This document shows positions 1 through 64,000 of a DNA stretch of 64,000 nucleotides, piece after piece. The translations under genes and the position numbers were made by a program. Numbering within the stretch: position 1 is the stretch's first letter; the number at the start of each line of letters is the position of its first letter. Under the pieces are notes generated by a model, which saw only the letters and a list, made by a program, of their open reading frames with translations, had not been told where the DNA came from and did not search any database. The stretch spans positions 62,001-126,000 of the forward strand of contig NZ_MWQH01000004.1 of the NCBI RefSeq assembly GCF_002210295.1, in the 5' to 3' direction. Source of the DNA: Fibrobacter sp. UWB5. Lineage in GTDB: Bacteria > Fibrobacterota > Fibrobacteria > Fibrobacterales > Fibrobacteraceae.

Positions 1-626
1 AAACCGAATTTTTCGTAGCGCTTGTCAAGTTCAACCAGGCCGAAACCACCGACGAACGCAACGCCGCCTTCGAGCAAATGCAGGCCGTACTCAAAGTCGT
101 ACGATTCGCCGAAAAGCAGCACCTGCTCGGGCATGCTCAGTACATGGTATATTCCGACTGGCGGCATCTCACGATCCGCAGCCTTATCGGCATGTTCGGT
201 TTCGACGGCGACTACGAGGCGCTCGCCAAGCGGGTTCACCCGCCCATTACTGTCGAACAGGCAAAACAGTCCGTAAAGCTACTCGAAGAATGTCAACTCA
301 TCAAGAAAGATGAATCGGGCAAGTACGTGCTGACCGAAAGCGCCATTACCACCGGCGATCGCACCTCGAAACTCGCACTCCGCGGCTATCACCAGAATTG
401 CCTAAAGCTCGCAGCTGATTCCATCGACCGCGACGCTCCGGGCACACGCCATGTTTCGGGCCTTACGCTTGGAATCAGCCAAGAAGGCTACGAACGCATT
501 GTAGAGCGAATCAACGCCTTCCGTAAAGAAATCGCGCTCCTCGCCGAAGAAGACGAAGGGAGCGATAAAGTTTTCCAGCTAGAATTCGCGCTGTTCCCCG
601 TCGGCGGAAAAGGCAGCGAGAAATAG
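1..626 (+). CDS. TIGR02147/DUF4423 family regulator, 5' end outside window
   Basis: C-terminal part of a TIGR02147-type protein; the reading frame is already open at base 3, so the start lies before the window. The visible part has the DUF4423 features: FFVALVKFNQA, then a predicted winged-helix-like stretch (QSVKLLEECQLIKKDE), then VSGLTLGISQEGYERI and an ending in FQLEFALFPVG. It is paralogous to the complete copy at 3044. The family is abundant in Fibrobacter and is thought to be regulatory because of its N-terminal helix-turn-helix; that half is not visible here. It converges on the M6 metalloprotease gene, with a 6-bp inverted repeat (629-634 with 645-650) but no T-tract between them. 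Family assignment is firm; the target genes are unknown. Confidence 0.85.
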   Translation, partial: TEFFVALVKFNQAETTDERNAAFEQMQAVLKVVRFAEKQHLLGHAQYMVYSDWRHLTIRSLIGMFGFDGDYEALAKRVHPPITVEQAKQSVKLLEECQLIKKDESGKYVLTESAITTGDRTSKLALRGYHQNCLKLAADSIDRDAPGTRHVSGLTLGISQEGYERIVERINAFRKEIALLAEEDEGSDKVFQLEFALFPVGGKGSEK

Positions 627-665
627 ACCGCCGCGCGACACTTGGCGGCGCTCGTAATCAAGCAT

Positions 666-2807
666 TTAAAGATTGATTTTCTTGACAGCAATTACCTTGC
701 TGCCTACCGTCAGGCGTACCACGAATGCGCCACGGCTCACGTTGCCAAGGTCAAGCGTCGTCGCATTTCCCGCAAACGATTCTGCGTGCAACAAGTGACC
801 CTGCATATCGAACAGGCGAAGCGTCTTTGCACCCGGCACATCAGCAAGCACATGGAGCATGCGGCCTTCCAGCGAGTAATGCACCTGCGGCACAGTGGCG
901 CCGGCATCGACGATACTCATAAACGCAGACGAACTGGATTCCGGCGCAACACTTGAAGAAGATCCCGCGACCGCCTGGCTGGAGCTAGAAACGACGCTGC
1001 TCGACGAATTCTGCTCACTGCTGGAGCTACGTACGCTGCTAGAACTTCTGGCCGAACTGCTGGAACTTCTCGCAATGCTACTGGAGCTCGCCACACTGCT
1101 GGAGCTTTTGGCGATACTGCTAGAACTAGCAATGCTGCTGGAACTGGCGACAGAGGAACTCGATTCTTCGGGGCAAGCCGAAAGCGACATCCCCTGCGAC
1201 GTAGTAAAGCAAGCCCTATCATTACCGTCGAGTACAATATTGTAAATACCCGGTACAGAGGCCTTGCCATTCTTGTTCACGTACGAGAAATCCGCGTAAT
1301 AACCTTTGGCACCTTGCACCGCCACAATCGCCACTCGTTGGTGATTAATGTCTCCATTTGCGTTATTGTTCGTCACGCAAGTTTTCTGGTCAAAATCAAT
1401 ATACCACACGTACACGCCGTTGGCACTGGAGCGAGCGCCCCAACCCAAGGAATTCTTGATATACGAATCATACGATTCCGCAGGGCGATACTCCACAATA
1501 TAGTATTCATCGTTTTGGTTCGGGTTCGTAACGGAGTACGCCTGCAACTGACTCAATTTCTTGAGCGAATACGTTTTGTCGGCTTCAAGTTCTTTCAGCT
1601 TCAGCCAGCCCATAATTTCTTTTTCGTAGGCGGAATAGCCCATGGGCGCGTTGCCCTCGTTAAACGTAGAGCCATTGTACATTCCCAGCGACATAATGTC
1701 ATAGACACTCGGGCCATCAACCTGATTGCCGTTCGCATCCTTGCCATAATGGTCATTCAAGCCCATCACATGGCTGAATTCATGGGCAAACGTTCCCAAC
1801 TTGTTGATTTTGGAGTTTCTGGAACCGTCTGCATACTGGGCGATAAACAAATACTTGTCAAAAGTGTAGCCGCCCGTTTTATACGGCGAAGGGAACCAAC
1901 CCGAAGAAGATCCGTTCGACTGCATCCAGAACTGGTGTCCCCAGAACAGACCGCTCTGCTTAAGGGCATCTTCTTCCATGCCCGGGAACAAGAAGATAAA
2001 GCCATCGACACTGGTACCGCTGAAGCAATACTTGGCCGCATTAGCCTGGAAATCGGCACGTTTTGCCAACTCCGTAAGGCCCTCGGCAGTAAATTGGCCT
2101 TCCTTAAAATTGTCGCCGGTGCCATAGTCCGTCAACGCCTTGTTGAGCTTGATCGGGTACACGTCGAAATGCGGTGAGAACAGGCTGTCGGACACATACA
2201 AGAAGTAGTCGCGCAGGCTTCCGATATTGTTGTTGACGTTGTAGCCCGGCTTGTTCAAGAAATCATAGAACGCAGCCGAATCGCCATGATTTTTATCGGA
2301 CGTGCCAATCAGAAGTACCGGGAACCAGCGCTCCCCAGTCGTCCACTTTTCAGAAACCGGGCGGCGGAGCATCATGGCAGATACGCCATCTTGGTTGTAG
2401 GCCATTACGGGCGTATGAGTAAAAGCCGGTTCGCTGTTCAGTCCTTCTTCATCGGGAAATCGGCCCCCATTCAGTTCTTGGTGCTTTTGACGAACCGCCT
2501 CCTGATTCAACTCGTTCAAGAAAGATTTTTCTTCGGCGGTACGGTCTGCCGGATTCTTCGCGATAAACTTGCTCGGAGTACCGTCTTCGCCCACATACAC
2601 GTAACTGCCGTTGCCATCACCCGTTACAAGGAACCCGTCAGAGGTTTCTGTAAAGAAGTAATGTTCGTCACCGAAATGACGAATCGAAACGGAGCTACCG
2701 TCCTTGTTGGAAATAGTCTGAAAACCCGGAGCGGCCGGACGTGCACCCACCTGCGAAACAAGGGTACATACCGCCGCCATCATGCATATAGAAAACACCT
2801 TTTTCAT
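666..2807 (-). CDS. secreted M6-family zinc metalloprotease with Ser-rich linker and C-terminal sorting-like domain
   Basis: Predicted secreted peptidase of 713 aa. It starts at the ATG at 2807, which gives a clean signal peptide (MKKVFSICMMAAVCTLVSQV) behind AGAGGA; a longer in-frame extension from 2885 would bury that signal. The zinc site HEFSHVMGLND fits HExxHxxGxxD, with H342, E343 and H346. Residues around 550-630 are a linker of SSSS blocks separated by VA, IA, AK or AR. The last 75 or so residues are a beta-sandwich-like domain (LRLFDMQGHLL, then GAFVVRLTVG and VKKINL), like the C-terminal domains of the two giant proteins and the GH8 enzyme here, so surface delivery by a type IX-like route is inferred. 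Substrate unknown. Neighbouring TIGR02147 genes on both sides may control it. Confidence 0.88.
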   Translation of the reverse strand: MKKVFSICMMAAVCTLVSQVGARPAAPGFQTISNKDGSSVSIRHFGDEHYFFTETSDGFLVTGDGNGSYVYVGEDGTPSKFIAKNPADRTAEEKSFLNELNQEAVRQKHQELNGGRFPDEEGLNSEPAFTHTPVMAYNQDGVSAMMLRRPVSEKWTTGERWFPVLLIGTSDKNHGDSAAFYDFLNKPGYNVNNNIGSLRDYFLYVSDSLFSPHFDVYPIKLNKALTDYGTGDNFKEGQFTAEGLTELAKRADFQANAAKYCFSGTSVDGFIFLFPGMEEDALKQSGLFWGHQFWMQSNGSSSGWFPSPYKTGGYTFDKYLFIAQYADGSRNSKINKLGTFAHEFSHVMGLNDHYGKDANGNQVDGPSVYDIMSLGMYNGSTFNEGNAPMGYSAYEKEIMGWLKLKELEADKTYSLKKLSQLQAYSVTNPNQNDEYYIVEYRPAESYDSYIKNSLGWGARSSANGVYVWYIDFDQKTCVTNNNANGDINHQRVAIVAVQGAKGYYADFSYVNKNGKASVPGIYNIVLDGNDRACFTTSQGMSLSACPEESSSSVASSSSIASSSSIAKSSSSVASSSSIARSSSSSARSSSSVRSSSSEQNSSSSVVSSSSQAVAGSSSSVAPESSSSAFMSIVDAGATVPQVHYSLEGRMLHVLADVPGAKTLRLFDMQGHLLHAESFAGNATTLDLGNVSRGAFVVRLTVGSKVIAVKKINL
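925..1172 (-). repeat. SSSS-block linker repeat inside the metalloprotease gene
   Basis: Short coding repeat of about 18-21 nt units encoding SSSS plus two or three spacer residues, roughly twelve units. It produces spurious open frames on both strands. Such linkers join catalytic and C-terminal domains in many Fibrobacter surface proteins. Confidence 0.85.
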
Positions 2808-3031
2808 ATCCCAAAATCCTCTTCTATAAAATAACCCTTTTTTCCCGAAATATTCCAACTTGGTGTAGTAAAAATGTGTTAGCAACGTGTAATAAAAGCT
2901 AAAAAACAGTTCAATTTTGCAAATTCGGTGTAAAAATTCCCGTTTTCGGGCGTTTTTCCGCCATTTTGTGAGCTGCGCAACATGTTCTCAAAAATTTTAA
3001 AAATTTTAATACAATTTTCCCGTAAAAAATC

Positions 3032-3037
3032 TATATT
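3032..3037 (+). promoter_or_regulatory. candidate -10 element (TATATT) for the TIGR02147 gene
   Basis: TATATT ends 6 nt before the GTG at 3044, so a start of transcription about 7 nt downstream would fall on the start codon. No Shine-Dalgarno is visible and no clear -35. The surrounding DNA is very AT-rich, which makes chance matches likely. Confidence 0.4.
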
Positions 3038-3043
3038 AAGACC

Positions 3044-3868
3044 GTGAATCGCTATTTAGATATATACCAGTTTACTCACTTCCGCAAGTTCTTGGAAGAA
3101 TACCAGGTCGCCCGCGCCAAAGAGGAACCCGGTTTTACCCGTACCGAAATTTGCAACCTGCTCGGCCTCGAAAAAAGCCGCAGCTACTTTGCAGACGTCG
3201 TCAGGGGCAAAAAGGTCAGCCCCCGCATGGTACAGAAGTTCATCGAAATCCTGGAACTCGACAAAAAAGAAGCCAAGTATTTTGAAACCCTGGTCGAACT
3301 GGACCAGGCCAAAAACGAATCTATCCGTAACGCCGCGATGCAGGAACTGCTGAAGCAGCACCCGAATCCGCAGCACATTATGAACGAGGACGCCTACGAG
3401 TACTACAGTCACTGGTACAACAGCGCCCTTTTCGCCATATTAGACGCCATGGACGTGGACGACGACTTGGCTCCGGTTCAAAAGCGGATATTCCCCAAGG
3501 TTCCGCTCGGCAAGCTGAAAGATTCGCTCGCCCTGCTCGAAAGGCTGGGACTCGCCCGTAAGAACGAAAATGGATTCTGGAAACCCACTAAAGAAAGCAT
3601 CAGCAGCGGTCCGTACAACAACGCCGACCTGATCAAGCAATACCAGTTACAGTGCTTTGAACTTTCGAAACAGGCGCTCATGACACCCCCCAAGAAACCT
3701 ACCGTCATGAGCACCCTCACCTTCAGCATTTCGAGCGAGGCTTACAAGAAACTCGAAGCGGAGCTGCAGGAATTCAAAAACAAGGCAAGGCAGATTATTT
3801 CGCAAGACAAGGAACAAGCCGATGGCGTGTACCAAATGAACATCCACCTGTTCTCAAATTTGGACTAG
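3044..3868 (+). CDS. TIGR02147/DUF4423 family regulator, complete
   Basis: 274 aa starting at GTG. The N-terminus (YLDIYQFTHFRKFLEEYQ) matches the usual start of this family, which supports the GTG. A helix-turn-helix-like region follows (FTRTEICNLLGLEKSRSYFADVVRGKK, in about residues 29-57), then the DUF4423 half with LALLERLGLARKNENG and a closing VYQMNIHLF. Probably a DNA-binding regulator; this is inferred from the helix-turn-helix. There is no ribosome binding site before the start, and a TATATT hexamer lies just upstream, so the transcript may be leaderless. A lipoprotein gene begins 22 nt after its stop on the same strand, suggesting a two-gene unit. Paralogue of the partial gene at 1-626. 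Confidence 0.88.
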   Translation: MNRYLDIYQFTHFRKFLEEYQVARAKEEPGFTRTEICNLLGLEKSRSYFADVVRGKKVSPRMVQKFIEILELDKKEAKYFETLVELDQAKNESIRNAAMQELLKQHPNPQHIMNEDAYEYYSHWYNSALFAILDAMDVDDDLAPVQKRIFPKVPLGKLKDSLALLERLGLARKNENGFWKPTKESISSGPYNNADLIKQYQLQCFELSKQALMTPPKKPTVMSTLTFSISSEAYKKLEAELQEFKNKARQIISQDKEQADGVYQMNIHLFSNLD

Positions 3869-3890
3869 CCATTAACGTTAGGGATGTAAA

Positions 3891-5435
3891 ATGAAAAAAG
3901 AACAAATTAAATCGTATTTGTCCCTTGTCGTTGCGGCAATGTTGTCTCAGGTTGTGGCATGCAGCCCGCCCAATGACGCCCACGAATCGAACCACGCCGG
4001 CGTGCTCACCGAAACCGAATCGGGGCACACCGTGGCTTTTACCCTCCACTCCTACGTCGACGAATACAACCCCAAACAGTCGGCCAAGGTCAATTTCGCA
4101 CTGACCAAAATCGTAGACGGCAAGACAAAATTGTTGGATTCCGCCACCGTCAAATACGGGGACTACGCCGTATTCGAAGACATAACGGGCGCTTACAGCG
4201 TCGTTGCGACCGCAACAGGACTGAACGGCGAAAAAGACACGCTCTACGGCGTCGATGTCTTGAAGCGGAACGATGTGGACACGGTCTACGTCCGCGTGCA
4301 GGAACCTGCCACCCTGAAGATTTCGACCTCTTACACCGAAACCGTCAAGAGCAGCCACGGCGAAGAAACGCAAGAAATTTTCTCTGAAGGCTCAACCCTT
4401 TGCATTACGGGAACCCTCACTTGCAAGAAGATTTCCAAGGACGACATCAAACGCGGTTACGCCATCGTCAAGAACATTCCGCTTTTTGACAACGAAGAAT
4501 ACGTCAAGCAAATTGAAATTCAAAGCGGCAAGGAACTCCGCACGCTGGGCGTCGAATGGAATTTCAGCGCCGGCGACACCCTGTACGCAAGCGAATCCGT
4601 GATTGCAGAAAAGAGATGGCTCGATTTCGATTTCGAGCTCCCGGAATCGGACATGTACGACACGATAGGCGGTGCCGTGATCGATTCGCTGATCGTCCCG
4701 GTCAAGATTGCCGATGACGATTTCTACCATTACAATTGGAAAGCAGATTTCTTCCTAGACCAACTCGGCAACGTCATCTCCACTTCTTCGAAGAAAAAAG
4801 ACTTGCTCAACGATACGACTCTATACTGGATTGTCGTACCCAAGATGGATCCGACCGCGAAGTTGACGTTAGCAAGCGGAGAATTAAAGGACTCCTATAC
4901 ATACAATCGTCTCAGAGCCTACTGGCCCGAAGTAGAAAAGGACACTCTTTGGCGTTGGATTGAAGTGTTCGAAGATTCCAGCTTCGCCATCAGTTTCTGG
5001 CTTGAACTGGACAGCCTTGCCGACAGCACCGTCCTGCTGGGCAACTGCGATAGCCTGGGCTTCGAAATCCGCCGTTGCCAGAAGGATTCTTCCGCCATCT
5101 GCACTAGAATCTATAATGGCATCGACACCGCCTCTACCGATTCTATCGAATACGGCAAGGCAAGCATTCTTGACGGCAAGCGCCACCACTACTCGCTCGC
5201 CATTCACAAGAAGCACTTGACGATTGCGGTAGACGGCGAGACCATCCGCGATACCGATTTGAAACTGTCCGAAGAATTCTACAACGTCGAAGGAATCCGC
5301 GCTACCCCCGGTCTTGCGCACGAGATTCTGCTCTATTCCTTCGGAGACTTCATTCGCTACCCGGGCGACAGAAGCTGGACGCGCCTAAAAGCCTGGCTCT
5401 ACGCCTTCTACGAAATGCAGAAAGATATTTTCTAA
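3891..5435 (+). CDS. lipoprotein with C-terminal LamG/concanavalin-like domain
   Basis: 514 aa. The signal peptide ends in the lipobox VVAC (about residues 21-24). The middle contains beta-rich segments of unknown family with DSATVKYGDYAVFEDI, similar to carboxypeptidase-regulatory-like folds. The C-terminal third has a LamG-like pattern: ISFWLELDSL, then DGKRHHYSLAIHKKHLTIAVDG, typical of sugar- or protein-binding jelly-roll domains. AGGGAT precedes the ATG. It follows the TIGR02147 gene by 22 nt and ends at a strong terminator. The cargo is probably an outer-membrane or periplasmic binding protein; no catalytic motif is visible. Confidence 0.8.
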   Translation: MKKEQIKSYLSLVVAAMLSQVVACSPPNDAHESNHAGVLTETESGHTVAFTLHSYVDEYNPKQSAKVNFALTKIVDGKTKLLDSATVKYGDYAVFEDITGAYSVVATATGLNGEKDTLYGVDVLKRNDVDTVYVRVQEPATLKISTSYTETVKSSHGEETQEIFSEGSTLCITGTLTCKKISKDDIKRGYAIVKNIPLFDNEEYVKQIEIQSGKELRTLGVEWNFSAGDTLYASESVIAEKRWLDFDFELPESDMYDTIGGAVIDSLIVPVKIADDDFYHYNWKADFFLDQLGNVISTSSKKKDLLNDTTLYWIVVPKMDPTAKLTLASGELKDSYTYNRLRAYWPEVEKDTLWRWIEVFEDSSFAISFWLELDSLADSTVLLGNCDSLGFEIRRCQKDSSAICTRIYNGIDTASTDSIEYGKASILDGKRHHYSLAIHKKHLTIAVDGETIRDTDLKLSEEFYNVEGIRATPGLAHEILLYSFGDFIRYPGDRSWTRLKAWLYAFYEMQKDIF

Positions 5436-5451
5436 AAGGATATTTAAACGA

Positions 5452-5478
5452 AATGCTCGCAAGTCCGCGAGCATTTTT
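5452..5478 (+). terminator. rho-independent terminator after the LamG lipoprotein gene
   Basis: Perfect 9-bp stem AATGCTCGC with GCGAGCATT, loop AAGTCC, followed by a short T-run. Confidence 0.8.
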
Positions 5479-5499
5479 CAATCAAACTAGCATTAGCTT

Positions 5500-6396
5500 T
5501 TACTCGCCCACAACGAGCTTTAAATAAAGTTCCTTCAGGGCGTCGCCCCACAGGTACATGAACGGGGCGGCCACAGCAAGGAACGGGCCAAAAGGAATCT
5601 GGCCAGCGCCTTCGTCTTCTTCGGCGGGGGCGTTCTTATTTTGCGAAGCCTTACTTTGAGCAGCCTTTTTCGCGGCGCGTTTTTCAGCAATCTTTGCATA
5701 CGGCACCATGACTAGGATGCCGAGAATCGATGCCACCACCAAGACTTCGACAGCGCGGGTCACGCCCATGAGTGCACCGAAACCGGCCAGCAATTTGACA
5801 TCGCCAAAGCCCATGGCAGCCTTGTTCAGCACCTTGGTCGCCACCCAGCCAAGCAGGTAAAGACCGCCACCGGCAACAACGGCGCCCACAATACTTTGCA
5901 CCGGAGTCATGCCACCCGGAATAAAAGAAATGACAAGGCCAGCGACAATGCCGCCCACCGAAATGGAATCAGGAATTAATTTGTACTTAAAATCGACAGC
6001 GCTTACCGGGTAAATGCCAAGCAACAACCAGAACAGGGCGAGGGCATCGGCCCACACTTCGAGGCTTTGCACCGGAGCCGTAAAATCCGTAGTGAATCCG
6101 GTCGCCGCATACAGGGCAAGCGCCCCCAGCAAACCGCACAGAGATTCGCCAATCGGGTAAATAATGCTAATGGGCTGCTTGCAGCAGGCGCTCTTGCCGC
6201 GCAAAATGAGCCAGCCCACAATAGGCAAGTTATAATAAAGCGGAATGTGCTTTTTGCAAAGCGGGCAATGCGAAGGCGGGTTAATCAGAGAAATCCCGCG
6301 GGGCATGCGGTACACAATTACGTTATAAAAACTGCCAACACAGGCTCCCAGCACAAAAAATACGGCCAGACTGTACCAAAGAGGGATTTCTTCCAT
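5500..6396 (-). CDS. pilD: prepilin peptidase (A24 family)
   Basis: Polytopic inner-membrane aspartyl protease that cleaves and N-methylates type IV prepilins. 298 aa from the ATG at 6396, which has GGAGC 8 nt upstream; the in-frame codons up to 6426 lack one. The N-terminal cytoplasmic domain has PPSHCPLCKKHIP followed by GKSACCKQPIS. In most members the second pair is CxxC; here the third cysteine appears shifted by two, giving CC. The two aspartates are in SAVDFKYKLIPDS and GFGDVKLLAGFGA. Before the last membrane segment there is a charged Ala/Lys/Glu-rich insert (about residues 235-265). Substrates probably include the minor pilins at 35-45 kb. Divergent from the large lipoprotein gene. 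Confidence 0.92.
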   Translation of the reverse strand: MEEIPLWYSLAVFFVLGACVGSFYNVIVYRMPRGISLINPPSHCPLCKKHIPLYYNLPIVGWLILRGKSACCKQPISIIYPIGESLCGLLGALALYAATGFTTDFTAPVQSLEVWADALALFWLLLGIYPVSAVDFKYKLIPDSISVGGIVAGLVISFIPGGMTPVQSIVGAVVAGGGLYLLGWVATKVLNKAAMGFGDVKLLAGFGALMGVTRAVEVLVVASILGILVMVPYAKIAEKRAAKKAAQSKASQNKNAPAEEDEGAGQIPFGPFLAVAAPFMYLWGDALKELYLKLVVGE

Positions 6397-6496
6397 AAAA
6401 CTAGCTCCATCGGTGTAAATTTTCACACACGCTTTTCAAATAAAAAAGATAGATTTAAAGTGTAAAAATTGTTTAGTATTTAATTGAGGATGTGCT

Positions 6497-9400
6497 ATGC
6501 GTGTACCCCATTTTTTGTTGTTTACCCTCGGCCTTAGCGCTACGCTAGCCCTTTTCGGATGTTCCAGGGAGTCATCCGTCAAGGAAAACGTGAATTTGAA
6601 GAATAACCACTCCCGTGTATTCGCCTTTAACGAGCCAATCGAAGATGCCCAGGCATTCGCCGACTCCATGGCAAATGTCGCCACAAGCGAAGCGGACACC
6701 ATTCCGGACACCCTGACGGTTACCGTGAACGACACCGTGTACCTGATCGGTCTTTTGCCCTACAACGTGGACAAGATATACAGGTTCCAATGGACACTCA
6801 CCAAAAAGAACGGCAAGGACACCACCATTATCGGCGACAACGCCAAGCCGCAGGCATGGGCCTACGCAAAACCGGGTCTCTACGAGCCCAAGTTCGTCGC
6901 CTTTGACGGCAACAACGCAACCGATACCGCCGGTACCGCTACCCGCAAGTCATGGATCCGCGTCATCGACACCAAGCCGACCTTGGTTGTCCCCAAGGAC
7001 ACCCTCTGGACCAAGCACGATGGCGACATCACCTTTCCGATTTTAGCAAGCGATTCCTTCGGAACGATTGTAGATGTCATGATCAACCTGGACGCAAGCG
7101 GCAAGAAAGAATCCGCCAAGACCGTCAAGTACAAGAGGTACGAAGACAACGATTCGCTCTACCTGACAATCAAGAACGAAAACGCCAAGATGGATTCGCT
7201 TGGCAACCAGAAGATTTACGTGATCGTAAAAGACGACGATGGCAACGAAACCAAGGACAGCGTGAACTTGCACTTCAACCGCATTCCAAGGCTCAAGGTC
7301 ATTTATCCGCAAGACGGCGCCCGCCACAACATTAACGACCGATTCTACTTCTACTACGAAGGCGAAGACGACGACAACCCGCAAGATTTGCAGTACTTTA
7401 TTTACGCCCAGATTTCCAAGAACGGTCAGCCGCCGCAAAAGGCGTTCACCGACGAGGACTTGATTGCAAAGGCTTTCACCTCGAACATCTTTGAACCGAT
7501 TGATGCCAACGGCAAGAACAATATCACTCTCATCAGTGATCCTGGCAAGGCCATGACGGGCCGCATATACTGGGACATGTACGCCACCGACGGCTATGAC
7601 GTCGTGAGACTCACCCGTATTTCTACCGGCGAAAAGACAAGCCGTCCGTGGAACTTCTATATCGGCGACTTGAGCTCGACTCAGGGATCTTTCACCGGCG
7701 TCATCAAGTACCAGGGCCGTACGGTCCATTCCGGCATTCATATCGAATTCAACAACGGGAACAAGACCTTCGACGCTTACACCGACAGCAAGGGTAACTA
7801 CACCGTTAAAGCTGATGCAGGCACCTACACTGCCACCGTCACTTCTGATTCGCTCAAGGAATACCAGGGTGCAACCATCAAGGACCTCTTTATTGAATCG
7901 GGCAGCCTGTTCCGCATGGACGAAATCGAATTGAAAGATACCGTACCGCCCATGCTTCTCGTGAAAAACATCGACACCCTGACAACTCGCGCCTTCAATC
8001 AGACGCTTTACGCCCGCGACCTAGGTGCCGGCATCGATTCAGTCAGCGCAAGCATCGATGGCAAGGTAGAGCGTTTAACATGCAGCATCGGCGAAGAAGG
8101 GGCCATTTACAACTGCGCCTTGAGCCTGAACAATCTGGTCGACGGTAACCATAAGTTCATTTACAGCGCCAAGGATAAAGCCGGCAACATCGAGAAACTG
8201 GAACAGACCATCACCATCATGGCAACCAAGATTTCTCTGAATGTTAACGGAGACAAGAACGCCCGTATTGGCGAAGACGAGGCCCTCACATTTACGGCGG
8301 AAATCAGCGATGCTATGCCCGCGCCCAAGAAAGTCGAATGGACTTGGGACATAGATGACACCAAGAAAACAAGCGACGTCGACGAAGACGGCAAGGCCAC
8401 GATCACATACACTTACGACCAGCTCAAGGATTTAGCTGTCGCAGGTAGCGAATACCTGATGACCGTATCTTACACCGAGAACGGAGCTGACGTAAAAGCC
8501 CAGGTCAAGTTCGGTATCCGCGGAGACGACCCCACCATTATCTTTACGGAGCCCGCTTTCGACGACACCGTAAGCCTTAACGACCCCATCGCATTCAAGG
8601 TAAAAACCTACCCGGGCAAGGCCAGCACAAGCATGGTTGTCAAGTGGAACTGCTCCAACAGCGATAAACTGGCTGCCGGTTACACCTGCCCCGCAGACGA
8701 TGTCTTAGAAGCAAACCTCGCCTACAATGCCGTAGGCACCTACACGATCACCGCAACCGTTACAGACCAAGACGGCAAATCCGGCACCGACTCCACCAAG
8801 ATTATCGTGATTAGCGATCCGCCGACGATTGATGTTACCACCGAAAGCAAGACGAACGAATACAAGATTAACAGCGTCGTCACCGTGAAGGCATCGGCAA
8901 GCGACAAGTTCGGCACCATCAACAAGATTGAATGGGGCTGCAGCAACGGAATGGTCAGCTATGACTACAAGAAAGACATTGACCCGCCCACTGCATCGGT
9001 CAGCGACATCGCCCTCCAGTTAACACTTCCGGGCACCGAAGTCGACAACCACCGTTGCATCTTTAGGGCAACCGACGATGACGGCGAACGCGGTTTTGAC
9101 ACGCTTACCTTCAAGACTTTGCTCGACCCGCCCACCGTTCGCCTGAACACCAAGAAAGACACTGTCAAGATCAACAGTCAACAGACAATCAAGGCAAGTG
9201 CTAGCGACAAGCTCGGTTACATCGCTAAATACGAAGTGGCTTGTAACGACAACCTGTCCGCACTCAAGAACCCGGTGTGGGACGACATGGGCTCTGCCCA
9301 AACGGTAGTCGTCATGCCGCAGACTGCAATGAACGCATACTACTGCGTGGTCCAGGTTACCGATGATGACGGCAACACCGCTCGCGACACGGCCACTTAC

Positions 9401-11821
9401 AAAGTCGTTGTCGGCATGCCGTCTGTCACCGCATACGTCAACTACAACAAGGTCACCATCAACGATGTCGTCGAGCTCAACGCACACGCTCAGGACTCTT
9501 TGGGCTCCCTTGTCAAATACGAATGGGGTTGTGGTTCCGCCTCGGCCGAAAACATCGGCTTTACGTACAGTTCCGCCACGTCGCCGCGTACGACCATGAC
9601 CATGCCTTCCACCGCACAAAACGGCTACAAGTGCATTGCCCGCGTCACCGACGATGACGGCAACATCGCCAAGGATACGGTCAAGATTGACATCGTCCTT
9701 GCACCGCCGAGCATCGAAGTCACCAAGAAGAGCCTGACCGTTCGCGAAGGCTACAACATCACATTGAACGCCGACGCCTACGACGACAACAACCTGCCTT
9801 CAGACCCGGGAAGCATCGCCAAGCGCGAATGGAGCTGCGGCACGCCCGAACAGATTGCCAGCAAGTGGAAAACCGTCAGCGACTTTGACACCGTCTGGAA
9901 AGCGCCTGCCGCCGAAACGCAGTTCTACTGCGTTGCCCGCGCCACCGATAACGACGGCAACATGGTTTCCGACACCATGAAGATTACCTTCTCCACGGAC
10001 ATTCCGCTGATTCGCGTCAAGGAAGAACTCATCTATATTAACGAAGGCGACGGATTCACTCTCGACGCCACCGTAAACGACGTATGGCAAGGCATTGACT
10101 GGTTCACCTGGGAATGTAAGGACAAGGCCACCGGCAAGACTTTGGAATCCAAGGTCAGCAAATACGACTATGCCGCCAACGGAAAATCGTTCCGTATCAG
10201 CAAGGATTCGACTTACTCCGAAAAGGGTAAAGACATGAATTGTATCGTGTCTGCTCAGGAAACCAGCACCAAGGCCACCTTCAGCGACACAACCGTAGTC
10301 CTCTTGATGAAACATCATCCGGTAGGCGTCATTACCGCAGCAGATACCGTTTACCTGTGGAGTGGCGACGAAGCGGTCGATGACGAAGCCATCTACTTCT
10401 ACACGCCGGAATGGAACGCCAAAAACTCCATCATGGGCGACCTCGGTAACGAAAACATGCAGGATTACTGGTGGAAATTCAGCAACGTCGACGGCAACTT
10501 CTATCAGGGCAAGAAAGACGGCGGCCTTGACACAAGCATCGCCGAATTCAACACGGCCTTCATCCGTAAAACGACCGAAGGCTCCATGACCATTTCTCTG
10601 GACTACCGCGACAGCACGTCTACAGCTCCGACGCATTCCTTCTTCAACAGGCACCGCGCCGAAGAAGTCAGCCGCAAGGTGTACTTCCGCAAGGCATGGC
10701 GTAATCAAGGTAAAGACACCGTGATTGCAAAGAGCACCTCGAATACGCCGTCGGTCATGACGCTTGTAAACGACGCACCTACCGTCGCCTACCATGATGA
10801 CGCTGCCAAGAAGATTGTCGTCACTCAACTCCAGAACGACAATTGGAGCAATGTCGGTACCATCACCTTTACCCAACCGGTAGCTTCGATCCAGTTGGTG
10901 GCAGATGGCTCTACAATCTATGTCGGCGTACTTGATAGCGCAGGCAATTACAGCGTGTACAAGTCGTTCACCCAAATGGGCAACACTATTGAAGGCGTGA
11001 CGCAGGCAAAGATTCTGGTGAAGAGCGGCGCCACAAACGCAGTGGTCATGTACCTCAAGAGTAACGCCGTTTATCTGGCAGAACTGAACGGCGGCACATG
11101 GAAAAACAATTCCACATTCAGCAGCCTCAAGAACCGATTTACCAGCGGCAATACCACGACTACAGTGAACTACCGTGAATTCAATGCTCTGTTCGCAAGC
11201 AACGGAAGCCTCGTCATTATCGCAGTCGACAACACCTCCGACTACACAGGATACAAGTTCATCTACAGCAGCAGTTACCAAAACACTCATGCCGCAAAAA
11301 TGGACAAGCACATGAGCAAGATTGCACTCGCTGAAAAGTCGAACACCCTGTACCTTGGCTTTGCAAACCGCGATGTGGAAAACGGAAAATATGGTCCGTA
11401 CCTGTACAAGGGAACGATTACCAACAACAACCTTACTATCGACAAGTCCGGAGTATACAGCAAGTCCATTCACGAAGGCTTGATTGCTTACAACATCAGT
11501 CTCGCCGTCTCCGGGAACACGCTGTATGCAGCCATGGACGATGCCGGACGTCCCAACCTGTCGCAGGTTCACGTGTACAGGCTCGAAGGCGGAAGTTGGC
11601 ATCTGCATGGTGAAAACCAGCTGCCCTACTTCAGCTTTGTATTCTACAACAAGAACAAGTACTATCTGCGCGGTTCCTGCCCGACGATTGCAACAAACAG
11701 CAACGGAAAGGTTTACGTTTCGATGCTCGCCCGCGAAACCGCGTATGGTGAATCACACACAGCCAAAAACAACGGCCCGCTCGTCATGAAGTATGTGGCC
11801 GACAACTGGGAGATTAAATAA
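6497..11821 (+). CDS. giant lipoprotein with Ig/PKD-like repeats and C-terminal propeller-like region
   Basis: 1774 aa, start supported by GAGGA upstream; lipobox LFGC near residue 22. Order of parts: a PKD-like start; a carboxypeptidase-regulatory-like domain near residues 395-460 (GVIKYQGRTVHSGIHIEF, DSKGNYTVKADAGTYTATV); then a row of Ig-like repeats, each ending in the motif TD-D/N/Q-DG followed by DT or DS. Copies of the motif begin near nt 7228, 8758, 9067, 9355, 9646 and 9940, the last four about 290 nt (97 aa) apart. The final 370 residues have repeated SIQLVADGSTIYVGVLDSAG-type segments, like a sialidase or propeller fold. Probably a long surface-exposed adhesin or scaffold; no catalytic site recognised. 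Its stop overlaps the next start (TAATG). Confidence 0.82.
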   Translation: MRVPHFLLFTLGLSATLALFGCSRESSVKENVNLKNNHSRVFAFNEPIEDAQAFADSMANVATSEADTIPDTLTVTVNDTVYLIGLLPYNVDKIYRFQWTLTKKNGKDTTIIGDNAKPQAWAYAKPGLYEPKFVAFDGNNATDTAGTATRKSWIRVIDTKPTLVVPKDTLWTKHDGDITFPILASDSFGTIVDVMINLDASGKKESAKTVKYKRYEDNDSLYLTIKNENAKMDSLGNQKIYVIVKDDDGNETKDSVNLHFNRIPRLKVIYPQDGARHNINDRFYFYYEGEDDDNPQDLQYFIYAQISKNGQPPQKAFTDEDLIAKAFTSNIFEPIDANGKNNITLISDPGKAMTGRIYWDMYATDGYDVVRLTRISTGEKTSRPWNFYIGDLSSTQGSFTGVIKYQGRTVHSGIHIEFNNGNKTFDAYTDSKGNYTVKADAGTYTATVTSDSLKEYQGATIKDLFIESGSLFRMDEIELKDTVPPMLLVKNIDTLTTRAFNQTLYARDLGAGIDSVSASIDGKVERLTCSIGEEGAIYNCALSLNNLVDGNHKFIYSAKDKAGNIEKLEQTITIMATKISLNVNGDKNARIGEDEALTFTAEISDAMPAPKKVEWTWDIDDTKKTSDVDEDGKATITYTYDQLKDLAVAGSEYLMTVSYTENGADVKAQVKFGIRGDDPTIIFTEPAFDDTVSLNDPIAFKVKTYPGKASTSMVVKWNCSNSDKLAAGYTCPADDVLEANLAYNAVGTYTITATVTDQDGKSGTDSTKIIVISDPPTIDVTTESKTNEYKINSVVTVKASASDKFGTINKIEWGCSNGMVSYDYKKDIDPPTASVSDIALQLTLPGTEVDNHRCIFRATDDDGERGFDTLTFKTLLDPPTVRLNTKKDTVKINSQQTIKASASDKLGYIAKYEVACNDNLSALKNPVWDDMGSAQTVVVMPQTAMNAYYCVVQVTDDDGNTARDTATYKVVVGMPSVTAYVNYNKVTINDVVELNAHAQDSLGSLVKYEWGCGSASAENIGFTYSSATSPRTTMTMPSTAQNGYKCIARVTDDDGNIAKDTVKIDIVLAPPSIEVTKKSLTVREGYNITLNADAYDDNNLPSDPGSIAKREWSCGTPEQIASKWKTVSDFDTVWKAPAAETQFYCVARATDNDGNMVSDTMKITFSTDIPLIRVKEELIYINEGDGFTLDATVNDVWQGIDWFTWECKDKATGKTLESKVSKYDYAANGKSFRISKDSTYSEKGKDMNCIVSAQETSTKATFSDTTVVLLMKHHPVGVITAADTVYLWSGDEAVDDEAIYFYTPEWNAKNSIMGDLGNENMQDYWWKFSNVDGNFYQGKKDGGLDTSIAEFNTAFIRKTTEGSMTISLDYRDSTSTAPTHSFFNRHRAEEVSRKVYFRKAWRNQGKDTVIAKSTSNTPSVMTLVNDAPTVAYHDDAAKKIVVTQLQNDNWSNVGTITFTQPVASIQLVADGSTIYVGVLDSAGNYSVYKSFTQMGNTIEGVTQAKILVKSGATNAVVMYLKSNAVYLAELNGGTWKNNSTFSSLKNRFTSGNTTTTVNYREFNALFASNGSLVIIAVDNTSDYTGYKFIYSSSYQNTHAAKMDKHMSKIALAEKSNTLYLGFANRDVENGKYGPYLYKGTITNNNLTIDKSGVYSKSIHEGLIAYNISLAVSGNTLYAAMDDAGRPNLSQVHVYRLEGGSWHLHGENQLPYFSFVFYNKNKYYLRGSCPTIATNSNGKVYVSMLARETAYGESHTAKNNGPLVMKYVADNWEIK

Positions 11822-12279
11822 TGAATATTGAAATTGCCTCTATTTGTGATGCTGCAACCGCCAACGGCGCTGGCGGACGCTTGAATATCCTTGGAGCTTT
11901 CGACCGTATTTTTGCGAACTTTCCGCTGGTGATTCCGCAGTGTTCCACGGCTTTCAGAATCCGTTACATGCGTAGCGAAGCGGGCATGCACGACCTGACG
12001 CTCGTATTCGAAGACGTTTGCGGCAAGCCGATCGTGCCGCCCATGCAGTCCAAGATTCCGCTGGAACCTGTGGCCCAGGGCTTTGACACCGCCGCGGTGA
12101 ACATGGTCCTGAACTTGCAGCGTTTCCAGATCAAGCGCCCGGACAAGTACATCATCCGCTTGCTGGTCGATGGCGAAGAACTGGTTAGCCTGCCGCTGTA
12201 TGCGCTCGAAGCACCGCAGCAGGGCGGCCCGGCTCCCGACGCCCCGATTGCCCAGGGCGAACAGGACTTGCCGAATTAG
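11821..12279 (+). CDS. DUF6941-like small protein, translationally coupled
   Basis: 152 aa without signal peptide, so probably cytoplasmic. The start IEIASICDAATANGAGGRLN, the following ILGAFDRIF and the LTLVFEDVCGKPI segment resemble DUF6941 proteins, whose function is not known. The ATG overlaps the last base of the preceding stop codon, so the two genes are co-translated. The C-terminus is a loose Pro/Gln/Gly-rich tail. It converges on the phosphopantetheinyl transferase gene. Confidence 0.65.
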   Translation: MNIEIASICDAATANGAGGRLNILGAFDRIFANFPLVIPQCSTAFRIRYMRSEAGMHDLTLVFEDVCGKPIVPPMQSKIPLEPVAQGFDTAAVNMVLNLQRFQIKRPDKYIIRLLVDGEELVSLPLYALEAPQQGGPAPDAPIAQGEQDLPN

Positions 12280-12327
12280 ACGAGAGACGAAAGGACGCCG
12301 CTAAGCGGCTACAGACGAGAGACAGCG
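12278..12327. repeat. short heptad direct repeats flanking a palindrome
   Basis: AGACGAGAGAC occurs at 12278-12288 and 12313-12323. Between them lies the perfect palindrome GCCGCTAAGCGGC (12297-12309). Read in steps of seven, the repeats are GACGAGA followed by GACGAAA or GACAGCG. The element sits at the junction of two convergent genes and overlaps the stop codons; there is no T-tract. Confidence 0.6.
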
Positions 12328-12914
12328 ACACAGAATGCGGCACGCATCGGGGCTCCGATTGCAGCCGCGTCCAAGTCCACAAAATGAACCGTAACAGGTT
12401 CAACAGAATCCGGTTGCTCCACAAGCACCGGATTTTTTTGCATATCGCGCCTAAGAGTGCCCTCAAAGAATTCGCCGCCCACGCACTTGTAGAAGGCCTC
12501 TTTGCGGCTCCAGAGTTTAAAGAATTCCTGCATGGCGCACGCTTCATCGAGGCCCGCAAGCCACGTAGATTCCTCTTTGCTAAAGAATCTCTCTGCCAGG
12601 TGCAAACGTTTCGGCGAAAACTTTTCCAAGTCCACCCCGATCTTTAGGCGGCCACGAGAACCGCGCTCGCCATAGGCGCACACGCAGTAACCTTCGGAAT
12701 GCGTCCAGTTCACGTCAAAGTCGAGTTTCGGGAACTCGGGGCGAGGATTCTCCTTGGATTCACATAGGTCGGTGGCACTCACGGGGCAGCCCGAATACTC
12801 CGACAGCAGGCCAAAAATCACCGCACGGTGGTCCGGCTTTTGGGCAAACCCAGCCAAGTGGACCACCCCCAGAGGAGATTCGACATCGAGCCTATGGATT
12901 TTATTTTCACTCAT
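12309..12914 (-). CDS. 4'-phosphopantetheinyl transferase (Sfp type)
   Basis: 201 aa. Transfers the 4'-phosphopantetheine arm from CoA to a serine of a carrier protein. The family motifs are present in order: DFDVNWTHSEGYCVCAYG, KIGVDLEKFSPKR (Mg-binding D and E) and FFKLWSRKEAFYKCVGG (E and K of the WxxKEA motif). Length fits the Sfp/HetI group rather than the short AcpS. No carrier protein or synthase gene lies nearby, so the partner is unknown. Divergent from the small lipoprotein gene at 12953, with only 38 nt between starts. Confidence 0.88.
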   Translation of the reverse strand: MSENKIHRLDVESPLGVVHLAGFAQKPDHRAVIFGLLSEYSGCPVSATDLCESKENPRPEFPKLDFDVNWTHSEGYCVCAYGERGSRGRLKIGVDLEKFSPKRLHLAERFFSKEESTWLAGLDEACAMQEFFKLWSRKEAFYKCVGGEFFEGTLRRDMQKNPVLVEQPDSVEPVTVHFVDLDAAAIGAPMRAAFCVAVSRL

Positions 12915-12952
12915 AATATGTTTAACCCAAAGATAATTTCTACTTTAGGGGC

Positions 12953-13501
12953 ATGAATTTGACTTTCCACAAAAAAGCAGGCATCACCCTGGGTACAATC
13001 GCGCTTGCACTCACTGCATGCGGCGACATCAACAATAGCTGGGAAGTCAGAGGCGGCGGCTACCTCAAGTACACGCTCAACGGCGACGGTCCCTACACCA
13101 TAGAACTCGACAAAAACGACGTCGAGCCCCCGTTCTACGTGAACAACAGCCACCACTACTTTTACTTTTGCACGCGAATCGAAGAAAGCAAGCAGGGCGA
13201 CCAGCTTTCGCTCATGGTCAACAGCCCCCAGACCGGCAAGGAACTCACTCCGGTGGGCCGTGCAAGCCTGAACGGCCGTATGCAGAACGTTTCATGGCTC
13301 CGCGCCAATTTCGCGACAGAAGCCCCCCTTATCGTCGATAGCAGCACCATCAAGTTCGACGAAATCATCAAAGATTCCCTGTGGACAGCCGATTTGGACC
13401 TGTATTTCATGGATTGCCGCTCCGGAACCTGCAGCGACAGCCTCCCCCCGCTCCATTTGAGCGGCCGATTCCGCTACTGGGTACCCGATTCAGAACGTTA
13501 A
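12953..13501 (+). CDS. small lipoprotein of unknown function
   Basis: 182 aa. Signal peptide with lipobox LTAC (about residue 22), then CGDINNSWEVRGGGYLKYT. The mature part is acidic and beta-rich with a cysteine pair (MDCRSGTCSD) near residues 160-170. AGGGG precedes the ATG. No recognised domain. Next downstream is the tRNA gene with its own promoter. Confidence 0.75.
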   Translation: MNLTFHKKAGITLGTIALALTACGDINNSWEVRGGGYLKYTLNGDGPYTIELDKNDVEPPFYVNNSHHYFYFCTRIEESKQGDQLSLMVNSPQTGKELTPVGRASLNGRMQNVSWLRANFATEAPLIVDSSTIKFDEIIKDSLWTADLDLYFMDCRSGTCSDSLPPLHLSGRFRYWVPDSER

Positions 13502-13508
13502 TCACCCC

Positions 13509-13537
13509 TTGACAACCTAATTTATATTTTCTATAAT
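13509..13537 (+). promoter_or_regulatory. perfect sigma70-type promoter for tRNA-Val
   Basis: TTGACA (13509-13514), exactly 17 nt, then TATAAT (13532-13537). Predicted start about 13544, a few bases before the mature tRNA 5' end at 13550. Confidence 0.9.
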
Positions 13538-13549
13538 TGGTCTCACCTC

Positions 13550-13623
<74 letters not shown>

Positions 13624-13627
13624 CTGA

Positions 13628-13664
13628 AAGAACCTCGCTTCTAGCGAGGCTTCTTTGTTTTCTA
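13628..13664 (+). terminator. terminator after tRNA-Val
   Basis: Stem CCTCGC / GCGAGG with loop TTCTA, extended by AAGAA with TTCTT across one bulge, then T-rich sequence. Confidence 0.75.
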
Positions 13665-13745
13665 GACTTTTTTATTCATCTCTTTAAATTTAAAAGGGAG
13701 AAGGCTCTCCCTAATTACAGCCCCTGCTCGAGCCTGCTCCGCACA

Positions 13746-13780
13746 CGAACATGGATTCGGCCTTCGGCCTCTAATGTTCG
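13746..13780. repeat. imperfect intergenic hairpin
   Basis: CGAACAT (13746-13752) pairs ATGTTCG (13774-13780), with an inner GGCC-TTC-GGCC. It lies between the tRNA terminator and the transporter terminator, in otherwise featureless DNA. Possibly a relic of a dispersed repeat; function unknown. Confidence 0.4.
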
Positions 13781-13852
13781 CTTAGCGGCCAGTCTCTCAC
13801 CGGGTCTTCCATTACCCTTTCGCCTAAGGGCTCTGCCCTTAAAATCCTGTAT

Positions 13853-13881
13853 AAAAAAACAAAAACCGCCTGAGAGGCGGT
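13853..13881 (-). terminator. terminator of the DASS transporter gene
   Basis: Read on the minus strand: ACCGCC-TCTCA-GGCGGT followed by a T-rich run (A-run at 13853-13864 on plus). Confidence 0.75.
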
Positions 13882-13908
13882 CTTTGTTCAGGAAGAAAAA
13901 TCCTTTAA

Positions 13909-15573
13909 TTACTTGGCGGCAGCAGCCGTATCAACGACTTCGACCTTAGCAGCGGCGGCGCTATCAACAGCGACGGCAACCGTAGAGTCTGCAGCGACTG
14001 CTGCAGCGCTGTCAGCAACAGCAGGAGCGGCGGTTTCAGCAGCGGGGGCTTCAACCTTTTCCACAGCAGCAGGTGCTGCCGGAGCGGCTTCAGCGGCCTT
14101 CGGAACCGGAGTACCGAAGAAGTTCACCTTGGCAAGGAAGATCATCATCACCCAGGAGAGGACGAGGCCGGAGAGACCCATCACGATACCGGTCTTAGCC
14201 ATGCCGTTGGTGTCGGTGTAACCCGTAGCGTGGGCCAAGGCGTTAGGCGGAGTCGAAATCGGGAGGCTCATGCCGAGAGAGCTTGCAAAGGCAACAGAAA
14301 CGAGCAGGGCGGTCACGCCACCGAGGCCAACGAGGTTGTCCTGGCAAGCAATACCCACGGCGCAAAGAATCGGAACCAAGAGCGTAGCCGTAGAGGTATG
14401 GCTCATGAAGTTAGCCATGAACAAGCAGATGATACCGCAACCGATCATGAGGGCGATCGGAGACCAGCTTGCAAACGGAATCGTCTTGATCAAGTGAGCG
14501 GCAAGGCCAGTAGCGTTCAGGCCAACACCCAGAGCAAAACCGCCAGCCACGAGCCAGAGCACGTCCCAGCTCATTGCGTTCAGGTCTTTCTTGGTAATCA
14601 CGCCGGTCAAGGCAAACACGGCCATCGGGATCATAGCGATTGCGTTATCGTTAATGCCGTGGACACCCTTACCGGTCACCCACAAGACAACGCACACGAC
14701 AAAGGTAATGTACACGATAATGGCCTTGGGGCTGGTATCAAACTTGCCGGCACCTTCGATGTTCAGGACCATTTCCTTCATCTTGATCGGGTAGATCTTG
14801 AGGAGCAAGAGCCAAGCAATCACCATCAAAATAATCACATACGGAATACCGAAGGCCATCCACTGACCGAAGCTCACCGGGTTAGCAACGAGGTCGCCAC
14901 GGGCAACGGCGTCGTTCAAGGCGCCAAGGGCAATAGCGTTAGGAGGCGTACCGATCGGGGTACCCATACCACCGATGTTGGCGCCCAGCGGAATAGCGAG
15001 GGCAAAGGCAGCTTTACCGCGGTCATCTTCGTCGAAGAGCTTGAGCACCGGAGCGAGAATGGCAAGCATCATGGCAGCGGTAGCAGTGTTGCTCATGAAC
15101 ATGGAGAACACGGCGGTGATGAGCATGAGGCCAAGAAGCACGAACTTCGGGTTCTTGCCGAAGGGCTTCAGGAGCACGCGGGCAAGGTTCAAGTCCATCT
15201 TGTACTTGGTAGCGGCAGCAGCAAGGAAGAAGCCGCCCAAGAAGAGCATGATGATCGGGTTTGCAAACGTAGCCATAATGGACTTATGGCTGATCATGGT
15301 CACGCCGTCCACGCGGAACGGAGAGAGGGACGAGTCAGACATCGTCACGATCATGAGCACGATGACGAGCACCGAGGTAGACCAGATCGGGAACGGTTGC
15401 AGGATCCAGAACAGGGCCGCCATCACGAAAACGCCAATAACGCGGATTTCGAGCGGATTCAGGATTCCCATGGGGCTTGCGGCATCGAATCCGAGGGATT
15501 CGTAGGGCAAGAAGAGAGCGGCGATGGCGAGCACCGACGCGATGATGAACTTGATGAATTTAGCCTTTGTCAT
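13909..15573 (-). CDS. DASS-family (SLC13-like) anion transporter with Ala-rich tail
   Basis: 554 aa membrane protein. DASS carriers move dicarboxylates, sulfate or similar anions, often with sodium. The two SNT-type signatures are clear: FMSNTATAAMM in the first half and MSHTSTATLLVPI in the second, each with a matching hairpin motif, GTPIGTPPNAIALG and ISTPPNALAHA. At least eleven hydrophobic stretches are visible. The last 65 or so residues (from PVPKAAEAAP) are a low-complexity Ala/Val/Glu/Asp tail not expected in the family. It begins 44 nt after the giant gene on the same strand; the gap has TAAATT about ten bases before the ATG and no clear Shine-Dalgarno. Exact substrate cannot be told from sequence. 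Confidence 0.9.
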   Translation of the reverse strand: MTKAKFIKFIIASVLAIAALFLPYESLGFDAASPMGILNPLEIRVIGVFVMAALFWILQPFPIWSTSVLVIVLMIVTMSDSSLSPFRVDGVTMISHKSIMATFANPIIMLFLGGFFLAAAATKYKMDLNLARVLLKPFGKNPKFVLLGLMLITAVFSMFMSNTATAAMMLAILAPVLKLFDEDDRGKAAFALAIPLGANIGGMGTPIGTPPNAIALGALNDAVARGDLVANPVSFGQWMAFGIPYVIILMVIAWLLLLKIYPIKMKEMVLNIEGAGKFDTSPKAIIVYITFVVCVVLWVTGKGVHGINDNAIAMIPMAVFALTGVITKKDLNAMSWDVLWLVAGGFALGVGLNATGLAAHLIKTIPFASWSPIALMIGCGIICLFMANFMSHTSTATLLVPILCAVGIACQDNLVGLGGVTALLVSVAFASSLGMSLPISTPPNALAHATGYTDTNGMAKTGIVMGLSGLVLSWVMMIFLAKVNFFGTPVPKAAEAAPAAPAAVEKVEAPAAETAAPAVADSAAAVAADSTVAVAVDSAAAAKVEVVDTAAAAK

Positions 15574-15617
15574 AGTGCGGCCAAATTTAGAAAAATGCCG
15601 CCCCTATGGCAAGATTA

Positions 15618-18600
15618 TTAATGCACCGCCACCTTGCGGACGGCATGGTGGCCGCCGAGGGTCACGCGGAGCAGGTACAGGCCCGGTTTCGGGGCTGTAA
15701 GTGCGAGCGTGTTGTGGCCTGCGGTCGATTTGGCGCTATAGGTGGCGGCAACCCGGCCCTTAAAGTCCACCAGCTGCACACGGTAGCCGGCACCGGCCAA
15801 GTCGCTGGACACGTCGAATCCGACCCGGAGGGTGCCCGAAACGCGCTCAAAGCGCAGATTTTCGAGTTTCGAGGCGACGGTCCGGACTTCGGACGAGGTC
15901 ACTTGGACGGTCGCCGTAGAGCCTGCGGCCTTGAGCAGGACCCTCAGGCTGTCCCCGGCACCCATTTCGGTCGTCTTTCCGTCAATCGTCACATAGACCC
16001 TCAGGCCCTTCTCGTTCAGGGCCTTTACGCCCTCGAACTTGAGGTAACCCACGCGGTCAGTCGTAGCGCTCAAGGCCAATTTCCATTCATAGCGGTCGTC
16101 TTCGGCACTCTTGATAGACTTGAGCAAAGCCTTCTTGCCCTCGACCACCGACAGGTTCACAAAGTCGCCCATGCCTGCAGGCGGTTCCAACCTTTCGTTA
16201 GCCTCGCCCACGCCAAGCACATTCCAGGAATCACTATGGCCCTTGGTGTCTTCAAGCACGGCCTGCAAAGTCCAGCTTTTGCGAGTCGCCTTCGCCAAAG
16301 CGGCCTTCTGCAAGCCACCCGCATTCACAGCCCCGCCAAACGAAGGTTTTACAGGGAAGCTAATCATAGTCTTGGTATCGGAACGCAGCCACACCGCTTC
16401 GTACGGTTCAAGCGTATCCACCGGGAGGAATCCGGCATCTGCAGACCACTTGCACATTTCAAGGGTATTCGGAGGCAGCACAATTCTCCAGCCATATGGG
16501 TTAGCCACCATATTCCAGCCGCTTTCCACTTCCCACACAATTTCGTGGGCACCCTGGGCCACGTTGCTACCCGTCACCGCATCCATGCGCAACACAAGCG
16601 GGCGGCCTTCCAAGGAATTGTACCACACGCCCTGCTGCGGGTTCACCACACCGCCATTGTACTTTTGGTATTTCCAGATAACGCCATATTCGGCAGATTC
16701 GTCCCAGTAATAGAACGCCATATTGTCGTTCCACACGATCGCACTTTGGTCTACATCCGAAAGCGAGAACATGCGCCAAGTATTCGGGGCAACGGCAATT
16801 TCGGCACTTACCCAGAACCAATCTGTATTAATCAACGTAGAATCGGTACCGTTCTTAAGAACCGCGTGGGCCATATATTTACCCGGCAACAGCGGATACA
16901 CGTCCCAGTTGTAGGAGCTAGTGTCTGCAACACTATTAGTATACTGTTTAACCGTCATGCCCAAAGCATCAAAAAGCGTCGCATTCAATTCTGCAACATA
17001 GCCCGGTTTCACGTGCCATTCAAGATTCAGGCGCATTGCGTTTCCAGACAAGACCGGCTGCTTACGCTCCGACAATGTCACCGTGCCCTTGGGGCTTACC
17101 ACCTGTTTCGGAACAGGAGAGAAGTAAGCCCTCATCGGCAAATAGCCCTGAATCGAATCTGCCAATTCATCTCCATCGGCAAGCTTAATGCGGCCATCAA
17201 TCACAATGGAATCTAGCCTATACCCCTTCTGAGGTGCTGCACGAACCACCCAGGAACTGGCATAATCTTGCGGCAAAAGCATCGTGGAATCATCCGCAAA
17301 GGCATGCATCTTTTCGGAACCGTCGCCAGTGTCGATTTCGACAATTTTCACCGTCCCATGTTCCGTTTCCAGTTTCAGACGACGGTAATCCGCATTCGCC
17401 ACGCAAGCATCTGCATCGCCCCACACCGCATACACAGCCTTTTCACTCGTCACCTTGGCAGTCAAGTCATCGCTTGCGATCGAATCACGGTCATAATCGA
17501 CACCATCAGGCGATACAGACCACCCGAGCACGCACTCAGCCGGAGTATACACCCACTTAGGCAAATACGTGGTGCCGCGTTCTACCACGTGAAGCGTCTT
17601 CTTATCAGACTTATAGCCATAAATAACATCGTCGCGGTTCACTTTAACATCGACATCAATGAAGCCTCCGAACATGGCATACAGCGTATCCGTCACCCCT
17701 GCCGCAGGCGCAATCTTGAACGAAGTATCTCGAGGATTAAGCGGAATCGGCAATTCAGTTCCATCAGCCTTTTTCAACGTGAGCTTGGCAAGATCGTAAT
17801 CTTTATTGGTTCGGACAGGCGTCACATACAGAGTCATTGAATCTGCGGAAACCGGAATTTCAAGTTTTCCGTTCTTGAATTCGTGTTTGAGGATCACGCT
17901 ATCTTTCCCGAGTTTCCAGTACGACTGGTTCAGGGTAACCGTTCCATATTTGCCTTCGGCACCCGTTTTGTCAACCACCTTCAAAAGCACTTCGGCTTTT
18001 TCAACCGTACAGCCTGCATCCCAGGCTCCATACAGATCAAACGCGCCTGCATCTTTCGGGTTTGCGACTTCAAGTAGCGTGCCATCCATTTTTAGCGACG
18101 GCGTCAACACTGGATTATCAGCATTTTCAATCCAGCCGGTAAAGCAGGCGCTAGTCGAAAGAACACCCTCGGGGAGTTTTGCCGTTTCATCATTTTCACG
18201 GGAATAAGTCTTCGTCTTCTCAATCACAAACTTGTCCGTCAAGAATACGTTCGCATCCCCCGCATTTATATCGAAATTAACATTATACTGTTTCACAGTC
18301 AGCAGCGGCTTCACGCCCAAGAACATAGACGCATCCGGAGCCTTTTGAGGAACGACTATAGACAAGGCCTGTACCAACGAATCCAAATTCAACTTTTTAT
18401 CGGCACCTAGTACAGTGGACCATTTCATTAACCGAAACGTACCACTTGTTACCGTTCCATTCACCTGAGTCTCAATCTCATATTCACTATGGAAATAATT
18501 CTTGGTGTCATCTCTATACTTATTCGCTTCGGAGCACTTCGCCGTTTGGCTTCCTTCGTTATAACATTCTTTAATCACGTCTGTGGATATTTCGTACAAT

Positions 18601-21600
18601 CCGACCCAGAAATCAATATCCCAGCCATTCAACGTAAAACCACGTTCTGCCAGGCTGAATCCGTACTTCGAAACAATATCACCAGATTGCAAAGTTTTGG
18701 AACTTCCCAGTTCATACGAATCAATCTCTTTAAGTGTCTGATTTTTATTATAGCCGTATGTTGCGACATTGATTTTAGCGTTACTATCAAGCAAGCCGAT
18801 TTCTACCTGCGGCAAGTAATTAGAGCTATTGTTTACATTAATCAGCTGATAGTATAACTGAATTTCTTCTCCATTTGTATTGTCTACATACGCTCTCAAC
18901 GCCCTAAGAACATCCTCGAAATTATCCATTTGTTTTACAGCTTCCGAAATACCGCTTGCAAGAACATTTTGGCAACCAGTAAAGAACTTTGCGTTCGCCG
19001 GGCATGTATACGCTTGATATAAAACCAACCGGTATTTGGTATTGTTGTAATCCAAAACAGCCATCGGAACGATATCCATACTGGACAACTGGCGGACTTT
19101 TTCCACCTTCGGCCATACAAAAGTCACGTCATCCACATAGTTGTCCATTGACACGGGTGTAGGGGGTTTGCCAGCAGCCACCTGTTCCGGATCTTGTAGA
19201 TAATAGGTCACCTTGATTTCACGGTCCGTCAAGCCTTTCGCTTTATCGTCTTTGGTAAAAGTTCGACTGAAATTATAAACACTGCCGGCACCATTGACGA
19301 CCAAAAAACGGGGATCAAATTCGTCAAAGTCAGATCTCAAGCCCGATTTCAGCATACTATTTTTTTCCGTGTAGAGGTACAAGGAGCATTGTCCTGCTAC
19401 GTAGTATTCCGGCAAATAAGGTTTTAAAGCGGCCTTGTCACCAGCCGACAACGCGTTATAATCTGCATCCGACAAACTTATCGCAAGTTTATATACAGTT
19501 TTATTTGACGAAATCACCGGCAAACTTGACGGTTCATTTTCCCAAGTTGCAGGGGCAGCATTAGACGTCTGCGTCGCATTCAGCACATACGTGAACAGGC
19601 GGGACTTCATGACATCGGCATCGACAACACCGTTATACGAATAATCACCACCTTTTGTATTCACTATAATCTTACCGGAGCCATCCTTACTCAAGACGCC
19701 AGAAACCGACAACGCCGAATCGCCTTTCAACTCATTACGGTAATTGAAGCAAATATTCAAATTTTCCGAGCACTTGTCTCTCCAATCCGATTTTTTCTTT
19801 CCCTGACCCGCGATTTGCAACGAGTCCACCGCATCAAGAATAGACATATCCATTGAGCCATAGTGAAAATTGTCCCTCACGCTAACGGTTGTTCCGGAAT
19901 TTTCACTCACAAGAGTTCCTGCGACATACCCCCTAAAGATCCTGAAAGCAAAATTATTGCCAACAATAGTTTTAGCATGCAAATCACCAATAGAGGAATT
20001 GTTGCTTACATCTATGCTACTAAACCACCCCAAACCGATTTCGGCTCCCAAGGCACCCGCTGCAACCACCCCATTGTTAGCGATGTAGATATTGCCTTCG
20101 GCATGGTTTTGCAGGATATTGATATTTCCGCCACGAGTCACCGCATTACCCACCAGGTAACCAGCACAGACCGTATTTACCGTTTCGGCCGTAGTCATAA
20201 TCAAGTTCGTTTCTTTCGCCTTGACACTGGTTTTCTTGACAAGGACATTTCCACTAGCATTGGTATTAGGACCGGGAACAAACGACACCTGTCCCAGAAC
20301 TCCGCCTGCATAAACCGCGCCAGCGGAGGTTTTCATTTCTGCCGTCACCACATTATTTTCGGCATAAATATCAACAGGAGTATCATCCTCTTCACCAGAA
20401 ACATATCCAACAAGCCCACCCATGCAGGCTTTGGAATTCAAATAATCCATTTCGCGATGCCAAGTCGCCGAAACATCAACCGTATCGTTCGACAAAGAAA
20501 TCTGGCCCCTTAACCAATGCAATTCCCCAACAAGGCCGCCAAAAAAACGCGCTTTGTTGTTGCCACCCGAATGCACCGCCGAGTTCAAAGTCACCTTCGC
20601 ATTCGCCAGCTTAAAATAGGACGCGCCCCTAAGAGAATTATTGTCAATATAAGCTCGTCCAAACAAGCCGCCCACCCAAAGGCCGCTCAAATCAGCCGAC
20701 ACACTTATTCTACCTAAGGTAAAACCGTCATCCTCTGCCGAAGGTTCGAAACGTCCCGCAACGCCACCGACATAACGATTCCCAACATATTCATAACCTG
20801 AAACACTCTTATAGACTTCTGAAATAGCATCAGGAACGTTCAGTTTCGACACCTCGATGCTGTCCATTACAGGATACCCACCGATATTTGCAATAACGCC
20901 ACCACTTGCCGACTGCAGATTTTCAAGAGAGCCAACCGTCGAGTGACTTGCAATAACATCCTTAGTTATGCCTAAAGTCACATTCTGAATCTTAATTTTA
21001 GAAAGCGCAACCGCAGGGTTATCTCTGTCACTAGACGAAGCTCCAGAATATACAGCCAAAGCCGCGGTCTGCCAACCATACACCAGCGAATTGCTCACAG
21101 TCACATTCTTAAAGCTGACATTCGCCACCCTGTAAGCCACAACCGCCGCATCGAAGTTCGTCCCTGAAGTCACCGTCGCCTTGACATAGGCCATATCGAA
21201 TGTAATATTTTGAACCTTAGAATTTTGCAGATCCCCGAAGAACGAAGCATTTATGTTTTCGGTAATATAGCAGAAATTCTTTATCGTCTTACCATTACCA
21301 TCAATCGTCGGCTGGAACGCAAGCGGTCCAAAATTCATGGGAGCAAAAGTAGCGTCTCTACAAGTGATAACATCGCCTGTTTTTTGGTATCCACCAAAAT
21401 CGATATTAGAATTAAAACGAATTACAAACCCGCTATAATCAGTCTTTGCAGAAGGATTTTTGGAAATATCCAATTTCGATTCAATCTCAGTCTGAAAAGC
21501 CTGTAAAAAACTTCCCCATGTCGTGTAGGTATTTGCAGTCGGCTTTGACGATTGAAGCTGTTCAATATCGCAAGTATAGACATCATCAGTAGACTTAGAA

Positions 21601-21692
21601 CAACTAAACTTAAGCGGACGCGTTAAATCTGCAAAAGACTCCCCTACCAAAAGCAGGGTGCAAATCAAAAAAAGCTTCGCTATTTTTCCCAT
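15618..21692 (-). CDS. giant secreted protein with GLUG-like repeats and C-terminal sorting-like domain
   Basis: 2024 aa from the ATG at 21692, with GGAGG five bases upstream; the adjacent ATG at 21695 is nearly equivalent. Signal peptide MGKIAKLFLICTLLLVGES. Residues about 100-650 resemble a right-handed beta-helix with repeated GG-hydrophobic-hydrophobic-G motifs (GGLFGRAYI, GGLVGELHW, GGLVGYVSG, GGVLGQVSF). The middle holds beta-rich repeats with YNVNFDIN-type starts. From about residue 1690 the protein matches its neighbour at 21837: WRMFSLSDVD, GWNMVANPYGW, EPPAGMGD, LKFEGVKALN and a closing GLYLLRVTLGG with RKVAVH. Probably a surface adhesin delivered by a type IX-like route; no catalytic site recognised. 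The N-terminal half is visibly more AT-rich than the C-terminal part. Confidence 0.82.
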   Translation of the reverse strand: MGKIAKLFLICTLLLVGESFADLTRPLKFSCSKSTDDVYTCDIEQLQSSKPTANTYTTWGSFLQAFQTEIESKLDISKNPSAKTDYSGFVIRFNSNIDFGGYQKTGDVITCRDATFAPMNFGPLAFQPTIDGNGKTIKNFCYITENINASFFGDLQNSKVQNITFDMAYVKATVTSGTNFDAAVVAYRVANVSFKNVTVSNSLVYGWQTAALAVYSGASSSDRDNPAVALSKIKIQNVTLGITKDVIASHSTVGSLENLQSASGGVIANIGGYPVMDSIEVSKLNVPDAISEVYKSVSGYEYVGNRYVGGVAGRFEPSAEDDGFTLGRISVSADLSGLWVGGLFGRAYIDNNSLRGASYFKLANAKVTLNSAVHSGGNNKARFFGGLVGELHWLRGQISLSNDTVDVSATWHREMDYLNSKACMGGLVGYVSGEEDDTPVDIYAENNVVTAEMKTSAGAVYAGGVLGQVSFVPGPNTNASGNVLVKKTSVKAKETNLIMTTAETVNTVCAGYLVGNAVTRGGNINILQNHAEGNIYIANNGVVAAGALGAEIGLGWFSSIDVSNNSSIGDLHAKTIVGNNFAFRIFRGYVAGTLVSENSGTTVSVRDNFHYGSMDMSILDAVDSLQIAGQGKKKSDWRDKCSENLNICFNYRNELKGDSALSVSGVLSKDGSGKIIVNTKGGDYSYNGVVDADVMKSRLFTYVLNATQTSNAAPATWENEPSSLPVISSNKTVYKLAISLSDADYNALSAGDKAALKPYLPEYYVAGQCSLYLYTEKNSMLKSGLRSDFDEFDPRFLVVNGAGSVYNFSRTFTKDDKAKGLTDREIKVTYYLQDPEQVAAGKPPTPVSMDNYVDDVTFVWPKVEKVRQLSSMDIVPMAVLDYNNTKYRLVLYQAYTCPANAKFFTGCQNVLASGISEAVKQMDNFEDVLRALRAYVDNTNGEEIQLYYQLINVNNSSNYLPQVEIGLLDSNAKINVATYGYNKNQTLKEIDSYELGSSKTLQSGDIVSKYGFSLAERGFTLNGWDIDFWVGLYEISTDVIKECYNEGSQTAKCSEANKYRDDTKNYFHSEYEIETQVNGTVTSGTFRLMKWSTVLGADKKLNLDSLVQALSIVVPQKAPDASMFLGVKPLLTVKQYNVNFDINAGDANVFLTDKFVIEKTKTYSRENDETAKLPEGVLSTSACFTGWIENADNPVLTPSLKMDGTLLEVANPKDAGAFDLYGAWDAGCTVEKAEVLLKVVDKTGAEGKYGTVTLNQSYWKLGKDSVILKHEFKNGKLEIPVSADSMTLYVTPVRTNKDYDLAKLTLKKADGTELPIPLNPRDTSFKIAPAAGVTDTLYAMFGGFIDVDVKVNRDDVIYGYKSDKKTLHVVERGTTYLPKWVYTPAECVLGWSVSPDGVDYDRDSIASDDLTAKVTSEKAVYAVWGDADACVANADYRRLKLETEHGTVKIVEIDTGDGSEKMHAFADDSTMLLPQDYASSWVVRAAPQKGYRLDSIVIDGRIKLADGDELADSIQGYLPMRAYFSPVPKQVVSPKGTVTLSERKQPVLSGNAMRLNLEWHVKPGYVAELNATLFDALGMTVKQYTNSVADTSSYNWDVYPLLPGKYMAHAVLKNGTDSTLINTDWFWVSAEIAVAPNTWRMFSLSDVDQSAIVWNDNMAFYYWDESAEYGVIWKYQKYNGGVVNPQQGVWYNSLEGRPLVLRMDAVTGSNVAQGAHEIVWEVESGWNMVANPYGWRIVLPPNTLEMCKWSADAGFLPVDTLEPYEAVWLRSDTKTMISFPVKPSFGGAVNAGGLQKAALAKATRKSWTLQAVLEDTKGHSDSWNVLGVGEANERLEPPAGMGDFVNLSVVEGKKALLKSIKSAEDDRYEWKLALSATTDRVGYLKFEGVKALNEKGLRVYVTIDGKTTEMGAGDSLRVLLKAAGSTATVQVTSSEVRTVASKLENLRFERVSGTLRVGFDVSSDLAGAGYRVQLVDFKGRVAATYSAKSTAGHNTLALTAPKPGLYLLRVTLGGHHAVRKVAVH

Positions 21693-21772
21693 CATAGCCT
21701 CCAACAACGTTTATCCCAAACGCTACAAGTCAATAATAATTTTTTATGCAATAAAAAAGTAAGAACGAGTGC

Positions 21773-21797
21773 AAAAAAGGCGGGCCCCAGGCCCGCC
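21773..21797 (-). terminator. strong terminator after the 1647-aa surface protein gene
   Basis: Perfect 8-bp GC stem GGCGGGCC / GGCCCGCC with a 3-nt loop; six T residues follow on the minus strand. Confidence 0.85.
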
Positions 21798-21836
21798 TTT
21801 TGACAAGTGTCACATTTTTGCTTAAAATTCTGTGCG

Positions 21837-24800
21837 CTATTTCACAAGCACCTTGCCCGAGAGCTGTTGGCTGCCGACCTTGATTCTCACAAAGTACACG
21901 CCAGACTTCGGAGCATTCAGGCTAAACTGGTTCGTACCGGCGGTCGCCTTGAACTGGCCCGCAGCCACCTTCTTGCCATCGATTCCGACCACAGCGTAGC
22001 TTGCGCGTGCCCCGGCCAAAGCTTCGGGAGCCGTAAAGCCAAGCTGCAGCGTGCCACCCGCAAGGGTCGAGCCAAAGCCGCTGATCTTGGAAGATGCCAC
22101 CACCGCATTGCTTGCAGCCACGCGGACTTCGACCTGCTTGGCGGACTTGGCGAGCGCCACATTCAGGGCCTTTTCGCTCGTAACTTCCGTCGTCACGCCA
22201 TCTGCGGTCACAAACAGCTTGAGTCCCTGGCTGTTCAATTCCTTGACGCCTTCGAACTTGAGCTTGCCATCGCGGGCAGAGTTTGCGCTCACGTCCAGAA
22301 TCCAGCTGTATTCGCTTGCGACAGCCTTGATGCTCTTGGCAAGCTTGGCACCCTTTTCGCTATTGCGGATTGCAAGCGACACGCGGTTACCCATGCCTGC
22401 AGGCGGTTCATCGAGCGATTCTTCGGCGCCGGCACCAATCACGTTCCAGGAATCCTGCTTACCGTAATCGTCGGCCAAAGAAACCGTCAAGCTCCAGGCG
22501 CCCTTGATACCAGCGGCATCCTTATGCATCGCTTTCTTCGTTTCGACATCGGAGGGCACCGCGCTAAGCTTGAATTCCGGAGCGGCAGGCATGCGCCAGG
22601 TGGTAGACTTGGTCACCTTCGCCCACACGGCTTCGTACGGGCCGACCACCTGAGGATTCGGGTCGTAACCGCCCTTCGTGGGGTCCCAGCGCCAGAAGGT
22701 CACCTTGGCACCGTTATCGGAAGAACCCTTCGTGAGGTTCACATTCCAGCCGTACGGGTTAGCCACCAGGTTCCAACCGCTGTACAGGCTATCGAGTTCC
22801 CACACGATTTCAGAATCCTTGGAGCCGGTAGATTCGCGGATCACCAACGGATTGCCAACGGTCGTACCGTACCAGAAGCCGCGAGTGGCATCGGTATTTT
22901 CGCCGTTAAAGGCGCGGTACTGCCAGTAATCGCCCACCGGGTTCCTTTCGTCCCACCAGTAGAACGAGGCGTCGTCGGCATTTACCTTCTTCTTGTCGAA
23001 GGCGGACAGCGAAACCATCTGCCAGCTACCCGGAGCAGCCGTAATCTGAGAGGCGACTTCAAAACGTCCGCTATATTCGGCCTGTCTTACCTTGTCACCC
23101 ACCGTCAAGGTCACTTTGAACTTGCCAATCGGAGCAGGGGTCATTTCCCATTCACCGCCACCAACAACAGAGTTCGGAATATCCGTCTCCAGAATGACGC
23201 CGTTCTCACCCGTCACCACGATGTGGGCGACCGCAGTTTCATCGACGTTTTCGGTACCGAAGGTCAAGAGGATTGCATTGCCGGACTGTTCAATCGTCGG
23301 CTTCACAATCTTGATTTCGCCCGTATAGCTAGAGCTAGAGACCACCGGAGTGCTGCTGGAAACTTCGACAGAGCTAGACGATTCAGGCACAACAGAGCTC
23401 GAAGATTCTTCGACGCTGCTGGAGCTTTCGGGCACGCTCGAGCTAGACACTTCGACAGAACTCGAGGATTCCGGCTCGCTGCTGGAACTTTCGACAACCG
23501 AGCTCGAAGATTCTTGAATCTTTTCGTAGGTCGCCATCACATCCAGATTCTTGACAATCTTGTCGAACTTGCGGTCCCAACCGGTAAAGGTATAGCCTTC
23601 GCGCGTCGGTTCTGCAGGCGCCACGGCCGCAGCGCCGTATTCCACCATCTGAACGTCACCAATCTGGGATTCATCGTAATCCAAGAAGGTTACCATGTAC
23701 TGCACCTTGATCGAATCGTAAACAGCCTTGTAGACGGCATCGCCCTTGACTCTGGTCACTTCAGGATCCCAGCCCACAAAGGTGTATACGTATTCAGCCG
23801 TAGCTGCGCGCGGTTTTTCCGGAATCGGAGACAACACAACCGCACCGTATTCAATGGAATCGCTTGCAACGAGCCCACCATCGAAATCCTTAAACACAAT
23901 CCAGTACTTTTTCGGTTTGTACTCCGCCTTGATATTCAAGTTGTCCTTGACCTGCGTGTAAGACAAGTCACTCCAGCGAGCAAACTCATAGCCTTCGCGG
24001 GCCGGAGCCGTCGGAGCTTGAGCCGATTCCATATACTTCACACTCTGATCTTTACCAATCTGCGAACCGTCATAGCTAAAGAACTTGACCGTGTACACGT
24101 TAACGTCATACTGAGCTTCTACAGTCAGGTCACCCTGAATATTATGGAAATCCCTATCCCATTCGCCATTAAAGGTATGACCCTCGACCGGGTGATCTAG
24201 CACATCTTCTAAGGTCGGTTCGGGGGAATCTTCGCCAGCCTTCACCTGATATTGCTTAATAATATCCTGCTTATTCTTAGTCACAAAAGTGACCATGTAA
24301 TAAACGGTTTCCGATTCAGGCTTAACGGGGTCATACAGGTCCTTAACCGCAAAGATCGGGAGGTCGCTGTTGCTGCCCTTCAAATAGCTCCACGCATAAT
24401 CCGCTTCTTTGCTATAGGCGCTGTTCAAGAACCCAGCAAATTGGGAATTCTTTACAGACTTCTTCGTTCCGTTATGGTCGCCCGAAAGAGCATCCGTTTC
24501 TCCATTGCGGACCACATAGTGAATGTCGGCATCTGTAGCCCAATCCGTTGTTCCGGAATAACCCAGCTGGCCAAACGGAACCATAATGTTGGTATTGTCA
24601 ATTTCGTCGTAATGGTACACCGACTTTACGCTGTAACCCTTGCTCGCCACCATCTTACCGAACAGGTAGCCCACCTTCTTTTGGTAGTCCGTATCGGCAT
24701 CGCTATGGGTTGCGGTCACCGAGATTTCGCCAATACTAAAGGCATTGCGCAATTCCACTTCGACTTCGTTTGCGTTGGCGGCGCCCACAAGGCCACCGAC

Positions 24801-26780
24801 CAAGAGCGCATTGCCGGAATGCTTGCCGCCCACCGTAATTTCGCCCGAAACGCCGACCCTGTTCATGAGGGTGATTTCGTTACAGACGCCGCACAAGCCG
24901 CCCACGTTGGTTTCTTGCCTGTTCGTGGTAGTGACTGCAGCACCTTCTTTCGCCTTGTAAGAAATCAGGTTTTCGTTGCGGGCAATCACGTTCTCGAACT
25001 TCACCGTCTTGCCGCCTTCGACCTTGGTAAAGCCGCCAAGAATGCCACCCACGAACACATTGTTCAAACTGTCTTCAACCACAATGGATCCATCGTAATA
25101 CACGCTAGAAATTGTCGCGGGCTTATCGGCAACAGCGACACTTGCAAAGCCGATTACGCCTCCCACGAACACGCTGTCACGAGCCGGGGCACCATTATCT
25201 TCTTTTTCACCATCCACAGCTGTTTTGACCTTCGAGGTAATCTTGACAGAAGACGTATCGTTCACAATGCCCATGTCCTTTGCCTGGGCCAAGCAAGCGG
25301 ACCCCACGATACCGCCCAAGTAGGCGTCACTATGCAAACCGTCAACCGCAGCTGCCGAAGCCGAAAGCGAAATGGAGCCTTCGGTTCTGGAATTCTTGAC
25401 GCTCAAGAAGTCGGTATCCGCAGTGCTTCCGCTCGTGCAAGAGGCGCCATAACCGACAATGCCGCCGGCAAAGTACTGGTACTTGCCCGCCACCTGCAAT
25501 ACATCGGTCAAGTCAATGTCGGCGTAGCCATCCACAACCTGGAAAGACGTGTTCGTTTCTGTAGAATCAAAGCCCACAAGGCCGCCCACCGCGATTACAT
25601 CAGTAGAAGAAGCATCGTAGATTTTACCGCTAAACTTGCTATTACTGAGAACGAATTTTCCGGTATTGGCGCTTGCACCGAACGCGTTCGACTTGAACAC
25701 CGTCACTACGCCGAAAATGCCACCCATAGACGAGCCGCCCGAAATGCGGGACGGCAACACTTCGCTTTGCGCGCCGACCGTTTTAACGACCTGCAAGTTT
25801 TCATTGGTATTGCCAATCGTCTTGACAAAGCCCGCAATACCGCCCAAAGCGGACTTGTGGCCAACAGCCTCGTCGCGAACGTCAACCCAAATAGAATCGT
25901 TTATAAAAGTATTGTCGCCTTCGCTCGTGTCGCGAACGACAAAACCAACCAAACCGCCCAAGAATGCGTTATAACCAGTCTCACGCTTTAATTCGGCAGA
26001 ACCGGCATAGCCTTCGGTAATGGCGACCGTATTAGAGACAGCAACGCCATCGCCTACGACATTCGAAAGAGTCGAATTGCGGACATAACCCGCAAGGCCA
26101 CCTGCAACGGGCCCTTGGATTACGGCATTCGTAATACCGATGCTGTCGATCAGCGAATAGGTCACCACGCCCGCGATGGCACCCACAGGGTGGTAAGCAT
26201 CACCCTTGGTGCTTTCGCCACTGACAATAATGCGTACGCCATCGAACTTGATGTTTTTGACAGTCGAGCGGTTAACGATTTTGAACAAGCCCACAGGTTC
26301 TTTCGCATCGGATGCTACATAGCAAAGATTTTTAATGTACTTGCCATTTCCGTTTAACATGGTGCTGTCAATAGCCGGGAACGGCACATGGTTTACGTCA
26401 CACTTGCCCTCTTCAGTCGTGGCGGAATATTCACCCAAGTCGATATTGGTAGCGAGTTCAAGGGTCACGCCTTTGTACGTAACCGACTTGATCCAGTTTG
26501 TTTCAAGCATTTTGGCTAGGTTTTCGGGAGTAGCGGTAACACTGGCTACACAGCCATTGGTGGGAGTCCCCCACATACCCATGCCAGGCATCGCTACAGG
26601 CTTACAATCTTTGGCTTCTTGGCTAAGCACCAATATGGTGGTAGCATTCATGCCGTAACCATTAACCTGCGATTTCAGGTTAAAATAAGAGGTTGCCGCC
26701 ACTTCGTCACCGGGTGCAGCAAAACCCATGCCGGTCCACGCCAGCATGGCAAACAAAAACAAACCGATTTTTGCTTTCAT
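21837..26780 (-). CDS. giant secreted protein with GLUG-like repeats, InlB-type B repeats and Ser-rich linker
   Basis: 1647 aa. Signal peptide MKAKIGLFLFAMLAWTGMGF ending near AAPGD. Residues about 180-700 carry a dozen GG-x-x-G motifs (GGLAGYVRN, GGLVGFVVR, GGIAGFVKT, GGIVGYGAS, GGVIGFASV and others), the pattern of GLUG or beta-helix surface repeats. Four InlB/Flg_new-type B repeats follow (about residues 830-1090), each with VxFxxxD and REGYxFxxW-like cores. Then comes a linker of SSSS blocks and a C-terminal module shared with the gene at 15618: WQMVSLSAFD, GWNLVANPYGWN, DEPPAGMGN, LKFEGVKELN, ending GVYFVRIKVG with KVLVK. Predicted cell-surface adhesin. Separated from its paralogue by a strong terminator, so each is its own unit. 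Confidence 0.85.
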   Translation of the reverse strand: MKAKIGLFLFAMLAWTGMGFAAPGDEVAATSYFNLKSQVNGYGMNATTILVLSQEAKDCKPVAMPGMGMWGTPTNGCVASVTATPENLAKMLETNWIKSVTYKGVTLELATNIDLGEYSATTEEGKCDVNHVPFPAIDSTMLNGNGKYIKNLCYVASDAKEPVGLFKIVNRSTVKNIKFDGVRIIVSGESTKGDAYHPVGAIAGVVTYSLIDSIGITNAVIQGPVAGGLAGYVRNSTLSNVVGDGVAVSNTVAITEGYAGSAELKRETGYNAFLGGLVGFVVRDTSEGDNTFINDSIWVDVRDEAVGHKSALGGIAGFVKTIGNTNENLQVVKTVGAQSEVLPSRISGGSSMGGIFGVVTVFKSNAFGASANTGKFVLSNSKFSGKIYDASSTDVIAVGGLVGFDSTETNTSFQVVDGYADIDLTDVLQVAGKYQYFAGGIVGYGASCTSGSTADTDFLSVKNSRTEGSISLSASAAAVDGLHSDAYLGGIVGSACLAQAKDMGIVNDTSSVKITSKVKTAVDGEKEDNGAPARDSVFVGGVIGFASVAVADKPATISSVYYDGSIVVEDSLNNVFVGGILGGFTKVEGGKTVKFENVIARNENLISYKAKEGAAVTTTNRQETNVGGLCGVCNEITLMNRVGVSGEITVGGKHSGNALLVGGLVGAANANEVEVELRNAFSIGEISVTATHSDADTDYQKKVGYLFGKMVASKGYSVKSVYHYDEIDNTNIMVPFGQLGYSGTTDWATDADIHYVVRNGETDALSGDHNGTKKSVKNSQFAGFLNSAYSKEADYAWSYLKGSNSDLPIFAVKDLYDPVKPESETVYYMVTFVTKNKQDIIKQYQVKAGEDSPEPTLEDVLDHPVEGHTFNGEWDRDFHNIQGDLTVEAQYDVNVYTVKFFSYDGSQIGKDQSVKYMESAQAPTAPAREGYEFARWSDLSYTQVKDNLNIKAEYKPKKYWIVFKDFDGGLVASDSIEYGAVVLSPIPEKPRAATAEYVYTFVGWDPEVTRVKGDAVYKAVYDSIKVQYMVTFLDYDESQIGDVQMVEYGAAAVAPAEPTREGYTFTGWDRKFDKIVKNLDVMATYEKIQESSSSVVESSSSEPESSSSVEVSSSSVPESSSSVEESSSSVVPESSSSVEVSSSTPVVSSSSYTGEIKIVKPTIEQSGNAILLTFGTENVDETAVAHIVVTGENGVILETDIPNSVVGGGEWEMTPAPIGKFKVTLTVGDKVRQAEYSGRFEVASQITAAPGSWQMVSLSAFDKKKVNADDASFYWWDERNPVGDYWQYRAFNGENTDATRGFWYGTTVGNPLVIRESTGSKDSEIVWELDSLYSGWNLVANPYGWNVNLTKGSSDNGAKVTFWRWDPTKGGYDPNPQVVGPYEAVWAKVTKSTTWRMPAAPEFKLSAVPSDVETKKAMHKDAAGIKGAWSLTVSLADDYGKQDSWNVIGAGAEESLDEPPAGMGNRVSLAIRNSEKGAKLAKSIKAVASEYSWILDVSANSARDGKLKFEGVKELNSQGLKLFVTADGVTTEVTSEKALNVALAKSAKQVEVRVAASNAVVASSKISGFGSTLAGGTLQLGFTAPEALAGARASYAVVGIDGKKVAAGQFKATAGTNQFSLNAPKSGVYFVRIKVGSQQLSGKVLVK
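23325..23513 (-). repeat. SSSS-block linker repeat
   Basis: Eight or nine units of SSSS joined by VPE, VE, EPE or VV, between the B repeats and the C-terminal module of the 1647-aa protein. More acidic than the linker of the metalloprotease. Confidence 0.85.
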
Positions 26781-26840
26781 AAAACCCTCAACTATCTTCT
26801 TCTATATGTAAAAATACCTTAAAAATCCCCAAAAAGATAG

Positions 26841-26852
26841 GGGGGTACCCCC
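26841..26852. promoter_or_regulatory. 12-bp perfect palindrome GGGGGTACCCCC
   Basis: Lies 61 bases upstream of the start of the 1647-aa protein gene, in the divergent region shared with the outer-membrane protein gene. Could be an operator; a hairpin in the 5' untranslated region is the alternative. Confidence 0.4.
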
Positions 26853-26914
26853 AAAAACCTAGTGTCTGTGACATGGAACAAACCGGGCTTAGGCAATCAA
26901 ATCCCGCAAAAAGT

Positions 26915-26928
26915 GTGATTTAAATCAA
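26915..26928. promoter_or_regulatory. FNR/CRP-like palindromic site
   Basis: GTGAT-TTAA-ATCAA differs by one base from the FNR consensus TTGAT-N4-ATCAA, with TGATTTAAATCA as a perfect 12-bp palindrome. It lies between two divergent surface-protein genes. No regulator gene is visible in this window, so the assignment is only by resemblance. Confidence 0.4.
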
Positions 26929-26999
26929 CTTATTGACAGTCAACGACTTACAAATATCGATTTATCCATAAAAAATTTGACTTTTCACCGTTTACCCTC

Positions 27000-27027
27000 T
27001 TGCGAATAGGCGAAACAATGTTATATT
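27000..27027 (+). promoter_or_regulatory. candidate promoter of the first tandem OMP gene
   Basis: TTGCGA, 16 nt, TATATT; then AAGGAG seven bases before the ATG at 27062. Confidence 0.5.
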
Positions 27028-27061
27028 TAGATTACAAACAATTATATAAGGAGACACTCAA

Positions 27062-27835
27062 ATGTTCAAGAAGATCGCACTCGTCGCAGCCATGGCTGCA
27101 AGCGCATCCTTTGCAACCTACACCTTCTTCCCGGTTGGCGACGCCAACAAGGGTGAAGTTGAAATCAGCGACATCTACTCTTGGCACGATCACTGGTCCA
27201 TGAACCACATCAACCTGAGCGCCAAGTACAATGTCATCCAGAACTTGGAAATTTCTCTCCAGAACATCGGTTACCAGCTTTGGAACGAAGATGACCGTTG
27301 CGACGACGACAAGCTTGTCGGCTGCCCGGATAACGACGGTATCTACGCCATGACCCTCGGTGCCCGTTACCAGTTCATGCCGATCTTGATCGGTGCCTTG
27401 GACATTCATCTTCCGTTGACCTCCGAAGACGTCACCGGTAAGTACGACCCGTTCGGTCTGTATGCCGCCATCCAGTTCACCACCGAAATCGTTTCGAACT
27501 TGTGGATTGGCTCTGAACTCGGTTTTGACTGGGAATTCGAAGACGAAAAGTACGAAGAAGGCCTCACCATGACTATCCAGGCTGAATTGGACTACACCAT
27601 CGCTTCCATCGGTCTTACTCCGTGGATTGGCCTCGAATTCGACAAGCAGCTTTCCAAGGACAAGTCTGACGGCCATGACGTTGACGGCACTGACGAAAGC
27701 CAGCTCACCTTCTGGGTCGGCGCTCAGTACGACATCAACCAGATGTTCGCTGTCAAGGCCAACTTCGCCATCTCTAACGGCGACCTCTATGGCGACAACA
27801 ACACCCTCAAGGGCGCTCTCCTCATCCGCTTCTAA
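27062..27835 (+). CDS. outer-membrane beta-barrel protein, tandem copy 1
   Basis: 257 aa. Signal peptide MFKKIALVAAMAASASFA, then alternating hydrophobic strands and acidic turns, ending in the aromatic-terminated strand KGALLIRF that fits a barrel closing signal. Typical segments are NLEISLQNIGYQLW and LGARYQFMPI. It is paralogous to the next gene (shared MFKKIAL start, WNxD/WxHDW segments, NLEISLQ and GARYQF). Excellent AAGGAG upstream and an independent strong terminator downstream suggest high expression. Function unknown; porin-like role is a guess. Confidence 0.82.
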   Translation: MFKKIALVAAMAASASFATYTFFPVGDANKGEVEISDIYSWHDHWSMNHINLSAKYNVIQNLEISLQNIGYQLWNEDDRCDDDKLVGCPDNDGIYAMTLGARYQFMPILIGALDIHLPLTSEDVTGKYDPFGLYAAIQFTTEIVSNLWIGSELGFDWEFEDEKYEEGLTMTIQAELDYTIASIGLTPWIGLEFDKQLSKDKSDGHDVDGTDESQLTFWVGAQYDINQMFAVKANFAISNGDLYGDNNTLKGALLIRF

Positions 27836-27859
27836 TCGGTTGTAAACTGCTATTTACTG

Positions 27860-27891
27860 CCCCGGACTTTTGTCCGGGGTATCTTTTTTTT
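27860..27891 (+). terminator. strong terminator after OMP copy 1
   Basis: Perfect 8-bp stem CCCCGGAC / GTCCGGGG, loop TTTT, then a T-run of nine. Confidence 0.92.
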
Positions 27892-27953
27892 ACACCCCCA
27901 ACCAAGGTTCTTTTACTAAATTGTAATTCAAAACTTTTTCCAAGGAGTCTGGA

Positions 27954-28769
27954 ATGTTCAAAAAAATCGCACTCGCAGCGGCTCTCGTCTCTAGCGCCGC
28001 TTTTGCAACTTGGGACTACTACCCCGTTCTCGAAGGTGGCAAGGGTTCCGTCAAAGGCAACCTCTATTACAACTGGGACCATGATTGGTCTAATGCCGGC
28101 CTCGGTATCGGTGTTCGCTACAGCGTCATCTCCAACCTCGAAATTTCCTTGCAGGATTGGGGCTACCAGTTCTGGGGCGAATGGGACTGCAGTGGCTGCG
28201 TGAACGGCGGTAGCGGCCTTCGCGACCTGACCATCGGCGCCCGTTATCAGTTCGACCCCATGTTCAGCGGTTTTGTAGACCTTGTTCTGCCCGTTGGCAA
28301 CGACGATGTCGATTATAACGGCATCAGCCACACAACTCCTCCTTCTAGCGAAGAAATCGCCCTCTATTTGGGCGGCCAATTCAGCATGCCGATCAAGGAG
28401 GCTCCGGGTCTCAAGTTCGGAACCGAAGCCGGTTTGTTCTGGGGCTTTGAGCACGACAACTCTGAACGCGGTTTGGAATTGCACATGGGCGGCGAAATCG
28501 CTTATACCGTTCCGAACACCGAAATTACACCGCTCTTCGGTCTCCAGCTCAAGTTCCGCCTTACCGAAAGCACTTGGGAAGACAACGGCGTCGAAGTGGG
28601 TGGCGACGACGACGGCGACCACCAGATTATCATCTGGCTCGGATGCGGTATCTACGTGATCCCGAAACAGTTGGAAGTCACCGGCAAGCTCTTTGTTCGT
28701 AGCGGCGACCATGACAACATGGGCGGCGACGCAACCGGCCTGTACGTTGGCGCTGAATTCTACTTCTAA
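27954..28769 (+). CDS. outer-membrane beta-barrel protein, tandem copy 2
   Basis: 271 aa. Signal peptide MFKKIALAAALVSSAAFA and an ending in GLYVGAEFYF, an aromatic C-terminal strand. Shares NLEISLQDWGYQFW and LTIGARYQFDP with copy 1. AAGGAG precedes the ATG. The two genes probably arose by tandem duplication and have since diverged in loops. Downstream is the hairpin at 28782-28802. Function not determined. Confidence 0.82.
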   Translation: MFKKIALAAALVSSAAFATWDYYPVLEGGKGSVKGNLYYNWDHDWSNAGLGIGVRYSVISNLEISLQDWGYQFWGEWDCSGCVNGGSGLRDLTIGARYQFDPMFSGFVDLVLPVGNDDVDYNGISHTTPPSSEEIALYLGGQFSMPIKEAPGLKFGTEAGLFWGFEHDNSERGLELHMGGEIAYTVPNTEITPLFGLQLKFRLTESTWEDNGVEVGGDDDGDHQIIIWLGCGIYVIPKQLEVTGKLFVRSGDHDNMGGDATGLYVGAEFYF

Positions 28770-28781
28770 GTCTGATTTGTC

Positions 28782-28802
28782 ATGCCGGGCTTGACCCGGC
28801 AT
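28782..28802 (+). repeat. palindromic repeat / possible terminator
   Basis: ATGCCGGG-CTTGA-CCCGGCAT, a perfect 8-bp stem followed by only a weak T-rich stretch. The sequence looks like a dispersed palindromic repeat of the kind scattered in many bacterial genomes; it may also end transcription of the second OMP gene. Confidence 0.6.
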
Positions 28803-28816
28803 CTCCTTTGTATTTG

Positions 28817-28842
28817 AAAAAAAGACGAGCATTCAGCCCGCC
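28817..28842 (-). terminator. terminator of the solute-binding protein gene
   Basis: On the minus strand: GGCGGGC-TGAAT-GCTCGTC, a 7-bp stem including two G-U pairs, followed by seven T residues. On the plus strand the same pairs become A-C mismatches, so it is directional. Confidence 0.6.
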
Positions 28843-28856
28843 TTTTTTTTGTTTCA

Positions 28857-28912
28857 TACTCTTCTAAGTTCTGCAGTGCCGAAGGCACGATCTAAGTTCT
28901 ATCAACTATTTC
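28857..28912. repeat. heptad-phased CTAAGTT repeats flanking a hairpin
   Basis: TCTAAGTTCT occurs at 28863-28872 and 28891-28900, exactly 28 nt (four heptads) apart. Between them is GTGCC-GAA-GGCAC (28876-28888). After the second copy the phase continues with CTATCAA and CTATTTC, the latter providing the stop codon of the minus-strand gene. Confidence 0.6.
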
Positions 28913-30720
28913 ACGTCGTATTCCGGAATCGGGAGGGATTCGCCGGCCTTCATGGCCTTGTCAAGCGCTGCGGACTTTGCCGGATCGAGCCACCAGTAAA
29001 CCGGGATGGCGTCTTCGCGGTTAAAGCGGTCCAGCACCTTTTCAGGCGTGCCGTAACGGTTCCAGTAAAGAATGCGGTGATGGTCGCATTGCCACATGAG
29101 CACATACGGCACGATTTCGGCGAGGCGGTTGTCCAGCGCCTTCAGGATTTCGTTACGCTTCGCGAGGTCGAATTCCGTCTTCTGCAAGTTGATAAGGCTA
29201 TCCACCACCTTGTCCTGCACGCCGGCGAGGTTGTTCGTGCCCTTTTGCAGTGCGGTTGCCGAAGACCAGCTTGCTTCCGGATCGCGGAGACGGCCTGCGC
29301 CCCAGTTCACCCAATAAAGGTCAAAGTCAGCATCGTCCAGGCGCTTGCGGAGCGTGCTCTGCGACATCTGTTCGATAGTGGCCACAACGCCCACCTTCTT
29401 CAAGTCTTCCTGGAAGAGCGTGAGGTGACGCAAATCTTCTTGGCTCGTGATAAAGTTGATGGCAAACGGTTTGCCATCTTTTTCGAGAACACCCTGGGCA
29501 TTCACCTTGTAGCCAGCCTCAGCAAAGAGGGCACGGGCGCTGTCGGGGTTAAAGGTATAGAGTGGAGCCGTCGGGTTCTGGTTGTTTTCCCACAAGTCCG
29601 GGTAGTAGCTGTTCAGCAAGAAGTACTGGCCGAACATGTACTTTTCGTTCATGGCTTCGCGATTCAGGAGCATGCTCAAAGCGCGGCGCACGCGAACATC
29701 CTGGAACTGGGGCTTGCGCAAGTTGATTGCCATACCCTGGAAACCGATCGGTTCCTTGTTGAAGATGCGCTGCTTTACAGCCCAGCCTTTCTTGACGGCA
29801 TCGAAGTCCGTCTGTTTCATCCAGATGCTGCTGGTGTAAATGGCGTAGGCGTTGAAGTCTTGCTTCTTGAAGGCTTCGAGGGCCTTCGTCTGGTCGTTCA
29901 TAAAACGGTAGCGGATCTTTTCAAAATTGTACTTGCCGCGGTTCCAGTTCTTCTTGAAGCCCCACCAGTCGGCGCGGCGAGCAAGTTCTACATAGCGGTC
30001 TTCGCGGAAGGTCTTGATGATGTAAGGGCCAGAAACCACCGGGAAATCGTAGCGGATCTGGTTAAAGTCCTTGCCGGCCCAAGCGTGCTTCGGGAAGGCG
30101 AGCATGCCTGCGGCTTCCCAGAAGTTACCCCAGTGAGATTCCTTGGCGGTCATCCTGACCGTCAGGCTATCCACCACTTCGGGGCGGTCAAAGCGGCTAA
30201 GCCCCACCTTGAAAATCGGCGTCAGGTTCTTTTCATCCATGATGACGTCGTAGTAGAACTGCACGTCTTCGGCGGTAATCGCCTTGCCGTCGCTCCACTT
30301 GGCGCGCGGGTCCACATGGAAGGTAAACGTCTTGCCGTCTTCGGACACATTCCAGCTGTCGGCGAGGATTCCCACTTCGCGGTCTTCAGTTGAATGCAAA
30401 CTTACGAGAGGTTCGAACATCATGCCCATGAGTTCGGCCGAGAAACTGTTGTAGTCTTCCCACATGTTAAAGGACTTGGGCATCGCCGAGCCCCAAAGCG
30501 TAATCGTTCCGCAGGGGCGGGCATCCTTCGAGGCAATCGGGTCGAACTCGCCCGTGGCCGTAGAATCCAGCGGGAGTTCCGGGCAGTTCAAGTCCGCACT
30601 TTTCGAGCCCGCGCTCTTGGAGGCACCAGACTCGTTGCAGGCGGTAAGAGAAAAAGCCATCAGCGCCGCAGAGACAATTGCTGCGCCATAAAAACCCATT
30701 CTATTTTTTTCGATTTTCAT
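28906..30720 (-). CDS. family 5 extracellular solute-binding lipoprotein (YejA/OppA-like)
   Basis: 604 aa. Binds peptides or similar solutes for an ABC importer; here anchored as a lipoprotein (lipobox SLTAC). Family features: DSWNVSEDGKTFTFHVDPRAKWSDGK-type segment, AEDVQFYYDVI, VSGPYIIKTF, FQDVRVRRALSMLLNRE and FNPDSARALFAEAGY. The long middle with EPIGFQGMAINLRKP is closest to YejA-like members. I chose the ATG at 30720; a TTG at 30747 lies inside an inverted repeat. No permease or ATPase gene is adjacent, so the transporter is elsewhere or the protein has another role. It lies downstream of a lipoprotein gene and the pseudouridine synthase gene on the same strand. Confidence 0.88.
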   Translation of the reverse strand: MKIEKNRMGFYGAAIVSAALMAFSLTACNESGASKSAGSKSADLNCPELPLDSTATGEFDPIASKDARPCGTITLWGSAMPKSFNMWEDYNSFSAELMGMMFEPLVSLHSTEDREVGILADSWNVSEDGKTFTFHVDPRAKWSDGKAITAEDVQFYYDVIMDEKNLTPIFKVGLSRFDRPEVVDSLTVRMTAKESHWGNFWEAAGMLAFPKHAWAGKDFNQIRYDFPVVSGPYIIKTFREDRYVELARRADWWGFKKNWNRGKYNFEKIRYRFMNDQTKALEAFKKQDFNAYAIYTSSIWMKQTDFDAVKKGWAVKQRIFNKEPIGFQGMAINLRKPQFQDVRVRRALSMLLNREAMNEKYMFGQYFLLNSYYPDLWENNQNPTAPLYTFNPDSARALFAEAGYKVNAQGVLEKDGKPFAINFITSQEDLRHLTLFQEDLKKVGVVATIEQMSQSTLRKRLDDADFDLYWVNWGAGRLRDPEASWSSATALQKGTNNLAGVQDKVVDSLINLQKTEFDLAKRNEILKALDNRLAEIVPYVLMWQCDHHRILYWNRYGTPEKVLDRFNREDAIPVYWWLDPAKSAALDKAMKAGESLPIPEYDVK

Positions 30721-30722
30721 TT

Positions 30723-30754
30723 TAACTATCTCGTATTTTTCGTACAAGATAGTT
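30723..30754 (-). promoter_or_regulatory. hairpin between lipoprotein stop and solute-binding protein start
   Basis: AACTATCT (30724-30731) pairs AGATAGTT (30747-30754), with a further GTA/TAC after one mismatch and a 7-nt loop. It begins at the upstream stop codon and ends three bases before the ATG, so any ribosome binding site (GAGATAG) lies within the stem. Confidence 0.55.
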
Positions 30755-31584
30755 TAATTTGAGCCCGACAACTGCGGCAAGGATTCATCGTAAGAGGTTA
30801 TCGCCTTGATATTGAAGAAACCCGTTTCACCCGCGGCACCCTTAAATTCAAAGCCGACGATACGGGCCTTCTTTACCGCCTCTTCTGCCGCAAAGGCCTG
30901 CCAGCTCACGCACAAAGTCGTATCCGTAGCGCGAGGCATTTCCACTCGCGGCACTGCAGAAGCATCGGCATCGTCGCCAAGCTCCGGCACAACGTAAACG
31001 TCAAACAACAATTCAGACGAGTAAGTCACGCAAAGGCCACGCCATTCCGAAATATCGGCATACTGGCCTTCATCGGCCACACTAAAGGCGGCACCCGCGC
31101 TAGGATTCGGAATCGGGCCATCAAAATAAACCGTTCCACAGAAACCGCTGCAATAATCAATGACGGCATCGTACTGATCTTCGGAATACTCATTCCCCAT
31201 TTCCACAGGGAAACTGATTTTTGACAAGCCGCCCTCATCATTGTCATTCCAAGTAAACCAGTAACCGGAATCTTCGCTTTCCGTGTTTACCTTATACACG
31301 CCGGCATCACCATCCCAAAGAATGACAGGTTTAGCATCGACTTCCACCGGCACCGGCGTAACAGCAATCGTTCCGGAGCTCATGGATACGTCCGACACAG
31401 TCGCGGAGCTTATGCCCTGCTGAACGGAAGAACTTGATAAAGGCTGAGTACTACCGGGTAATTCGTCGCCATCGGCAATGGTGTTTTCTTCTGCGGAAAC
31501 GCCCCCCGCGGTCTTATGACCGTCGGAGCAAGCAACAAGTCCGAGTACAAACACACTCGCCAGAATTGAAGCAGTCTTCATCAT
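30754..31584 (-). CDS. lipoprotein with carbohydrate-binding-like domain
   Basis: 276 aa; lipobox GLVAC near residue 19, GGGAG eight bases before the start. After a Ser-rich linker (SSSSVQQGISSATVSDVSMS in part) comes a jelly-roll-like domain: GYWFTWNDNDEGG, GGAAFSV-like PSAGAAFSVADEG, WRGLCVTYSSELLFDVYVVPEL and FEFKGAAGETGFFNIKAI. This arrangement resembles CBM11/galactose-binding domains and the middle domain of the GH8 enzyme at 53702, so glycan binding is inferred. Upstream gene is the pseudouridine synthase (36-nt gap), downstream the solute-binding protein. Confidence 0.72.
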   Translation of the reverse strand: MMKTASILASVFVLGLVACSDGHKTAGGVSAEENTIADGDELPGSTQPLSSSSVQQGISSATVSDVSMSSGTIAVTPVPVEVDAKPVILWDGDAGVYKVNTESEDSGYWFTWNDNDEGGLSKISFPVEMGNEYSEDQYDAVIDYCSGFCGTVYFDGPIPNPSAGAAFSVADEGQYADISEWRGLCVTYSSELLFDVYVVPELGDDADASAVPRVEMPRATDTTLCVSWQAFAAEEAVKKARIVGFEFKGAAGETGFFNIKAITSYDESLPQLSGSN

Positions 31585-31620
31585 CTTTGTTCTCCCGCCA
31601 CATCAGTGGATACTGTAAAT

Positions 31621-32172
31621 TTAAATAACTTTATCAGTAACCACGCACCACTCGCCCGGTTTCAAATCACCCAGAGGAATATTGCCGATTTTTACGCGAA
31701 TTAGGCGGAGTGTCGGGAACCCTACTGCCGCGGTCATGTGGCGGACCTGGCGATTTTTGCCTTCAATGAGCGTGAGACGCACCCAGCTCGTGGGAATGTT
31801 CGCGCGAAAACGTACCGGCGGATTGCGCGGCCAAAGCCAGTCCGGCTCCTCGGCAATCTCTGCCTTGCAGGGCTTGGTATGGTAGCCCTTGATGTCGACA
31901 CCCTTGGCAAGCTGGCGCACCGCCTCTTCGGTAATCTGGCCGTCCACCTGGGCCAAGTAGGTACGCGGGTGTTCAAACTTCGGATCCAGCAGTTTCTTAA
32001 TCAGCTTGCCGTTGTCCGTCAACAAGAGCGCACCTTCGCTGTCGTGGTCCAAGCGCCCCGCCGCATACACGCCCGGCGGGAACCCGAACGTGTCGAGCGC
32101 TGCATGGCCCGACTCCGGCGTGAACTGGCTTAAAACGCCAAAAGGCTTGTTGAACAAGATAACCGTAGACAT
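31621..32172 (-). CDS. rluE: 23S rRNA pseudouridine synthase, RluE-like (RsuA family)
   Basis: 183 aa. Converts a uridine of ribosomal RNA to pseudouridine. The catalytic motif is GRLDHDSEGALLLTDNG (nucleophile Asp in GRLD); the family's KPFGVLSQF start and the GKNRQVRHMTAAVGFPTLRLIRVKIG region are present. It lacks the N-terminal S4 domain found in RsuA and RluB, as expected of RluE. The upstream region has TACCTT about eight bases before the ATG and no clear Shine-Dalgarno. Exact target uridine is inferred from the subgroup only. Confidence 0.88.
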   Translation of the reverse strand: MSTVILFNKPFGVLSQFTPESGHAALDTFGFPPGVYAAGRLDHDSEGALLLTDNGKLIKKLLDPKFEHPRTYLAQVDGQITEEAVRQLAKGVDIKGYHTKPCKAEIAEEPDWLWPRNPPVRFRANIPTSWVRLTLIEGKNRQVRHMTAAVGFPTLRLIRVKIGNIPLGDLKPGEWCVVTDKVI

Positions 32173-32184
32173 CAGAGATAAAGG

Positions 32185-32273
32185 TAGAAAATAGTTGCTA
32201 GAGCTTAGTTGGTAGAACTTAGAAGAATCATCTAAGCTCTAAGATCTAAGTTCTAAAATCTAATTACTATATT
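32185..32273. repeat. inverted array of twelve heptanucleotides
   Basis: Six consecutive 7-mers beginning TAG (32185-32226; for example TAGAGCT and TAGAACT), a 5-nt spacer, then six consecutive 7-mers beginning CTA (32232-32273; for example CTAAGCT and CTAAGTT). The right set is largely the reverse complement of the left: TAGAGCTTAG matches CTAAGCTCTA and TAGAACTTAG matches CTAAGTTCTA. The last heptad is CTATATT, containing a -10-like element next to the epimerase start codon. Confidence 0.8.
32268..32273 (+). promoter_or_regulatory. candidate -10 (TATATT) of the epimerase gene
   Basis: Ends 7 nt before the ATG at 32281 and forms part of the last unit of the heptad array. No Shine-Dalgarno is visible between it and the start, so a leaderless transcript is likely if it is used. 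Confidence 0.45.
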
Positions 32274-32280
32274 TCCTCGC

Positions 32281-33318
32281 ATGAAAATTTTGGTTACAGG
32301 TGCAGCAGGTTTTATTGGTTCCAAGCTCATGTTCATGCTTGCAGAACGCGGCGACGAAGTGGTAGGCCTCGACAATATTAACGACTATTACGATGTACGC
32401 CTCAAGTACGGCCGCCTCCGCGAAGGCGGCATTGAACAGCCCGGCGACAACTTCGCCTACGGCGCCATGGTTCAAAGCTCCAAGTACAAGAATTGCCGAT
32501 TCGTAAAGATGGGCATCGACGACAAGGAACCCTTAGACAAGCTCTTTGCCGAAGAAAAATTCGACAAGGTCGTGAACCTCGCCGCCCAAGCAGGCGTGCG
32601 CTACTCCATCACGAACCCGTATGCCTACCTGCAAAGCAACCTGGTCGGATTCCTGAACATTCTGGAAGCCTGCCGCCACAACCAAGTCAAGTATCTCGTG
32701 TTTGCCTCGTCCAGTTCCGTGTACGGCCTCAACAGCAAGGTGCCCTACAGCGAAGACGACAAGGTCGACAATCCGGTAAGCCTGTACGCCGCCAGCAAAA
32801 AGAGCAACGAACTCATGGCCCACAGCTACAGCAAGCTTTACAACCTGCCCGTCGCGGGTCTACGGTTCTTCACCGTATACGGTCCGTGGGGACGTCCCGA
32901 CATGTCGCCCATGCTCTTTGCCCGCGCTATTTCCAAGGGCGAACCCATCAAGGTATTCAACAACGGCGACATGATCCGCGACTTTACCTACATCGACGAC
33001 ATCGCCGAAGGCACCATCCACACGCTGGACCATGTGCCCGATGCCGCCAAGTGCCCGAACAACGTACCCTACAAGATTTACAACATCGGCTGCAGCCACC
33101 CCGTAAAGCTTATGGACTTTATCGCCGAAATCGAAAACGCTTACGGCGAGCCTGCCAAGAAGAACTTCTTGCCCATGCAACCCGGCGACGTGTACCAGAC
33201 CAACGCCGACACCACCAAGCTCGAAACCGAGTGCGGCTACAAGCCCCACTGGAGCCTGCACGACGGCATCGCCGAATTCATGAAGTGGTACAAAAGCGAC
33301 AAGAACCCGTTGAGGTAA
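32281..33318 (+). CDS. NAD-dependent epimerase, probably UDP-glucuronate 4-epimerase
   Basis: 345 aa, extended short-chain dehydrogenase. NAD-binding GAAGFIG (residues 7-13), catalytic SSSSVYG near residue 143 and YAASK (Tyr169, Lys173). The sequence GLDNINDYYDVRLKYGRL and the RFFTVYGPWGRPDMSP block are typical of UDP-glucuronate/galacturonate epimerases (CapI/LspL group) that feed capsule, lipopolysaccharide or exopolysaccharide synthesis. It starts directly after the heptad array and is followed 20 nt later by a barrel protein gene. UDP-glucose 4-epimerase is a less likely alternative. Confidence 0.9.
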   Translation: MKILVTGAAGFIGSKLMFMLAERGDEVVGLDNINDYYDVRLKYGRLREGGIEQPGDNFAYGAMVQSSKYKNCRFVKMGIDDKEPLDKLFAEEKFDKVVNLAAQAGVRYSITNPYAYLQSNLVGFLNILEACRHNQVKYLVFASSSSVYGLNSKVPYSEDDKVDNPVSLYAASKKSNELMAHSYSKLYNLPVAGLRFFTVYGPWGRPDMSPMLFARAISKGEPIKVFNNGDMIRDFTYIDDIAEGTIHTLDHVPDAAKCPNNVPYKIYNIGCSHPVKLMDFIAEIENAYGEPAKKNFLPMQPGDVYQTNADTTKLETECGYKPHWSLHDGIAEFMKWYKSDKNPLR

Positions 33319-33338
33319 ACATTTTCGGAGGAAACAAC

Positions 33339-33932
33339 ATGAAAGCTATCTCCCGCGCTATTGCAGGCGCACTGTTCGCAACCGGTCTAGCCTCTGCTCA
33401 AGTCCAAATGGGCGGACACGCCGCAGTCAACTTCAGCACGCTCTGGGGTGACGGAGCTTCTGAAAAGGAAATCCCCTGGAGTCTCGGCCTTACAGCCGGC
33501 GCCGCCGCCAAAGTCGCCGTAAACGAAAAAGTCAGCGTTGTACCCGAACTCGATGTGGACTGGCGCCGCCAAAAAGACGACGAATTCACATGGAACACGT
33601 GGGCACTTGAATTACCCGTTCTCGCCCGTTACAACGTGTTACCTCAAATGTACTTTGAAGCGGGCCCGCGACTCGCGCTGCTCCTGTCCTCCGAAATGGA
33701 ACAAGACTTAGGCAGCGTTGTCGAAACAACCAACTTCGGCAAAAATGACGCACTCAACGTTTTTGAATTCGGCATCGACGTCGGCATAGGCTGCTCGGTC
33801 ACGCCCAATTTGGACCTGGGCATTCGCTATGGCGTGGGCCTGACCTCTATCATTGACGGCAAAAAATTCGAAAGCGACGACCAAGCCTTCAAGAACATGC
33901 AAATCCAAGTCGGCGGAATTTACTGGTTCTAG
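33339..33932 (+). CDS. small outer-membrane beta-barrel protein
   Basis: 197 aa. True start at 33339 with GGAGG seven bases upstream; the same frame is open much further upstream but inside the epimerase gene. Signal peptide MKAISRAIAGALFATGLASA, then strands such as WSLGLTAGAAAKVAV, VVPELDVDWRR and MYFEAGPRLALLLSS, ending MQIQVGGIYWF with an aromatic last residue. Eight-strand OmpA/OprF-like barrel is likely. Ends at a terminator. Confidence 0.8.
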   Translation: MKAISRAIAGALFATGLASAQVQMGGHAAVNFSTLWGDGASEKEIPWSLGLTAGAAAKVAVNEKVSVVPELDVDWRRQKDDEFTWNTWALELPVLARYNVLPQMYFEAGPRLALLLSSEMEQDLGSVVETTNFGKNDALNVFEFGIDVGIGCSVTPNLDLGIRYGVGLTSIIDGKKFESDDQAFKNMQIQVGGIYWF

Positions 33933-33963
33933 AAATAGAAGCTGAAAAATTTAAAGACTACAT

Positions 33964-33992
33964 CACCGACCCCGATGGGCCGGTGTTTTTTT
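33964..33992 (+). terminator. terminator after the small barrel protein gene
   Basis: CACCG-x-CCC / GGG-x-CGGTG stem with one mismatch and CGAT loop, then seven T residues. Confidence 0.7.
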
Positions 33993-34235
33993 CTATGAGT
34001 GGGATTTCTTTAGGGGTTGTTTTAATCTTTTTATTCTCCATGGTAGAAACCAAAATAGATTAATGTATTCTAAAATGCAAGGCAAACAGCCTCTTCTCAT
34101 TCATGTTGCAAACAATAGTTTGCAACAATTTTTTTGTAAAAATTTATTTTAAAATCGTTTCGGTATCCCCAAAATAGCGTGTTGTATATAGGGCCACTAT
34201 TTACACACCCATCGCCTTAATGGCAAAGGATACAT
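33993..34235. other. intergenic stretch, no protein gene seen
   Basis: AT-rich DNA without a convincing coding frame. It contains a second, strong plus-strand terminator (34104-34135) that has no gene of its own upstream, a TATATA hexamer near 34184, and AAAGGA before the next start. The part before the hairpin may encode a small RNA. Confidence 0.5.
34104..34135 (+). terminator. orphan rho-independent terminator
   Basis: Perfect 10-bp stem TGTTGCAAAC / GTTTGCAACA, loop AATA, followed after one A by seven T residues. The upstream protein gene already has its own terminator 110 nt earlier. Confidence 0.78.
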
Positions 34236-34892
34236 ATGACTAAAGAACAATACGCAGAAATGCTCAAAGACATCAGCGAAACTCACAAGCAAGGAGGGAA
34301 TATTTCAGCCTGCATCGAAAGCATCTCATTCGTAAATCCTGCCATCGTCGCCCCGTTCAGCAAGAACATCACGTCGGACATTGTAGCGGAAGACCAGCAC
34401 CTGGATCGCATCGTACTTGAAGTACAACATGTCTGCGGCGATTCGTATCGCGACCGTCTCGTTCTTTACACGGCAAAACACACCGTTGCAAGCCGCGTTA
34501 AAGGCGAAGATTACAAGCTCAGAAATTTGAACCTCATCAGCCTCCAGATGTTCAACGGATTCCCGGAGTCTTCGAACTACAGGCACACCATTCGGCTCAA
34601 GAACCAGGACAACGAAGTTTATTTTGACAAGCAGACCATCACCTTAGTCGAAATCCCTAAATTGTGTATCTTTACAGAAGAATTTCTTGTAAGTGAGGCG
34701 ATGAAAATGAGCGACCACAACTACGAACTCTACGTCGAAAAAAAACAGGCCCGCGAAGAAGGCCTCGCGGAAGGTCGCGCAGAAGGACGCGCAGAAGAAC
34801 GTGCCGACAACCTTGCCGTATTGCAAGACATGAACCTGTCGCCCGAACAAATTGCCGAATTCAAGGCCAGACTCGAAGCACGCGGGAAATAG
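34236..34892 (+). CDS. PD-(D/E)XK nuclease family (Rpn/transposase-like) protein, N-terminally short
   Basis: 218 aa. The core SDIVAEDQHLDRIVLEVQH followed by YRDRLVLYTAKH matches the D ... ExQ ... R-x-x-Y pattern of PF12784-type PD-(D/E)XK proteins, which are often annotated as transposases or recombination-promoting nucleases. The C-terminus has the usual Glu/Arg/Ala-rich stretch (EEGLAEGRAEGRAEERA) and a final helix. The usual N-terminal FK-x-LFG segment is missing, so it is about 60-80 residues shorter than most members; whether active is unclear. AAAGGA precedes the ATG. Upstream DNA shows no inverted ends of an insertion sequence. Confidence 0.7.
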   Translation: MTKEQYAEMLKDISETHKQGGNISACIESISFVNPAIVAPFSKNITSDIVAEDQHLDRIVLEVQHVCGDSYRDRLVLYTAKHTVASRVKGEDYKLRNLNLISLQMFNGFPESSNYRHTIRLKNQDNEVYFDKQTITLVEIPKLCIFTEEFLVSEAMKMSDHNYELYVEKKQAREEGLAEGRAEGRAEERADNLAVLQDMNLSPEQIAEFKARLEARGK

Positions 34893-34942
34893 TCCGCAAA
34901 AAAAATCTTAAAGTAGACGATAAAGACTATACATACTTTGAG

Positions 34943-34967
34943 CACTCTGCTTACGCAGGGTGTTTTT
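34943..34967 (+). terminator. terminator after the PD-(D/E)XK gene
   Basis: Stem CACTCTGC / GCAGGGTG (one G-U pair), loop TTAC, T-run of five. Confidence 0.8.
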
Positions 34968-34991
34968 GCTTAGTCGATTTCACAACAATGA

Positions 34992-35021
34992 ATGAGCCCA
35001 GCACATAAATGCAGGGCTCAT
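34992..35021 (-). terminator. probable terminator of the minor pilin operon
   Basis: ATGAGCCC (34992-34999) pairs GGGCTCAT (35014-35021), with an inner GCA/TGC. The downstream T-tract on the minus strand is weak, so this is uncertain. Confidence 0.45.
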
Positions 35022-35065
35022 AATTCTTGGCAATTTAATTTAGACTTTATGAAAAAGGGGAAAAG

Positions 35066-38000
35066 CTACTGCCAACAATTATCACTTTGGCCATTTTGAT
35101 CCATTTTAAAATAGGCTGTACAATTGCCAAGGTCAAATGATGGCCACCATTGCCAATCACTGACAAACGTATGACTTTGCACATTTCCGGAACAATCCTT
35201 ATAAAGCATTTTCGCCCCAATAGGACCGGTCAGATGCCAATTAGCACTATTCGAACAAGTTCTTTTGTAGCATTGTCCCGCAGTCATCACAAAATTGCTT
35301 CCAGTCATATTTGTTGAATTATCATCATCACAGTCAAATGAAATTGTCTGCGCAGGAAGTTTGCAGTTAAACCATTCCAATTGTGCACTTTCATTATTTC
35401 CTGCCGATACGCAAAGAGTTACATAACCATCATCACCTGCGGAATATTCCTTTTGCAACAAGTTTGTTTCAGCATCATTCAATTCAGCTTCCTCACCATT
35501 TACACAGAACGACCTGCCTTCAGCGTTGCTCGATTGAACAGTGACTTTAGAAGCAAGGATTTTCACACACTTTGCATTTTTCCCAAAGCCATTCACACTT
35601 CCAAATCCATTATTTGTTTCGCATTCCCATGTAGTCGGATTTGCATCTGTAGGACAAGTAAACGGCTCTTCCGCATCAGCGACAGTTATCGTCTTAGAAC
35701 AAGTACCGCTGAAATTATTGTCACAAGCACAAGCAATGGACAACGTTTTTTCACCACTAGCCATGGCCTTTCCTATAACCTGTAGTTCATTCTCGTTTTC
35801 AGGGAAATATACAGAACTTATTGAATTAGACGCGTCGGTAAATGAGCAATTCGAGCAATTTATATTTTTTGTTGCCGTGAATGTATAAGAAGCCTTTTTA
35901 TTCAATTCTGTCGGAGTTACACTACACGTAAGAGCAGACCCGATATTCAAGGTTCCACTACAAATTGAGAAGCCCTGATACACGACAGAATATGCGTAGC
36001 TACCGGCCACCGCAGGAGCCGTCATAGTATTATTCCAGCATCCACCAGAATTACAATCTATCGTTTTAGAAGTTTCTCCAATTGTCCACGTAAGTTTATC
36101 AGATCCATCAATATTCAAATTCGGAACATTTACAGACAATTGTTGCCCCTGATACAAATCACCCGTTATAGAGCAACTCACAGCTTCCGGTTCAGCAACA
36201 GTTAATGTGGCTTCGCACGAAACTCCACCATTGACAATCAACTTATACGTCATTTCCCCGGCCTTTGTCGGTTTCACCCAAACGTCATAATTGCCACCGG
36301 TCCAGAAGGTTCCGTTAGAAGACACCTCATTTCCATCACCATCAACAAGCTTTATAGATGCGTTTTGATGTGTTCCCGTAAACTGAGACGATCTGAACGT
36401 AGTACTTTGACCAAAACCAAGAGATGTATTGTCAAAAGAGCACGTCGCTTGAATTTCAGATTGTTGCTGATTTTCATCTACCACAGTAAACGAGCCAGGA
36501 TTACATTCCACCTCGGCGAATGGTCTAGAAGCATTTTTCTGTCGCATTTTCACTGTATAAGTTCCCTTCGGGAGAGGCGATGTAGAAGAATTCAATGCAA
36601 ATGGAGAAGAATTCAACCCGGTAAAGTCACCCGTAGCATCGTCCTGAGCGATAACAACACCGGTTTCTTCCACATAAACTTCATAGCCACACCTGTTATC
36701 CGGACATCCACCAAGAGTATATTCAACAACAGGAATTCCTCGGCCCACAACAGCAGAATTCTTCAACAGCCTACATGTAGCACTAATAGACGATATTGGA
36801 TACGGATCCGTAATACAAGTTGACGTTGCAGAGCCATTTTCCATCAAAGAAACCGTGAACACATAATTCTTTCCAGTATTTTTAACATATGGATTATCCT
36901 TCCAATCAAACAAAACGGTCTTCGCCTTTCCCGAAGCATCGCCCCAGCTACAGCTTTCTCCGCCGCTAGCACCACATGAAAGCGAGGACGGATTCATATT
37001 GTCCGTATATACTTCATTAGAATTGACGGACACCTGAATTTCTCCGGCTCGATCCGCATTATTTACAACAGCTTGTATTTTCCACTCATTAGTAGCCATA
37101 TTGTAACTTGCATAACACCTTCCAACACTTAACACATTGGGGCAAGACGTCATAACGCTGGAAACCATTGTTGCTCGGGCTCCACTTGTCAAGTTATGAA
37201 TGTATACACCCATTACTTTTTCAGGATTAAAGCCTTCCGCATCAGATAACGAACTTACATCTATCGAAATATCTCCCGTGGCGTTTGTTCTGAACGTCTG
37301 GCTGTATTTCGCATCTGAACCATATGAATAAGCATCATTTTCATACTGGCTAAACATGGATATTTCCACTGTATCTAGCGAGGGATTATTCAAATTAATT
37401 TTGAGCGTTGCATCACGCAAATTAGCCAAATCAGCACCATCGACATTCCAATATTCTCCGCTACTGGAACCATCAACATACTTGAATTCATATGTTCTTG
37501 TACAAGGAGTAAAGTCTCCCACCCAGAACGGCCCACATTCAGCATTCACACTTGCCCAGGGTTTATCGTCATATGTCAAACCACAATCAGACACCCCAGC
37601 TTTTGCGATTCTTCTATCAGATCCATGGGAACCTTCCATTCCAAAAGTATACCGTTCACCACAATCAAAGAAAGTTCCATCATCAGCGAGCGCCGAACCG
37701 GTACAAACAAGATCTTCATTATTGTTTCCATTATAATAATAATGTTGTTCACATTGTCCATACCCTTGATCAAACCAAGCAGACAATCCAACCCACGGAT
37801 ACACGGCGGTTCCTTTGGGCACAATCCCCCCTGCATAATTCGCCTTAAACGAGCATTTGATTGTAGGATAAGTGTCCCAACACTCTGCATTATTATCTTC
37901 ACTATACCAGCCAATACCATATAATTCAAAATTCGGATCCCCTAAACGGAAACCAACCGTTTCATTCGTTCCATAGACCTTCAAATTTTCCACTCCAGGC

Positions 38001-41000
38001 ATCTTGGTATTATTTAGCGCAAATGAAGTGGAATACGTTGTAGTGCTAAAGGTACTCGGAATTGCCGACACAACCAAAGTATCGCCATTTCCATCAATAC
38101 CTTTAATAGTAGCCGAAGCTAGAACAACAGCCCCATCATTGGCATAAGCGGTTGCAAAACCGTTATACAAAGCCGATTCCATACACACATCGCTACCATT
38201 CAAGCAAAGTCGGGCCGTAATACTGTTGTTGTCATCCAAATAAAGGTTTAACATCAAGTAGCTCGAGGTATCCGCAGCGCTTCGTAAAATAAAGCCAGTA
38301 TTTTTTATAGCAGCCTTAGCTATATTCTTATTGGAGGAGGACATTTTAGATATTTTAAACTGAGCCTTCAATGTTCCATAAAGACCAGCTTCAACACTAC
38401 TAAGAATAGTAACCTTCGGCATTTGAGATTCTTTTTTATGCCGCGTAACAGATTCTTTTAATTTGATTTTTTTATCATAAGTATCCAATTGCAAATCGTC
38501 TAAAGAGCCCTCAACCAAAAGCCACTTTGCATTATTTTTGCAAACATGATTTGTTGAGGTGCAAGGCGTAATACAATATTCACTTGTTACTTTTTCATCA
38601 GTACTTGTTGAATTTTGTGAGGTACAAGAAAGACCCTGTTGTCTAAATTCATCAAAGAAACAGTGTTTGTCTTTCTCATTAAAATGCGCATAAACTACAT
38701 CATCTTCGCTTACATAGAACGAAACTATCCGCTGATTCAAATTCGACAAGCCCTCGCAATCAGAGCCAGATTCACACTTCCAGCGATTAAAATCACTAGG
38801 ACTACCCGGCAAAGAAAGGGTCACCTTTGAACCTCTATACACATCAATTGCGCAATTATCATGATTAGCACTAAAACTTGCATAAGAACAATCCATTTCT
38901 CGGGTATTGCCGTTATTATCAACAACATCAACATGTACCGTCTGCTGAGATCCAACAGCATCTCCCCCAAAACCAGTTTTAAACGTCAAAGTTGACGCTT
39001 TCAACCCTGCATACATATAATACAGCCCATTCGGCGTCAACTGAGCAGAATAAGAATTATATTCAGAAGGAATTACAACTTGGCAACCACTCGGCACAGT
39101 TCCTTGAGTCAAACTAATATTTGACGCAATATCACAGACCCAATCATGATTAGCAGTCAACGTCCTACATCCGTCGCCACCATTAGCAGACACATTCACC
39201 CATGTGCCAATTTCCGGACAATCAGGCCATTCCGCAGTATTTGCCTGCCGTTTCAAAACACTGCCTTCTGGGCATTCATCTGGATAGGTCGCGCAATAAT
39301 CATGCAAACTTTTTAATTCAACATTCGCCGACGCTGCGACATATATTGATTCCAATCTTTTTAAACCTGGGCGACAGCCTTCACAATCAACAATAGTAAG
39401 ATTTATTCCTCCTGAGGAAGCATTTTTGTTCTTCACATTAAGAATTTCTTTTGACGTCGTTCCACTCGGAATAGTTACAGTACAGAAGCCATTACTGCAC
39501 GTCGTACTAGCATCGTACTCAGTAATTTCCCATGCATTTTCATCATAATTTGTCGGTATTGAAACCTTAACCACATATTGCTCGGAAGACTGTCCATCTA
39601 GCACAATTGTAGGTGTTGTTGTCGCATTCTTCGCCAATTCAACCGAGGTTAACTCAAAATTCGCCTCTGGCGTTCCGCTCAAAGTGCCCTTAACAACAAC
39701 ATAGAACGGTACCTGACTTTCAACATCATCGACTTTCGCCTTCACCGTACATGTAAAATAACCTTCCGAAAGATATCCCGTCTCAGTAGTATACAATTTT
39801 CCCGTTGTCGGAATACCTCCAGTACAAGTAACAGTTTTATTCGTCACCGGAGATTTACTATTGAGCGGAACAGCTCCATAATAGTCATCTAAAGAACCCT
39901 TAGGATCTTTGGATATATACACAACTCTTGGGAGAACAATAAAGGAGCCTCCCAAATTTTGAGCATTAGCCAAAGCAGATTCAGACTCAGCATTCTTATA
40001 TTGCGACTCCACCGAGATTCTCAGCTGCGGGGCACTAGCAATGTAATAAGCGTCAGAACCTCCAAACACCTCCGTAGAAACCGACGTTTCAGAAGTTGCA
40101 GAGCTAGAAGAGCCTAGGGTTGTCAGCTTTTCGCCACAATCTGTATTTTCATACGGGCACAACACTCCATTCATTACCAAGTCATTTATCAAATCCTGGT
40201 TCATTTCCATTTTATTGATGGTCATATCCTTTACGCGAGCACAATTTTCCGCTTTGGCATAGATGGAACCACTCAAAACAGCATCATTGTTAAACAGGAA
40301 ATTAGCCACATCTTTATCGGTAAAGATGAAGTAATTATACGTCCCCGGATCTTTCGGTTGCAAAGATGACGAGGCTCCTTGACGCAAATACAAGAAGACA
40401 TACGCATCCTTTGCTGTCGGAGGGAACGCATTTTGCCCAGGGTCGTTTTCAAAGACAATAATATACTTGTGAGTAAGCGTTCCTGAAGGATTTTTCATTC
40501 CCGTACTACGAATACTAACAACAAGATATCCATTGAAAAGATTGTCCGTTGATTGTTGTGCATAGCAATTATTCAATTTGTCAACAATATCATCCGTCCA
40601 CTCTTTAATATTTGCGGCACATCCCTTAGTTGCGTATTCCTTAAATACATCATAGGAATTCTTTAGCATGTCATCCACTTTATAGTCTGCGCCAAAACAA
40701 CCGCCACCTTTATGCCAAATAGAATCGCAAGTAGTTTTAATAGATTCGCCACAGTCTAAATCAGTCGGATCCGTCGCACTGAAAGATCCCTTTACGCTAA
40801 ACCAAGACGGAACGGAGCAGAAAGGTCTGAATCCTTCTGTAGAAATCTTCTTGCAATAAGGCGAGCCAACAATGGAGCCATCTTCGCAACTATTATTTTT
40901 ATCATTATGCAAACAATCAAAATGATACCCTCTATAATGCGGAGTCAATGAATAGCTAATCGGCGCCATCCAGCCACCACCTGTGGTAACCAAATCCTGA

Positions 41001-42529
41001 TAGTAGAAATATTCCCCACCTACATAATAAGCTCCCATTTCGGAATCTTTAAATGGCTGCATACCCATGGGACCTGGACCTGCAGCATGTCCGGTACGTA
41101 CCTGGCGCAAATCTTTACGATTGTATTTCTTAAATTCCACATCTTTTTTGCCCGGCCCAGGTTCAGTATAATAGATGTAATACTTATCCGTAGCCGCAGT
41201 GCGCTCCCACGCATAAGGATGATAAGTATTGTCATCTTCCCAATAGCTCCACTGATCGGCCCATGTAAATCCAAAACCTTCCAATTGAGCACAAACAGCT
41301 TGATAATAATTGGCTGTCACTTTATCACAAGTTTTCGCATTTTTTTTGTCTTCTTTAAATGATTTATTGTGCAAAGCACTATAATGTTCCGACTCCTTAC
41401 CATATTTAATATACGCCGTTCCAGAACTTTCAGCAAAAACAATGCGTCCATAACGCGAGTCAATTCCAGAATTGTCATTCACAACATATTGACCATCGGA
41501 AACTTCACCGAAAGCGACATTAAAGGGGCCCGGCATCCATACACTTTGCTTAACAACAAAGTCATGATTATTTCCGGACGACAACAGAAGAGCATTCTCG
41601 TCTAGGCAAAAATTTCCATGAATAACGGGAGAAAGAGCCCCCTGATTCGTCACCATCGTTCCTTTCAAATAGACATTACTGTCTACATTGAATCCAGGAT
41701 CAGCCTGTGAACCCATTTCAACGGAACCATTGAAATACACATTTCCTTGAAGTCTCGCCGTAAAGCTTTTTGCATCCTTTTCCACATACAAATCGCGGCC
41801 AGTGAAGCCATTGTTTGCGCTCAAATTTCCACCAATACACGCCGTCTCACCAATATGCAAATTATTACCCGTAAGTTCAGCGTTTCCTGTCACAACAAAC
41901 ACCGTTGAAACTGTATTCGGGTTTCCATACCAATCTCCATTCACAAGAATCGAGGTTGAATTCATGTTACCATGGTTTTCCATGGATCCACCAAAATAAT
42001 TGTAATTAAAGAAAAAGTTCGAAGTCGTTTTCTTAGCAGGAATAGTAACCCTATATAAGCCATCCACTTTTAAAATGGCCGCCTCGGTATACGATGCCAC
42101 GCCATTACGAGATTTTCCTTTAGATAAAATTTTCAATTTATATGGTGATGATTCTGTATTGACACCGGTAAGCCAAACATCGTAACTTTGTCCACCCCTC
42201 TTAAATTCAGCCATTTGTCCATCAATTTTTATAGGATGATTTCCTCCATCTATATATTTCTTGATGAGAGCACCAACATCATTTCCATGATGAGTCATCC
42301 ACGCACGAGTCGCCTCAATACCCGCTTCTGCAGACTGGAAAGCTTCACGCTGAATCATTCTTGCTCCCGACGACCTTGATTCAGAGGTAATCCATTTATA
42401 TGTTGCCGTTGCAGCAATGGTTGCAATCAACATAAAGAGAAGAACAACTATTAGAGAAACACCCGATTTTAAGCACATCGAGCGTTCAAACATAAATTTC
42501 TTTTTGTTCATTCCGATTCCACTTGACAT
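35066..42529 (-). CDS. giant PilX-like minor pilin / adhesin (2487 aa)
   Basis: Last gene of a minor pilin operon. The N-terminus is that of PilX: a short leader ending KSG, then VSLIVVLLFMLIATIAATAT (about residues 24-43), then the PilX_N signature REAFQSAEAGIEATRAWM (61-78). Glu5 of classical pilins is absent, as in PilX and GspK. Typical PilX is under 250 residues; this one continues for some 2400. Residues about 170-330 form bactofilin-like beta-helix repeats (GNVYFNGSVEMGS, NVYLKGTMVTN). Later parts are Cys-rich Ig-like repeats starting with a cysteine (TCSFDNTSLGFG, SCSITGDLYQG, TCSVTPTELNK), and a final Cys-rich domain. Start chosen because AGGAGG sits five bases upstream and overlaps the PilW stop. 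Predicted role: tip adhesin or display platform. Confidence 0.85.
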   Translation of the reverse strand: MSSGIGMNKKKFMFERSMCLKSGVSLIVVLLFMLIATIAATATYKWITSESRSSGARMIQREAFQSAEAGIEATRAWMTHHGNDVGALIKKYIDGGNHPIKIDGQMAEFKRGGQSYDVWLTGVNTESSPYKLKILSKGKSRNGVASYTEAAILKVDGLYRVTIPAKKTTSNFFFNYNYFGGSMENHGNMNSTSILVNGDWYGNPNTVSTVFVVTGNAELTGNNLHIGETACIGGNLSANNGFTGRDLYVEKDAKSFTARLQGNVYFNGSVEMGSQADPGFNVDSNVYLKGTMVTNQGALSPVIHGNFCLDENALLLSSGNNHDFVVKQSVWMPGPFNVAFGEVSDGQYVVNDNSGIDSRYGRIVFAESSGTAYIKYGKESEHYSALHNKSFKEDKKNAKTCDKVTANYYQAVCAQLEGFGFTWADQWSYWEDDNTYHPYAWERTAATDKYYIYYTEPGPGKKDVEFKKYNRKDLRQVRTGHAAGPGPMGMQPFKDSEMGAYYVGGEYFYYQDLVTTGGGWMAPISYSLTPHYRGYHFDCLHNDKNNSCEDGSIVGSPYCKKISTEGFRPFCSVPSWFSVKGSFSATDPTDLDCGESIKTTCDSIWHKGGGCFGADYKVDDMLKNSYDVFKEYATKGCAANIKEWTDDIVDKLNNCYAQQSTDNLFNGYLVVSIRSTGMKNPSGTLTHKYIIVFENDPGQNAFPPTAKDAYVFLYLRQGASSSLQPKDPGTYNYFIFTDKDVANFLFNNDAVLSGSIYAKAENCARVKDMTINKMEMNQDLINDLVMNGVLCPYENTDCGEKLTTLGSSSSATSETSVSTEVFGGSDAYYIASAPQLRISVESQYKNAESESALANAQNLGGSFIVLPRVVYISKDPKGSLDDYYGAVPLNSKSPVTNKTVTCTGGIPTTGKLYTTETGYLSEGYFTCTVKAKVDDVESQVPFYVVVKGTLSGTPEANFELTSVELAKNATTTPTIVLDGQSSEQYVVKVSIPTNYDENAWEITEYDASTTCSNGFCTVTIPSGTTSKEILNVKNKNASSGGINLTIVDCEGCRPGLKRLESIYVAASANVELKSLHDYCATYPDECPEGSVLKRQANTAEWPDCPEIGTWVNVSANGGDGCRTLTANHDWVCDIASNISLTQGTVPSGCQVVIPSEYNSYSAQLTPNGLYYMYAGLKASTLTFKTGFGGDAVGSQQTVHVDVVDNNGNTREMDCSYASFSANHDNCAIDVYRGSKVTLSLPGSPSDFNRWKCESGSDCEGLSNLNQRIVSFYVSEDDVVYAHFNEKDKHCFFDEFRQQGLSCTSQNSTSTDEKVTSEYCITPCTSTNHVCKNNAKWLLVEGSLDDLQLDTYDKKIKLKESVTRHKKESQMPKVTILSSVEAGLYGTLKAQFKISKMSSSNKNIAKAAIKNTGFILRSAADTSSYLMLNLYLDDNNSITARLCLNGSDVCMESALYNGFATAYANDGAVVLASATIKGIDGNGDTLVVSAIPSTFSTTTYSTSFALNNTKMPGVENLKVYGTNETVGFRLGDPNFELYGIGWYSEDNNAECWDTYPTIKCSFKANYAGGIVPKGTAVYPWVGLSAWFDQGYGQCEQHYYYNGNNNEDLVCTGSALADDGTFFDCGERYTFGMEGSHGSDRRIAKAGVSDCGLTYDDKPWASVNAECGPFWVGDFTPCTRTYEFKYVDGSSSGEYWNVDGADLANLRDATLKINLNNPSLDTVEISMFSQYENDAYSYGSDAKYSQTFRTNATGDISIDVSSLSDAEGFNPEKVMGVYIHNLTSGARATMVSSVMTSCPNVLSVGRCYASYNMATNEWKIQAVVNNADRAGEIQVSVNSNEVYTDNMNPSSLSCGASGGESCSWGDASGKAKTVLFDWKDNPYVKNTGKNYVFTVSLMENGSATSTCITDPYPISSISATCRLLKNSAVVGRGIPVVEYTLGGCPDNRCGYEVYVEETGVVIAQDDATGDFTGLNSSPFALNSSTSPLPKGTYTVKMRQKNASRPFAEVECNPGSFTVVDENQQQSEIQATCSFDNTSLGFGQSTTFRSSQFTGTHQNASIKLVDGDGNEVSSNGTFWTGGNYDVWVKPTKAGEMTYKLIVNGGVSCEATLTVAEPEAVSCSITGDLYQGQQLSVNVPNLNIDGSDKLTWTIGETSKTIDCNSGGCWNNTMTAPAVAGSYAYSVVYQGFSICSGTLNIGSALTCSVTPTELNKKASYTFTATKNINCSNCSFTDASNSISSVYFPENENELQVIGKAMASGEKTLSIACACDNNFSGTCSKTITVADAEEPFTCPTDANPTTWECETNNGFGSVNGFGKNAKCVKILASKVTVQSSNAEGRSFCVNGEEAELNDAETNLLQKEYSAGDDGYVTLCVSAGNNESAQLEWFNCKLPAQTISFDCDDDNSTNMTGSNFVMTAGQCYKRTCSNSANWHLTGPIGAKMLYKDCSGNVQSHTFVSDWQWWPSFDLGNCTAYFKMDQNGQSDNCWQ

Positions 42530-42538
42530 AATGCCCTC

Positions 42539-43996
42539 CTAGTCTCTTGGGCCGTTACTAGGCGCAGGGACTACCAAGGTGACTTCGCCGGTTTCTCCAT
42601 TGCCACCAGCTTTGGCACCTCGCTTAATGGATAAGGTTAATTTGAATGCCTTTACATTCTGTTTGTCATTTTCTTTGATAGTAGTGACTACACTGCCAAA
42701 TTTGTCTTTACCAAAAGTATAGTTTTCCGAAGTACGTCGTTTAAGACGAAGATCTTTTATCGTCAAAGACCCCTTAGCCACTACAGGTGAGTATATGGCA
42801 AAGGTAAACATCATACACACTTTTTTTATAGAATCTGGCACCGTAAAACGCATCACACGTTCCACATTAGAGCCATCACTACTAGATGGTGGATAAAACA
42901 TAAAGTCATTTAATTTTGTCGGTTTCGTCCCATTCAAATGAACAAAGCCAACTGACATATGATCTCGACCAGGAACGAACATCTGCATATTGTCCGAAGT
43001 CCCCGACCCCGAATTCGGGTACGGAACCTTAAATGAGATTTCATATTCTTCATTTGGCGCAAATGTAAAATTATTGCCTTCTTCGTTACAAAGAGCTGCC
43101 CAAGAATCAGACTCACCCGTATTCTGAAGGACAATAACCTGATGTTTCAACTGACCATCGGTAACAGGCAGTCCTTCTGACATATTGTAATTTGTCGAAA
43201 ATCCACTCAGCGTTACAGATTGCCCTCCCTCACTTACCAAAAGAGGTTCCAAATTTGTTTCACCATACCGAGGATACAATTTAAATGCATTTCCACCTCC
43301 TGGCGGGAAAATTTGCTCTTGTCTGTAATCCAAATTGCCAACATCACTACGAATCAACGGAATACCCGGCTGGACAATAAAATCCTTAATTTCCGTAGCC
43401 ATTTCTGTTATGTATTCTTCCATTGCAGCACCATCTGTGCCTTTGGGCGCACAAGGATAATCATTAACCGAAGTACTCTTCTTATCCAAAATAACACACT
43501 GACGTTTTAAAGTCGTGGAATTATTTGCAGTCGTTAAAAACCAAGCAACCTCTTCTATAGCTTCATAATGGCCAAGGGTATCATAACGTAAACGCCTAAA
43601 AATAAGACTATCCGTATTTCCCGTCGTGGCATTGTTCACAATCCTAAATGACGAGGAATCCTTCTTAACGTCGATTGCGTTATTCGGATCCATGTATATA
43701 TCAGAAATATGAGAGACATCAAAATAATCACTAGAAGAGGCCCCTACAGATTCCAATGAGCTCTTGGCCCCCATTTGAGCCAAGTCATCCTTCAAGAGCA
43801 TTCCCACATTTTCAGCAACCTGATTCGCTTTAATCATATTATCCGTACGAATGCGGAACTTGGTAGAATTACTAAACGCTTCTCCAGCAACAACGACAAT
43901 AATGCCTACAATAGCCATGTAGACAAGCAACTCCATAAGCGTAAAGCCCTGCTTATGGATTGCCGCGCTGCGCTCGCAATGACGTTTGCAACTCAT
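42539..43996 (-). CDS. PilW-like minor pilin
   Basis: 485 aa, long for PilW. Leader ending KQG before FTLMELLVYMAIVGIIVVVA, with Glu5 conserved, so it should be cut by the prepilin peptidase. After the helix come KANQVAENVGMLLKDDLAQMG and RRLRYDTLGHYEAIEEVAWF, a PilW-type region; an extra beta-rich insert (about residues 270-420) resembles a carbohydrate-binding jelly roll. The start ATG overlaps the PilV stop (ATGA). Ten leader residues (RHCERSAAIH) are encoded by a palindromic repeat at 43956-43984. No alternative start lies between the repeat and the cleavage site. Confidence 0.85.
   Translation of the reverse strand: MSCKRHCERSAAIHKQGFTLMELLVYMAIVGIIVVVAGEAFSNSTKFRIRTDNMIKANQVAENVGMLLKDDLAQMGAKSSLESVGASSSDYFDVSHISDIYMDPNNAIDVKKDSSSFRIVNNATTGNTDSLIFRRLRYDTLGHYEAIEEVAWFLTTANNSTTLKRQCVILDKKSTSVNDYPCAPKGTDGAAMEEYITEMATEIKDFIVQPGIPLIRSDVGNLDYRQEQIFPPGGGNAFKLYPRYGETNLEPLLVSEGGQSVTLSGFSTNYNMSEGLPVTDGQLKHQVIVLQNTGESDSWAALCNEEGNNFTFAPNEEYEISFKVPYPNSGSGTSDNMQMFVPGRDHMSVGFVHLNGTKPTKLNDFMFYPPSSSDGSNVERVMRFTVPDSIKKVCMMFTFAIYSPVVAKGSLTIKDLRLKRRTSENYTFGKDKFGSVVTTIKENDKQNVKAFKLTLSIKRGAKAGGNGETGEVTLVVPAPSNGPRD
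43956..43984. repeat. palindromic dispersed-type repeat within the PilW leader
   Basis: 29-bp element with core ATTGC-C-GCGC-T-GCGC-TC-GCAAT: outer arms ATTGC/GCAAT and inner GCGC/GCGC. It looks like the interspersed repeats of many bacteria that read as HCERSAAI when translated. Here it lies in frame inside a gene. Confidence 0.75.
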
Positions 43997-44523
43997 CGAA
44001 TTACCCCTGAAACCGTAATAGACTGAACCGAATTTTTAAAATGCCAACTCACTTTAACATCTAGCCTTTTGGCATACACATGAGAATAACTGCTAGAACT
44101 CATAGCAGACAAAAGCAATGACCCCGTATTAGCAGTATATTCCGCGTCCGGCGACACAGTAACTTCAGCCCTATAATCAACAGTCATTTTATGGCTCAAC
44201 ACACCGGGTTGTCCTTCCCAGGTACGTTTAATAGGATCAATAATAATGGGTTGAATCACACCTGCGCCATTCTTCAACTTTTCATCGGTAAGGTTTGCAA
44301 TTCCTAAAGCACCAAGCGAATCTATAATATTTTGAGCAACTTCAGTAGCCCCATCACGGCCACGAATACGCAGCAACGCTTCACGATTGCCGCCCTGTAA
44401 ATTGAGCAAAGCTACGTATAAAAAACCGAGCACAGCAGCTGCTATTAGCACTTCGACAATGCCGAAGCCTTGCTTGCTGCACGGGCATTTTTTACCCTGC
44501 AAATGTCCACTCACCTTCACCAT
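43993..44523 (-). CDS. PilV-like minor pilin
   Basis: 176 aa. Leader with several cysteines and lysines ends KQG, followed by FGIVEVLIAAAVLGFLYVAL with Glu5. The next segment LQGGNREALLRIRGRDGATEVAQNIIDSLGALG is typical of PilV, where AAR/AQN-like residues precede a short beta domain. GGTGG lies four bases before the ATG, just after the FimT stop. Overlaps PilW by four bases. Assembles into the pilus priming complex by analogy. Confidence 0.85.
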   Translation of the reverse strand: MVKVSGHLQGKKCPCSKQGFGIVEVLIAAAVLGFLYVALLNLQGGNREALLRIRGRDGATEVAQNIIDSLGALGIANLTDEKLKNGAGVIQPIIIDPIKRTWEGQPGVLSHKMTVDYRAEVTVSPDAEYTANTGSLLLSAMSSSSYSHVYAKRLDVKVSWHFKNSVQSITVSGVIR

Positions 44524-44531
44524 AACACCAC

Positions 44532-45113
44532 CTACAGTTCAACCCAGTTGCTCCAATCACTGTCTTTAGTGCCGTCGTGGTTCACCTTCCACATCGGAAT
44601 CACCCAATTTTTTTTCTTATCCTTACGAACAGCGCCATAGACATCCTTATCACCATACTGTACGCAAGCCCCACCTTCAGGAGGAGTGGCAGCAATACCT
44701 AAGCGAGGTTTAAAAACGCCATATGCAGTAAACCAATCCTGGGTAACCGGGCCACATTTAGCCATGCCCACGAACTGACTTGGTGGATCTAGAACTAAAG
44801 AGTCTATTATTCCGTCACTCGGAGTGGTACAATCCTTTTTTTGGTCATCACGCACCACATAAATCTTTTGATGGTTTCCGGAGGGAACCTTCATACACAA
44901 CACAGCCGAAAGTTTATTGGACTCATTCGCCACCCTTTCGACAAAGGCTGCGGTATTAATGGCAGCATCCTTAATGCGGGCATTTGCAACAGCACCTTGC
45001 AGCCCCGCTACTCCCATAGCCGAGAGAATGCCCATAATGGATACAACCACAAGGACTTCGACTAGGGTGTAACCCGCCTTAGTACAACAAGCTGTTCGCT
45101 TTGCAAACACCAT
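44532..45113 (-). CDS. FimT/GspH-like minor pilin
   Basis: 193 aa, first gene of the operon. Leader MVFAKRTACCTKAG, then YTLVEVLVVVSIMGILSAMG with Glu5. The mature part has GLQGAVANARIKDAAINTAAFV, like FimT, and a C-terminal beta domain with cysteines (CTTPSDG, KCGPVTQ, GGACVQYGDKD). AGGTAGGT precedes the ATG. The operon order FimT, PilV, PilW, PilX matches minor pilin clusters of other bacteria, but no PilY1 or PilE gene follows. Confidence 0.85.
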   Translation of the reverse strand: MVFAKRTACCTKAGYTLVEVLVVVSIMGILSAMGVAGLQGAVANARIKDAAINTAAFVERVANESNKLSAVLCMKVPSGNHQKIYVVRDDQKKDCTTPSDGIIDSLVLDPPSQFVGMAKCGPVTQDWFTAYGVFKPRLGIAATPPEGGACVQYGDKDVYGAVRKDKKKNWVIPMWKVNHDGTKDSDWSNWVEL

Positions 45114-45244
45114 ATACCTACCTTACACAACTTCAAGTCAAAAATAGAACAAAGTATTGTTGGCGTCTAAACCCAGGGGTTTTCGGCAGCCTTTTTCTAA
45201 AATAACTTATTTTTTTACAAAACGCTCAAAATTTTTACAAAAAT

Positions 45245-45276
45245 GGCGAAATATTCAAAAATTCGCCACTTTTTTG
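45245..45276. terminator. AT-rich hairpin downstream of the 45341 gene
   Basis: GGCGAA / TTCGCC pair around an AT-rich loop; T-rich sequence on both sides, so it could act in either direction. Confidence 0.4.
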
Positions 45277-45287
45277 TAAATTTTCTA

Positions 45288-45317
45288 GTAAAAAGGGTGT
45301 TTTTCCGCACACCCTTT
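45288..45317 (-). terminator. terminator of the 45341 lipoprotein gene
   Basis: AAAGGGTGT (45292-45300) pairs ACACCCTTT (45309-45317); on the minus strand a run of T follows. Confidence 0.65.
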
Positions 45318-45340
45318 AAAATTGCAAGTTTTTTGTAAGA

Positions 45341-46210
45341 TTATTTGGTATAGTAGCTAAAGCCGCCCGTTGCGCCCCAATGCCAGCCAGGGAGCTCGCC
45401 AACGATATTGGAGGCGCCCAAACGGACTTCCCAATTCTCATTGATGCGGTAGCCGGCAGTAAGGTATCCTGTCACGACGAGCGGGAAGTCAAATTCAGAT
45501 ATAGTGCCACTCGATCTGGAAACATTGTCGTCATCGTCTCCAGGATACGAGGGGTCAGGCCGATAAATGTTTACCGAGAAATTCAGCGAGTAAGGGCCAT
45601 AATAGGTGCTGGCGTACCCGCCATAGGTAATGACCGTTCCCATGCCATTGGACGACTCAAACGGATATTTGTCTAAACGATCCGAGCTTAGGAAGGTGTC
45701 GCAATCGTATGTTGTTCCCGAATAATTGAATTTGCGGAAATACATCCACATACCTAGCGAGCCACCCACTTCGAAATACTTGGTGTTTATACCTAAAATA
45801 AGACTGCTGTACAGCCCTTTATCGAGAGCAAAAGTAAAGCCCCAAAGGAAGAGATCTTTTTTGCTGATGTAATCTAAAGAGGCCTCTACATACGGGTACA
45901 TTATTTTGTAGGTGCCGTCTACTTTTTCTTTAACTTCTTCGGGTTTATAGCCCCTGCACCTGGTAAGATCGCCACAGCCGTCCATGGAGTTTCTGAGGCC
46001 GTGAAGCTGTTCTTTATCTTGTGGACCCGCGTGTACGTTTGCAGACAAGCGAACGTTAGCGGTATTGGGTTCTTTATAATTACCCGCACCGCGGATTTCG
46101 GGAGCAGCAGGAGTTTCCATTTCAAATTTTTCTACGTGGGCGTAATGGCTCGTATAGCCGCAGCCAACGAGAAGGATAGAACCTAACAGAAGGGCGCATA
46201 AATGTTTCAT
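45341..46210 (-). CDS. lipoprotein with outer-membrane barrel-like C-terminal part
   Basis: 289 aa; lipobox LLVGC near residue 17. Residues about 45-100 form a soluble segment (ANVHAGPQDKEQLHGLRNSM), and from about residue 105 there are alternating strands (YPYVEASLDYISKKDLFLWG, EVGGSLGMWMYF, GYRINENWEVRLGASNIVG) ending GGFSYYTK. This pattern fits Fibrobacter surface lipoproteins of unknown function. TATATT ends nine bases before the ATG and no ribosome binding site is visible. Divergent from the GH44 gene. Confidence 0.75.
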   Translation of the reverse strand: MKHLCALLLGSILLVGCGYTSHYAHVEKFEMETPAAPEIRGAGNYKEPNTANVRLSANVHAGPQDKEQLHGLRNSMDGCGDLTRCRGYKPEEVKEKVDGTYKIMYPYVEASLDYISKKDLFLWGFTFALDKGLYSSLILGINTKYFEVGGSLGMWMYFRKFNYSGTTYDCDTFLSSDRLDKYPFESSNGMGTVITYGGYASTYYGPYSLNFSVNIYRPDPSYPGDDDDNVSRSSGTISEFDFPLVVTGYLTAGYRINENWEVRLGASNIVGELPGWHWGATGGFSYYTK

Positions 46211-46219
46211 ACAACATTA

Positions 46220-46225
46220 AATATA
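46220..46225 (-). promoter_or_regulatory. candidate -10 (TATATT) of the 45341 lipoprotein gene
   Basis: Ends nine bases before the ATG at 46210; transcription from here would give a leader of only a few bases. Confidence 0.35.
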
Positions 46226-46304
46226 TATTCGTTTTTAAGAAAGGAACCTTTTTTTTAAAAAAGAGATTATTTTAAAGAATGGTTGTTTTTAAAAGGGTTG
46301 TTTT

Positions 46305-48095
46305 ATGAAACGTATTCTAGCCGCAATCATCGCAAGTGCTGCAACATTGTCCACCGCCGCCATCGACATTTCCGTCGACGCACAAAAGGGCATCAAGAAA
46401 ATTTCGCCGTACCTTTACGGGCGAAACATCGACAAGGTGAGTGACACCAAGGTTGAAAGCGACGCAGACGAAGAGGCTTTTATCGCCCAAATGCTCGATG
46501 CGGGCATTCACTTTTTACGCGCGAACAACGGCAACAACGCCACGCGCTACAACTGGCGCCACAAAATGACGGTTCACCCGGACTGGTTCAACAACGTCTA
46601 CTCGCACGATTGGGCGATTACCGCGCAAAAGGTTCTCGACAACATGCCGGGGGTCGACGCGATGTACGCCTTCCAGCTCACGGGCTATGCAGCCAGCAGC
46701 ACCGAATACAATTTCCCCGACTGGAACTGGAAACAGGAGCACGGCTCTTATCCGTCGCAGACATTCGACCTCGCGGGCGGCGGCGAAGTTTCCGACGATG
46801 GCGAAACACTCATCAAGGCAGGCGATGCCTCGCTCTACAACATGGAATGGCCCGCCGACTCGACCGTCGCGATTATTCCGCACTGGAAAGACGAACTCCA
46901 GTATGACATGAGCCGTTTTAAATACTGGAGCATGGACAACGAGATAGAAATCTGGCGCGGCACGCATTCCGACCTGGATTTGCCTGTCACGGGAGACTTT
47001 CTCGTTGAACGCTACATCGATGTCGCCAAGAAGGCCCGCGCCGCCTGGGGCGACATCAAGCTCACCGGCCCGGTGGTCGCAAACGAATGGTTCTGGTGCT
47101 CCGTGTCCTCGTACAACAAACAGGATAGACCCAAAGGCCCCGATCGCGATTACTGCTGGCTAGAATACTTTATCATGAAAATCGCCGAAGAGCAGAAAAA
47201 ATCCGGCGTTCGCCTGCTCGATGTTTTCGACATTCACTGGTACCCGAGCGAAAAAGATTACGAATCGCGCGTGAACTGGCATCGAGTTCTATTCGACACC
47301 ACCTATAACTATCCCGGAGCAAACGGGATCAAGATGGTGAACGGCGGCTGGGACAACGACAACCAAAAGGAATACATCTTCAAGCGTATCAACGACTGGC
47401 TCGAAAAATATTTCGGCAAGGATCACGGCATTACGCTCGGCATTACCGAAACCGACCTGAACGATTCTGATCCTATGGTGACAGCGCTCATCTATGCGTC
47501 TTTCCTCGGAACCATGCAGGACAACGGTGTCGAGATTTTCACCCCGTGGACATGGGGCGACGGCATGTACGAAACGGTGCACCTGTTCAGCCGCTACGGC
47601 CACCCGAACCGCGTGCAGTCCACCTCCAGCAACGACTCGCTAGTGTCTGCCTACAGTTCCATCAGCAACAAGGGCGACTCGCTCACAGTCATCTTCGTGA
47701 ACCGCGCCGAAAAGGACGCACAAGAAATCAACCTCGATCTTGCGAACTTCGCCTCCGACGGAAAGGTCAAAACGCTCACCTTGCAAAATCTCCAAGGCGA
47801 AACATTCGTTTCGCACACAAGCAATGCCTTGAAAGAAAACGCAGTTGAGGCAAATGCGCAGGGCGGAACGACCACTGCGACAAGCTACAGCATTAACAGT
47901 TTCAGGATGACGCTCCCCGCCAAATCGATTACCGCAGTGCTACTCACTTCTAACAGCCCGACCGTCGTTGACGCCATCAGGCCAAAAGCCACGATTCGTC
48001 CCGCGCCCCAATACGGAAACACGAGCCGCTTCGACACCAAGGGCCGAAATGTCACGCACACCCGCACAAGCCCCGGGTTCTACATTCTGCGATAA
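46305..48095 (+). CDS. glycoside hydrolase family 44 (endoglucanase/xyloglucanase-like)
   Basis: 596 aa secreted enzyme. Signal peptide ends near STAAID. GH44 features: ISPYLYGRNIDKVSD, then FLRANNGNNATRYNWRHK, AYAFQLTGYAA-like barrel strand, YWSMDNEIEIWRGTH (predicted acid/base Glu213) and GITETDLND (predicted nucleophile Glu382), followed by a beta-sandwich half. GH44 enzymes cut beta-1,4-glucans and xyloglucan by a retaining mechanism. The C-terminus, RFDTKGRNVTHTRTSPGFYILR in part, resembles the sorting-like domain of the other secreted proteins here but stops right after FYILR, lacking the final K-V-x-V-K strand. Ends at a bidirectional terminator shared with ileS. Confidence 0.85.
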   Translation: MKRILAAIIASAATLSTAAIDISVDAQKGIKKISPYLYGRNIDKVSDTKVESDADEEAFIAQMLDAGIHFLRANNGNNATRYNWRHKMTVHPDWFNNVYSHDWAITAQKVLDNMPGVDAMYAFQLTGYAASSTEYNFPDWNWKQEHGSYPSQTFDLAGGGEVSDDGETLIKAGDASLYNMEWPADSTVAIIPHWKDELQYDMSRFKYWSMDNEIEIWRGTHSDLDLPVTGDFLVERYIDVAKKARAAWGDIKLTGPVVANEWFWCSVSSYNKQDRPKGPDRDYCWLEYFIMKIAEEQKKSGVRLLDVFDIHWYPSEKDYESRVNWHRVLFDTTYNYPGANGIKMVNGGWDNDNQKEYIFKRINDWLEKYFGKDHGITLGITETDLNDSDPMVTALIYASFLGTMQDNGVEIFTPWTWGDGMYETVHLFSRYGHPNRVQSTSSNDSLVSAYSSISNKGDSLTVIFVNRAEKDAQEINLDLANFASDGKVKTLTLQNLQGETFVSHTSNALKENAVEANAQGGTTTATSYSINSFRMTLPAKSITAVLLTSNSPTVVDAIRPKATIRPAPQYGNTSRFDTKGRNVTHTRTSPGFYILR

Positions 48096-48137
48096 TAAAT
48101 AGTTTCCACCTTAAAGCGGGATTTTCCGTATAATAAA

Positions 48138-48171
48138 GAAAACGCCCTTCCGCAAAGAAAGAGCGTTTTTA
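48138..48171. terminator. bidirectional terminator between GH44 and ileS
   Basis: AAAACGC (48139-48145) pairs GCGTTTT (48163-48169), extended by CTTTC/GAAGG pairing on the minus strand. T-runs lie on both sides. Confidence 0.7.
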
Positions 48172-48198
48172 GAGTCTTTTTGAGATTGCTTCGGGCTC

Positions 48199-51100
48199 TT
48201 ATGCGCGAACCGTCGTGAAGGCGAAGGCTTCCCCGTCGGCATCATTCGCTTCCAAGCCATCGGCTGCGGCAGCCCACTTGATAGCGACCGCTTGGGTCTC
48301 ACCGGCAATATAGGCTTCATTCTCCGCGACAGCTTGCTTGAAGACTTCGCTTGCAGAGAACAGCGTCACTTCGATCTTGTCGGAGATAGCGTAGTTCTGG
48401 TCCTTACGGCGGTTCTGGATGCGGTTCACGAGTTCGCGGGCCACGCAGGCGCGGCGGAGTTCGTCCGTGATCTTGAGGTCCAGAGCCACGGTGAAGTGCT
48501 GGTTGGCTTCCACGGCCATGCCGTCGGCCACGATGCGGTTGAGCATCAAGCAATCGGCACCGACTTCACCGAAGTCGAACTTAATGGTTTCGCCAGCCTG
48601 GAGAGCCTTGATTTCATCAACACTCAGCGAATTCAGCTTGGCAGAAATCACCTTCATGTTCTTCGCGTAATCCGGGCCCTTCGCCTTGATAGCGAGGAAG
48701 TTCGGCTTGGCGGAGAGCTGCACGAGCTTGGTTTCGTCTTCGAGGAACTTCATTTCGCGAACGTTGAGTTCTTCGAGGATCAAGTCCTTCATGGTCTCAG
48801 CGACGTTCTTTTCTTCGGTGCCGTGAGCAACCACCGTCATGCTGGCAATCGGCATACGGTTCTTTACGTTGTTCGTAGCACGAATCACACGACCCATTTC
48901 GACCATGCCACGCACCATGGCGATGCGTTCCACGAGCTTTTCGTCCATGAGGGACTTGTCGGCGCTCGGGAATTCGCAGAGGTGCACGCTCACCGGGGCG
49001 TTGGCATCCACTTCGCGGACGAGAATCTGGTAGATTTCTTCGGCGAGAAGCGGGAGGAACGGAGCGAGGATCTTGGAGAAGTCCACCAGCACCTTGTACA
49101 TGGTGGCGTAGGCAGCGTTCTTGTCGCCATCGTTTTCGCTCTTCCAGAAACGGCGGCGGCTGCGGCGCACGTACCAGTTCGTGAGGTCATCCACCGCGGC
49201 AATCACGGCGGGCACCACGTTGTACAAGCGGTAGGCCTTCATTTCCACCTCGACCTTGGCGGCCAAATCCTGCAGCGTTGCAAGCATCCAGCGGTCAAGT
49301 TCGTTGTCGCTCTTGACTTCCTGACCGGGCTTCCAGTTCAACTGGCCCTTGGCGGCGTCGGCGTTGTGGTTAGAGACAAAGAATGCCACAGCGTTCCAAA
49401 GCGGCAGCATCACCTGTTTCACGATGCCCTTCACGCCTTCTTCGCTGAAGCGCAGGTCTTCGGCCTTCAAAGCGGCGGAGTTGATCATGAACAAGCGAAT
49501 GGCGTCGGCACCCGTGCGTTCGATGAGGTCGTTCGGGTCCGGGTAGTTGCGCTTGGACTTACTCATCTTGGAACCATCTTCGGCCAAGATAATACCGTTC
49601 ACAATCACGTTCTTGAATGCCGGCTTCTGGAACAGAGCATTAGAAAGCACGGTCAACGTGTAGAACCAACCACGGGTCTGGTCGAGGCCTTCGGCAATGA
49701 AGTCAGCCGGGAAGCTGCGTTCCACGAGTTCCTTGTTTTCGAACGGGTAATGGCGGCTGGCATACGGCATGGAACCGGATTCAAACCAGCAGTCGAAAAC
49801 TTCCGGCGTACGGCGGTAGACCTTGCCGTTCTTTTCGATGGTGAGCTTGTCCACGAAGTGCTTGTGCAAGTCGTCGAGCTTCACGCCGGTGAGCTGCTGC
49901 AGTTCTTCGATAGAACCGACAGCAATCATGTCGCCGTCGTCAGAGAGCCACACCGGAATCGGTGTACCCCAGAAGCGGTTACGGGAAAGGTTCCAGTCGC
50001 GGGCACCTTCGAGCCACTTGCCAAAGCGTCCATTCTTGATGTGGTCCGGCACCCAGTTCACCGTCTGGTTGTTTTCGACCATCCATTCCTTCAGGGTCTT
50101 GGTCACGCCGTCCTTGCTCGTGACAGGCGCGTCGATCTTCAGGAACCACGTCTTGAGGGCACGGTAAATCAGAGGAACGCCGGTACGCCAGCAGTGCGGG
50201 TAGCTATGGACAATCACGTCCTGCTTGAACACGCGGCCCTGTTCCTTGAAGAAGCGGATTATTTCCTTGTCGGCTTCCTTGGCGCCCATGCCCTTCCACA
50301 TCGGGACCTTGTCCGTGAACTTGCCTTCGGTATCGAGCGGGTCGAAAAGGCCGAGGTCGAGTTCTGCGCCCTTCTGAAAGTCTTCTTCACCAAAGGAAGG
50401 AGCGGTATGCACGGCGCCAGTACCGTCTTCGGTACTCACGTAATCGGCGGGGTAAATCTTGTAGTGGCGGGACAACTGGTCCGGCGTCACGAATGCATCG
50501 GAAATACGGGAGAGCGGTTCGTAGTCCTTGCCCACAAGTTCAGAGCCCTTGCAAGTATCAACGATGTTCGGGTTCTTGAAGTAGGCGGCGGTACGGCTAG
50601 CGGCAATCCAGTACTTCTTGCCGTCCTGTTCCACCAGGTTGTAGTCCATGTCCGGACCCACAACGATGCAGAAGTTGGAGTAAAGCGTCCACGGGGTCGT
50701 CGTCCACACGAGGATGCTCGTGTCCTTGAACTTGGGCTCGTTCGAGTTAATCGGGAAAATCAGCGTGAGGGACGGGTCCTGACGGTCCTTATAGCCCTGG
50801 TTCGTTTCGAAGTTCGAAAGCGGGGTGGCAAGCGCCGGGCTGTACGGCTGGATGCGGTAGCCCTGGTAGATGAGGCCCTTGTCGAAGCACTGCTTGAACA
50901 CCCACCACACAGATTCCATGAAGTTCTTGTCCATGGTCTTGTAGCCCTTGTCGAAGTCGACCCAGCGGCCCATGCGGCGCACCGTCTTCTTCCATTCGCT
51001 GGTGTACTTGAGCACCTTGCCGCGGCAAGTTTCGTTGAACTTATCGACACCGAGCTTCTGGATTTCGGCAACGCCAGCGAGACCGAGTTCGTTCTGCACG

Positions 51101-51384
51101 AGAGATTCAATCGGAAGACCGTGGCAGTCCCAACCGAAACCGCGCGGAACCTTCTTGCCCTTCATGGTCCAGTAACGCGGAACGATGTCCTTGATGGTAC
51201 CGGCAAGCAAGTGACCGTAGTGCGGAAGGCCCGTTGCAAACGGAGGGCCATCGTAGAAAGTGTACGGTTCGGTTTCCGGACGGCTGTCAAGCGACTTCTT
51301 GAAGCTTTCGTCCTTGTCCCACAATCCGAGCACGCGCTCTTCGATCTGCGGGAAGGTCTCTTCTTTCTTTACTTCACGAAACAT
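48199..51384 (-). CDS. ileS: isoleucyl-tRNA synthetase
   Basis: 1061 aa class I synthetase that charges tRNA-Ile and edits valine. The HIGH motif is LPHYGHLLAGT and the KMSKS motif GSKMSKSKRNYPDP. The start FPQIEERVLGLWDKDESF and the TFYDGPPFATG block, with the long C-terminal region without a zinc finger, place it with the eukaryote-like IleRS2 group rather than the IleRS1 of E. coli. GAGG precedes the ATG. Upstream on the same strand is the M41-like gene, 102 nt away. Confidence 0.96.
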   Translation of the reverse strand: MFREVKKEETFPQIEERVLGLWDKDESFKKSLDSRPETEPYTFYDGPPFATGLPHYGHLLAGTIKDIVPRYWTMKGKKVPRGFGWDCHGLPIESLVQNELGLAGVAEIQKLGVDKFNETCRGKVLKYTSEWKKTVRRMGRWVDFDKGYKTMDKNFMESVWWVFKQCFDKGLIYQGYRIQPYSPALATPLSNFETNQGYKDRQDPSLTLIFPINSNEPKFKDTSILVWTTTPWTLYSNFCIVVGPDMDYNLVEQDGKKYWIAASRTAAYFKNPNIVDTCKGSELVGKDYEPLSRISDAFVTPDQLSRHYKIYPADYVSTEDGTGAVHTAPSFGEEDFQKGAELDLGLFDPLDTEGKFTDKVPMWKGMGAKEADKEIIRFFKEQGRVFKQDVIVHSYPHCWRTGVPLIYRALKTWFLKIDAPVTSKDGVTKTLKEWMVENNQTVNWVPDHIKNGRFGKWLEGARDWNLSRNRFWGTPIPVWLSDDGDMIAVGSIEELQQLTGVKLDDLHKHFVDKLTIEKNGKVYRRTPEVFDCWFESGSMPYASRHYPFENKELVERSFPADFIAEGLDQTRGWFYTLTVLSNALFQKPAFKNVIVNGIILAEDGSKMSKSKRNYPDPNDLIERTGADAIRLFMINSAALKAEDLRFSEEGVKGIVKQVMLPLWNAVAFFVSNHNADAAKGQLNWKPGQEVKSDNELDRWMLATLQDLAAKVEVEMKAYRLYNVVPAVIAAVDDLTNWYVRRSRRRFWKSENDGDKNAAYATMYKVLVDFSKILAPFLPLLAEEIYQILVREVDANAPVSVHLCEFPSADKSLMDEKLVERIAMVRGMVEMGRVIRATNNVKNRMPIASMTVVAHGTEEKNVAETMKDLILEELNVREMKFLEDETKLVQLSAKPNFLAIKAKGPDYAKNMKVISAKLNSLSVDEIKALQAGETIKFDFGEVGADCLMLNRIVADGMAVEANQHFTVALDLKITDELRRACVARELVNRIQNRRKDQNYAISDKIEVTLFSASEVFKQAVAENEAYIAGETQAVAIKWAAAADGLEANDADGEAFAFTTVRA

Positions 51385-51486
51385 GGGTTACCTCAAACCC
51401 CGCGGCACCGCGCCACGGGCATTAAATTTTCGGGCGTAAAGATAGAAATTAGCGGGAACTATGGCAAAGCGGCTTACCGCTTTAGG

Positions 51487-51978
51487 CTACCCTTTCTTCA
51501 GGATTTCTTCGATATCGGCGCGGCTGAGGTAGGCTCTTGCGTTCAGGGCGGCGGCAATTTCGCATAGCGACTTGCGGCAAGCCATCAGAATGTTGAAAAG
51601 CTGCTCGACCACGTTCGCCTCGGACAATTGAAAATAGTAGCAGGCCGCCTGAAAACGCTGGTAGTCCGGATCGCTCTTGTAGAGTTCCGCAGGGAGATCC
51701 TTCATGACCGTATCCAGATCGCAGGCAAAATCCTTACGCATCAGGAATTCAGCCAAATGGCCCGCCATGGCAATGTGGGCATCGCCTTCGAGTTCGCTTC
51801 CGGCGATGTGGGTAATGCCGGGGCGCTCCTTGGACTTGTCCATTTTGACGTATTCGAGGGGACGTTTAAACAGAAAGGCAATAAGCGCGTGACCCGCCTC
51901 ATGGTTACACAACTTTTTGAATTCTTCTTCGCCGAAGAACTCCACCAACGATTCTCTTGTTAATGTTTGTTCCGACAT
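51487..51978 (-). CDS. stand-alone M41 (FtsH-like) peptidase domain protein
   Basis: 163 aa. Contains KLCNHEAGHALIAFLF, the HEAGH zinc site of M41 peptidases, then GITHIAGSELEGDAHIAMAGHLAEFL, which resembles the second half of the FtsH peptidase domain, and a helical C-terminus. It lacks the AAA+ ATPase and the membrane helices of FtsH, so unfolding would have to come from a partner. Start set at the ATG 51978; an upstream TTG at 51990 has no better ribosome site. Function unknown; small relatives of FtsH of this kind also occur as regulators or inactive copies, but both His and Glu are intact. Confidence 0.75.
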   Translation of the reverse strand: MSEQTLTRESLVEFFGEEEFKKLCNHEAGHALIAFLFKRPLEYVKMDKSKERPGITHIAGSELEGDAHIAMAGHLAEFLMRKDFACDLDTVMKDLPAELYKSDPDYQRFQAACYYFQLSEANVVEQLFNILMACRKSLCEIAAALNARAYLSRADIEEILKKG

Positions 51979-52156
51979 TGCGTAATCCAACTATCCGAAA
52001 AAAGTAATACAAAAATACAAATTTGAGCACCGATTTTTACCACGAATATTCCAACTTGGAATATAATTTATCATAAAAAAAGCCGCCAAAACTTGCTTTT
52101 TGGAGCACTCAGCACTTATATTGTCTATAAATCCTTCAACCAAAAAGGGGGCTTTA

Positions 52157-53548
52157 ATGTCCAATGCAAGGTCAAATATGAGACATATCGTTCTCATAAC
52201 ACTATCTGCCGCGATCGGCGGATTCCTATTCGGTTTCGACTCGTCCGTGATTAACGGGGCGAACGGAGCCCTTAAAGCACACTTCCATGCGACTGATTAT
52301 GAACTCGCCTGGGCTGTTTCACTTGCACTGATTAGCGCGGCTGTCGGTGCATTTTTTGCAGGTCGAATTGCAGACGCCTTCGGACGCGTAAAATGCATGC
52401 TTTTCGCCTCGGACCTGTTCCTGTTAAGCGCAATCGGTTCCGGTATTCCTTTTGGTATTTCTGACTTTATCTTGTGGCGCGTGATAGGCGGTTTCGGCAT
52501 CGGCATGGCAAGCATCATCGCCCCGATTTACATCGCCGAAACAGCACCTGCCCACTTGCGTGGACGACTAGGTTCGATGCAGCAGTTCGCCATCGTGATA
52601 GGCATTTTCGTGGCGCTTCTTTCGAACTACCTGATTGTGCGTATCGCAGGCTCTGCCAACAACCCGATGATTGGCCATGTCAAGGCTTGGCAGGTGATGT
52701 TCTGGGTCGAAATCATTCCGGCAATCCTTTACGGATACGCCGCCTGGAAACTCCCCGAATCGCCGCGTTACCTGATCCACAAGGGATTTATCGAGCAAGC
52801 CCAAAAAGTACTAGCACAAATCAACCCTGAAGGCGTCGATAAAGAAGTGGAAACCATCCAGTCTTCTTTCAAGAACAAGAAACAGCCCAAGTTTATTGAC
52901 CTGATCAAGATTATTGACGGCAAGGAGCGCATTTCGCCGATTCTGTGGGCTGGCCTCGGACTCGCCATTTTGCAGCAACTGGTGGGTATTAATGTCATCT
53001 TCTATTATGGTACCATGCTCTGGCAGAGTGTCGGCTTCGGCGAAAGCGACGCCTTCCTTACGAGCGTGATTTCGAGCGGTGTGAACTTGGTGATGACCGT
53101 GGTTGCCATTTTGCTTATCGATAAGATTGGCCGTAAGCCACTCCTGTTGATCGGTAGCATTGGCATGGCGATTACCTTGAGCACACTTACCGTATGCTTT
53201 ATGAGCGCAGGTGCCGACGGCACGCTCCCGGGAACGGCCGCCATTATCGCCTTGATTGCTGCAAACCTCTACATTACCTTCTTCGCGGCAACGTGGGGTC
53301 CGGTCATGTGGGTGATGCTTGGCGAAATGTTCAACAACCGCATCCGCACCATCGCAATCGCTATTTGCGGTCTGGCCCAGTGGTTCGCGAACTTCGTGGT
53401 CACCTGGACGTTCCCGGTGCTTACCGGCAAAGACGGCATTGGCGTCGGCCCGACTTACGCCCTGTATTCATTCTTTGCAATCTTCAGTATCTTCTTCGTG
53501 GCCAAGTTCATCAAGGAAACGAAGGGCAAGGAACTGGAAGAAATGTAG
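52157..53548 (+). CDS. sugar porter, major facilitator superfamily
   Basis: 463 aa with twelve predicted membrane segments. Sugar porter signatures: FGFDSSVINGANG, GRIADAFGRVK (loop 2-3), APAHLRGRLGSMQQ, PESPRYLI and DKIGRKPLLL. Family members carry xylose, glucose, arabinose or galactose with protons. I took the ATG at 52157, behind AAGGGGG; an in-frame extension to 52100 would add residues before the first membrane helix. Ends at a good terminator. Likely imports sugars released by the neighbouring glucanases. Confidence 0.92.
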   Translation: MSNARSNMRHIVLITLSAAIGGFLFGFDSSVINGANGALKAHFHATDYELAWAVSLALISAAVGAFFAGRIADAFGRVKCMLFASDLFLLSAIGSGIPFGISDFILWRVIGGFGIGMASIIAPIYIAETAPAHLRGRLGSMQQFAIVIGIFVALLSNYLIVRIAGSANNPMIGHVKAWQVMFWVEIIPAILYGYAAWKLPESPRYLIHKGFIEQAQKVLAQINPEGVDKEVETIQSSFKNKKQPKFIDLIKIIDGKERISPILWAGLGLAILQQLVGINVIFYYGTMLWQSVGFGESDAFLTSVISSGVNLVMTVVAILLIDKIGRKPLLLIGSIGMAITLSTLTVCFMSAGADGTLPGTAAIIALIAANLYITFFAATWGPVMWVMLGEMFNNRIRTIAIAICGLAQWFANFVVTWTFPVLTGKDGIGVGPTYALYSFFAIFSIFFVAKFIKETKGKELEEM

Positions 53549-53549
53549 G

Positions 53550-53591
53550 TATGAGGTATGAGTTGTGACTCATAACTCAACTGATTATTGA
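53550..53591. repeat. heptad-phased inverted repeat TATGAGT/ACTCATA
   Basis: In steps of seven from 53550: TATGAGG, TATGAGT, then TGTGACT and CATAACT, so the words read in inverted orientation across a centre near 53567. It follows directly on the stop codon of the porter gene. Same seven-base phase as the arrays at 32185 and 28857 with a different word. Confidence 0.55.
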
Positions 53592-53595
53592 TAGT

Positions 53596-53626
53596 AGAGC
53601 GGCGTTTAACGCTGCTCTTTTTATTT
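53596..53626 (+). terminator. terminator after the sugar porter gene
   Basis: AGAGC-G-GCG / CGC-T-GCTCT stem with a G-U pair, then T-rich sequence. Confidence 0.8.
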
Positions 53627-53633
53627 AGATTGA

Positions 53634-53676
53634 AATAAAAAGCAAAGGGTCCTCGGCATTGCCGAGGACCTTCGCT
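53634..53676 (-). terminator. terminator of the GH8 gene
   Basis: Long GC-rich stem (TCCTCGGC / GCCGAGGA core, extended by AAGG/CCTT and AGC/GCT) with an ATTG loop; TTTTTATTT follows on the minus strand. Confidence 0.88.
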
Positions 53677-53701
53677 TATAATCTTTCGCTATTCAGCAGA
53701 G

Positions 53702-55861
53702 TTACTTGACAGAAACCTTGCTGAGCTTGTTGCCAACGCGAACCATGTAGAGTCCCTTGCTCGGGACGGACACGGCAGCGTTGCCAAAGATAGCCTTGCC
53801 AGAAGCAACCAGCTTACCCTGCATGTTGAACACAGCGATGTTGGAGCCAGCCTTGGCGCCTTCAACAGAGATGTTCATACCGGCAACGGTAATCTTTGCT
53901 GCGGCCGGAGCTGCAACAGCCTGGATGCCAGTCTTCGGCGTGTCAGAAATCTTGATGCCAGTAATCTTTTCCGGATCAACAACGTTGCCGCTAGCATCGA
54001 GGAATTCAACAGCCTTGATAGAGAGTTCGCCAATGCCGCCCTTAGCGTCCTTGACTTCCCACTTGATACCGGTAACACCCTTAAGAATCTGGGAGCCTTC
54101 CGGAGCCTTAGCCTGGTCGACCCAAGAAAGGATGTTGATCAAACTATCCGGATTCGGAGAAGAGCAGCTCTTGTCACGACCGAGGAAGCCCATATCGCAA
54201 GGAGTCAGATCGTAAGTCGTAGCGACATAGTCACCGCTCACAGGAACGTAGATACCCGGTTCTGCACCAGCTTCGCCCGTGAATTCGTTAAGGATTGCCA
54301 TACGGATCGGGCCAGAAGCCTTCATCGTCACGCGGAGAGACTTGATGTTGAGCTTGGTAAAGTCAACACCCTTCTTGTCGTTAGAAAGGAAGGACATGGC
54401 GATACCGGCAGACGGATACTTGAGGAGGCCTGCATCAGCCTTTTCCTGAGTCCATTCCGGTTCCGGACCGATTTCCATGGAAGCTTCAGCGTAGATAGCG
54501 CCATCCTTCAGATAGAGCGGAGAAGAGCCAGAGTCCGGAACCATCTTGGTACCGATACCAAGCTTGTCGTGGTAGGCGCCCCAGTTCCAGAAGCCGGAGA
54601 GACCAACAGTAGAATCGCGAGAAGCCATCTGCTGACCTTCGATGTCGGAAACAGACGGAGCCTTGGTCGGATCCGGAGTGAACTTTTCAAAGCCAGTCGT
54701 ATTATAGAGGTTAGGCATGTTACCAGTCAAGAGGAGGAGGTAGAGCATGTTCAAAGTAGCCGGATAGTACTTTTCTCCTTCGACAGAGCCTTCACCGCAA
54801 CCCTGAGCGGTAGTGCAGCTCTTCTTTTCCTTAAGAACTCTGTAAACGGTGCCGAGATAGGACTTTGCTTCGTCGCTAGAAATAGAGGACGTTGCAAGGC
54901 CGAGACCGCCGGAGAAAGTAGAAGAAACAAAGTTACGCTTCACACTTATATCGGCTTCATAAGAGTTGCTCTTATAAGCATAGCCAGAGTTCACACCGCT
55001 AGCGGTATGAGTAGACGGAATGAGCCAATCAACGACTTTCTTGTTGAAAGCCTGAGCCTTGGTATCGCCGTACCAGTAATAAGCCCAAGCCATACGCCAC
55101 GGAGTACGGGCGGCGTCATCGTAGAAACCGATATCGTTAGAAACGGCTGCAGATGTCAAAATCGGCTTGTGGGAGTTCCAGTCGCACCAGTCCGGAACAA
55201 GACCAGTCTTGGAATCCTGGCAACCGTTCAAGTCCGTATAAGCCTGGGAGATGACGCTAGACCAAGAACCGCCAGCAACATCCTGGAAGAGCTGGAAGTT
55301 GGCAGTCGTTGCATAGCTCGGGTTGAAACCGTCATTCCACTGGTTACCCGGCTTAATCTTGTTGCTAGCGATATCGTTGGAAGCAATCCAAGAAATGAGG
55401 GACTTGCCTGCAGAGAGGTAAGAAGCATCATTCCACTGCTTGGAAGCCATCACGAGAGCGAGAGCGGCATCGAAGTCAGCATCAGAAGCAGTACCGGTGC
55501 CACCACTGCAACCGATACGCCAGTTCATACCGCCGCCATTGACGCTGTTGCCCGTCCAAGTCTTATAAAGATTTTTGAAAACATCTTGATCATCCATGTA
55601 GACGGTAATCAACATACCATATGCAATAGCTTCGGAAACGGTAGAACACGTTCCTTCCGGAGCGAGCACCCAACCATTGCTAGCCTGGTACCAAGCCTGT
55701 TTCCACAGCTTGTAATGTTCCTTGATCATGTCCGTATCGGCATATTCAATAGTCGTGCCGTGGGGATGTTTCATGTTCTGCGGGAACGGGTATTGACCCG
55801 CATAGGCAGCGGCGGCCGTAAGGGCAAGCGCACCAGCAGCGATTTTGAAAGTGTTCTTCAT
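53702..55861 (-). CDS. glycoside hydrolase family 8 cellulase with C-terminal carbohydrate-binding-like and sorting-like domains
   Basis: 719 aa. Signal peptide MKNTFKIAAGALALTAAAAYA. GH8 motifs: predicted acid Glu77 in TVSEAIAYGML, and TASDADFDAALAL near residues 124-136; then WCDWNSHKPIL. These enzymes cut beta-1,4-glucans such as cellulose, lichenan or chitosan with inversion. From about residue 470 a jelly-roll-like domain (GIAMSFLSNDKKGVDFTKL, SLRVTMKASGPIRMAIL) resembles the domain of the lipoprotein at 30754. The last 60 residues (AAAKITVAGMNISVEGAKAG, then GLYMVRVGNKLSKVSVK) are the sorting-like domain. AAGGAATA precedes the ATG; no partner genes adjoin it. Confidence 0.92.
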   Translation of the reverse strand: MKNTFKIAAGALALTAAAAYAGQYPFPQNMKHPHGTTIEYADTDMIKEHYKLWKQAWYQASNGWVLAPEGTCSTVSEAIAYGMLITVYMDDQDVFKNLYKTWTGNSVNGGGMNWRIGCSGGTGTASDADFDAALALVMASKQWNDASYLSAGKSLISWIASNDIASNKIKPGNQWNDGFNPSYATTANFQLFQDVAGGSWSSVISQAYTDLNGCQDSKTGLVPDWCDWNSHKPILTSAAVSNDIGFYDDAARTPWRMAWAYYWYGDTKAQAFNKKVVDWLIPSTHTASGVNSGYAYKSNSYEADISVKRNFVSSTFSGGLGLATSSISSDEAKSYLGTVYRVLKEKKSCTTAQGCGEGSVEGEKYYPATLNMLYLLLLTGNMPNLYNTTGFEKFTPDPTKAPSVSDIEGQQMASRDSTVGLSGFWNWGAYHDKLGIGTKMVPDSGSSPLYLKDGAIYAEASMEIGPEPEWTQEKADAGLLKYPSAGIAMSFLSNDKKGVDFTKLNIKSLRVTMKASGPIRMAILNEFTGEAGAEPGIYVPVSGDYVATTYDLTPCDMGFLGRDKSCSSPNPDSLINILSWVDQAKAPEGSQILKGVTGIKWEVKDAKGGIGELSIKAVEFLDASGNVVDPEKITGIKISDTPKTGIQAVAAPAAAKITVAGMNISVEGAKAGSNIAVFNMQGKLVASGKAIFGNAAVSVPSKGLYMVRVGNKLSKVSVK

Positions 55862-56039
55862 AATTATTCCTTATTGATGACTTTTACACCCACTCTTAAA
55901 TATAAAATAGAGACCTTTTTTGGGAAAGGTTTCAATTGTAATAATTCAGTTGCAAAAGTGGCGTTTTTACGTAAATTTCTAGGAATCTAGTGATTTTGTT
56001 CACACCCCGAATTTCACTTTTTGTTCGCAAAACGTTCTC

Positions 56040-56064
56040 AAAAAATTGTGGGAATTTACGTCCC
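56040..56064 (-). terminator. weak terminator of the five-gene operon
   Basis: GGGA (56050-56053) pairs TCCC (56061-56064); a short run of T follows on the minus strand. Only four pairs, so uncertain. Confidence 0.35.
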
Positions 56065-56084
56065 GACAAAATGTTAACAGCAAG

Positions 56085-57254
56085 TTACTTTGCAGAATTC
56101 TGCTGCAACTTGGCTTTTGCCTTCTTGCGACGCCAAACTTTGAACTCGCTATACAGCGTACTGACCGTATAGATGAATATCAAAAGCAGGATTGTATTCT
56201 TAGGTTGGTTCAAGTTGCAAATACCCCAGGCAATCGTGATGATGGGCAAATGAATCAGGTACGGGTAGAACGAAGCACGGCCGATTTTGCGGACAATGCC
56301 AATGCAGAAGAACTTCGCGACAAAACCCTTGCCGGTCAGAAGCGAAACCAGGAAAAGGCCGTACAATAAAATCGGGAGCGAATGATGGAAGAAATAATTG
56401 AAGCCAGGATTCAGTTCCGGACGCATCAGGAAGAGACTGCCGTAAATAGCGGCGAGCATGACAAATTGCGCAATACCGCTTGCAAAGTTTCGCTTGAGAA
56501 AGTCGAAATGGCCTTCTTTGAAGAGCCTGAAAAGCACCATGCCAAACAGGTATTCAAAAATACGGACAGGAGCAAAGATATGGAAGAAACGGTACTTGGC
56601 ATCGTAGCTTTCGAACCAAAGGTTGTCGGAAAGGCCAAAGAAGGTTGCCCAGAGAATGCCCGGAATGAAGAGCGTTCCGAAAAGCACCCAGAGCGTGCGA
56701 TTGCTTTGCTTGAATAGCCAGCGGCTAAACCAGGGAGTCACCGCGTAGCATACGAAGAAACTCGTCAGCGACCACGACGGTTCATTCAGTTTCATGCCCA
56801 AATCGGGCACAATGGACCAAGTAAGCGTGATATGCAAAAGGAGGCTTCGCCACGGGTGGGTCATTTTTGCAAGGCCGGCGGCAAAGCAGTCGCCGATTTC
56901 AGAGAGTCCGGGCAGGTGCGTGTAACCGCTGAACTTGAAGACGAGCACCAGGAACATGAGGATGGTCATGAAGAAGTGCAGGCGGTAAAGCTTGGAGATG
57001 CGGGCGAACATGAAGGGGATTACAGGAATACGGCGTTCCGGATCGCTAAACTTGCTCGCGAAAAGAAAACCGGCGAGCACGTAGAAGATGCCGGCGGCAA
57101 AGGCGGGCGCATTAATGATAGGCATGATCCACTTGTAGTCGGCCATGTAATTGAGGGCCGAAGAGGAACCCAAGTGCAGCATCACGATGTTAATGCTTGC
57201 GAGGAGTCGAAGGCCGTCAAGAGCCGGGAAATAATTCGGTTTTGCAGGAGTCAT
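56085..57254 (-). CDS. acyltransferase 3 family membrane protein
   Basis: 389 aa, about ten membrane segments. Start FPALDGLRLLASINIVMLHLG carries the family's early R and H residues, and FYVLAGFLFASKF and LTSFFVCYAVTPW follow. These proteins O-acylate sugars, lipids or peptidoglycan at the inner membrane. It begins eight bases after the CNNM/CBS gene and is the last gene of the operon from 62417. Substrate unknown; glycan modification is inferred from the family. Confidence 0.88.
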   Translation of the reverse strand: MTPAKPNYFPALDGLRLLASINIVMLHLGSSSALNYMADYKWIMPIINAPAFAAGIFYVLAGFLFASKFSDPERRIPVIPFMFARISKLYRLHFFMTILMFLVLVFKFSGYTHLPGLSEIGDCFAAGLAKMTHPWRSLLLHITLTWSIVPDLGMKLNEPSWSLTSFFVCYAVTPWFSRWLFKQSNRTLWVLFGTLFIPGILWATFFGLSDNLWFESYDAKYRFFHIFAPVRIFEYLFGMVLFRLFKEGHFDFLKRNFASGIAQFVMLAAIYGSLFLMRPELNPGFNYFFHHSLPILLYGLFLVSLLTGKGFVAKFFCIGIVRKIGRASFYPYLIHLPIITIAWGICNLNQPKNTILLLIFIYTVSTLYSEFKVWRRKKAKAKLQQNSAK

Positions 57255-57262
57255 AGCGGAAT

Positions 57263-58336
57263 CTATTTTTCAAGGTCCTTTTGCATTTTGCTTTGTTGGC
57301 GGATGCGGGCAAGGGCTTTGGAGCGGCGGCGGGCGGTTTCTTGGAGGTCGATGGCTTCGTCGTATTCGTCGACGATTTCGCGGCCGAGGATTTCTTCGAG
57401 GACGTCTTCGAGGCTGACGATGCCGGCAATGGCGCCCCATTCGTCGACAACGCCCACGATATGCCCGCGCTGTTTCAAGAAGCGGAGCAAAAGTTTGTCT
57501 AACGTAAGACTGTCGGGAATGAGCTGCAGCGGGCGCATCATCTGACGGAGCTTGACATCGCGCATGCCTTCGGCAAGCTTGTTGTAGGCGTCGCGGCGAA
57601 GCACAATCCCGATCCAGTTATCCTTTTCTTTTTCGTAAAGCGGTACGCGGGAGAACGGCCAATTGCCGCGTTCATCGAGAGTCTCGCCGATAGAAGAATC
57701 GGCCTTGAGCGAAAACACCACTTGACGCGGCGTCATCACTTTACGCACCGGCACCGACTTTAGGGCCAGAATGTTCTTGATGACCACAGACTGCTGGCGG
57801 TCAATGACGTCTTCGCGGAGCCCGAGACTTACCAAGCTGTTGATGTCATCGATACTCACGTCTTTCTTGTCTTCTTTTTCGCGAGTCCAGTGCTTGGTAA
57901 GCGTGAGGCAAAGCCAGATGATGCCTGTCCACGAAAGGACTATCGTGATGTAATAGAAAGGCACCGCGACCAAGGGGGCCGCAATTTTTGCCTGCTTGAC
58001 GCCCAAGGTTTTCGGCGTAATTTCGCCAAACAGGAGAATGAGCACGGTGAGAATAATCGGGAGCGACACCTGCCCGAGGGGCGGCAAATTCTTGACCGCA
58101 AGGGCCGTAGCAAGCGATGCGCCCACGGTGTTTGCAATCGTATTCACCACCAGCACCGAGGCGATGTAGCGATCAATATTTTCCTTGACGTGCACAATGT
58201 AGCGGGCGGTAAACTTTTTCTGCTTTTGCAGTTGCTCGATGGTTGCGGGCGGCATGCTGTAAAATGACGCTTCTGTCACCGAACAGAACGCCGAGATGGC
58301 AAGGCAACCTAGAACCGTAAGGACGATATAAAACAT
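57263..58336 (-). CDS. CNNM/CorC-family protein with DUF21 and CBS domains
   Basis: 357 aa. The N-terminal DUF21 membrane domain (three or four helices, SAFCSVTEASFYSMPP, LLFGEITPKTLGVK) is followed by a CBS pair at about 200-325 (VRKVMTPRQVVFSL, HIVGVVDEWGAIAGIVSLEDVLEEI). Family members are linked to Mg/Co efflux or ion homeostasis. It lacks the C-terminal CorC_HlyC domain and ends in a charged helix. Its ATG overlaps the last base of the sppA stop. Confidence 0.9.
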   Translation of the reverse strand: MFYIVLTVLGCLAISAFCSVTEASFYSMPPATIEQLQKQKKFTARYIVHVKENIDRYIASVLVVNTIANTVGASLATALAVKNLPPLGQVSLPIILTVLILLFGEITPKTLGVKQAKIAAPLVAVPFYYITIVLSWTGIIWLCLTLTKHWTREKEDKKDVSIDDINSLVSLGLREDVIDRQQSVVIKNILALKSVPVRKVMTPRQVVFSLKADSSIGETLDERGNWPFSRVPLYEKEKDNWIGIVLRRDAYNKLAEGMRDVKLRQMMRPLQLIPDSLTLDKLLLRFLKQRGHIVGVVDEWGAIAGIVSLEDVLEEILGREIVDEYDEAIDLQETARRRSKALARIRQQSKMQKDLEK

Positions 58337-60681
58337 TATTCAATACCTAACAAAGCCGGCTCAAAAAGCGCGGGCTCGACCGCCCAAAGTTGCGGGCGGC
58401 TCAAGTCATAAATGTATTCGGTCCAGTCGGAAAGCTGGTAAAGCATCTTGGAGCCCGGCGTCGGGAGCGTGAGCGAATGGCCGGAGCCGAGCACTTGCAA
58501 ATCGACGTCGGTGTTTTCGCCGATGTCGGCAAGTTGCTTGGCGACGGCGATGGCGTCGTCGATTCCGCCGAGGCCGTGCACGAGTCCTGCGGCAAGCGCC
58601 TTGATGCCGATCATGACGCGGCCGCCACCGTAGGCGGTATCGACGGTCGCCTGCGGGATTCCCATAGCTTTAGAAACGACTCCAGTAAAGCGGTCGTAGA
58701 ATTCATCCATGTACGCCTGCAAGGCGGCCTTTTCGCGGTCCGTCCAGGCGCGCGTAAAGGTCGTCGCGTCTGCATATTCGTGCGTCTTGACAGTTTCGGC
58801 CTTGAGCCCGATTTTGTCCATGAGGCCAGAGGCGTCGATTTTACCGCCATAGATACCTATGCTACCCACAATGGCCATCGGTTCTGCAAGAATCTTGTCG
58901 CCGGCGCAGGCGATGTAGTAACCGCCCGAGGCCCCCATGTAGCCGATGCTAGAGACCACCGGAATGCCGATTTCACTGATATTGCGAAGCGCTGCCCAAA
59001 TCTTGTCAGAAGCGATGGCAGAGCCACCCGGCGAAGAAATGCGTACGATCAAGGCCTCGGCACCGGTCGAAGGCAATTTGCGGATTGATTCAAGCACCGA
59101 GCGTTCCATGCGGGAATCGATGGTACCGTCAATATTCAAGAGGGCAATCTTTGCTCGCGGAGCCCAGCTTTCGTTGAAAATCTTCTTGTCCGTGGGCGAC
59201 CATGTGCGGAACGCCGCATTCGGGTAGTCGATATCGAAGAAAGTCTTTAACGCGTAAGAAGGCACTTGATCCAAGTAAAGCAAGGTGTCTACAAGGCCCG
59301 CGCGTTTTGCCGCAGACGCCGTCACCAAAGGCTCGCCCGCCAAGGAATCCAAGTGCTTGTAGGCTTTTTCGGACGACATTTGCGGACCTACGCCGCGCAT
59401 GGAAATGTAGGTTTGCAAAGCGGTCCACAAATCATGATACAGCGTGTCGAAATTGGAGCGTGCCTCTGCCGACATGGAGTCTGCCACGTAGGGTTCTACA
59501 GCGGACTTGTACGCCCCATGACGTAAGAATTCCGCCTTCACGCCCAGTTTGTCAAACAGACCCTTATAGAAAAGAATGTTCCCGCCGAGACCGCGCCAGT
59601 TCATGTGAGCAGAAGGTTCCACTGCAATACGGTCCACATGCGCAGACGCCAACAACACAGCGGGGCGAATGTCATCCATGTAGGCGACCACCTTGCTTCC
59701 GCGGGCCTTGAGTTTTTTGACGTAGCGGTCGATTTCGCTCGAGACGCCGATGTTACCCTTGTAGCCCGAAAAGTCCAGAATCACGAGGCCACAGGCCGGA
59801 TCGCGCAACATATGTTCGAACAGGTTGCGCACATGCCAAATGCAAATGGAACTCTTGCGGAAGAACGAGAATTCGTCTTCGGTTTCAGAGATTTGCATAT
59901 CGAGCGGCACACGAATGATTTGCGCGCTCAAAGAGGCGTTCGGGTTGCGGGCACTATGATAGCCCCATGCGCCACCTTTGGGCAGAAGATCGTCGTACAC
60001 ATGCAAGGCCACATTGTTGTAGCCGCCAAAACTGGTAGAGAACGTAAGGCGATATTCGTCATCGCCATGCAACGGCATGCGGAATCCCCAACGGACGCCG
60101 TAAAGGCCGAGTTCAAAAAGCAAGCGGTGGTCTTCGAAATCTTCGACGTCGTAACTCACGCTGAAGAGAGGGCCGAGGCGCAAAGTTGCACCCAAGTTCT
60201 GTACGCGTTCGGGCGCTTGCGGGCCGGCGTAAAGCACGTTATCGCAGGAATAGCCGAGCGAAACGAACGAAAGCGGGCGAATCATGAGGCCCAAATCCAC
60301 GCTCCATTCCGTACCCGTAAATTCTGCAGTGCGGATGGCGTTAACGCGTTCGCCCACAAAAATCGTGCGGTTCCAGAGGGCGTTGCCGTGTGTGAGGCTC
60401 CAGCGAGAAAAATCAAGATGGTGCGGGCCCTGGGTATATTCAAAACCGGCCGCCCAATGTTCTAAATTACCGCCAACGCGAAAATCCTTGATGGACTTGT
60501 CATAATCGTAGCTAATGAGCGCGCCCTTGGAATCAAAGGCGGCAAGGCCGGCCGGGTTGCCCCAAATGCCGTGTTCATTTTCGAGCGATACAAAATCAGA
60601 CTCGCCGGGAATATAGGCAAGGGCATACGCTGCGCAGAACAAAAAAAGCGCCGGTACAAACTTATTTTGCATCAATTTCAT
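58336..60681 (-). CDS. signal peptide peptidase SppA fused to an N-terminal outer-membrane barrel-like domain
   Basis: 781 aa from the ATG at 60681 (GGGGAG about six bases upstream). After the signal peptide, GIWGNPAGLAAFDSKGAL is the start of PorV/UPF0164-like barrels, and about 240 residues of amphipathic strands follow (AAGFEYTQGPHHLDFS, WSVDLGLMIRPLSFVSLGY, YRLTFSTSFGGYNNVALHVY). Then comes a tandem S49 peptidase: Lys392 in RHGAYKSAVEPY and Ser585 in GASGGYYIACAG form the Ser/Lys dyad, 193 residues apart as in E. coli SppA (about 200). The usual SppA is anchored in the inner membrane by one helix; here the predicted barrel would place it at the outer membrane. Overlaps the oxidoreductase gene by 20 bases. 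Confidence 0.88.
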   Translation of the reverse strand: MKLMQNKFVPALFLFCAAYALAYIPGESDFVSLENEHGIWGNPAGLAAFDSKGALISYDYDKSIKDFRVGGNLEHWAAGFEYTQGPHHLDFSRWSLTHGNALWNRTIFVGERVNAIRTAEFTGTEWSVDLGLMIRPLSFVSLGYSCDNVLYAGPQAPERVQNLGATLRLGPLFSVSYDVEDFEDHRLLFELGLYGVRWGFRMPLHGDDEYRLTFSTSFGGYNNVALHVYDDLLPKGGAWGYHSARNPNASLSAQIIRVPLDMQISETEDEFSFFRKSSICIWHVRNLFEHMLRDPACGLVILDFSGYKGNIGVSSEIDRYVKKLKARGSKVVAYMDDIRPAVLLASAHVDRIAVEPSAHMNWRGLGGNILFYKGLFDKLGVKAEFLRHGAYKSAVEPYVADSMSAEARSNFDTLYHDLWTALQTYISMRGVGPQMSSEKAYKHLDSLAGEPLVTASAAKRAGLVDTLLYLDQVPSYALKTFFDIDYPNAAFRTWSPTDKKIFNESWAPRAKIALLNIDGTIDSRMERSVLESIRKLPSTGAEALIVRISSPGGSAIASDKIWAALRNISEIGIPVVSSIGYMGASGGYYIACAGDKILAEPMAIVGSIGIYGGKIDASGLMDKIGLKAETVKTHEYADATTFTRAWTDREKAALQAYMDEFYDRFTGVVSKAMGIPQATVDTAYGGGRVMIGIKALAAGLVHGLGGIDDAIAVAKQLADIGENTDVDLQVLGSGHSLTLPTPGSKMLYQLSDWTEYIYDLSRPQLWAVEPALFEPALLGIE

Positions 60682-61609
60682 TCGCTCTCCCCTTTTTGAA
60701 CATTTCACCAATCAAAGAAACCAGTACGACCGCATAGCAGGCGTCGTAAAAGCCTCTATACCAATCGTAGTCAGGATCTTTATTTTGCGCCGTTTTCTTA
60801 TAAGAGCTTAAATAATTTAGAAAAGCCTCGTGTTCCTTTTGTAGCGCATACGCCGGATTGCCTTGGCGATAGGCCCCCAAATCCAGCTTGACCGAGCGAG
60901 CGCCCATCGAAATTTCTACCGTGCGACTGTCGCAGGCGCAATTACGGTCGGCAATAAATTCCGCTGTTATCGTACTGAAGTCATAGACGGCATGAACGCG
61001 GTCATCCGACAATTCCTCGCATTGAAGCGACCTGTACATCATGGCGTTTTTGTCGACAAAGAGACAAAGCAGGTCCATGTCGTGGATCATCAGATCGTAT
61101 TCCACGGAAACATCGCGGTTGCGCGGCGAAAAACCGTGCGTTCGCGTAAACTTGAACCTAACCGGAAAAACATCTTGTTTCTGGAGAAACCAGGATTTTA
61201 AGCAATCCTGCATTTCCTTGCAGAAGTCGGTCTTTGCAAATTCTTCGATGGCCGGGTTGTAGCGTTCCGAATGCCCGACAAAGACAAACGCGTTACGCTT
61301 CAAGGCTTTTTTCTGGTACTCCAGGGCATCCTCCCCAGATACCGACACCGGTTTTTCCACAAGCACCGGGAGCTTCATCTTGATGCATTTTTTGACGTAT
61401 TCGTCGTGCGTTACGGCAGGAGATGCAACGACGGCAAAATCGGGAGCCAGTTCGCCGGTTTTAATTCGTTTGAACAAGGCTGCAGCCTCGGCCGAAGTGT
61501 CGGCGACTCCGATAAATTCAACGCCATCTTCTTCGAACAGCCTCTTGTGCCGCTGCCCCATGGTTCCGTTGCCGATCAGGACTGCCTTATAAGAACATGT
61601 ATTTTGCAT
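60662..61609 (-). CDS. Gfo/Idh/MocA-family oxidoreductase
   Basis: 315 aa, NAD(P)-dependent. Rossmann start LIGNGTMGQRHKRLF, DFAVVASPAVTHDEY and the catalytic VEKPVS (Lys86), then FVGHSERYNPAIEEF and YDLMIHDMDLL. Members act on sugars, inositols or nucleotide-sugars. Operon with the barrel protein (23-base overlap) and SppA. The substrate cannot be told; a role in lipopolysaccharide sugar synthesis is possible because of the neighbours. Confidence 0.88.
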   Translation of the reverse strand: MQNTCSYKAVLIGNGTMGQRHKRLFEEDGVEFIGVADTSAEAAALFKRIKTGELAPDFAVVASPAVTHDEYVKKCIKMKLPVLVEKPVSVSGEDALEYQKKALKRNAFVFVGHSERYNPAIEEFAKTDFCKEMQDCLKSWFLQKQDVFPVRFKFTRTHGFSPRNRDVSVEYDLMIHDMDLLCLFVDKNAMMYRSLQCEELSDDRVHAVYDFSTITAEFIADRNCACDSRTVEISMGARSVKLDLGAYRQGNPAYALQKEHEAFLNYLSSYKKTAQNKDPDYDWYRGFYDACYAVVLVSLIGEMFKKGRANEIDAK

Positions 61610-62417
61610 AGAGTCCTAATGTGTGGCCGGTTTCCATTCCAAACAGGTAGCCGCGATTCATTTCGTAAAACAAAGCGATTCCTAAAGAATTCTTGAACAC
61701 GGCAAAATAGCGGGCGGCATCGACGCGCATTCTAAAACCCTGGTCCAGGTCATCCATTTTGCGATACGGCTTTTGCATGTTCAGGTTTTCGGATTCCTGA
61801 ATGCGCCAGCGGTACAAGAAAACATAATCGAATTTCCAGCCAGAATAATCGTCGCGGTCCCAGAGGAGTTTCCACGAGATGGAGCCCTTTACGCCCAGCT
61901 CATCGCCCGGCTGATAATTCTGTTTTTCGAGAAATGTATAGTATTCTAGCGCGGCCCCGAGCGTCATGTTTCGGGAAAATTCGTAAAGGCCGAAGGGCGA
62001 AACGCCCAAGCGATAGAACCGATTGACTTGCGAGCCGTCGCGAGGTGGAAGCCGCCAGTTGAAATCCACCCCGAAAAACGGGAACGGGCGAGCCTTTACG
62101 CCTAGGTAAGATTCATTCAGGCCGTTGACATGCAAGTCTAGCGCCTCGTGAACCTGATCATGGAATTGCGTTTCCCACTGGTAGCTGACCATGCGGTAAG
62201 AAAAGTCGCCGTATACGCTAAAGCAATGGCAAGGAGCGAACTCCCCCACTACATTCAGGTCTGCGCTGTAAACATCGTCGCGGAGCTCGGCAAGGCCGCC
62301 AAACAAGGCATAGCTTTCGGGGGCACGCACCGGCAAAATCGATTCGCGGGCATGGCCAAAAAGCGCCAAGACAAGAACACAAAAGGGAATTATTCTTAAA
62401 GAAAGATATCGTTTCAC
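61587..62417 (-). CDS. outer-membrane protein of unknown family, first gene of a five-gene operon
   Basis: 276 aa if it starts at GTG 62417, which gives the signal peptide VKRYLSLRIIPFCVLVLALF ending near GHA; a TTG at 62450 with AGGA next to it is the alternative. The mature part is strand-rich (GVKARPFPFFGVDFNWRLPP, LGVSPFGLYEFSRNMTLGAA, GWKFDYVFLYRWR) and ends LGLYAKYMFL, consistent with a barrel. It overlaps the oxidoreductase gene by 23 bases. No recognised family; divergent from the cytidylyltransferase gene. Confidence 0.75.
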   Translation of the reverse strand: MKRYLSLRIIPFCVLVLALFGHARESILPVRAPESYALFGGLAELRDDVYSADLNVVGEFAPCHCFSVYGDFSYRMVSYQWETQFHDQVHEALDLHVNGLNESYLGVKARPFPFFGVDFNWRLPPRDGSQVNRFYRLGVSPFGLYEFSRNMTLGAALEYYTFLEKQNYQPGDELGVKGSISWKLLWDRDDYSGWKFDYVFLYRWRIQESENLNMQKPYRKMDDLDQGFRMRVDAARYFAVFKNSLGIALFYEMNRGYLFGMETGHTLGLYAKYMFL

Positions 62418-62468
62418 AGCTAGATGACTACAATTTAACAAAAAAGACAATCCTGCAGGCTTGGTTGG

Positions 62469-62497
62469 TTGGAAATTCCATAACGATTATCTATATT
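62469..62497 (+). promoter_or_regulatory. candidate promoter of the cytidylyltransferase gene
   Basis: TTGGAA, 17 nt, TATATT. Predicted start lies only about four bases before the ATG at 62508; the AGGG would be upstream of it. Confidence 0.5.
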
Positions 62498-62507
62498 AGG
62501 GCTCATC

Positions 62508-62906
62508 ATGAAGAAGATAATCACATACGGTACTTTTGACCTTTTACATTACGGACATATTAACCTTCTGAAGCGCGCCAAGGCTTTAGGCGATTATCTT
62601 ATTGTAGCCCTTTCCACTGACGAATTCAACTGGAACCAAAAGCAGAAAAAATGCTACTTCAGTTACGAGAAGCGTAAACAGCTCCTGGAAGCCGTGCGCT
62701 ACGTGGACCTCGTGATTCCCGAAGAAAGTTGGGACCAGAAGAAAACGGACGTCAAGGAATACCACGTAGATACTTTTGTGATGGGCGACGACTGGAAAGG
62801 AAAATTCGATTTCCTTAAAGATTCCTGCGAGGTGGTTTATTTGCCCCGCACGCCGGAAATCAGCACGACCCAAATCAAAAAAGATCTGGAAACTTTAAAG
62901 AAATAG
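62508..62906 (+). CDS. cytidylyltransferase, TagD-like (glycerol-3-phosphate cytidylyltransferase)
   Basis: 132 aa. Joins CTP to glycerol-3-phosphate to form CDP-glycerol in the best-known members. Motifs [11 protein letters not shown] (HxGH at 14-17) and the RTPEIST form of RTEGIST near residue 113 are present; length is typical. In Gram-negative bacteria related enzymes make CDP-linked precursors for lipopolysaccharide or capsule. Ten bases separate it from the CotH-like lipoprotein gene, so they form a unit. Other CDP-alcohol products are possible. Confidence 0.9.
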
Positions 62907-62916
62907 TAGACTTACA

Positions 62917-64000
62917 ATGAAGCGTCAGTCCAAGAAGCTTCTATTGTTTTTCGTTCTTCTTTTTTTAGCATTTATTGTCAATTCTTGCGGCACTTGGGGC
63001 GAAAATTCGTCGCAAGCTGCCGATTCGGCGTATTTACCGCTAGACGATTCCGAATACCCTTATGCCGGATTGCCGCGCCTGGTAATTGAAACCGAGAATT
63101 TCAGGCAAATTAACAACAAGGAGACGAAAGTCCCGGCTCGTCTGCAATTCTACGGCAAAAACAAGCCCTCTAGCGAAATTCTGGACCTCACGATCAAGGG
63201 ACGAGGCAATTCCAGCTTCGTGATGACCAAATACGGTTACAAGATCAAGCTAGCCGAAAAAGATTCACTGCTCGGAATGTCCAAGGACAAGGAATGGGAC
63301 TTGATTTCCAACTTTCGCGACAGGTCCCTATTGCGAAACTACATCACCTACCAGCTCGCGGGAATCCTCGGCGACGAATACTTTCCGAAATGCGAATTCA
63401 TAGAACTTTACCTGAACCGGCAATACTTGGGAATCTATCTCTTAGTCGAACACGTCAAGGTTTCCAAGAACCGCGTAGACATTCCCAAAAGCGATTCCAG
63501 TTTTCTTTTTGAAAAGACCTCTGCCACCACTACAGACGGGGCATTGTTCACGTCTAGTCTCGGCTATATTTTCAAGTTCCGCCAGCCCAAGGAACCGAGC
63601 GAAGAGTCCAAGGAACTCCTCGAAAATCACATCAACGATTTCGAGCATTTTCTGCAATCCAAAAGCATTTACAAACTGGACAGCATTGGCAAATGGATCA
63701 ACATCGATGATTTTGTAAGATACTACTGGATTCAAGAATTCTCCAAGAACATCGATGGCCACAGGCGAAGCATTTTTATCACTTGGGAAACGGACAGTGC
63801 CTTAAAAATGGGACCCGTATGGGATTTTGACTTGGGCTACGGAAGTTCGGCAGACGTGAAAAGCGGACCCGAGGAATGGCTGATTCGCAAATACGGGTGG
63901 GACCGCTATTTGTTCAAGAACAAGGATTACGAATCGCGGGTAAGGGAATACTGGAAAAAGAACCGTTCCGCATTTGTCGCGACCCTGGATTCCATTGATT
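62917..64000 (+). CDS. CotH-kinase-family lipoprotein, 3' end outside window
   Basis: 361 residues visible, still open at the window end. Starts at ATG 62917; lipobox VNSC follows a hydrophobic segment (LLLFFVLLFLAFIVNSCG). CotH features: TIKGRGNSSF, KYGYKIKL, KEWDLISNFRDRSLLRNYI, and the metal-binding-type GPVWDFDLGYG near residue 306. CotH proteins are atypical kinases of spore coats in Bacillus; bacterial surface relatives are of unknown role and occur as secreted or lipid-anchored proteins. Coupled with the cytidylyltransferase. Whether it is active as a kinase cannot be told from the visible part. Confidence 0.85.
   Translation, partial: MKRQSKKLLLFFVLLFLAFIVNSCGTWGENSSQAADSAYLPLDDSEYPYAGLPRLVIETENFRQINNKETKVPARLQFYGKNKPSSEILDLTIKGRGNSSFVMTKYGYKIKLAEKDSLLGMSKDKEWDLISNFRDRSLLRNYITYQLAGILGDEYFPKCEFIELYLNRQYLGIYLLVEHVKVSKNRVDIPKSDSSFLFEKTSATTTDGALFTSSLGYIFKFRQPKEPSEESKELLENHINDFEHFLQSKSIYKLDSIGKWINIDDFVRYYWIQEFSKNIDGHRRSIFITWETDSALKMGPVWDFDLGYGSSADVKSGPEEWLIRKYGWDRYLFKNKDYESRVREYWKKNRSAFVATLDSID

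Follow-up and report, generated by a model that had tools for sequence, protein, structure and literature searches.

A heptad array between two divergent promoters of Fibrobacter sp. UWB5 as a probable copy of a dispersed intergenic repeat

In the genome of Fibrobacter sp. UWB5, two divergent genes, one for a 23S rRNA pseudouridine synthase and one for a sugar epimerase, are separated by 108 bp, most of which is taken up by an array of seven-base units. The locus raises the question of where such a strictly phased array comes from and what it does between two genes that face away from it. Heptanucleotide repeats have long been noted in bacteria and, to our knowledge, have no accepted cause. 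Herein, the array was analysed within a 64,000-nt stretch of DNA (the window), across the genome and in related genomes. It is probably one member of a dispersed family of non-coding heptad hairpins that lie between genes, was inserted in phase with TAG or CTA words already in place and resized by slippage, and acts here as DNA by spacing two promoters.

Layout of the array and its promoters

The left half of the array (32185-32226) reads TAGAAAA TAGTTGC TAGAGCT TAGTTGG TAGAACT TAGAAGA and the right half (32232-32273) reads CTAAGCT CTAAGAT CTAAGTT CTAAAAT CTAATTA CTATATT, after which seven bases lead to the epimerase ATG at 32281 (Table 1). A sequence-only reading had described six TAG heptads, a 5-nt spacer and six CTA heptads, a description that is exact, and had found the strict phasing unexplained by any named feature. 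The array proved real: it is the sole six-word phased run of TAG or CTA in the window when periods 5 to 12 are scanned, and equal phasing was never reached after shuffling, with a maximum of four phased copies of any trinucleotide in 2000 dinucleotide shuffles of the 108-bp gap and of three to four in 30 shuffles of the whole window. The arms, which had been described as inverse complements, do pair, but imperfectly (78% over 27 nt). Another tandem repeat, with a 12-base unit, lies at 34752-34801 in ORF 34236-34892 and encodes a repeated EGRAEGR motif near the C terminus.

Table 1. Features in and around the array (positions in the window)
Feature	Position	Strand	Basis or remark
Second, decayed copy of the family	28864..28912	-	stop codon of gene 28906-30747 in its first TAG
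rluE-type 23S rRNA pseudouridine synthase gene, left neighbour, transcribed leftwards	31621..32172	-	TIGR00093 above cut-off
rluE promoter -10 region, TACCTT on minus strand, 14 nt before ATG	32181..32191	-	AAAGGTAGAAA conserved
Left arm, TAGTTGC TAGAGCT TAGTTGG TAGAACT TAGAAGA	32192..32226	+	covariance-model match, 89 bits, E 2.8e-18
ATCAT spacer between arms, hairpin loop region	32227..32231	+	sequence and fold
Right arm, CTAAGCT CTAAGAT CTAAGTT CTAAAAT CTAATTA	32232..32266	+	model match; 14 nt missing in L287
CTATATT with epimerase -10 element TATATT, 13 nt before ATG	32267..32273	+	older than the array
NAD-dependent sugar epimerase/dehydratase gene, right neighbour, transcribed rightwards	32281..33318	+	

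The best NCBIfam match of the left neighbour is RluE, below cut-off. The TAGAAAA of the rluE -10 region doubles as the first heptad of the array, and both -10 elements stand 7-8 nt from their start codons. In array-rich loci as in unbiased samples, TANNTT is over-represented 12-13 nt ahead of start codons; in the unbiased samples from this genome it occurs 15 times at -12, against about 3 per position. This peak is the signature of leaderless promoters, and the rluE and epimerase promoters look leaderless and divergent. A sigma-70 scan gave nothing better than chance. Since the two promoters point outwards and look leaderless, neither the rluE nor the epimerase transcript should include the array. 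The last unit had been claimed to supply a -10-like element; the element is real, as the TANNTT enrichment indicates, but the array is not its source, as it is also found in relatives that lack the array or carry a different one.

The same gap in related genomes

In two related species, G004 and G036, no array is present: the promoters stand back to back, their start codons are separated by 35-41 nt, and between them lie only the outward-facing AAAGGTAGAAA and CTATATT or CTATCTT. A different heptad insert, with units CTACTTC, CTACTGC and CTACCGT, occupies the same site in G009 and G029, and G019 has the UWB5 family there in a shorter form, its loop being foreign. The AAAGGTAGAAA element is kept in all five genomes, whether an array is present or absent. 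Because the outermost heptads contain -10 elements that are also present in array-free relatives, both are older than the array, which was added between two older promoters. The inserted part accordingly spans only about 32192-32266, five heptads on each side, with the outer TAGAAAA and CTATATT as promoter elements, since both exist in relatives without any array.

This difference bears on what the array could do at the locus. Measured from TAG to CTA, the -10 elements are 9-15 bp apart in array-free relatives and 82 bp apart here, a shift that the array would bring about. At 82 bp, both promoters could be occupied at once; they would otherwise overlap, which points to a spacing role for the array. 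However, G004 and G036 manage without an array, which counts against this role.

The array also differs in length between relatives, a kind of comparison that the sequence-only reading had suggested for strains. The copy in L287, a metagenome-derived Fibrobacter succinogenes genome that shares about 87-94% identity with this one near the locus, is shortened by exactly 14 nt, equal to two heptads of the right arm. Length differences of 14, 14 and 42 nt from L287 were found at other loci, and in other relatives the L041/L106 pair shows a 14-nt difference and the L113/L084 pair two such 14-nt events. These steps support the repeat slippage proposed earlier from the sequence. Against it, the loops and arms of some copies are rearranged, as in the L033/L096 and L039/L103 pairs, in a manner beyond what simple slippage explains.

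The repeat family and the wider period-7 class

A genome-wide search for TAG/CTA heptad arrays, as the earlier reading had proposed, uncovered a family. With five phased TAG words as the pattern, the genome returned 33 matches, overlapping and spread over many loci. A covariance model built from eleven copies identified 22 full copies and the pattern search about 10 half copies, for a total of about 32 dispersed, intergenic copies. Their common core is TAGTTGG-TAGARCT-TAGTTGG-TAGARCT-TAGA, followed by a short loop and then TCTAAGYT units; the left-arm units are TAGTTGG, TAGAACT or TAGAGCT, and the right arm holds their complements. Copies sit in divergent, tandem and convergent gaps, a few gene boundaries around them having been set by simple ORF picking with no gene caller. 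The genome statistics were drawn from the pattern and model searches plus random 20-kb stretches.

The copies are in register with words that belong to the neighbouring genes. Of 14 TAG or CTA words of -10 elements, 9 stand in heptad phase, where 1/7 is expected by chance (P 2.5e-5). By hand count, 16 of the 21 stop codons in contact with an array are TAG, compared to 89 of 295 genes genome-wide (P 4e-5). In the second copy within the window, the ABC-transporter substrate-binding gene at 28906-30747 ends with the first TAG of the repeat. For genes that end at an array, relatives lacking it frequently show TAA instead (L036, L037, L038, L045 and L049); in many cases the array thus provides the stop codon.

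The core was present in 13 of 37 Fibrobacter genomes and in none of 23 outside the genus. A scan of public genomes for the core returned Fibrobacter records only, except for one Candidatus Absconditabacteria contig (L280), where an exact single family arm lies at 4161-4184; transfer, binning error or decay may account for it. Array-free orthologous sites were found at further loci, including L035, L037, L038, L044, L045, L047, L049 and L115. Arrays common to two species are 96% identical, versus 80% for third codon positions and 92% for other intergenic DNA, a contrast that is partly ascertainment, as the array pairs were partly found by similarity; such identity may reflect selection or a function beyond spacing at some loci. 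A literature search for such repeats in Fibrobacter returned no paper.

Several loci hold additional or different sequences. At L032, L039 and L114, the loop of the family copy contains a complete intrinsic terminator that is conserved between species. At sites of the TAGARCT family, G029 has a family of TAGACAG, TAGGAAG and TAGGCAG instead (L054 1420-1500, L184 and L181), and L161 and L159 have TGTAATG paired with CATTACA where this genome has the TAGARCT family (L043). Furthermore, in L258 (RUG10152), the ortholog of L049, an unrelated 85-nt insert lies exactly between the array and the -10 word; such gaps therefore collect several kinds of insert.

Seven-base phasing extends beyond this family. 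In intergenic DNA from random 20-kb samples of this genome, G029, G039 (same class) and G055 (same phylum), the last two outside the genus, 38 degenerate tandem arrays were found at lag 7, compared to 0-4 at each of the remaining lags between 4 and 16 apart from 14, which is twice 7. A degenerate-match lag test was used, a version requiring eight exact matches having given too sparse counts. The density of period-7 arrays is uneven across genomes, since samples from G028 and G045 contained none. Many of the lag-7 arrays are accompanied by an inverted partner no more than about 120 bp away and fold as long hairpins, and the sampled unit sequences are mutually unrelated (TGTAATG, TTCGGAA, ATGAGAA, GTAGACG and ATGAAGG). 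In the Fibrobacterota class, period 7 and the inverted layout are constant and the sequence is variable, and heptad arrays of so many sequences across the phylum suggest a shared way of making them.

Competing explanations and known systems

The number of copies (about 32), the arrival between pre-existing promoters, the TAG/CTA register and the length steps of two heptads can be read directly from the sequences compared. A DNA-level process would have spread the copies, probably one in which strands switch at the hairpin, aided by TAG/CTA microhomology, and replication slippage would have resized them after insertion. No moving enzyme was found for the family, the search for a parent element having covered PF01797. 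Judged as a MITE, the repeat shows evident insertion at empty sites, but no clear or constant target-site duplication.

It is distinctly unlikely that the array, once transcribed, works as a hairpin in RNA, be it as terminator, attenuator or mRNA stabiliser. The array region does fold better than its shuffles (z -2.7 and -3.3), and the intrinsic terminators in the loops of some copies (e.g., L032, L039 and L114) are real. Nevertheless, the genes point away from the array, and with -10 elements so close to the start codons their transcripts should exclude it. In addition, the variable base of the arms (A/G on the left, T/C on the right) combines independently, with 13 G-U and 13 A-C cells when all pairs across 23 copies are counted; pairing is therefore not being maintained. 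The covariation term gives no support, no terminator-like site (G+C-rich stem plus T run) occurs in 32185-32273, and an Rfam search of the array returned no family, with one sub-threshold plant miRNA match only. The RNA structure once raised as a possible role is thus unsupported at this locus. It is rather unlikely that the heptads are binding sites through which a protein regulates both genes. Multiple phased sites, symmetric about the centre, and sequence conservation between species at several common loci would suit it; however, relatives keep both promoters with no array or with unrelated heptads there, copies occur in promoterless convergent gaps (L033, L037, L038 and L045), and a seven-bp unit does not match a helical repeat, although three such units span 21 bp.

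Other readings concern how the array came about. An origin in place by slippage from the TAG/CTA promoter words, with the array immobile and the other copies convergent, would match the strict register with -10 words and the growth by whole heptads. It is quite improbable, as about 32 loci share the non-trivial core TAGTTGG-TAGARCT-TAGTTGG-TAGARCT...CTAAGTT, which is not expected from separate slippage. A REP/BIME-type palindrome moved by a RAYT (TnpA-REP, a Y1 transposase) would likewise be intergenic, palindromic and dispersed, and the word GTAG is common in the left arm, but seven-base internal repetition is foreign to REP. PF01797 (Y1 transposase) is present in 11 of 38 genomes of the genus and has no match in this genome, where the repeat copies are far more numerous than in any other; membership in this group was rejected on that absence, and the reading is highly improbable. 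It is also extremely unlikely that the units are three-frame stop cassettes, with TAG, TAA or TGA per seven bases acting on both strands through the inverted layout. All-frame stops on one strand occur in 23 of 38 sampled lag-7 arrays versus 14 expected (maximum of 24 in 200 simulations), and arrays often provide the stop codon of the neighbouring gene; yet this excess is weak, as both arms of one element are counted, and several heptad families contain no stop.

Altogether, a dispersed repeat that arrived between two older promoters is the reading retained here. The genomes compared also show that promoter and stop-codon sequences undergo rewriting at these gene borders. A broader extension is doubtful: an active, sequence-indifferent process in Fibrobacterota may build or insert inverted arrays with seven-base steps at gene borders, the TAGARCT, TAGRCAG, TGTAATG, TTCGGAA, ATGAGAA and ATGAAGG families being products of one mechanism, each primed by a short word such as the TAG of stops and -10 elements. 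If so, unrelated heptad families would be the output of one mechanism and not separate mobile elements. The related genomes provide empty sites, filled sites, exact 14-nt steps at the same loci and many unrelated sequences, and the phylum includes cultured rumen bacteria, so that what sets the number seven becomes directly testable. One proposal for heptads, as cited in two studies, is polymerase slippage set by a seven-base contact (PMC4679880; PMC4692102).

Among known systems, the cyanobacterial STRR heptanucleotide repeats consist of tandem seven-base units at many intergenic loci. They differ from the Fibrobacter array in sequence and phylum, and an inverted pair is not their defining layout; a Calothrix case is cited in PMC4692102. 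TAACTGA heptamer repeats occur in Beggiatoaceae, Cyanobacteria and Bacteroidetes and are likewise intergenic arrays near starts and stops, with relatives that lack them and indels in 7-nt steps (MacGregor, 2015; PMC4679880). They are nearly all direct and of one unit, with one indirect repeat reported in the main genome studied, whereas the Fibrobacter repeats have inverted arms and many units. The GGGAATC and GGGGA(T/C)T heptameric repeats of Xanthomonas and Nostoc are over-represented in intergenic DNA, some are inverted, and their length varies between close species (Rehm et al., 2015; PMC4692102); they are G-rich and quadruplex-forming, in contrast to the A+T-rich Fibrobacter units. The units TAGTTGG, TAGAACT and TAGAGCT match none of the described TAACTGA, GGGAATC and GGGGAYT. 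REP/BIME elements are also short, palindromic, intergenic and dispersed, but have no internal 7-base period and are partnered by the Y1 transposase that is absent from this genome.

In the P6b stem of the Nostoc trnL group I intron, heptanucleotide repeats of classes I and II have been described (Kaasalainen et al., 2015; PMC4476775). Their architecture is that of the Fibrobacter array, with seven-base units on both arms of the stem, two unrelated unit classes that are interchangeable at one site between strains, and 14-nt insertions (PMC4476775). Unlike the dispersed, intergenic and here probably untranscribed Fibrobacter array, they belong to one self-splicing intron RNA. Membership was rejected, as the array lies between rluE and the epimerase gene, outside any trnL intron, and the one tRNA of the window is at 13550. 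As in the dispersed heptanucleotide class (STRR/TAACTGA kind), the Fibrobacter family has a seven-base tandem unit at many intergenic loci, and its length differs between relatives by multiples of 7 nt (14 and 42 nt). The cyanobacterial heptanucleotide repeats and the Nostoc P6b stem are its nearest known counterparts. The array fits the dispersed heptad repeat class by unit length, location and stepwise change, and differs from it in sequence and in its regular inverted layout.

Follow-up and report, generated by a model that had tools for sequence, protein, structure and literature searches.

The window, that is, the whole stretch of 64,000 nucleotides analysed here (Fibrobacter sp. UWB5, contig NZ_MWQH01000004.1, positions 62,001 to 126,000), carries an operon of minor pilins made of four minus-strand genes, in the order FimT-PilV-PilW-PilX-like and spaced by 8, -4 and 9 bases in the list of its open reading frames (Table 1). 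A preliminary description, made from the letters alone, had recognized this arrangement, and it stands. Prepilin N-terminal motifs are present in the FimT-, PilV- and PilW-like proteins, and all three keep Glu5. In HMM searches the FimT-like protein gives partial GspH/PRK10506-like matches, and the PilV-like protein weak matches to N_methyl, GspI and PilV, all of them below cut-off. The fourth gene, coding for the giant PilX, is an uninterrupted frame that starts at ATG 42529, preceded by AGGAGGG, which is a good ribosome-binding site; the 2487 residues read at the outset contain no frameshift or split. The operon had also been perceived as AT-rich, and indeed its GC content is 0.40-0.44 as compared with about 0.52 in its surroundings. 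This bias lies mainly at third codon positions, with a GC3 of 0.35-0.45 (0.35 for the giant) against mostly 0.58-0.77 in neighbouring genes, among which the epimerase, glycoside hydrolase family 44 (GH44) and IleRS genes are at 0.71-0.77. Promoter and terminator scans remained near shuffle level.

Table 1. Genes of the minor pilin operon and regions of the giant PilX (window coordinates; a slash marks the cleavage site in a motif; domain boundaries within the giant are approximate).
Feature	Residues	Window coordinates	Strand	Details and basis
FimT/GspH-like minor pilin		44532..45113	-	193 aa, G/YTLVE motif; N_methyl E 1.5e-6
PilV/GspI-like minor pilin		43993..44523	-	176 aa, G/FGIVE motif; operon position conserved
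PilW/GspJ-like minor pilin		42539..43996	-	485 aa, G/FTLME motif; N_methyl E 1.2e-6
Giant PilX-like modular pilin		35066..42529	-	2487 aa, 270 kDa, 81 Cys; single ORF
Signal cleavage site (class III), alpha-1 helix, first pilin-fold strands	22-165	42035..42466	-	PilX_N, model, conserved alignment
Beta-solenoid (about 166-470) and further body	166-825	40055..42034	-	Model pLDDT 84; ComZ 6qvi match; homologous to small PilX
Last pilin-fold strand APQLRISVESQY, putative ancestral C-terminus	826-846	39992..40054	-	Aligned strand is the terminus of small PilX in other families
C-terminal extension, apparently Fibrobacteraceae-specific	847-2487	35069..39991	-	Profile search outside the family; giants within the family
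Predicted Calx-beta/cohesin-like beta-sandwich	952-1067	39329..39676	-	VIA Z 12.4, 105 aligned, rmsd 2.5 to NCX1 CBD1
Predicted ConA-like lectin fold	1290-1583	37781..38662	-	VIA
Best-conserved part of extension, invariant Cys and Trp	1541-1690	37460..37909	-	
Predicted Ig/FN3-like beta-sandwich chain, length varies among homologs	1800-2288	35666..37132	-	Foldseek, VIA
Cys-rich domain at the distal C-terminus, with the greatest divergence between relatives	2291-2487	35069..35659	-	Low-confidence model part

The neighbourhood deserves a comment of its own. Just upstream of the pilin operon lies the GH44 gene (46305-48095, plus strand, E 3.5e-24), with a putative lipoprotein gene (45341-46210) in between. 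Two more giant surface-type proteins are encoded on the minus strand, at 15618-21707 (2029 aa) and 21837-26780 (1647 aa), with weak matches to Por secretion tails; the former gene sits in an AT-richer stretch, and the product of the latter displays Listeria-Bacteroides repeats.

The class of the giant protein is set by its N-terminus. PilX_N matches residues 22-72 over the full model (E 2.5e-8, 34.2 bits for a Pfam cut-off of 25.5), which bears out the PilX-type signature noticed from the letters; it is the only Pfam match of the protein above cut-off, and the giant is the sole PilX_N protein found in the genome. A class III signal with glycine at position -1, G/VSLIV, places valine at position +5 of the mature protein, hence no Glu5, and the gene comes last in a set of H-I-J-K minor pilins that is found in the same order in other families. 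Complexes of minor pilins at the tip of filaments are capped by a subunit devoid of Glu5 (PMC10191384), so that the missing Glu5 would put the giant PilX at the outer end of the filament. Taken together with the K position and with a likeness to ComZ, discussed below, this leads us to infer that it is most likely a K-position (PilX/GspK/ComZ-type) minor pilin located at the tip.

Two AlphaFold2 models, built from 48-row alignments, cover residues 22-1210 (pLDDT 84) and 1290-2487 (pLDDT 78). The first one matches ComZ of Thermus thermophilus (PDB 6qvi) with a VIA Z of 10.7 and 326 residues aligned over positions 32-825, but the superposition is valid domain by domain and not as a rigid whole, because its rmsd is 16.1 Å. 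ComZ is the sole pilin among the matches listed for the model, from which nothing follows about other pilins. It is a K-type pilin whose sheet accommodates a beta-solenoid ahead of the last strand, its gene adjoins those of other minor pilins, it binds DNA, and it has been argued on structural grounds to be a tip pilin (PMC6561018). We read the predicted solenoid and body of the giant as a similar insertion before the last pilin strand. The two part ways at about residue 846, where the alignment with ComZ stops; nothing comparable to the C-terminal extension of the giant is present in ComZ. Within that extension, residues 1290-1583 are predicted to resemble the lectin region of Vibrio cholerae sialidase (VIA Z 11.8, 173 aligned, rmsd 3.6) and the ligand-binding region of SraP (VIA Z 11.2, 182 aligned, rmsd 3.7). 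Despite this ConA-like fold of the model, the giant gives no Pfam lectin match, and folds of this type are sometimes purely structural. Both the ComZ and the lectin matches surfaced in a second look with VIA and not in the top rows of Foldseek, which alone returned generic Ig and cadherin matches there; PDB sequence searches with profiles of the giant found no meaningful relative. The extension is acidic (regional pI 4.2-6.2). In the alignment of giants a single conserved chain runs to about residue 2010, followed by repeats in variable number (occupancy 0.37-0.69 at residues 2041-2200), then by the Cys-rich end. The repeats initially described as Cys-rich and Ig-like thus find their counterpart in the 81 cysteines and the Ig/FN3-like beta-sandwich chain of the model. 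Of the bactofilin-like beta-helix repeats, the helix survives as a beta-solenoid and the bactofilin does not: a search for PF04519 in the window protein came up empty at E<=1, and one relative reaches E 0.081.

Giant PilX proteins are a family trait. Searches with an alignment query, which was required for detection (a single-sequence scan of genome contigs gave no match), found them in 95 of 111 Fibrobacteraceae genomes, in 53 of the 56 that are of good quality, and in 10 of 11 genera, so that the fused gene does occur elsewhere, the check that the preliminary description had called for. The frames are mostly of 2,000-3,200 aa with internal stops nearly absent. Nearly all PilX_N matches of the family lie inside giant frames, the exceptions being two short frames at contig ends (a 189-aa frame with PilX_N occurs in one genome of another family). 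This, together with the family-wide presence, excludes an artefact of sequencing or assembly. There is one copy in the genome of the window and there are two or three in others, where pairs of PilW and giant PilX genes are often duplicated, side by side or diverging. PilW is indeed the constant partner, upstream of the giant in other genomes and in the duplicated pairs as well. Its co-phylogeny with PilX is significant (Spearman 0.43), but no better than that of FimT with PilX (0.44), which is no evidence of a special bond between the two.

Outside the family, a profile of residues 22-1210 retrieved relatives in other families of Fibrobacterota, with frames mostly of 520-800 aa; where the context was read, several of these loci keep the FimT-PilV-PilW-PilX order. 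One of them (L180:3444-8535) has three tandem modular PilX genes (536-573 aa) after FimT-PilV-PilW. These small PilX proteins (510-770 aa for the ordinary modular form) align with the pilin part, solenoid and body of the giant, and their C-terminal strand (for example KIRPELLSIYY) aligns with its residues 836-846 or thereabouts. To end on a strand is what the topology of ComZ predicts, since its solenoid is inserted before the last one (PMC6561018). By contrast, a profile of residues 848-1690 gave only two marginal sub-domain matches in 50 genomes outside Fibrobacteraceae. Because the small proteins end at the aligned strand and the extension is confined to the family, residues 1-846 appear to be ancestral and the remainder an addition of Fibrobacteraceae: on these comparisons, the former is the ordinary modular ComZ-type PilX of the phylum, and the C-terminal extension of about 1,640 residues is specific to the family. 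In Fibrobacter the subunit would have gone from about 520-770 to about 2,000-3,200 amino acids. The initial view of some 2400 extra residues following a pilin helix has to be amended in this sense: residues from about 847 to 2487 were added, but the first 846 or so are not foreign, as they form the modular PilX found phylum-wide.

Variation along the giant is uneven. Across close pairs of genomes, conservation is higher in the pilin, lectin and core regions and lowest at the distal end. In one pair (L091/L125) the flanks are mostly 85-99% identical and the body 92-100%, as against only 59-91% for residues from about 1100 to 2170; other close pairs show a narrower dip, to 63-68%, near residues 1950-2100. 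In another (L047/L048) identity reaches 99.2% over an 8.3-kb PilW-PilX cassette and 84-89% in its flanks, a probable case of recent horizontal exchange. The genomes compared are mostly MAGs, so that single pairs have to be taken with care. Hypervariability and cassette exchange are as expected for an exposed binding part; phage or immune pressure may also be a source of the former. The extension might even be mainly a surface-variable decoy, evading or shaped by phages that target pili or by host immunity, adhesion being secondary. Distal segments falling to 59-82% DNA identity in close pairs with flanks mostly at 95-99%, and the duplication of cassettes, would agree with this, but conservation is relatively good in the lectin and core regions, as if a binding or structural role were retained, and the giant is kept in nearly all high-quality genomes of the family, which makes a decoy an unlikely main function.

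A gene of the PD-(D/E)XK nuclease family transposase type (PF12784, E 1.7e-11; 34236-34892, plus strand) converges on the 3' end of the giant gene. Relatives of it are also located downstream of PilX at loci such as L071, L074, L076, L086, L087, L116, L118 and L120, and they are enriched near giants, with 13 within 3 kb (6.1 per 100 kb) versus 2 farther away (0.7 per 100 kb). This gene may be linked to the exchange of the variable end. One could then imagine, tentatively and with more doubt than conviction, that PilW and the giant PilX can be swapped together as a tip cassette: docking on the pilus would be left to the conserved ComZ-type body, Fibrobacter species would diversify the extension and exchange it among themselves, possibly with the help of the recombination-type nuclease gene placed head-on at the 3' end, and different cassettes would confer different substrate specificity.

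What filament would carry such a subunit? To judge from its gene content, the genome is equipped for a type IVa pilus: it encodes two PilT-family ATPases above cut-off and a PilA-like pilin, while its PilB, PilM-like and PilQ-like proteins are the best matches in the genome, all below NCBIfam cut-offs. PilB (G000:C3:141510-142652; L147:5641-7680) has an MshE-type c-di-GMP-binding domain (121.8 bits for a cut-off of 38), which suggests that pilus extension is under c-di-GMP control in this Fibrobacter. H-I-J-K minor pilins are common to type IVa pili and type II secretion systems (PMC10191384), and the partial GspH and GspI matches might hint that the four genes prime the pseudopilus of the latter, with the giant helping in the secretion of cellulases. 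We deem this very improbable: a second secretin is encoded in a separate cluster, along with pilin-like genes and a K-like protein of 299 aa proper to that cluster, the giant of the operon matches PilX_N, and 270 kDa with such an extension is a poor fit for the tip of a periplasmic pseudopilus.

A third role would be that of a DNA receptor, the giant serving natural transformation at the tip in the way of Thermus ComZ, with the extension helping to capture DNA. Residues 53-846 resemble this DNA-binding protein, the genome encodes a ComEC competence domain, and cassettes were probably exchanged horizontally between species. Yet ComEC discriminates nothing, because it was found throughout the 13 genomes searched as well as in 10 of the 14 controls, neither the acidity nor the lectin-like fold of the extension is suggestive of DNA binding, and the small PilX of relatives would be enough for the task of ComZ. 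We find such a receptor improbable.

The preliminary description had stated that PilY1 is missing and proposed that the giant takes over its part as tip adhesin, perhaps for fibre binding. HMM searches detected PilY1 (PF05567) neither in this genome nor in any of the 168 genomes of the phylum, those of small-PilX lineages included, and control genomes gave no match either; the giant itself has no PF05567 match. PilY1 is likely absent from the phylum, as far as this profile can tell. The tip-adhesin role is retained as the best-supported reading, but not the takeover: since small-PilX lineages are also without detectable PilY1, the extension is not simply its replacement. In Pseudomonas and Myxococcus, PilX/GspK likewise closes a set of the FimT/PilV/PilW/PilX type, has PilX_N and no Glu5, and is proposed to belong to a pilus-priming tip complex, but it is normally small and PilY1 is a separate adhesin (PMC7541494, PMC10191384), whereas the giant carries the presumed binding domains itself. 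Closer in design are PilB and PilC of Streptococcus sanguinis, where a module (a ConA-like lectin in PilC) is grafted on a minor pilin and displayed by the filament (PMC8179133, PMC9934059). PilB, however, is a 50-kDa protein with its module after a small pilin, as opposed to many modules on a PilX/ComZ body. Giant bacterial adhesins, such as SiiE, fragments of which came up as Foldseek matches, share the long chain of Ig-like domains, but they are not pilins and are exported otherwise, while the anchor of the giant PilX would be a pilus subunit. Lectin or vWA modules on pilins are known (PMC8179133), as is the pilin-plus-solenoid design of ComZ; what is new is the size, the placement on a capping subunit of the ComZ type, conservation across the whole family and hypervariability. 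The giant gene is not named in the literature searched, where the S85 pilin genes Fisuc_0251-0253 do appear, in a single paper.

From the computed gene structure, family, conservation, pilus machine genes, evolutionary origin and hypervariability, we consider that the giant PilX is probably a retractable tip adhesin of the type IVa pilus. Its surface-type domains, lectin fold, family-wide retention and hypervariability argue for adhesion, in agreement with earlier work linking pilins of F. succinogenes to cellulose adhesion (PMC3079729, PMC4668043, PMC6851124). The prepilin peptidase would cut the protein after Gly22 or Gly23 (the glycine of KSG/VSLIV), and, with FimT, PilV and PilW, it would prime the filament and sit at its outer end. 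Residues 847-2487 would form a Cys-rich string of beta-domains reaching out from the tip, with a lectin-like module, an Ig-type stalk and a variable Cys-rich end. Once PilB has extended the pilus, the exposed domains would take hold of glycans of the plant cell wall, carbohydrate being the presumed ligand, or of some other surface, and retraction by the PilT ATPases would draw the cell and the substrate together.

Fibrobacter species are plant-fibre degraders of herbivore guts, and how they attach themselves to plant fibre and crystalline cellulose has been a question for many years. To our knowledge, pilins and fibro-slime proteins have been implicated in this adhesion without a defined pilus receptor. 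Of the pilus parts, the giant PilX is the best candidate for gripping the target, and its presence across the family offers to this question one concrete gene with separable domains. It also stretches the concept of modular pilins, with about 2,000-3,200 residues on a capping subunit when the most extreme multi-domain case named in the published survey has 860 (PMC8179133). Finally, a ComZ-type body found phylum-wide, with the extension in one family, illustrates a possible route from tip subunit to adhesin in which PilY1 plays no part.
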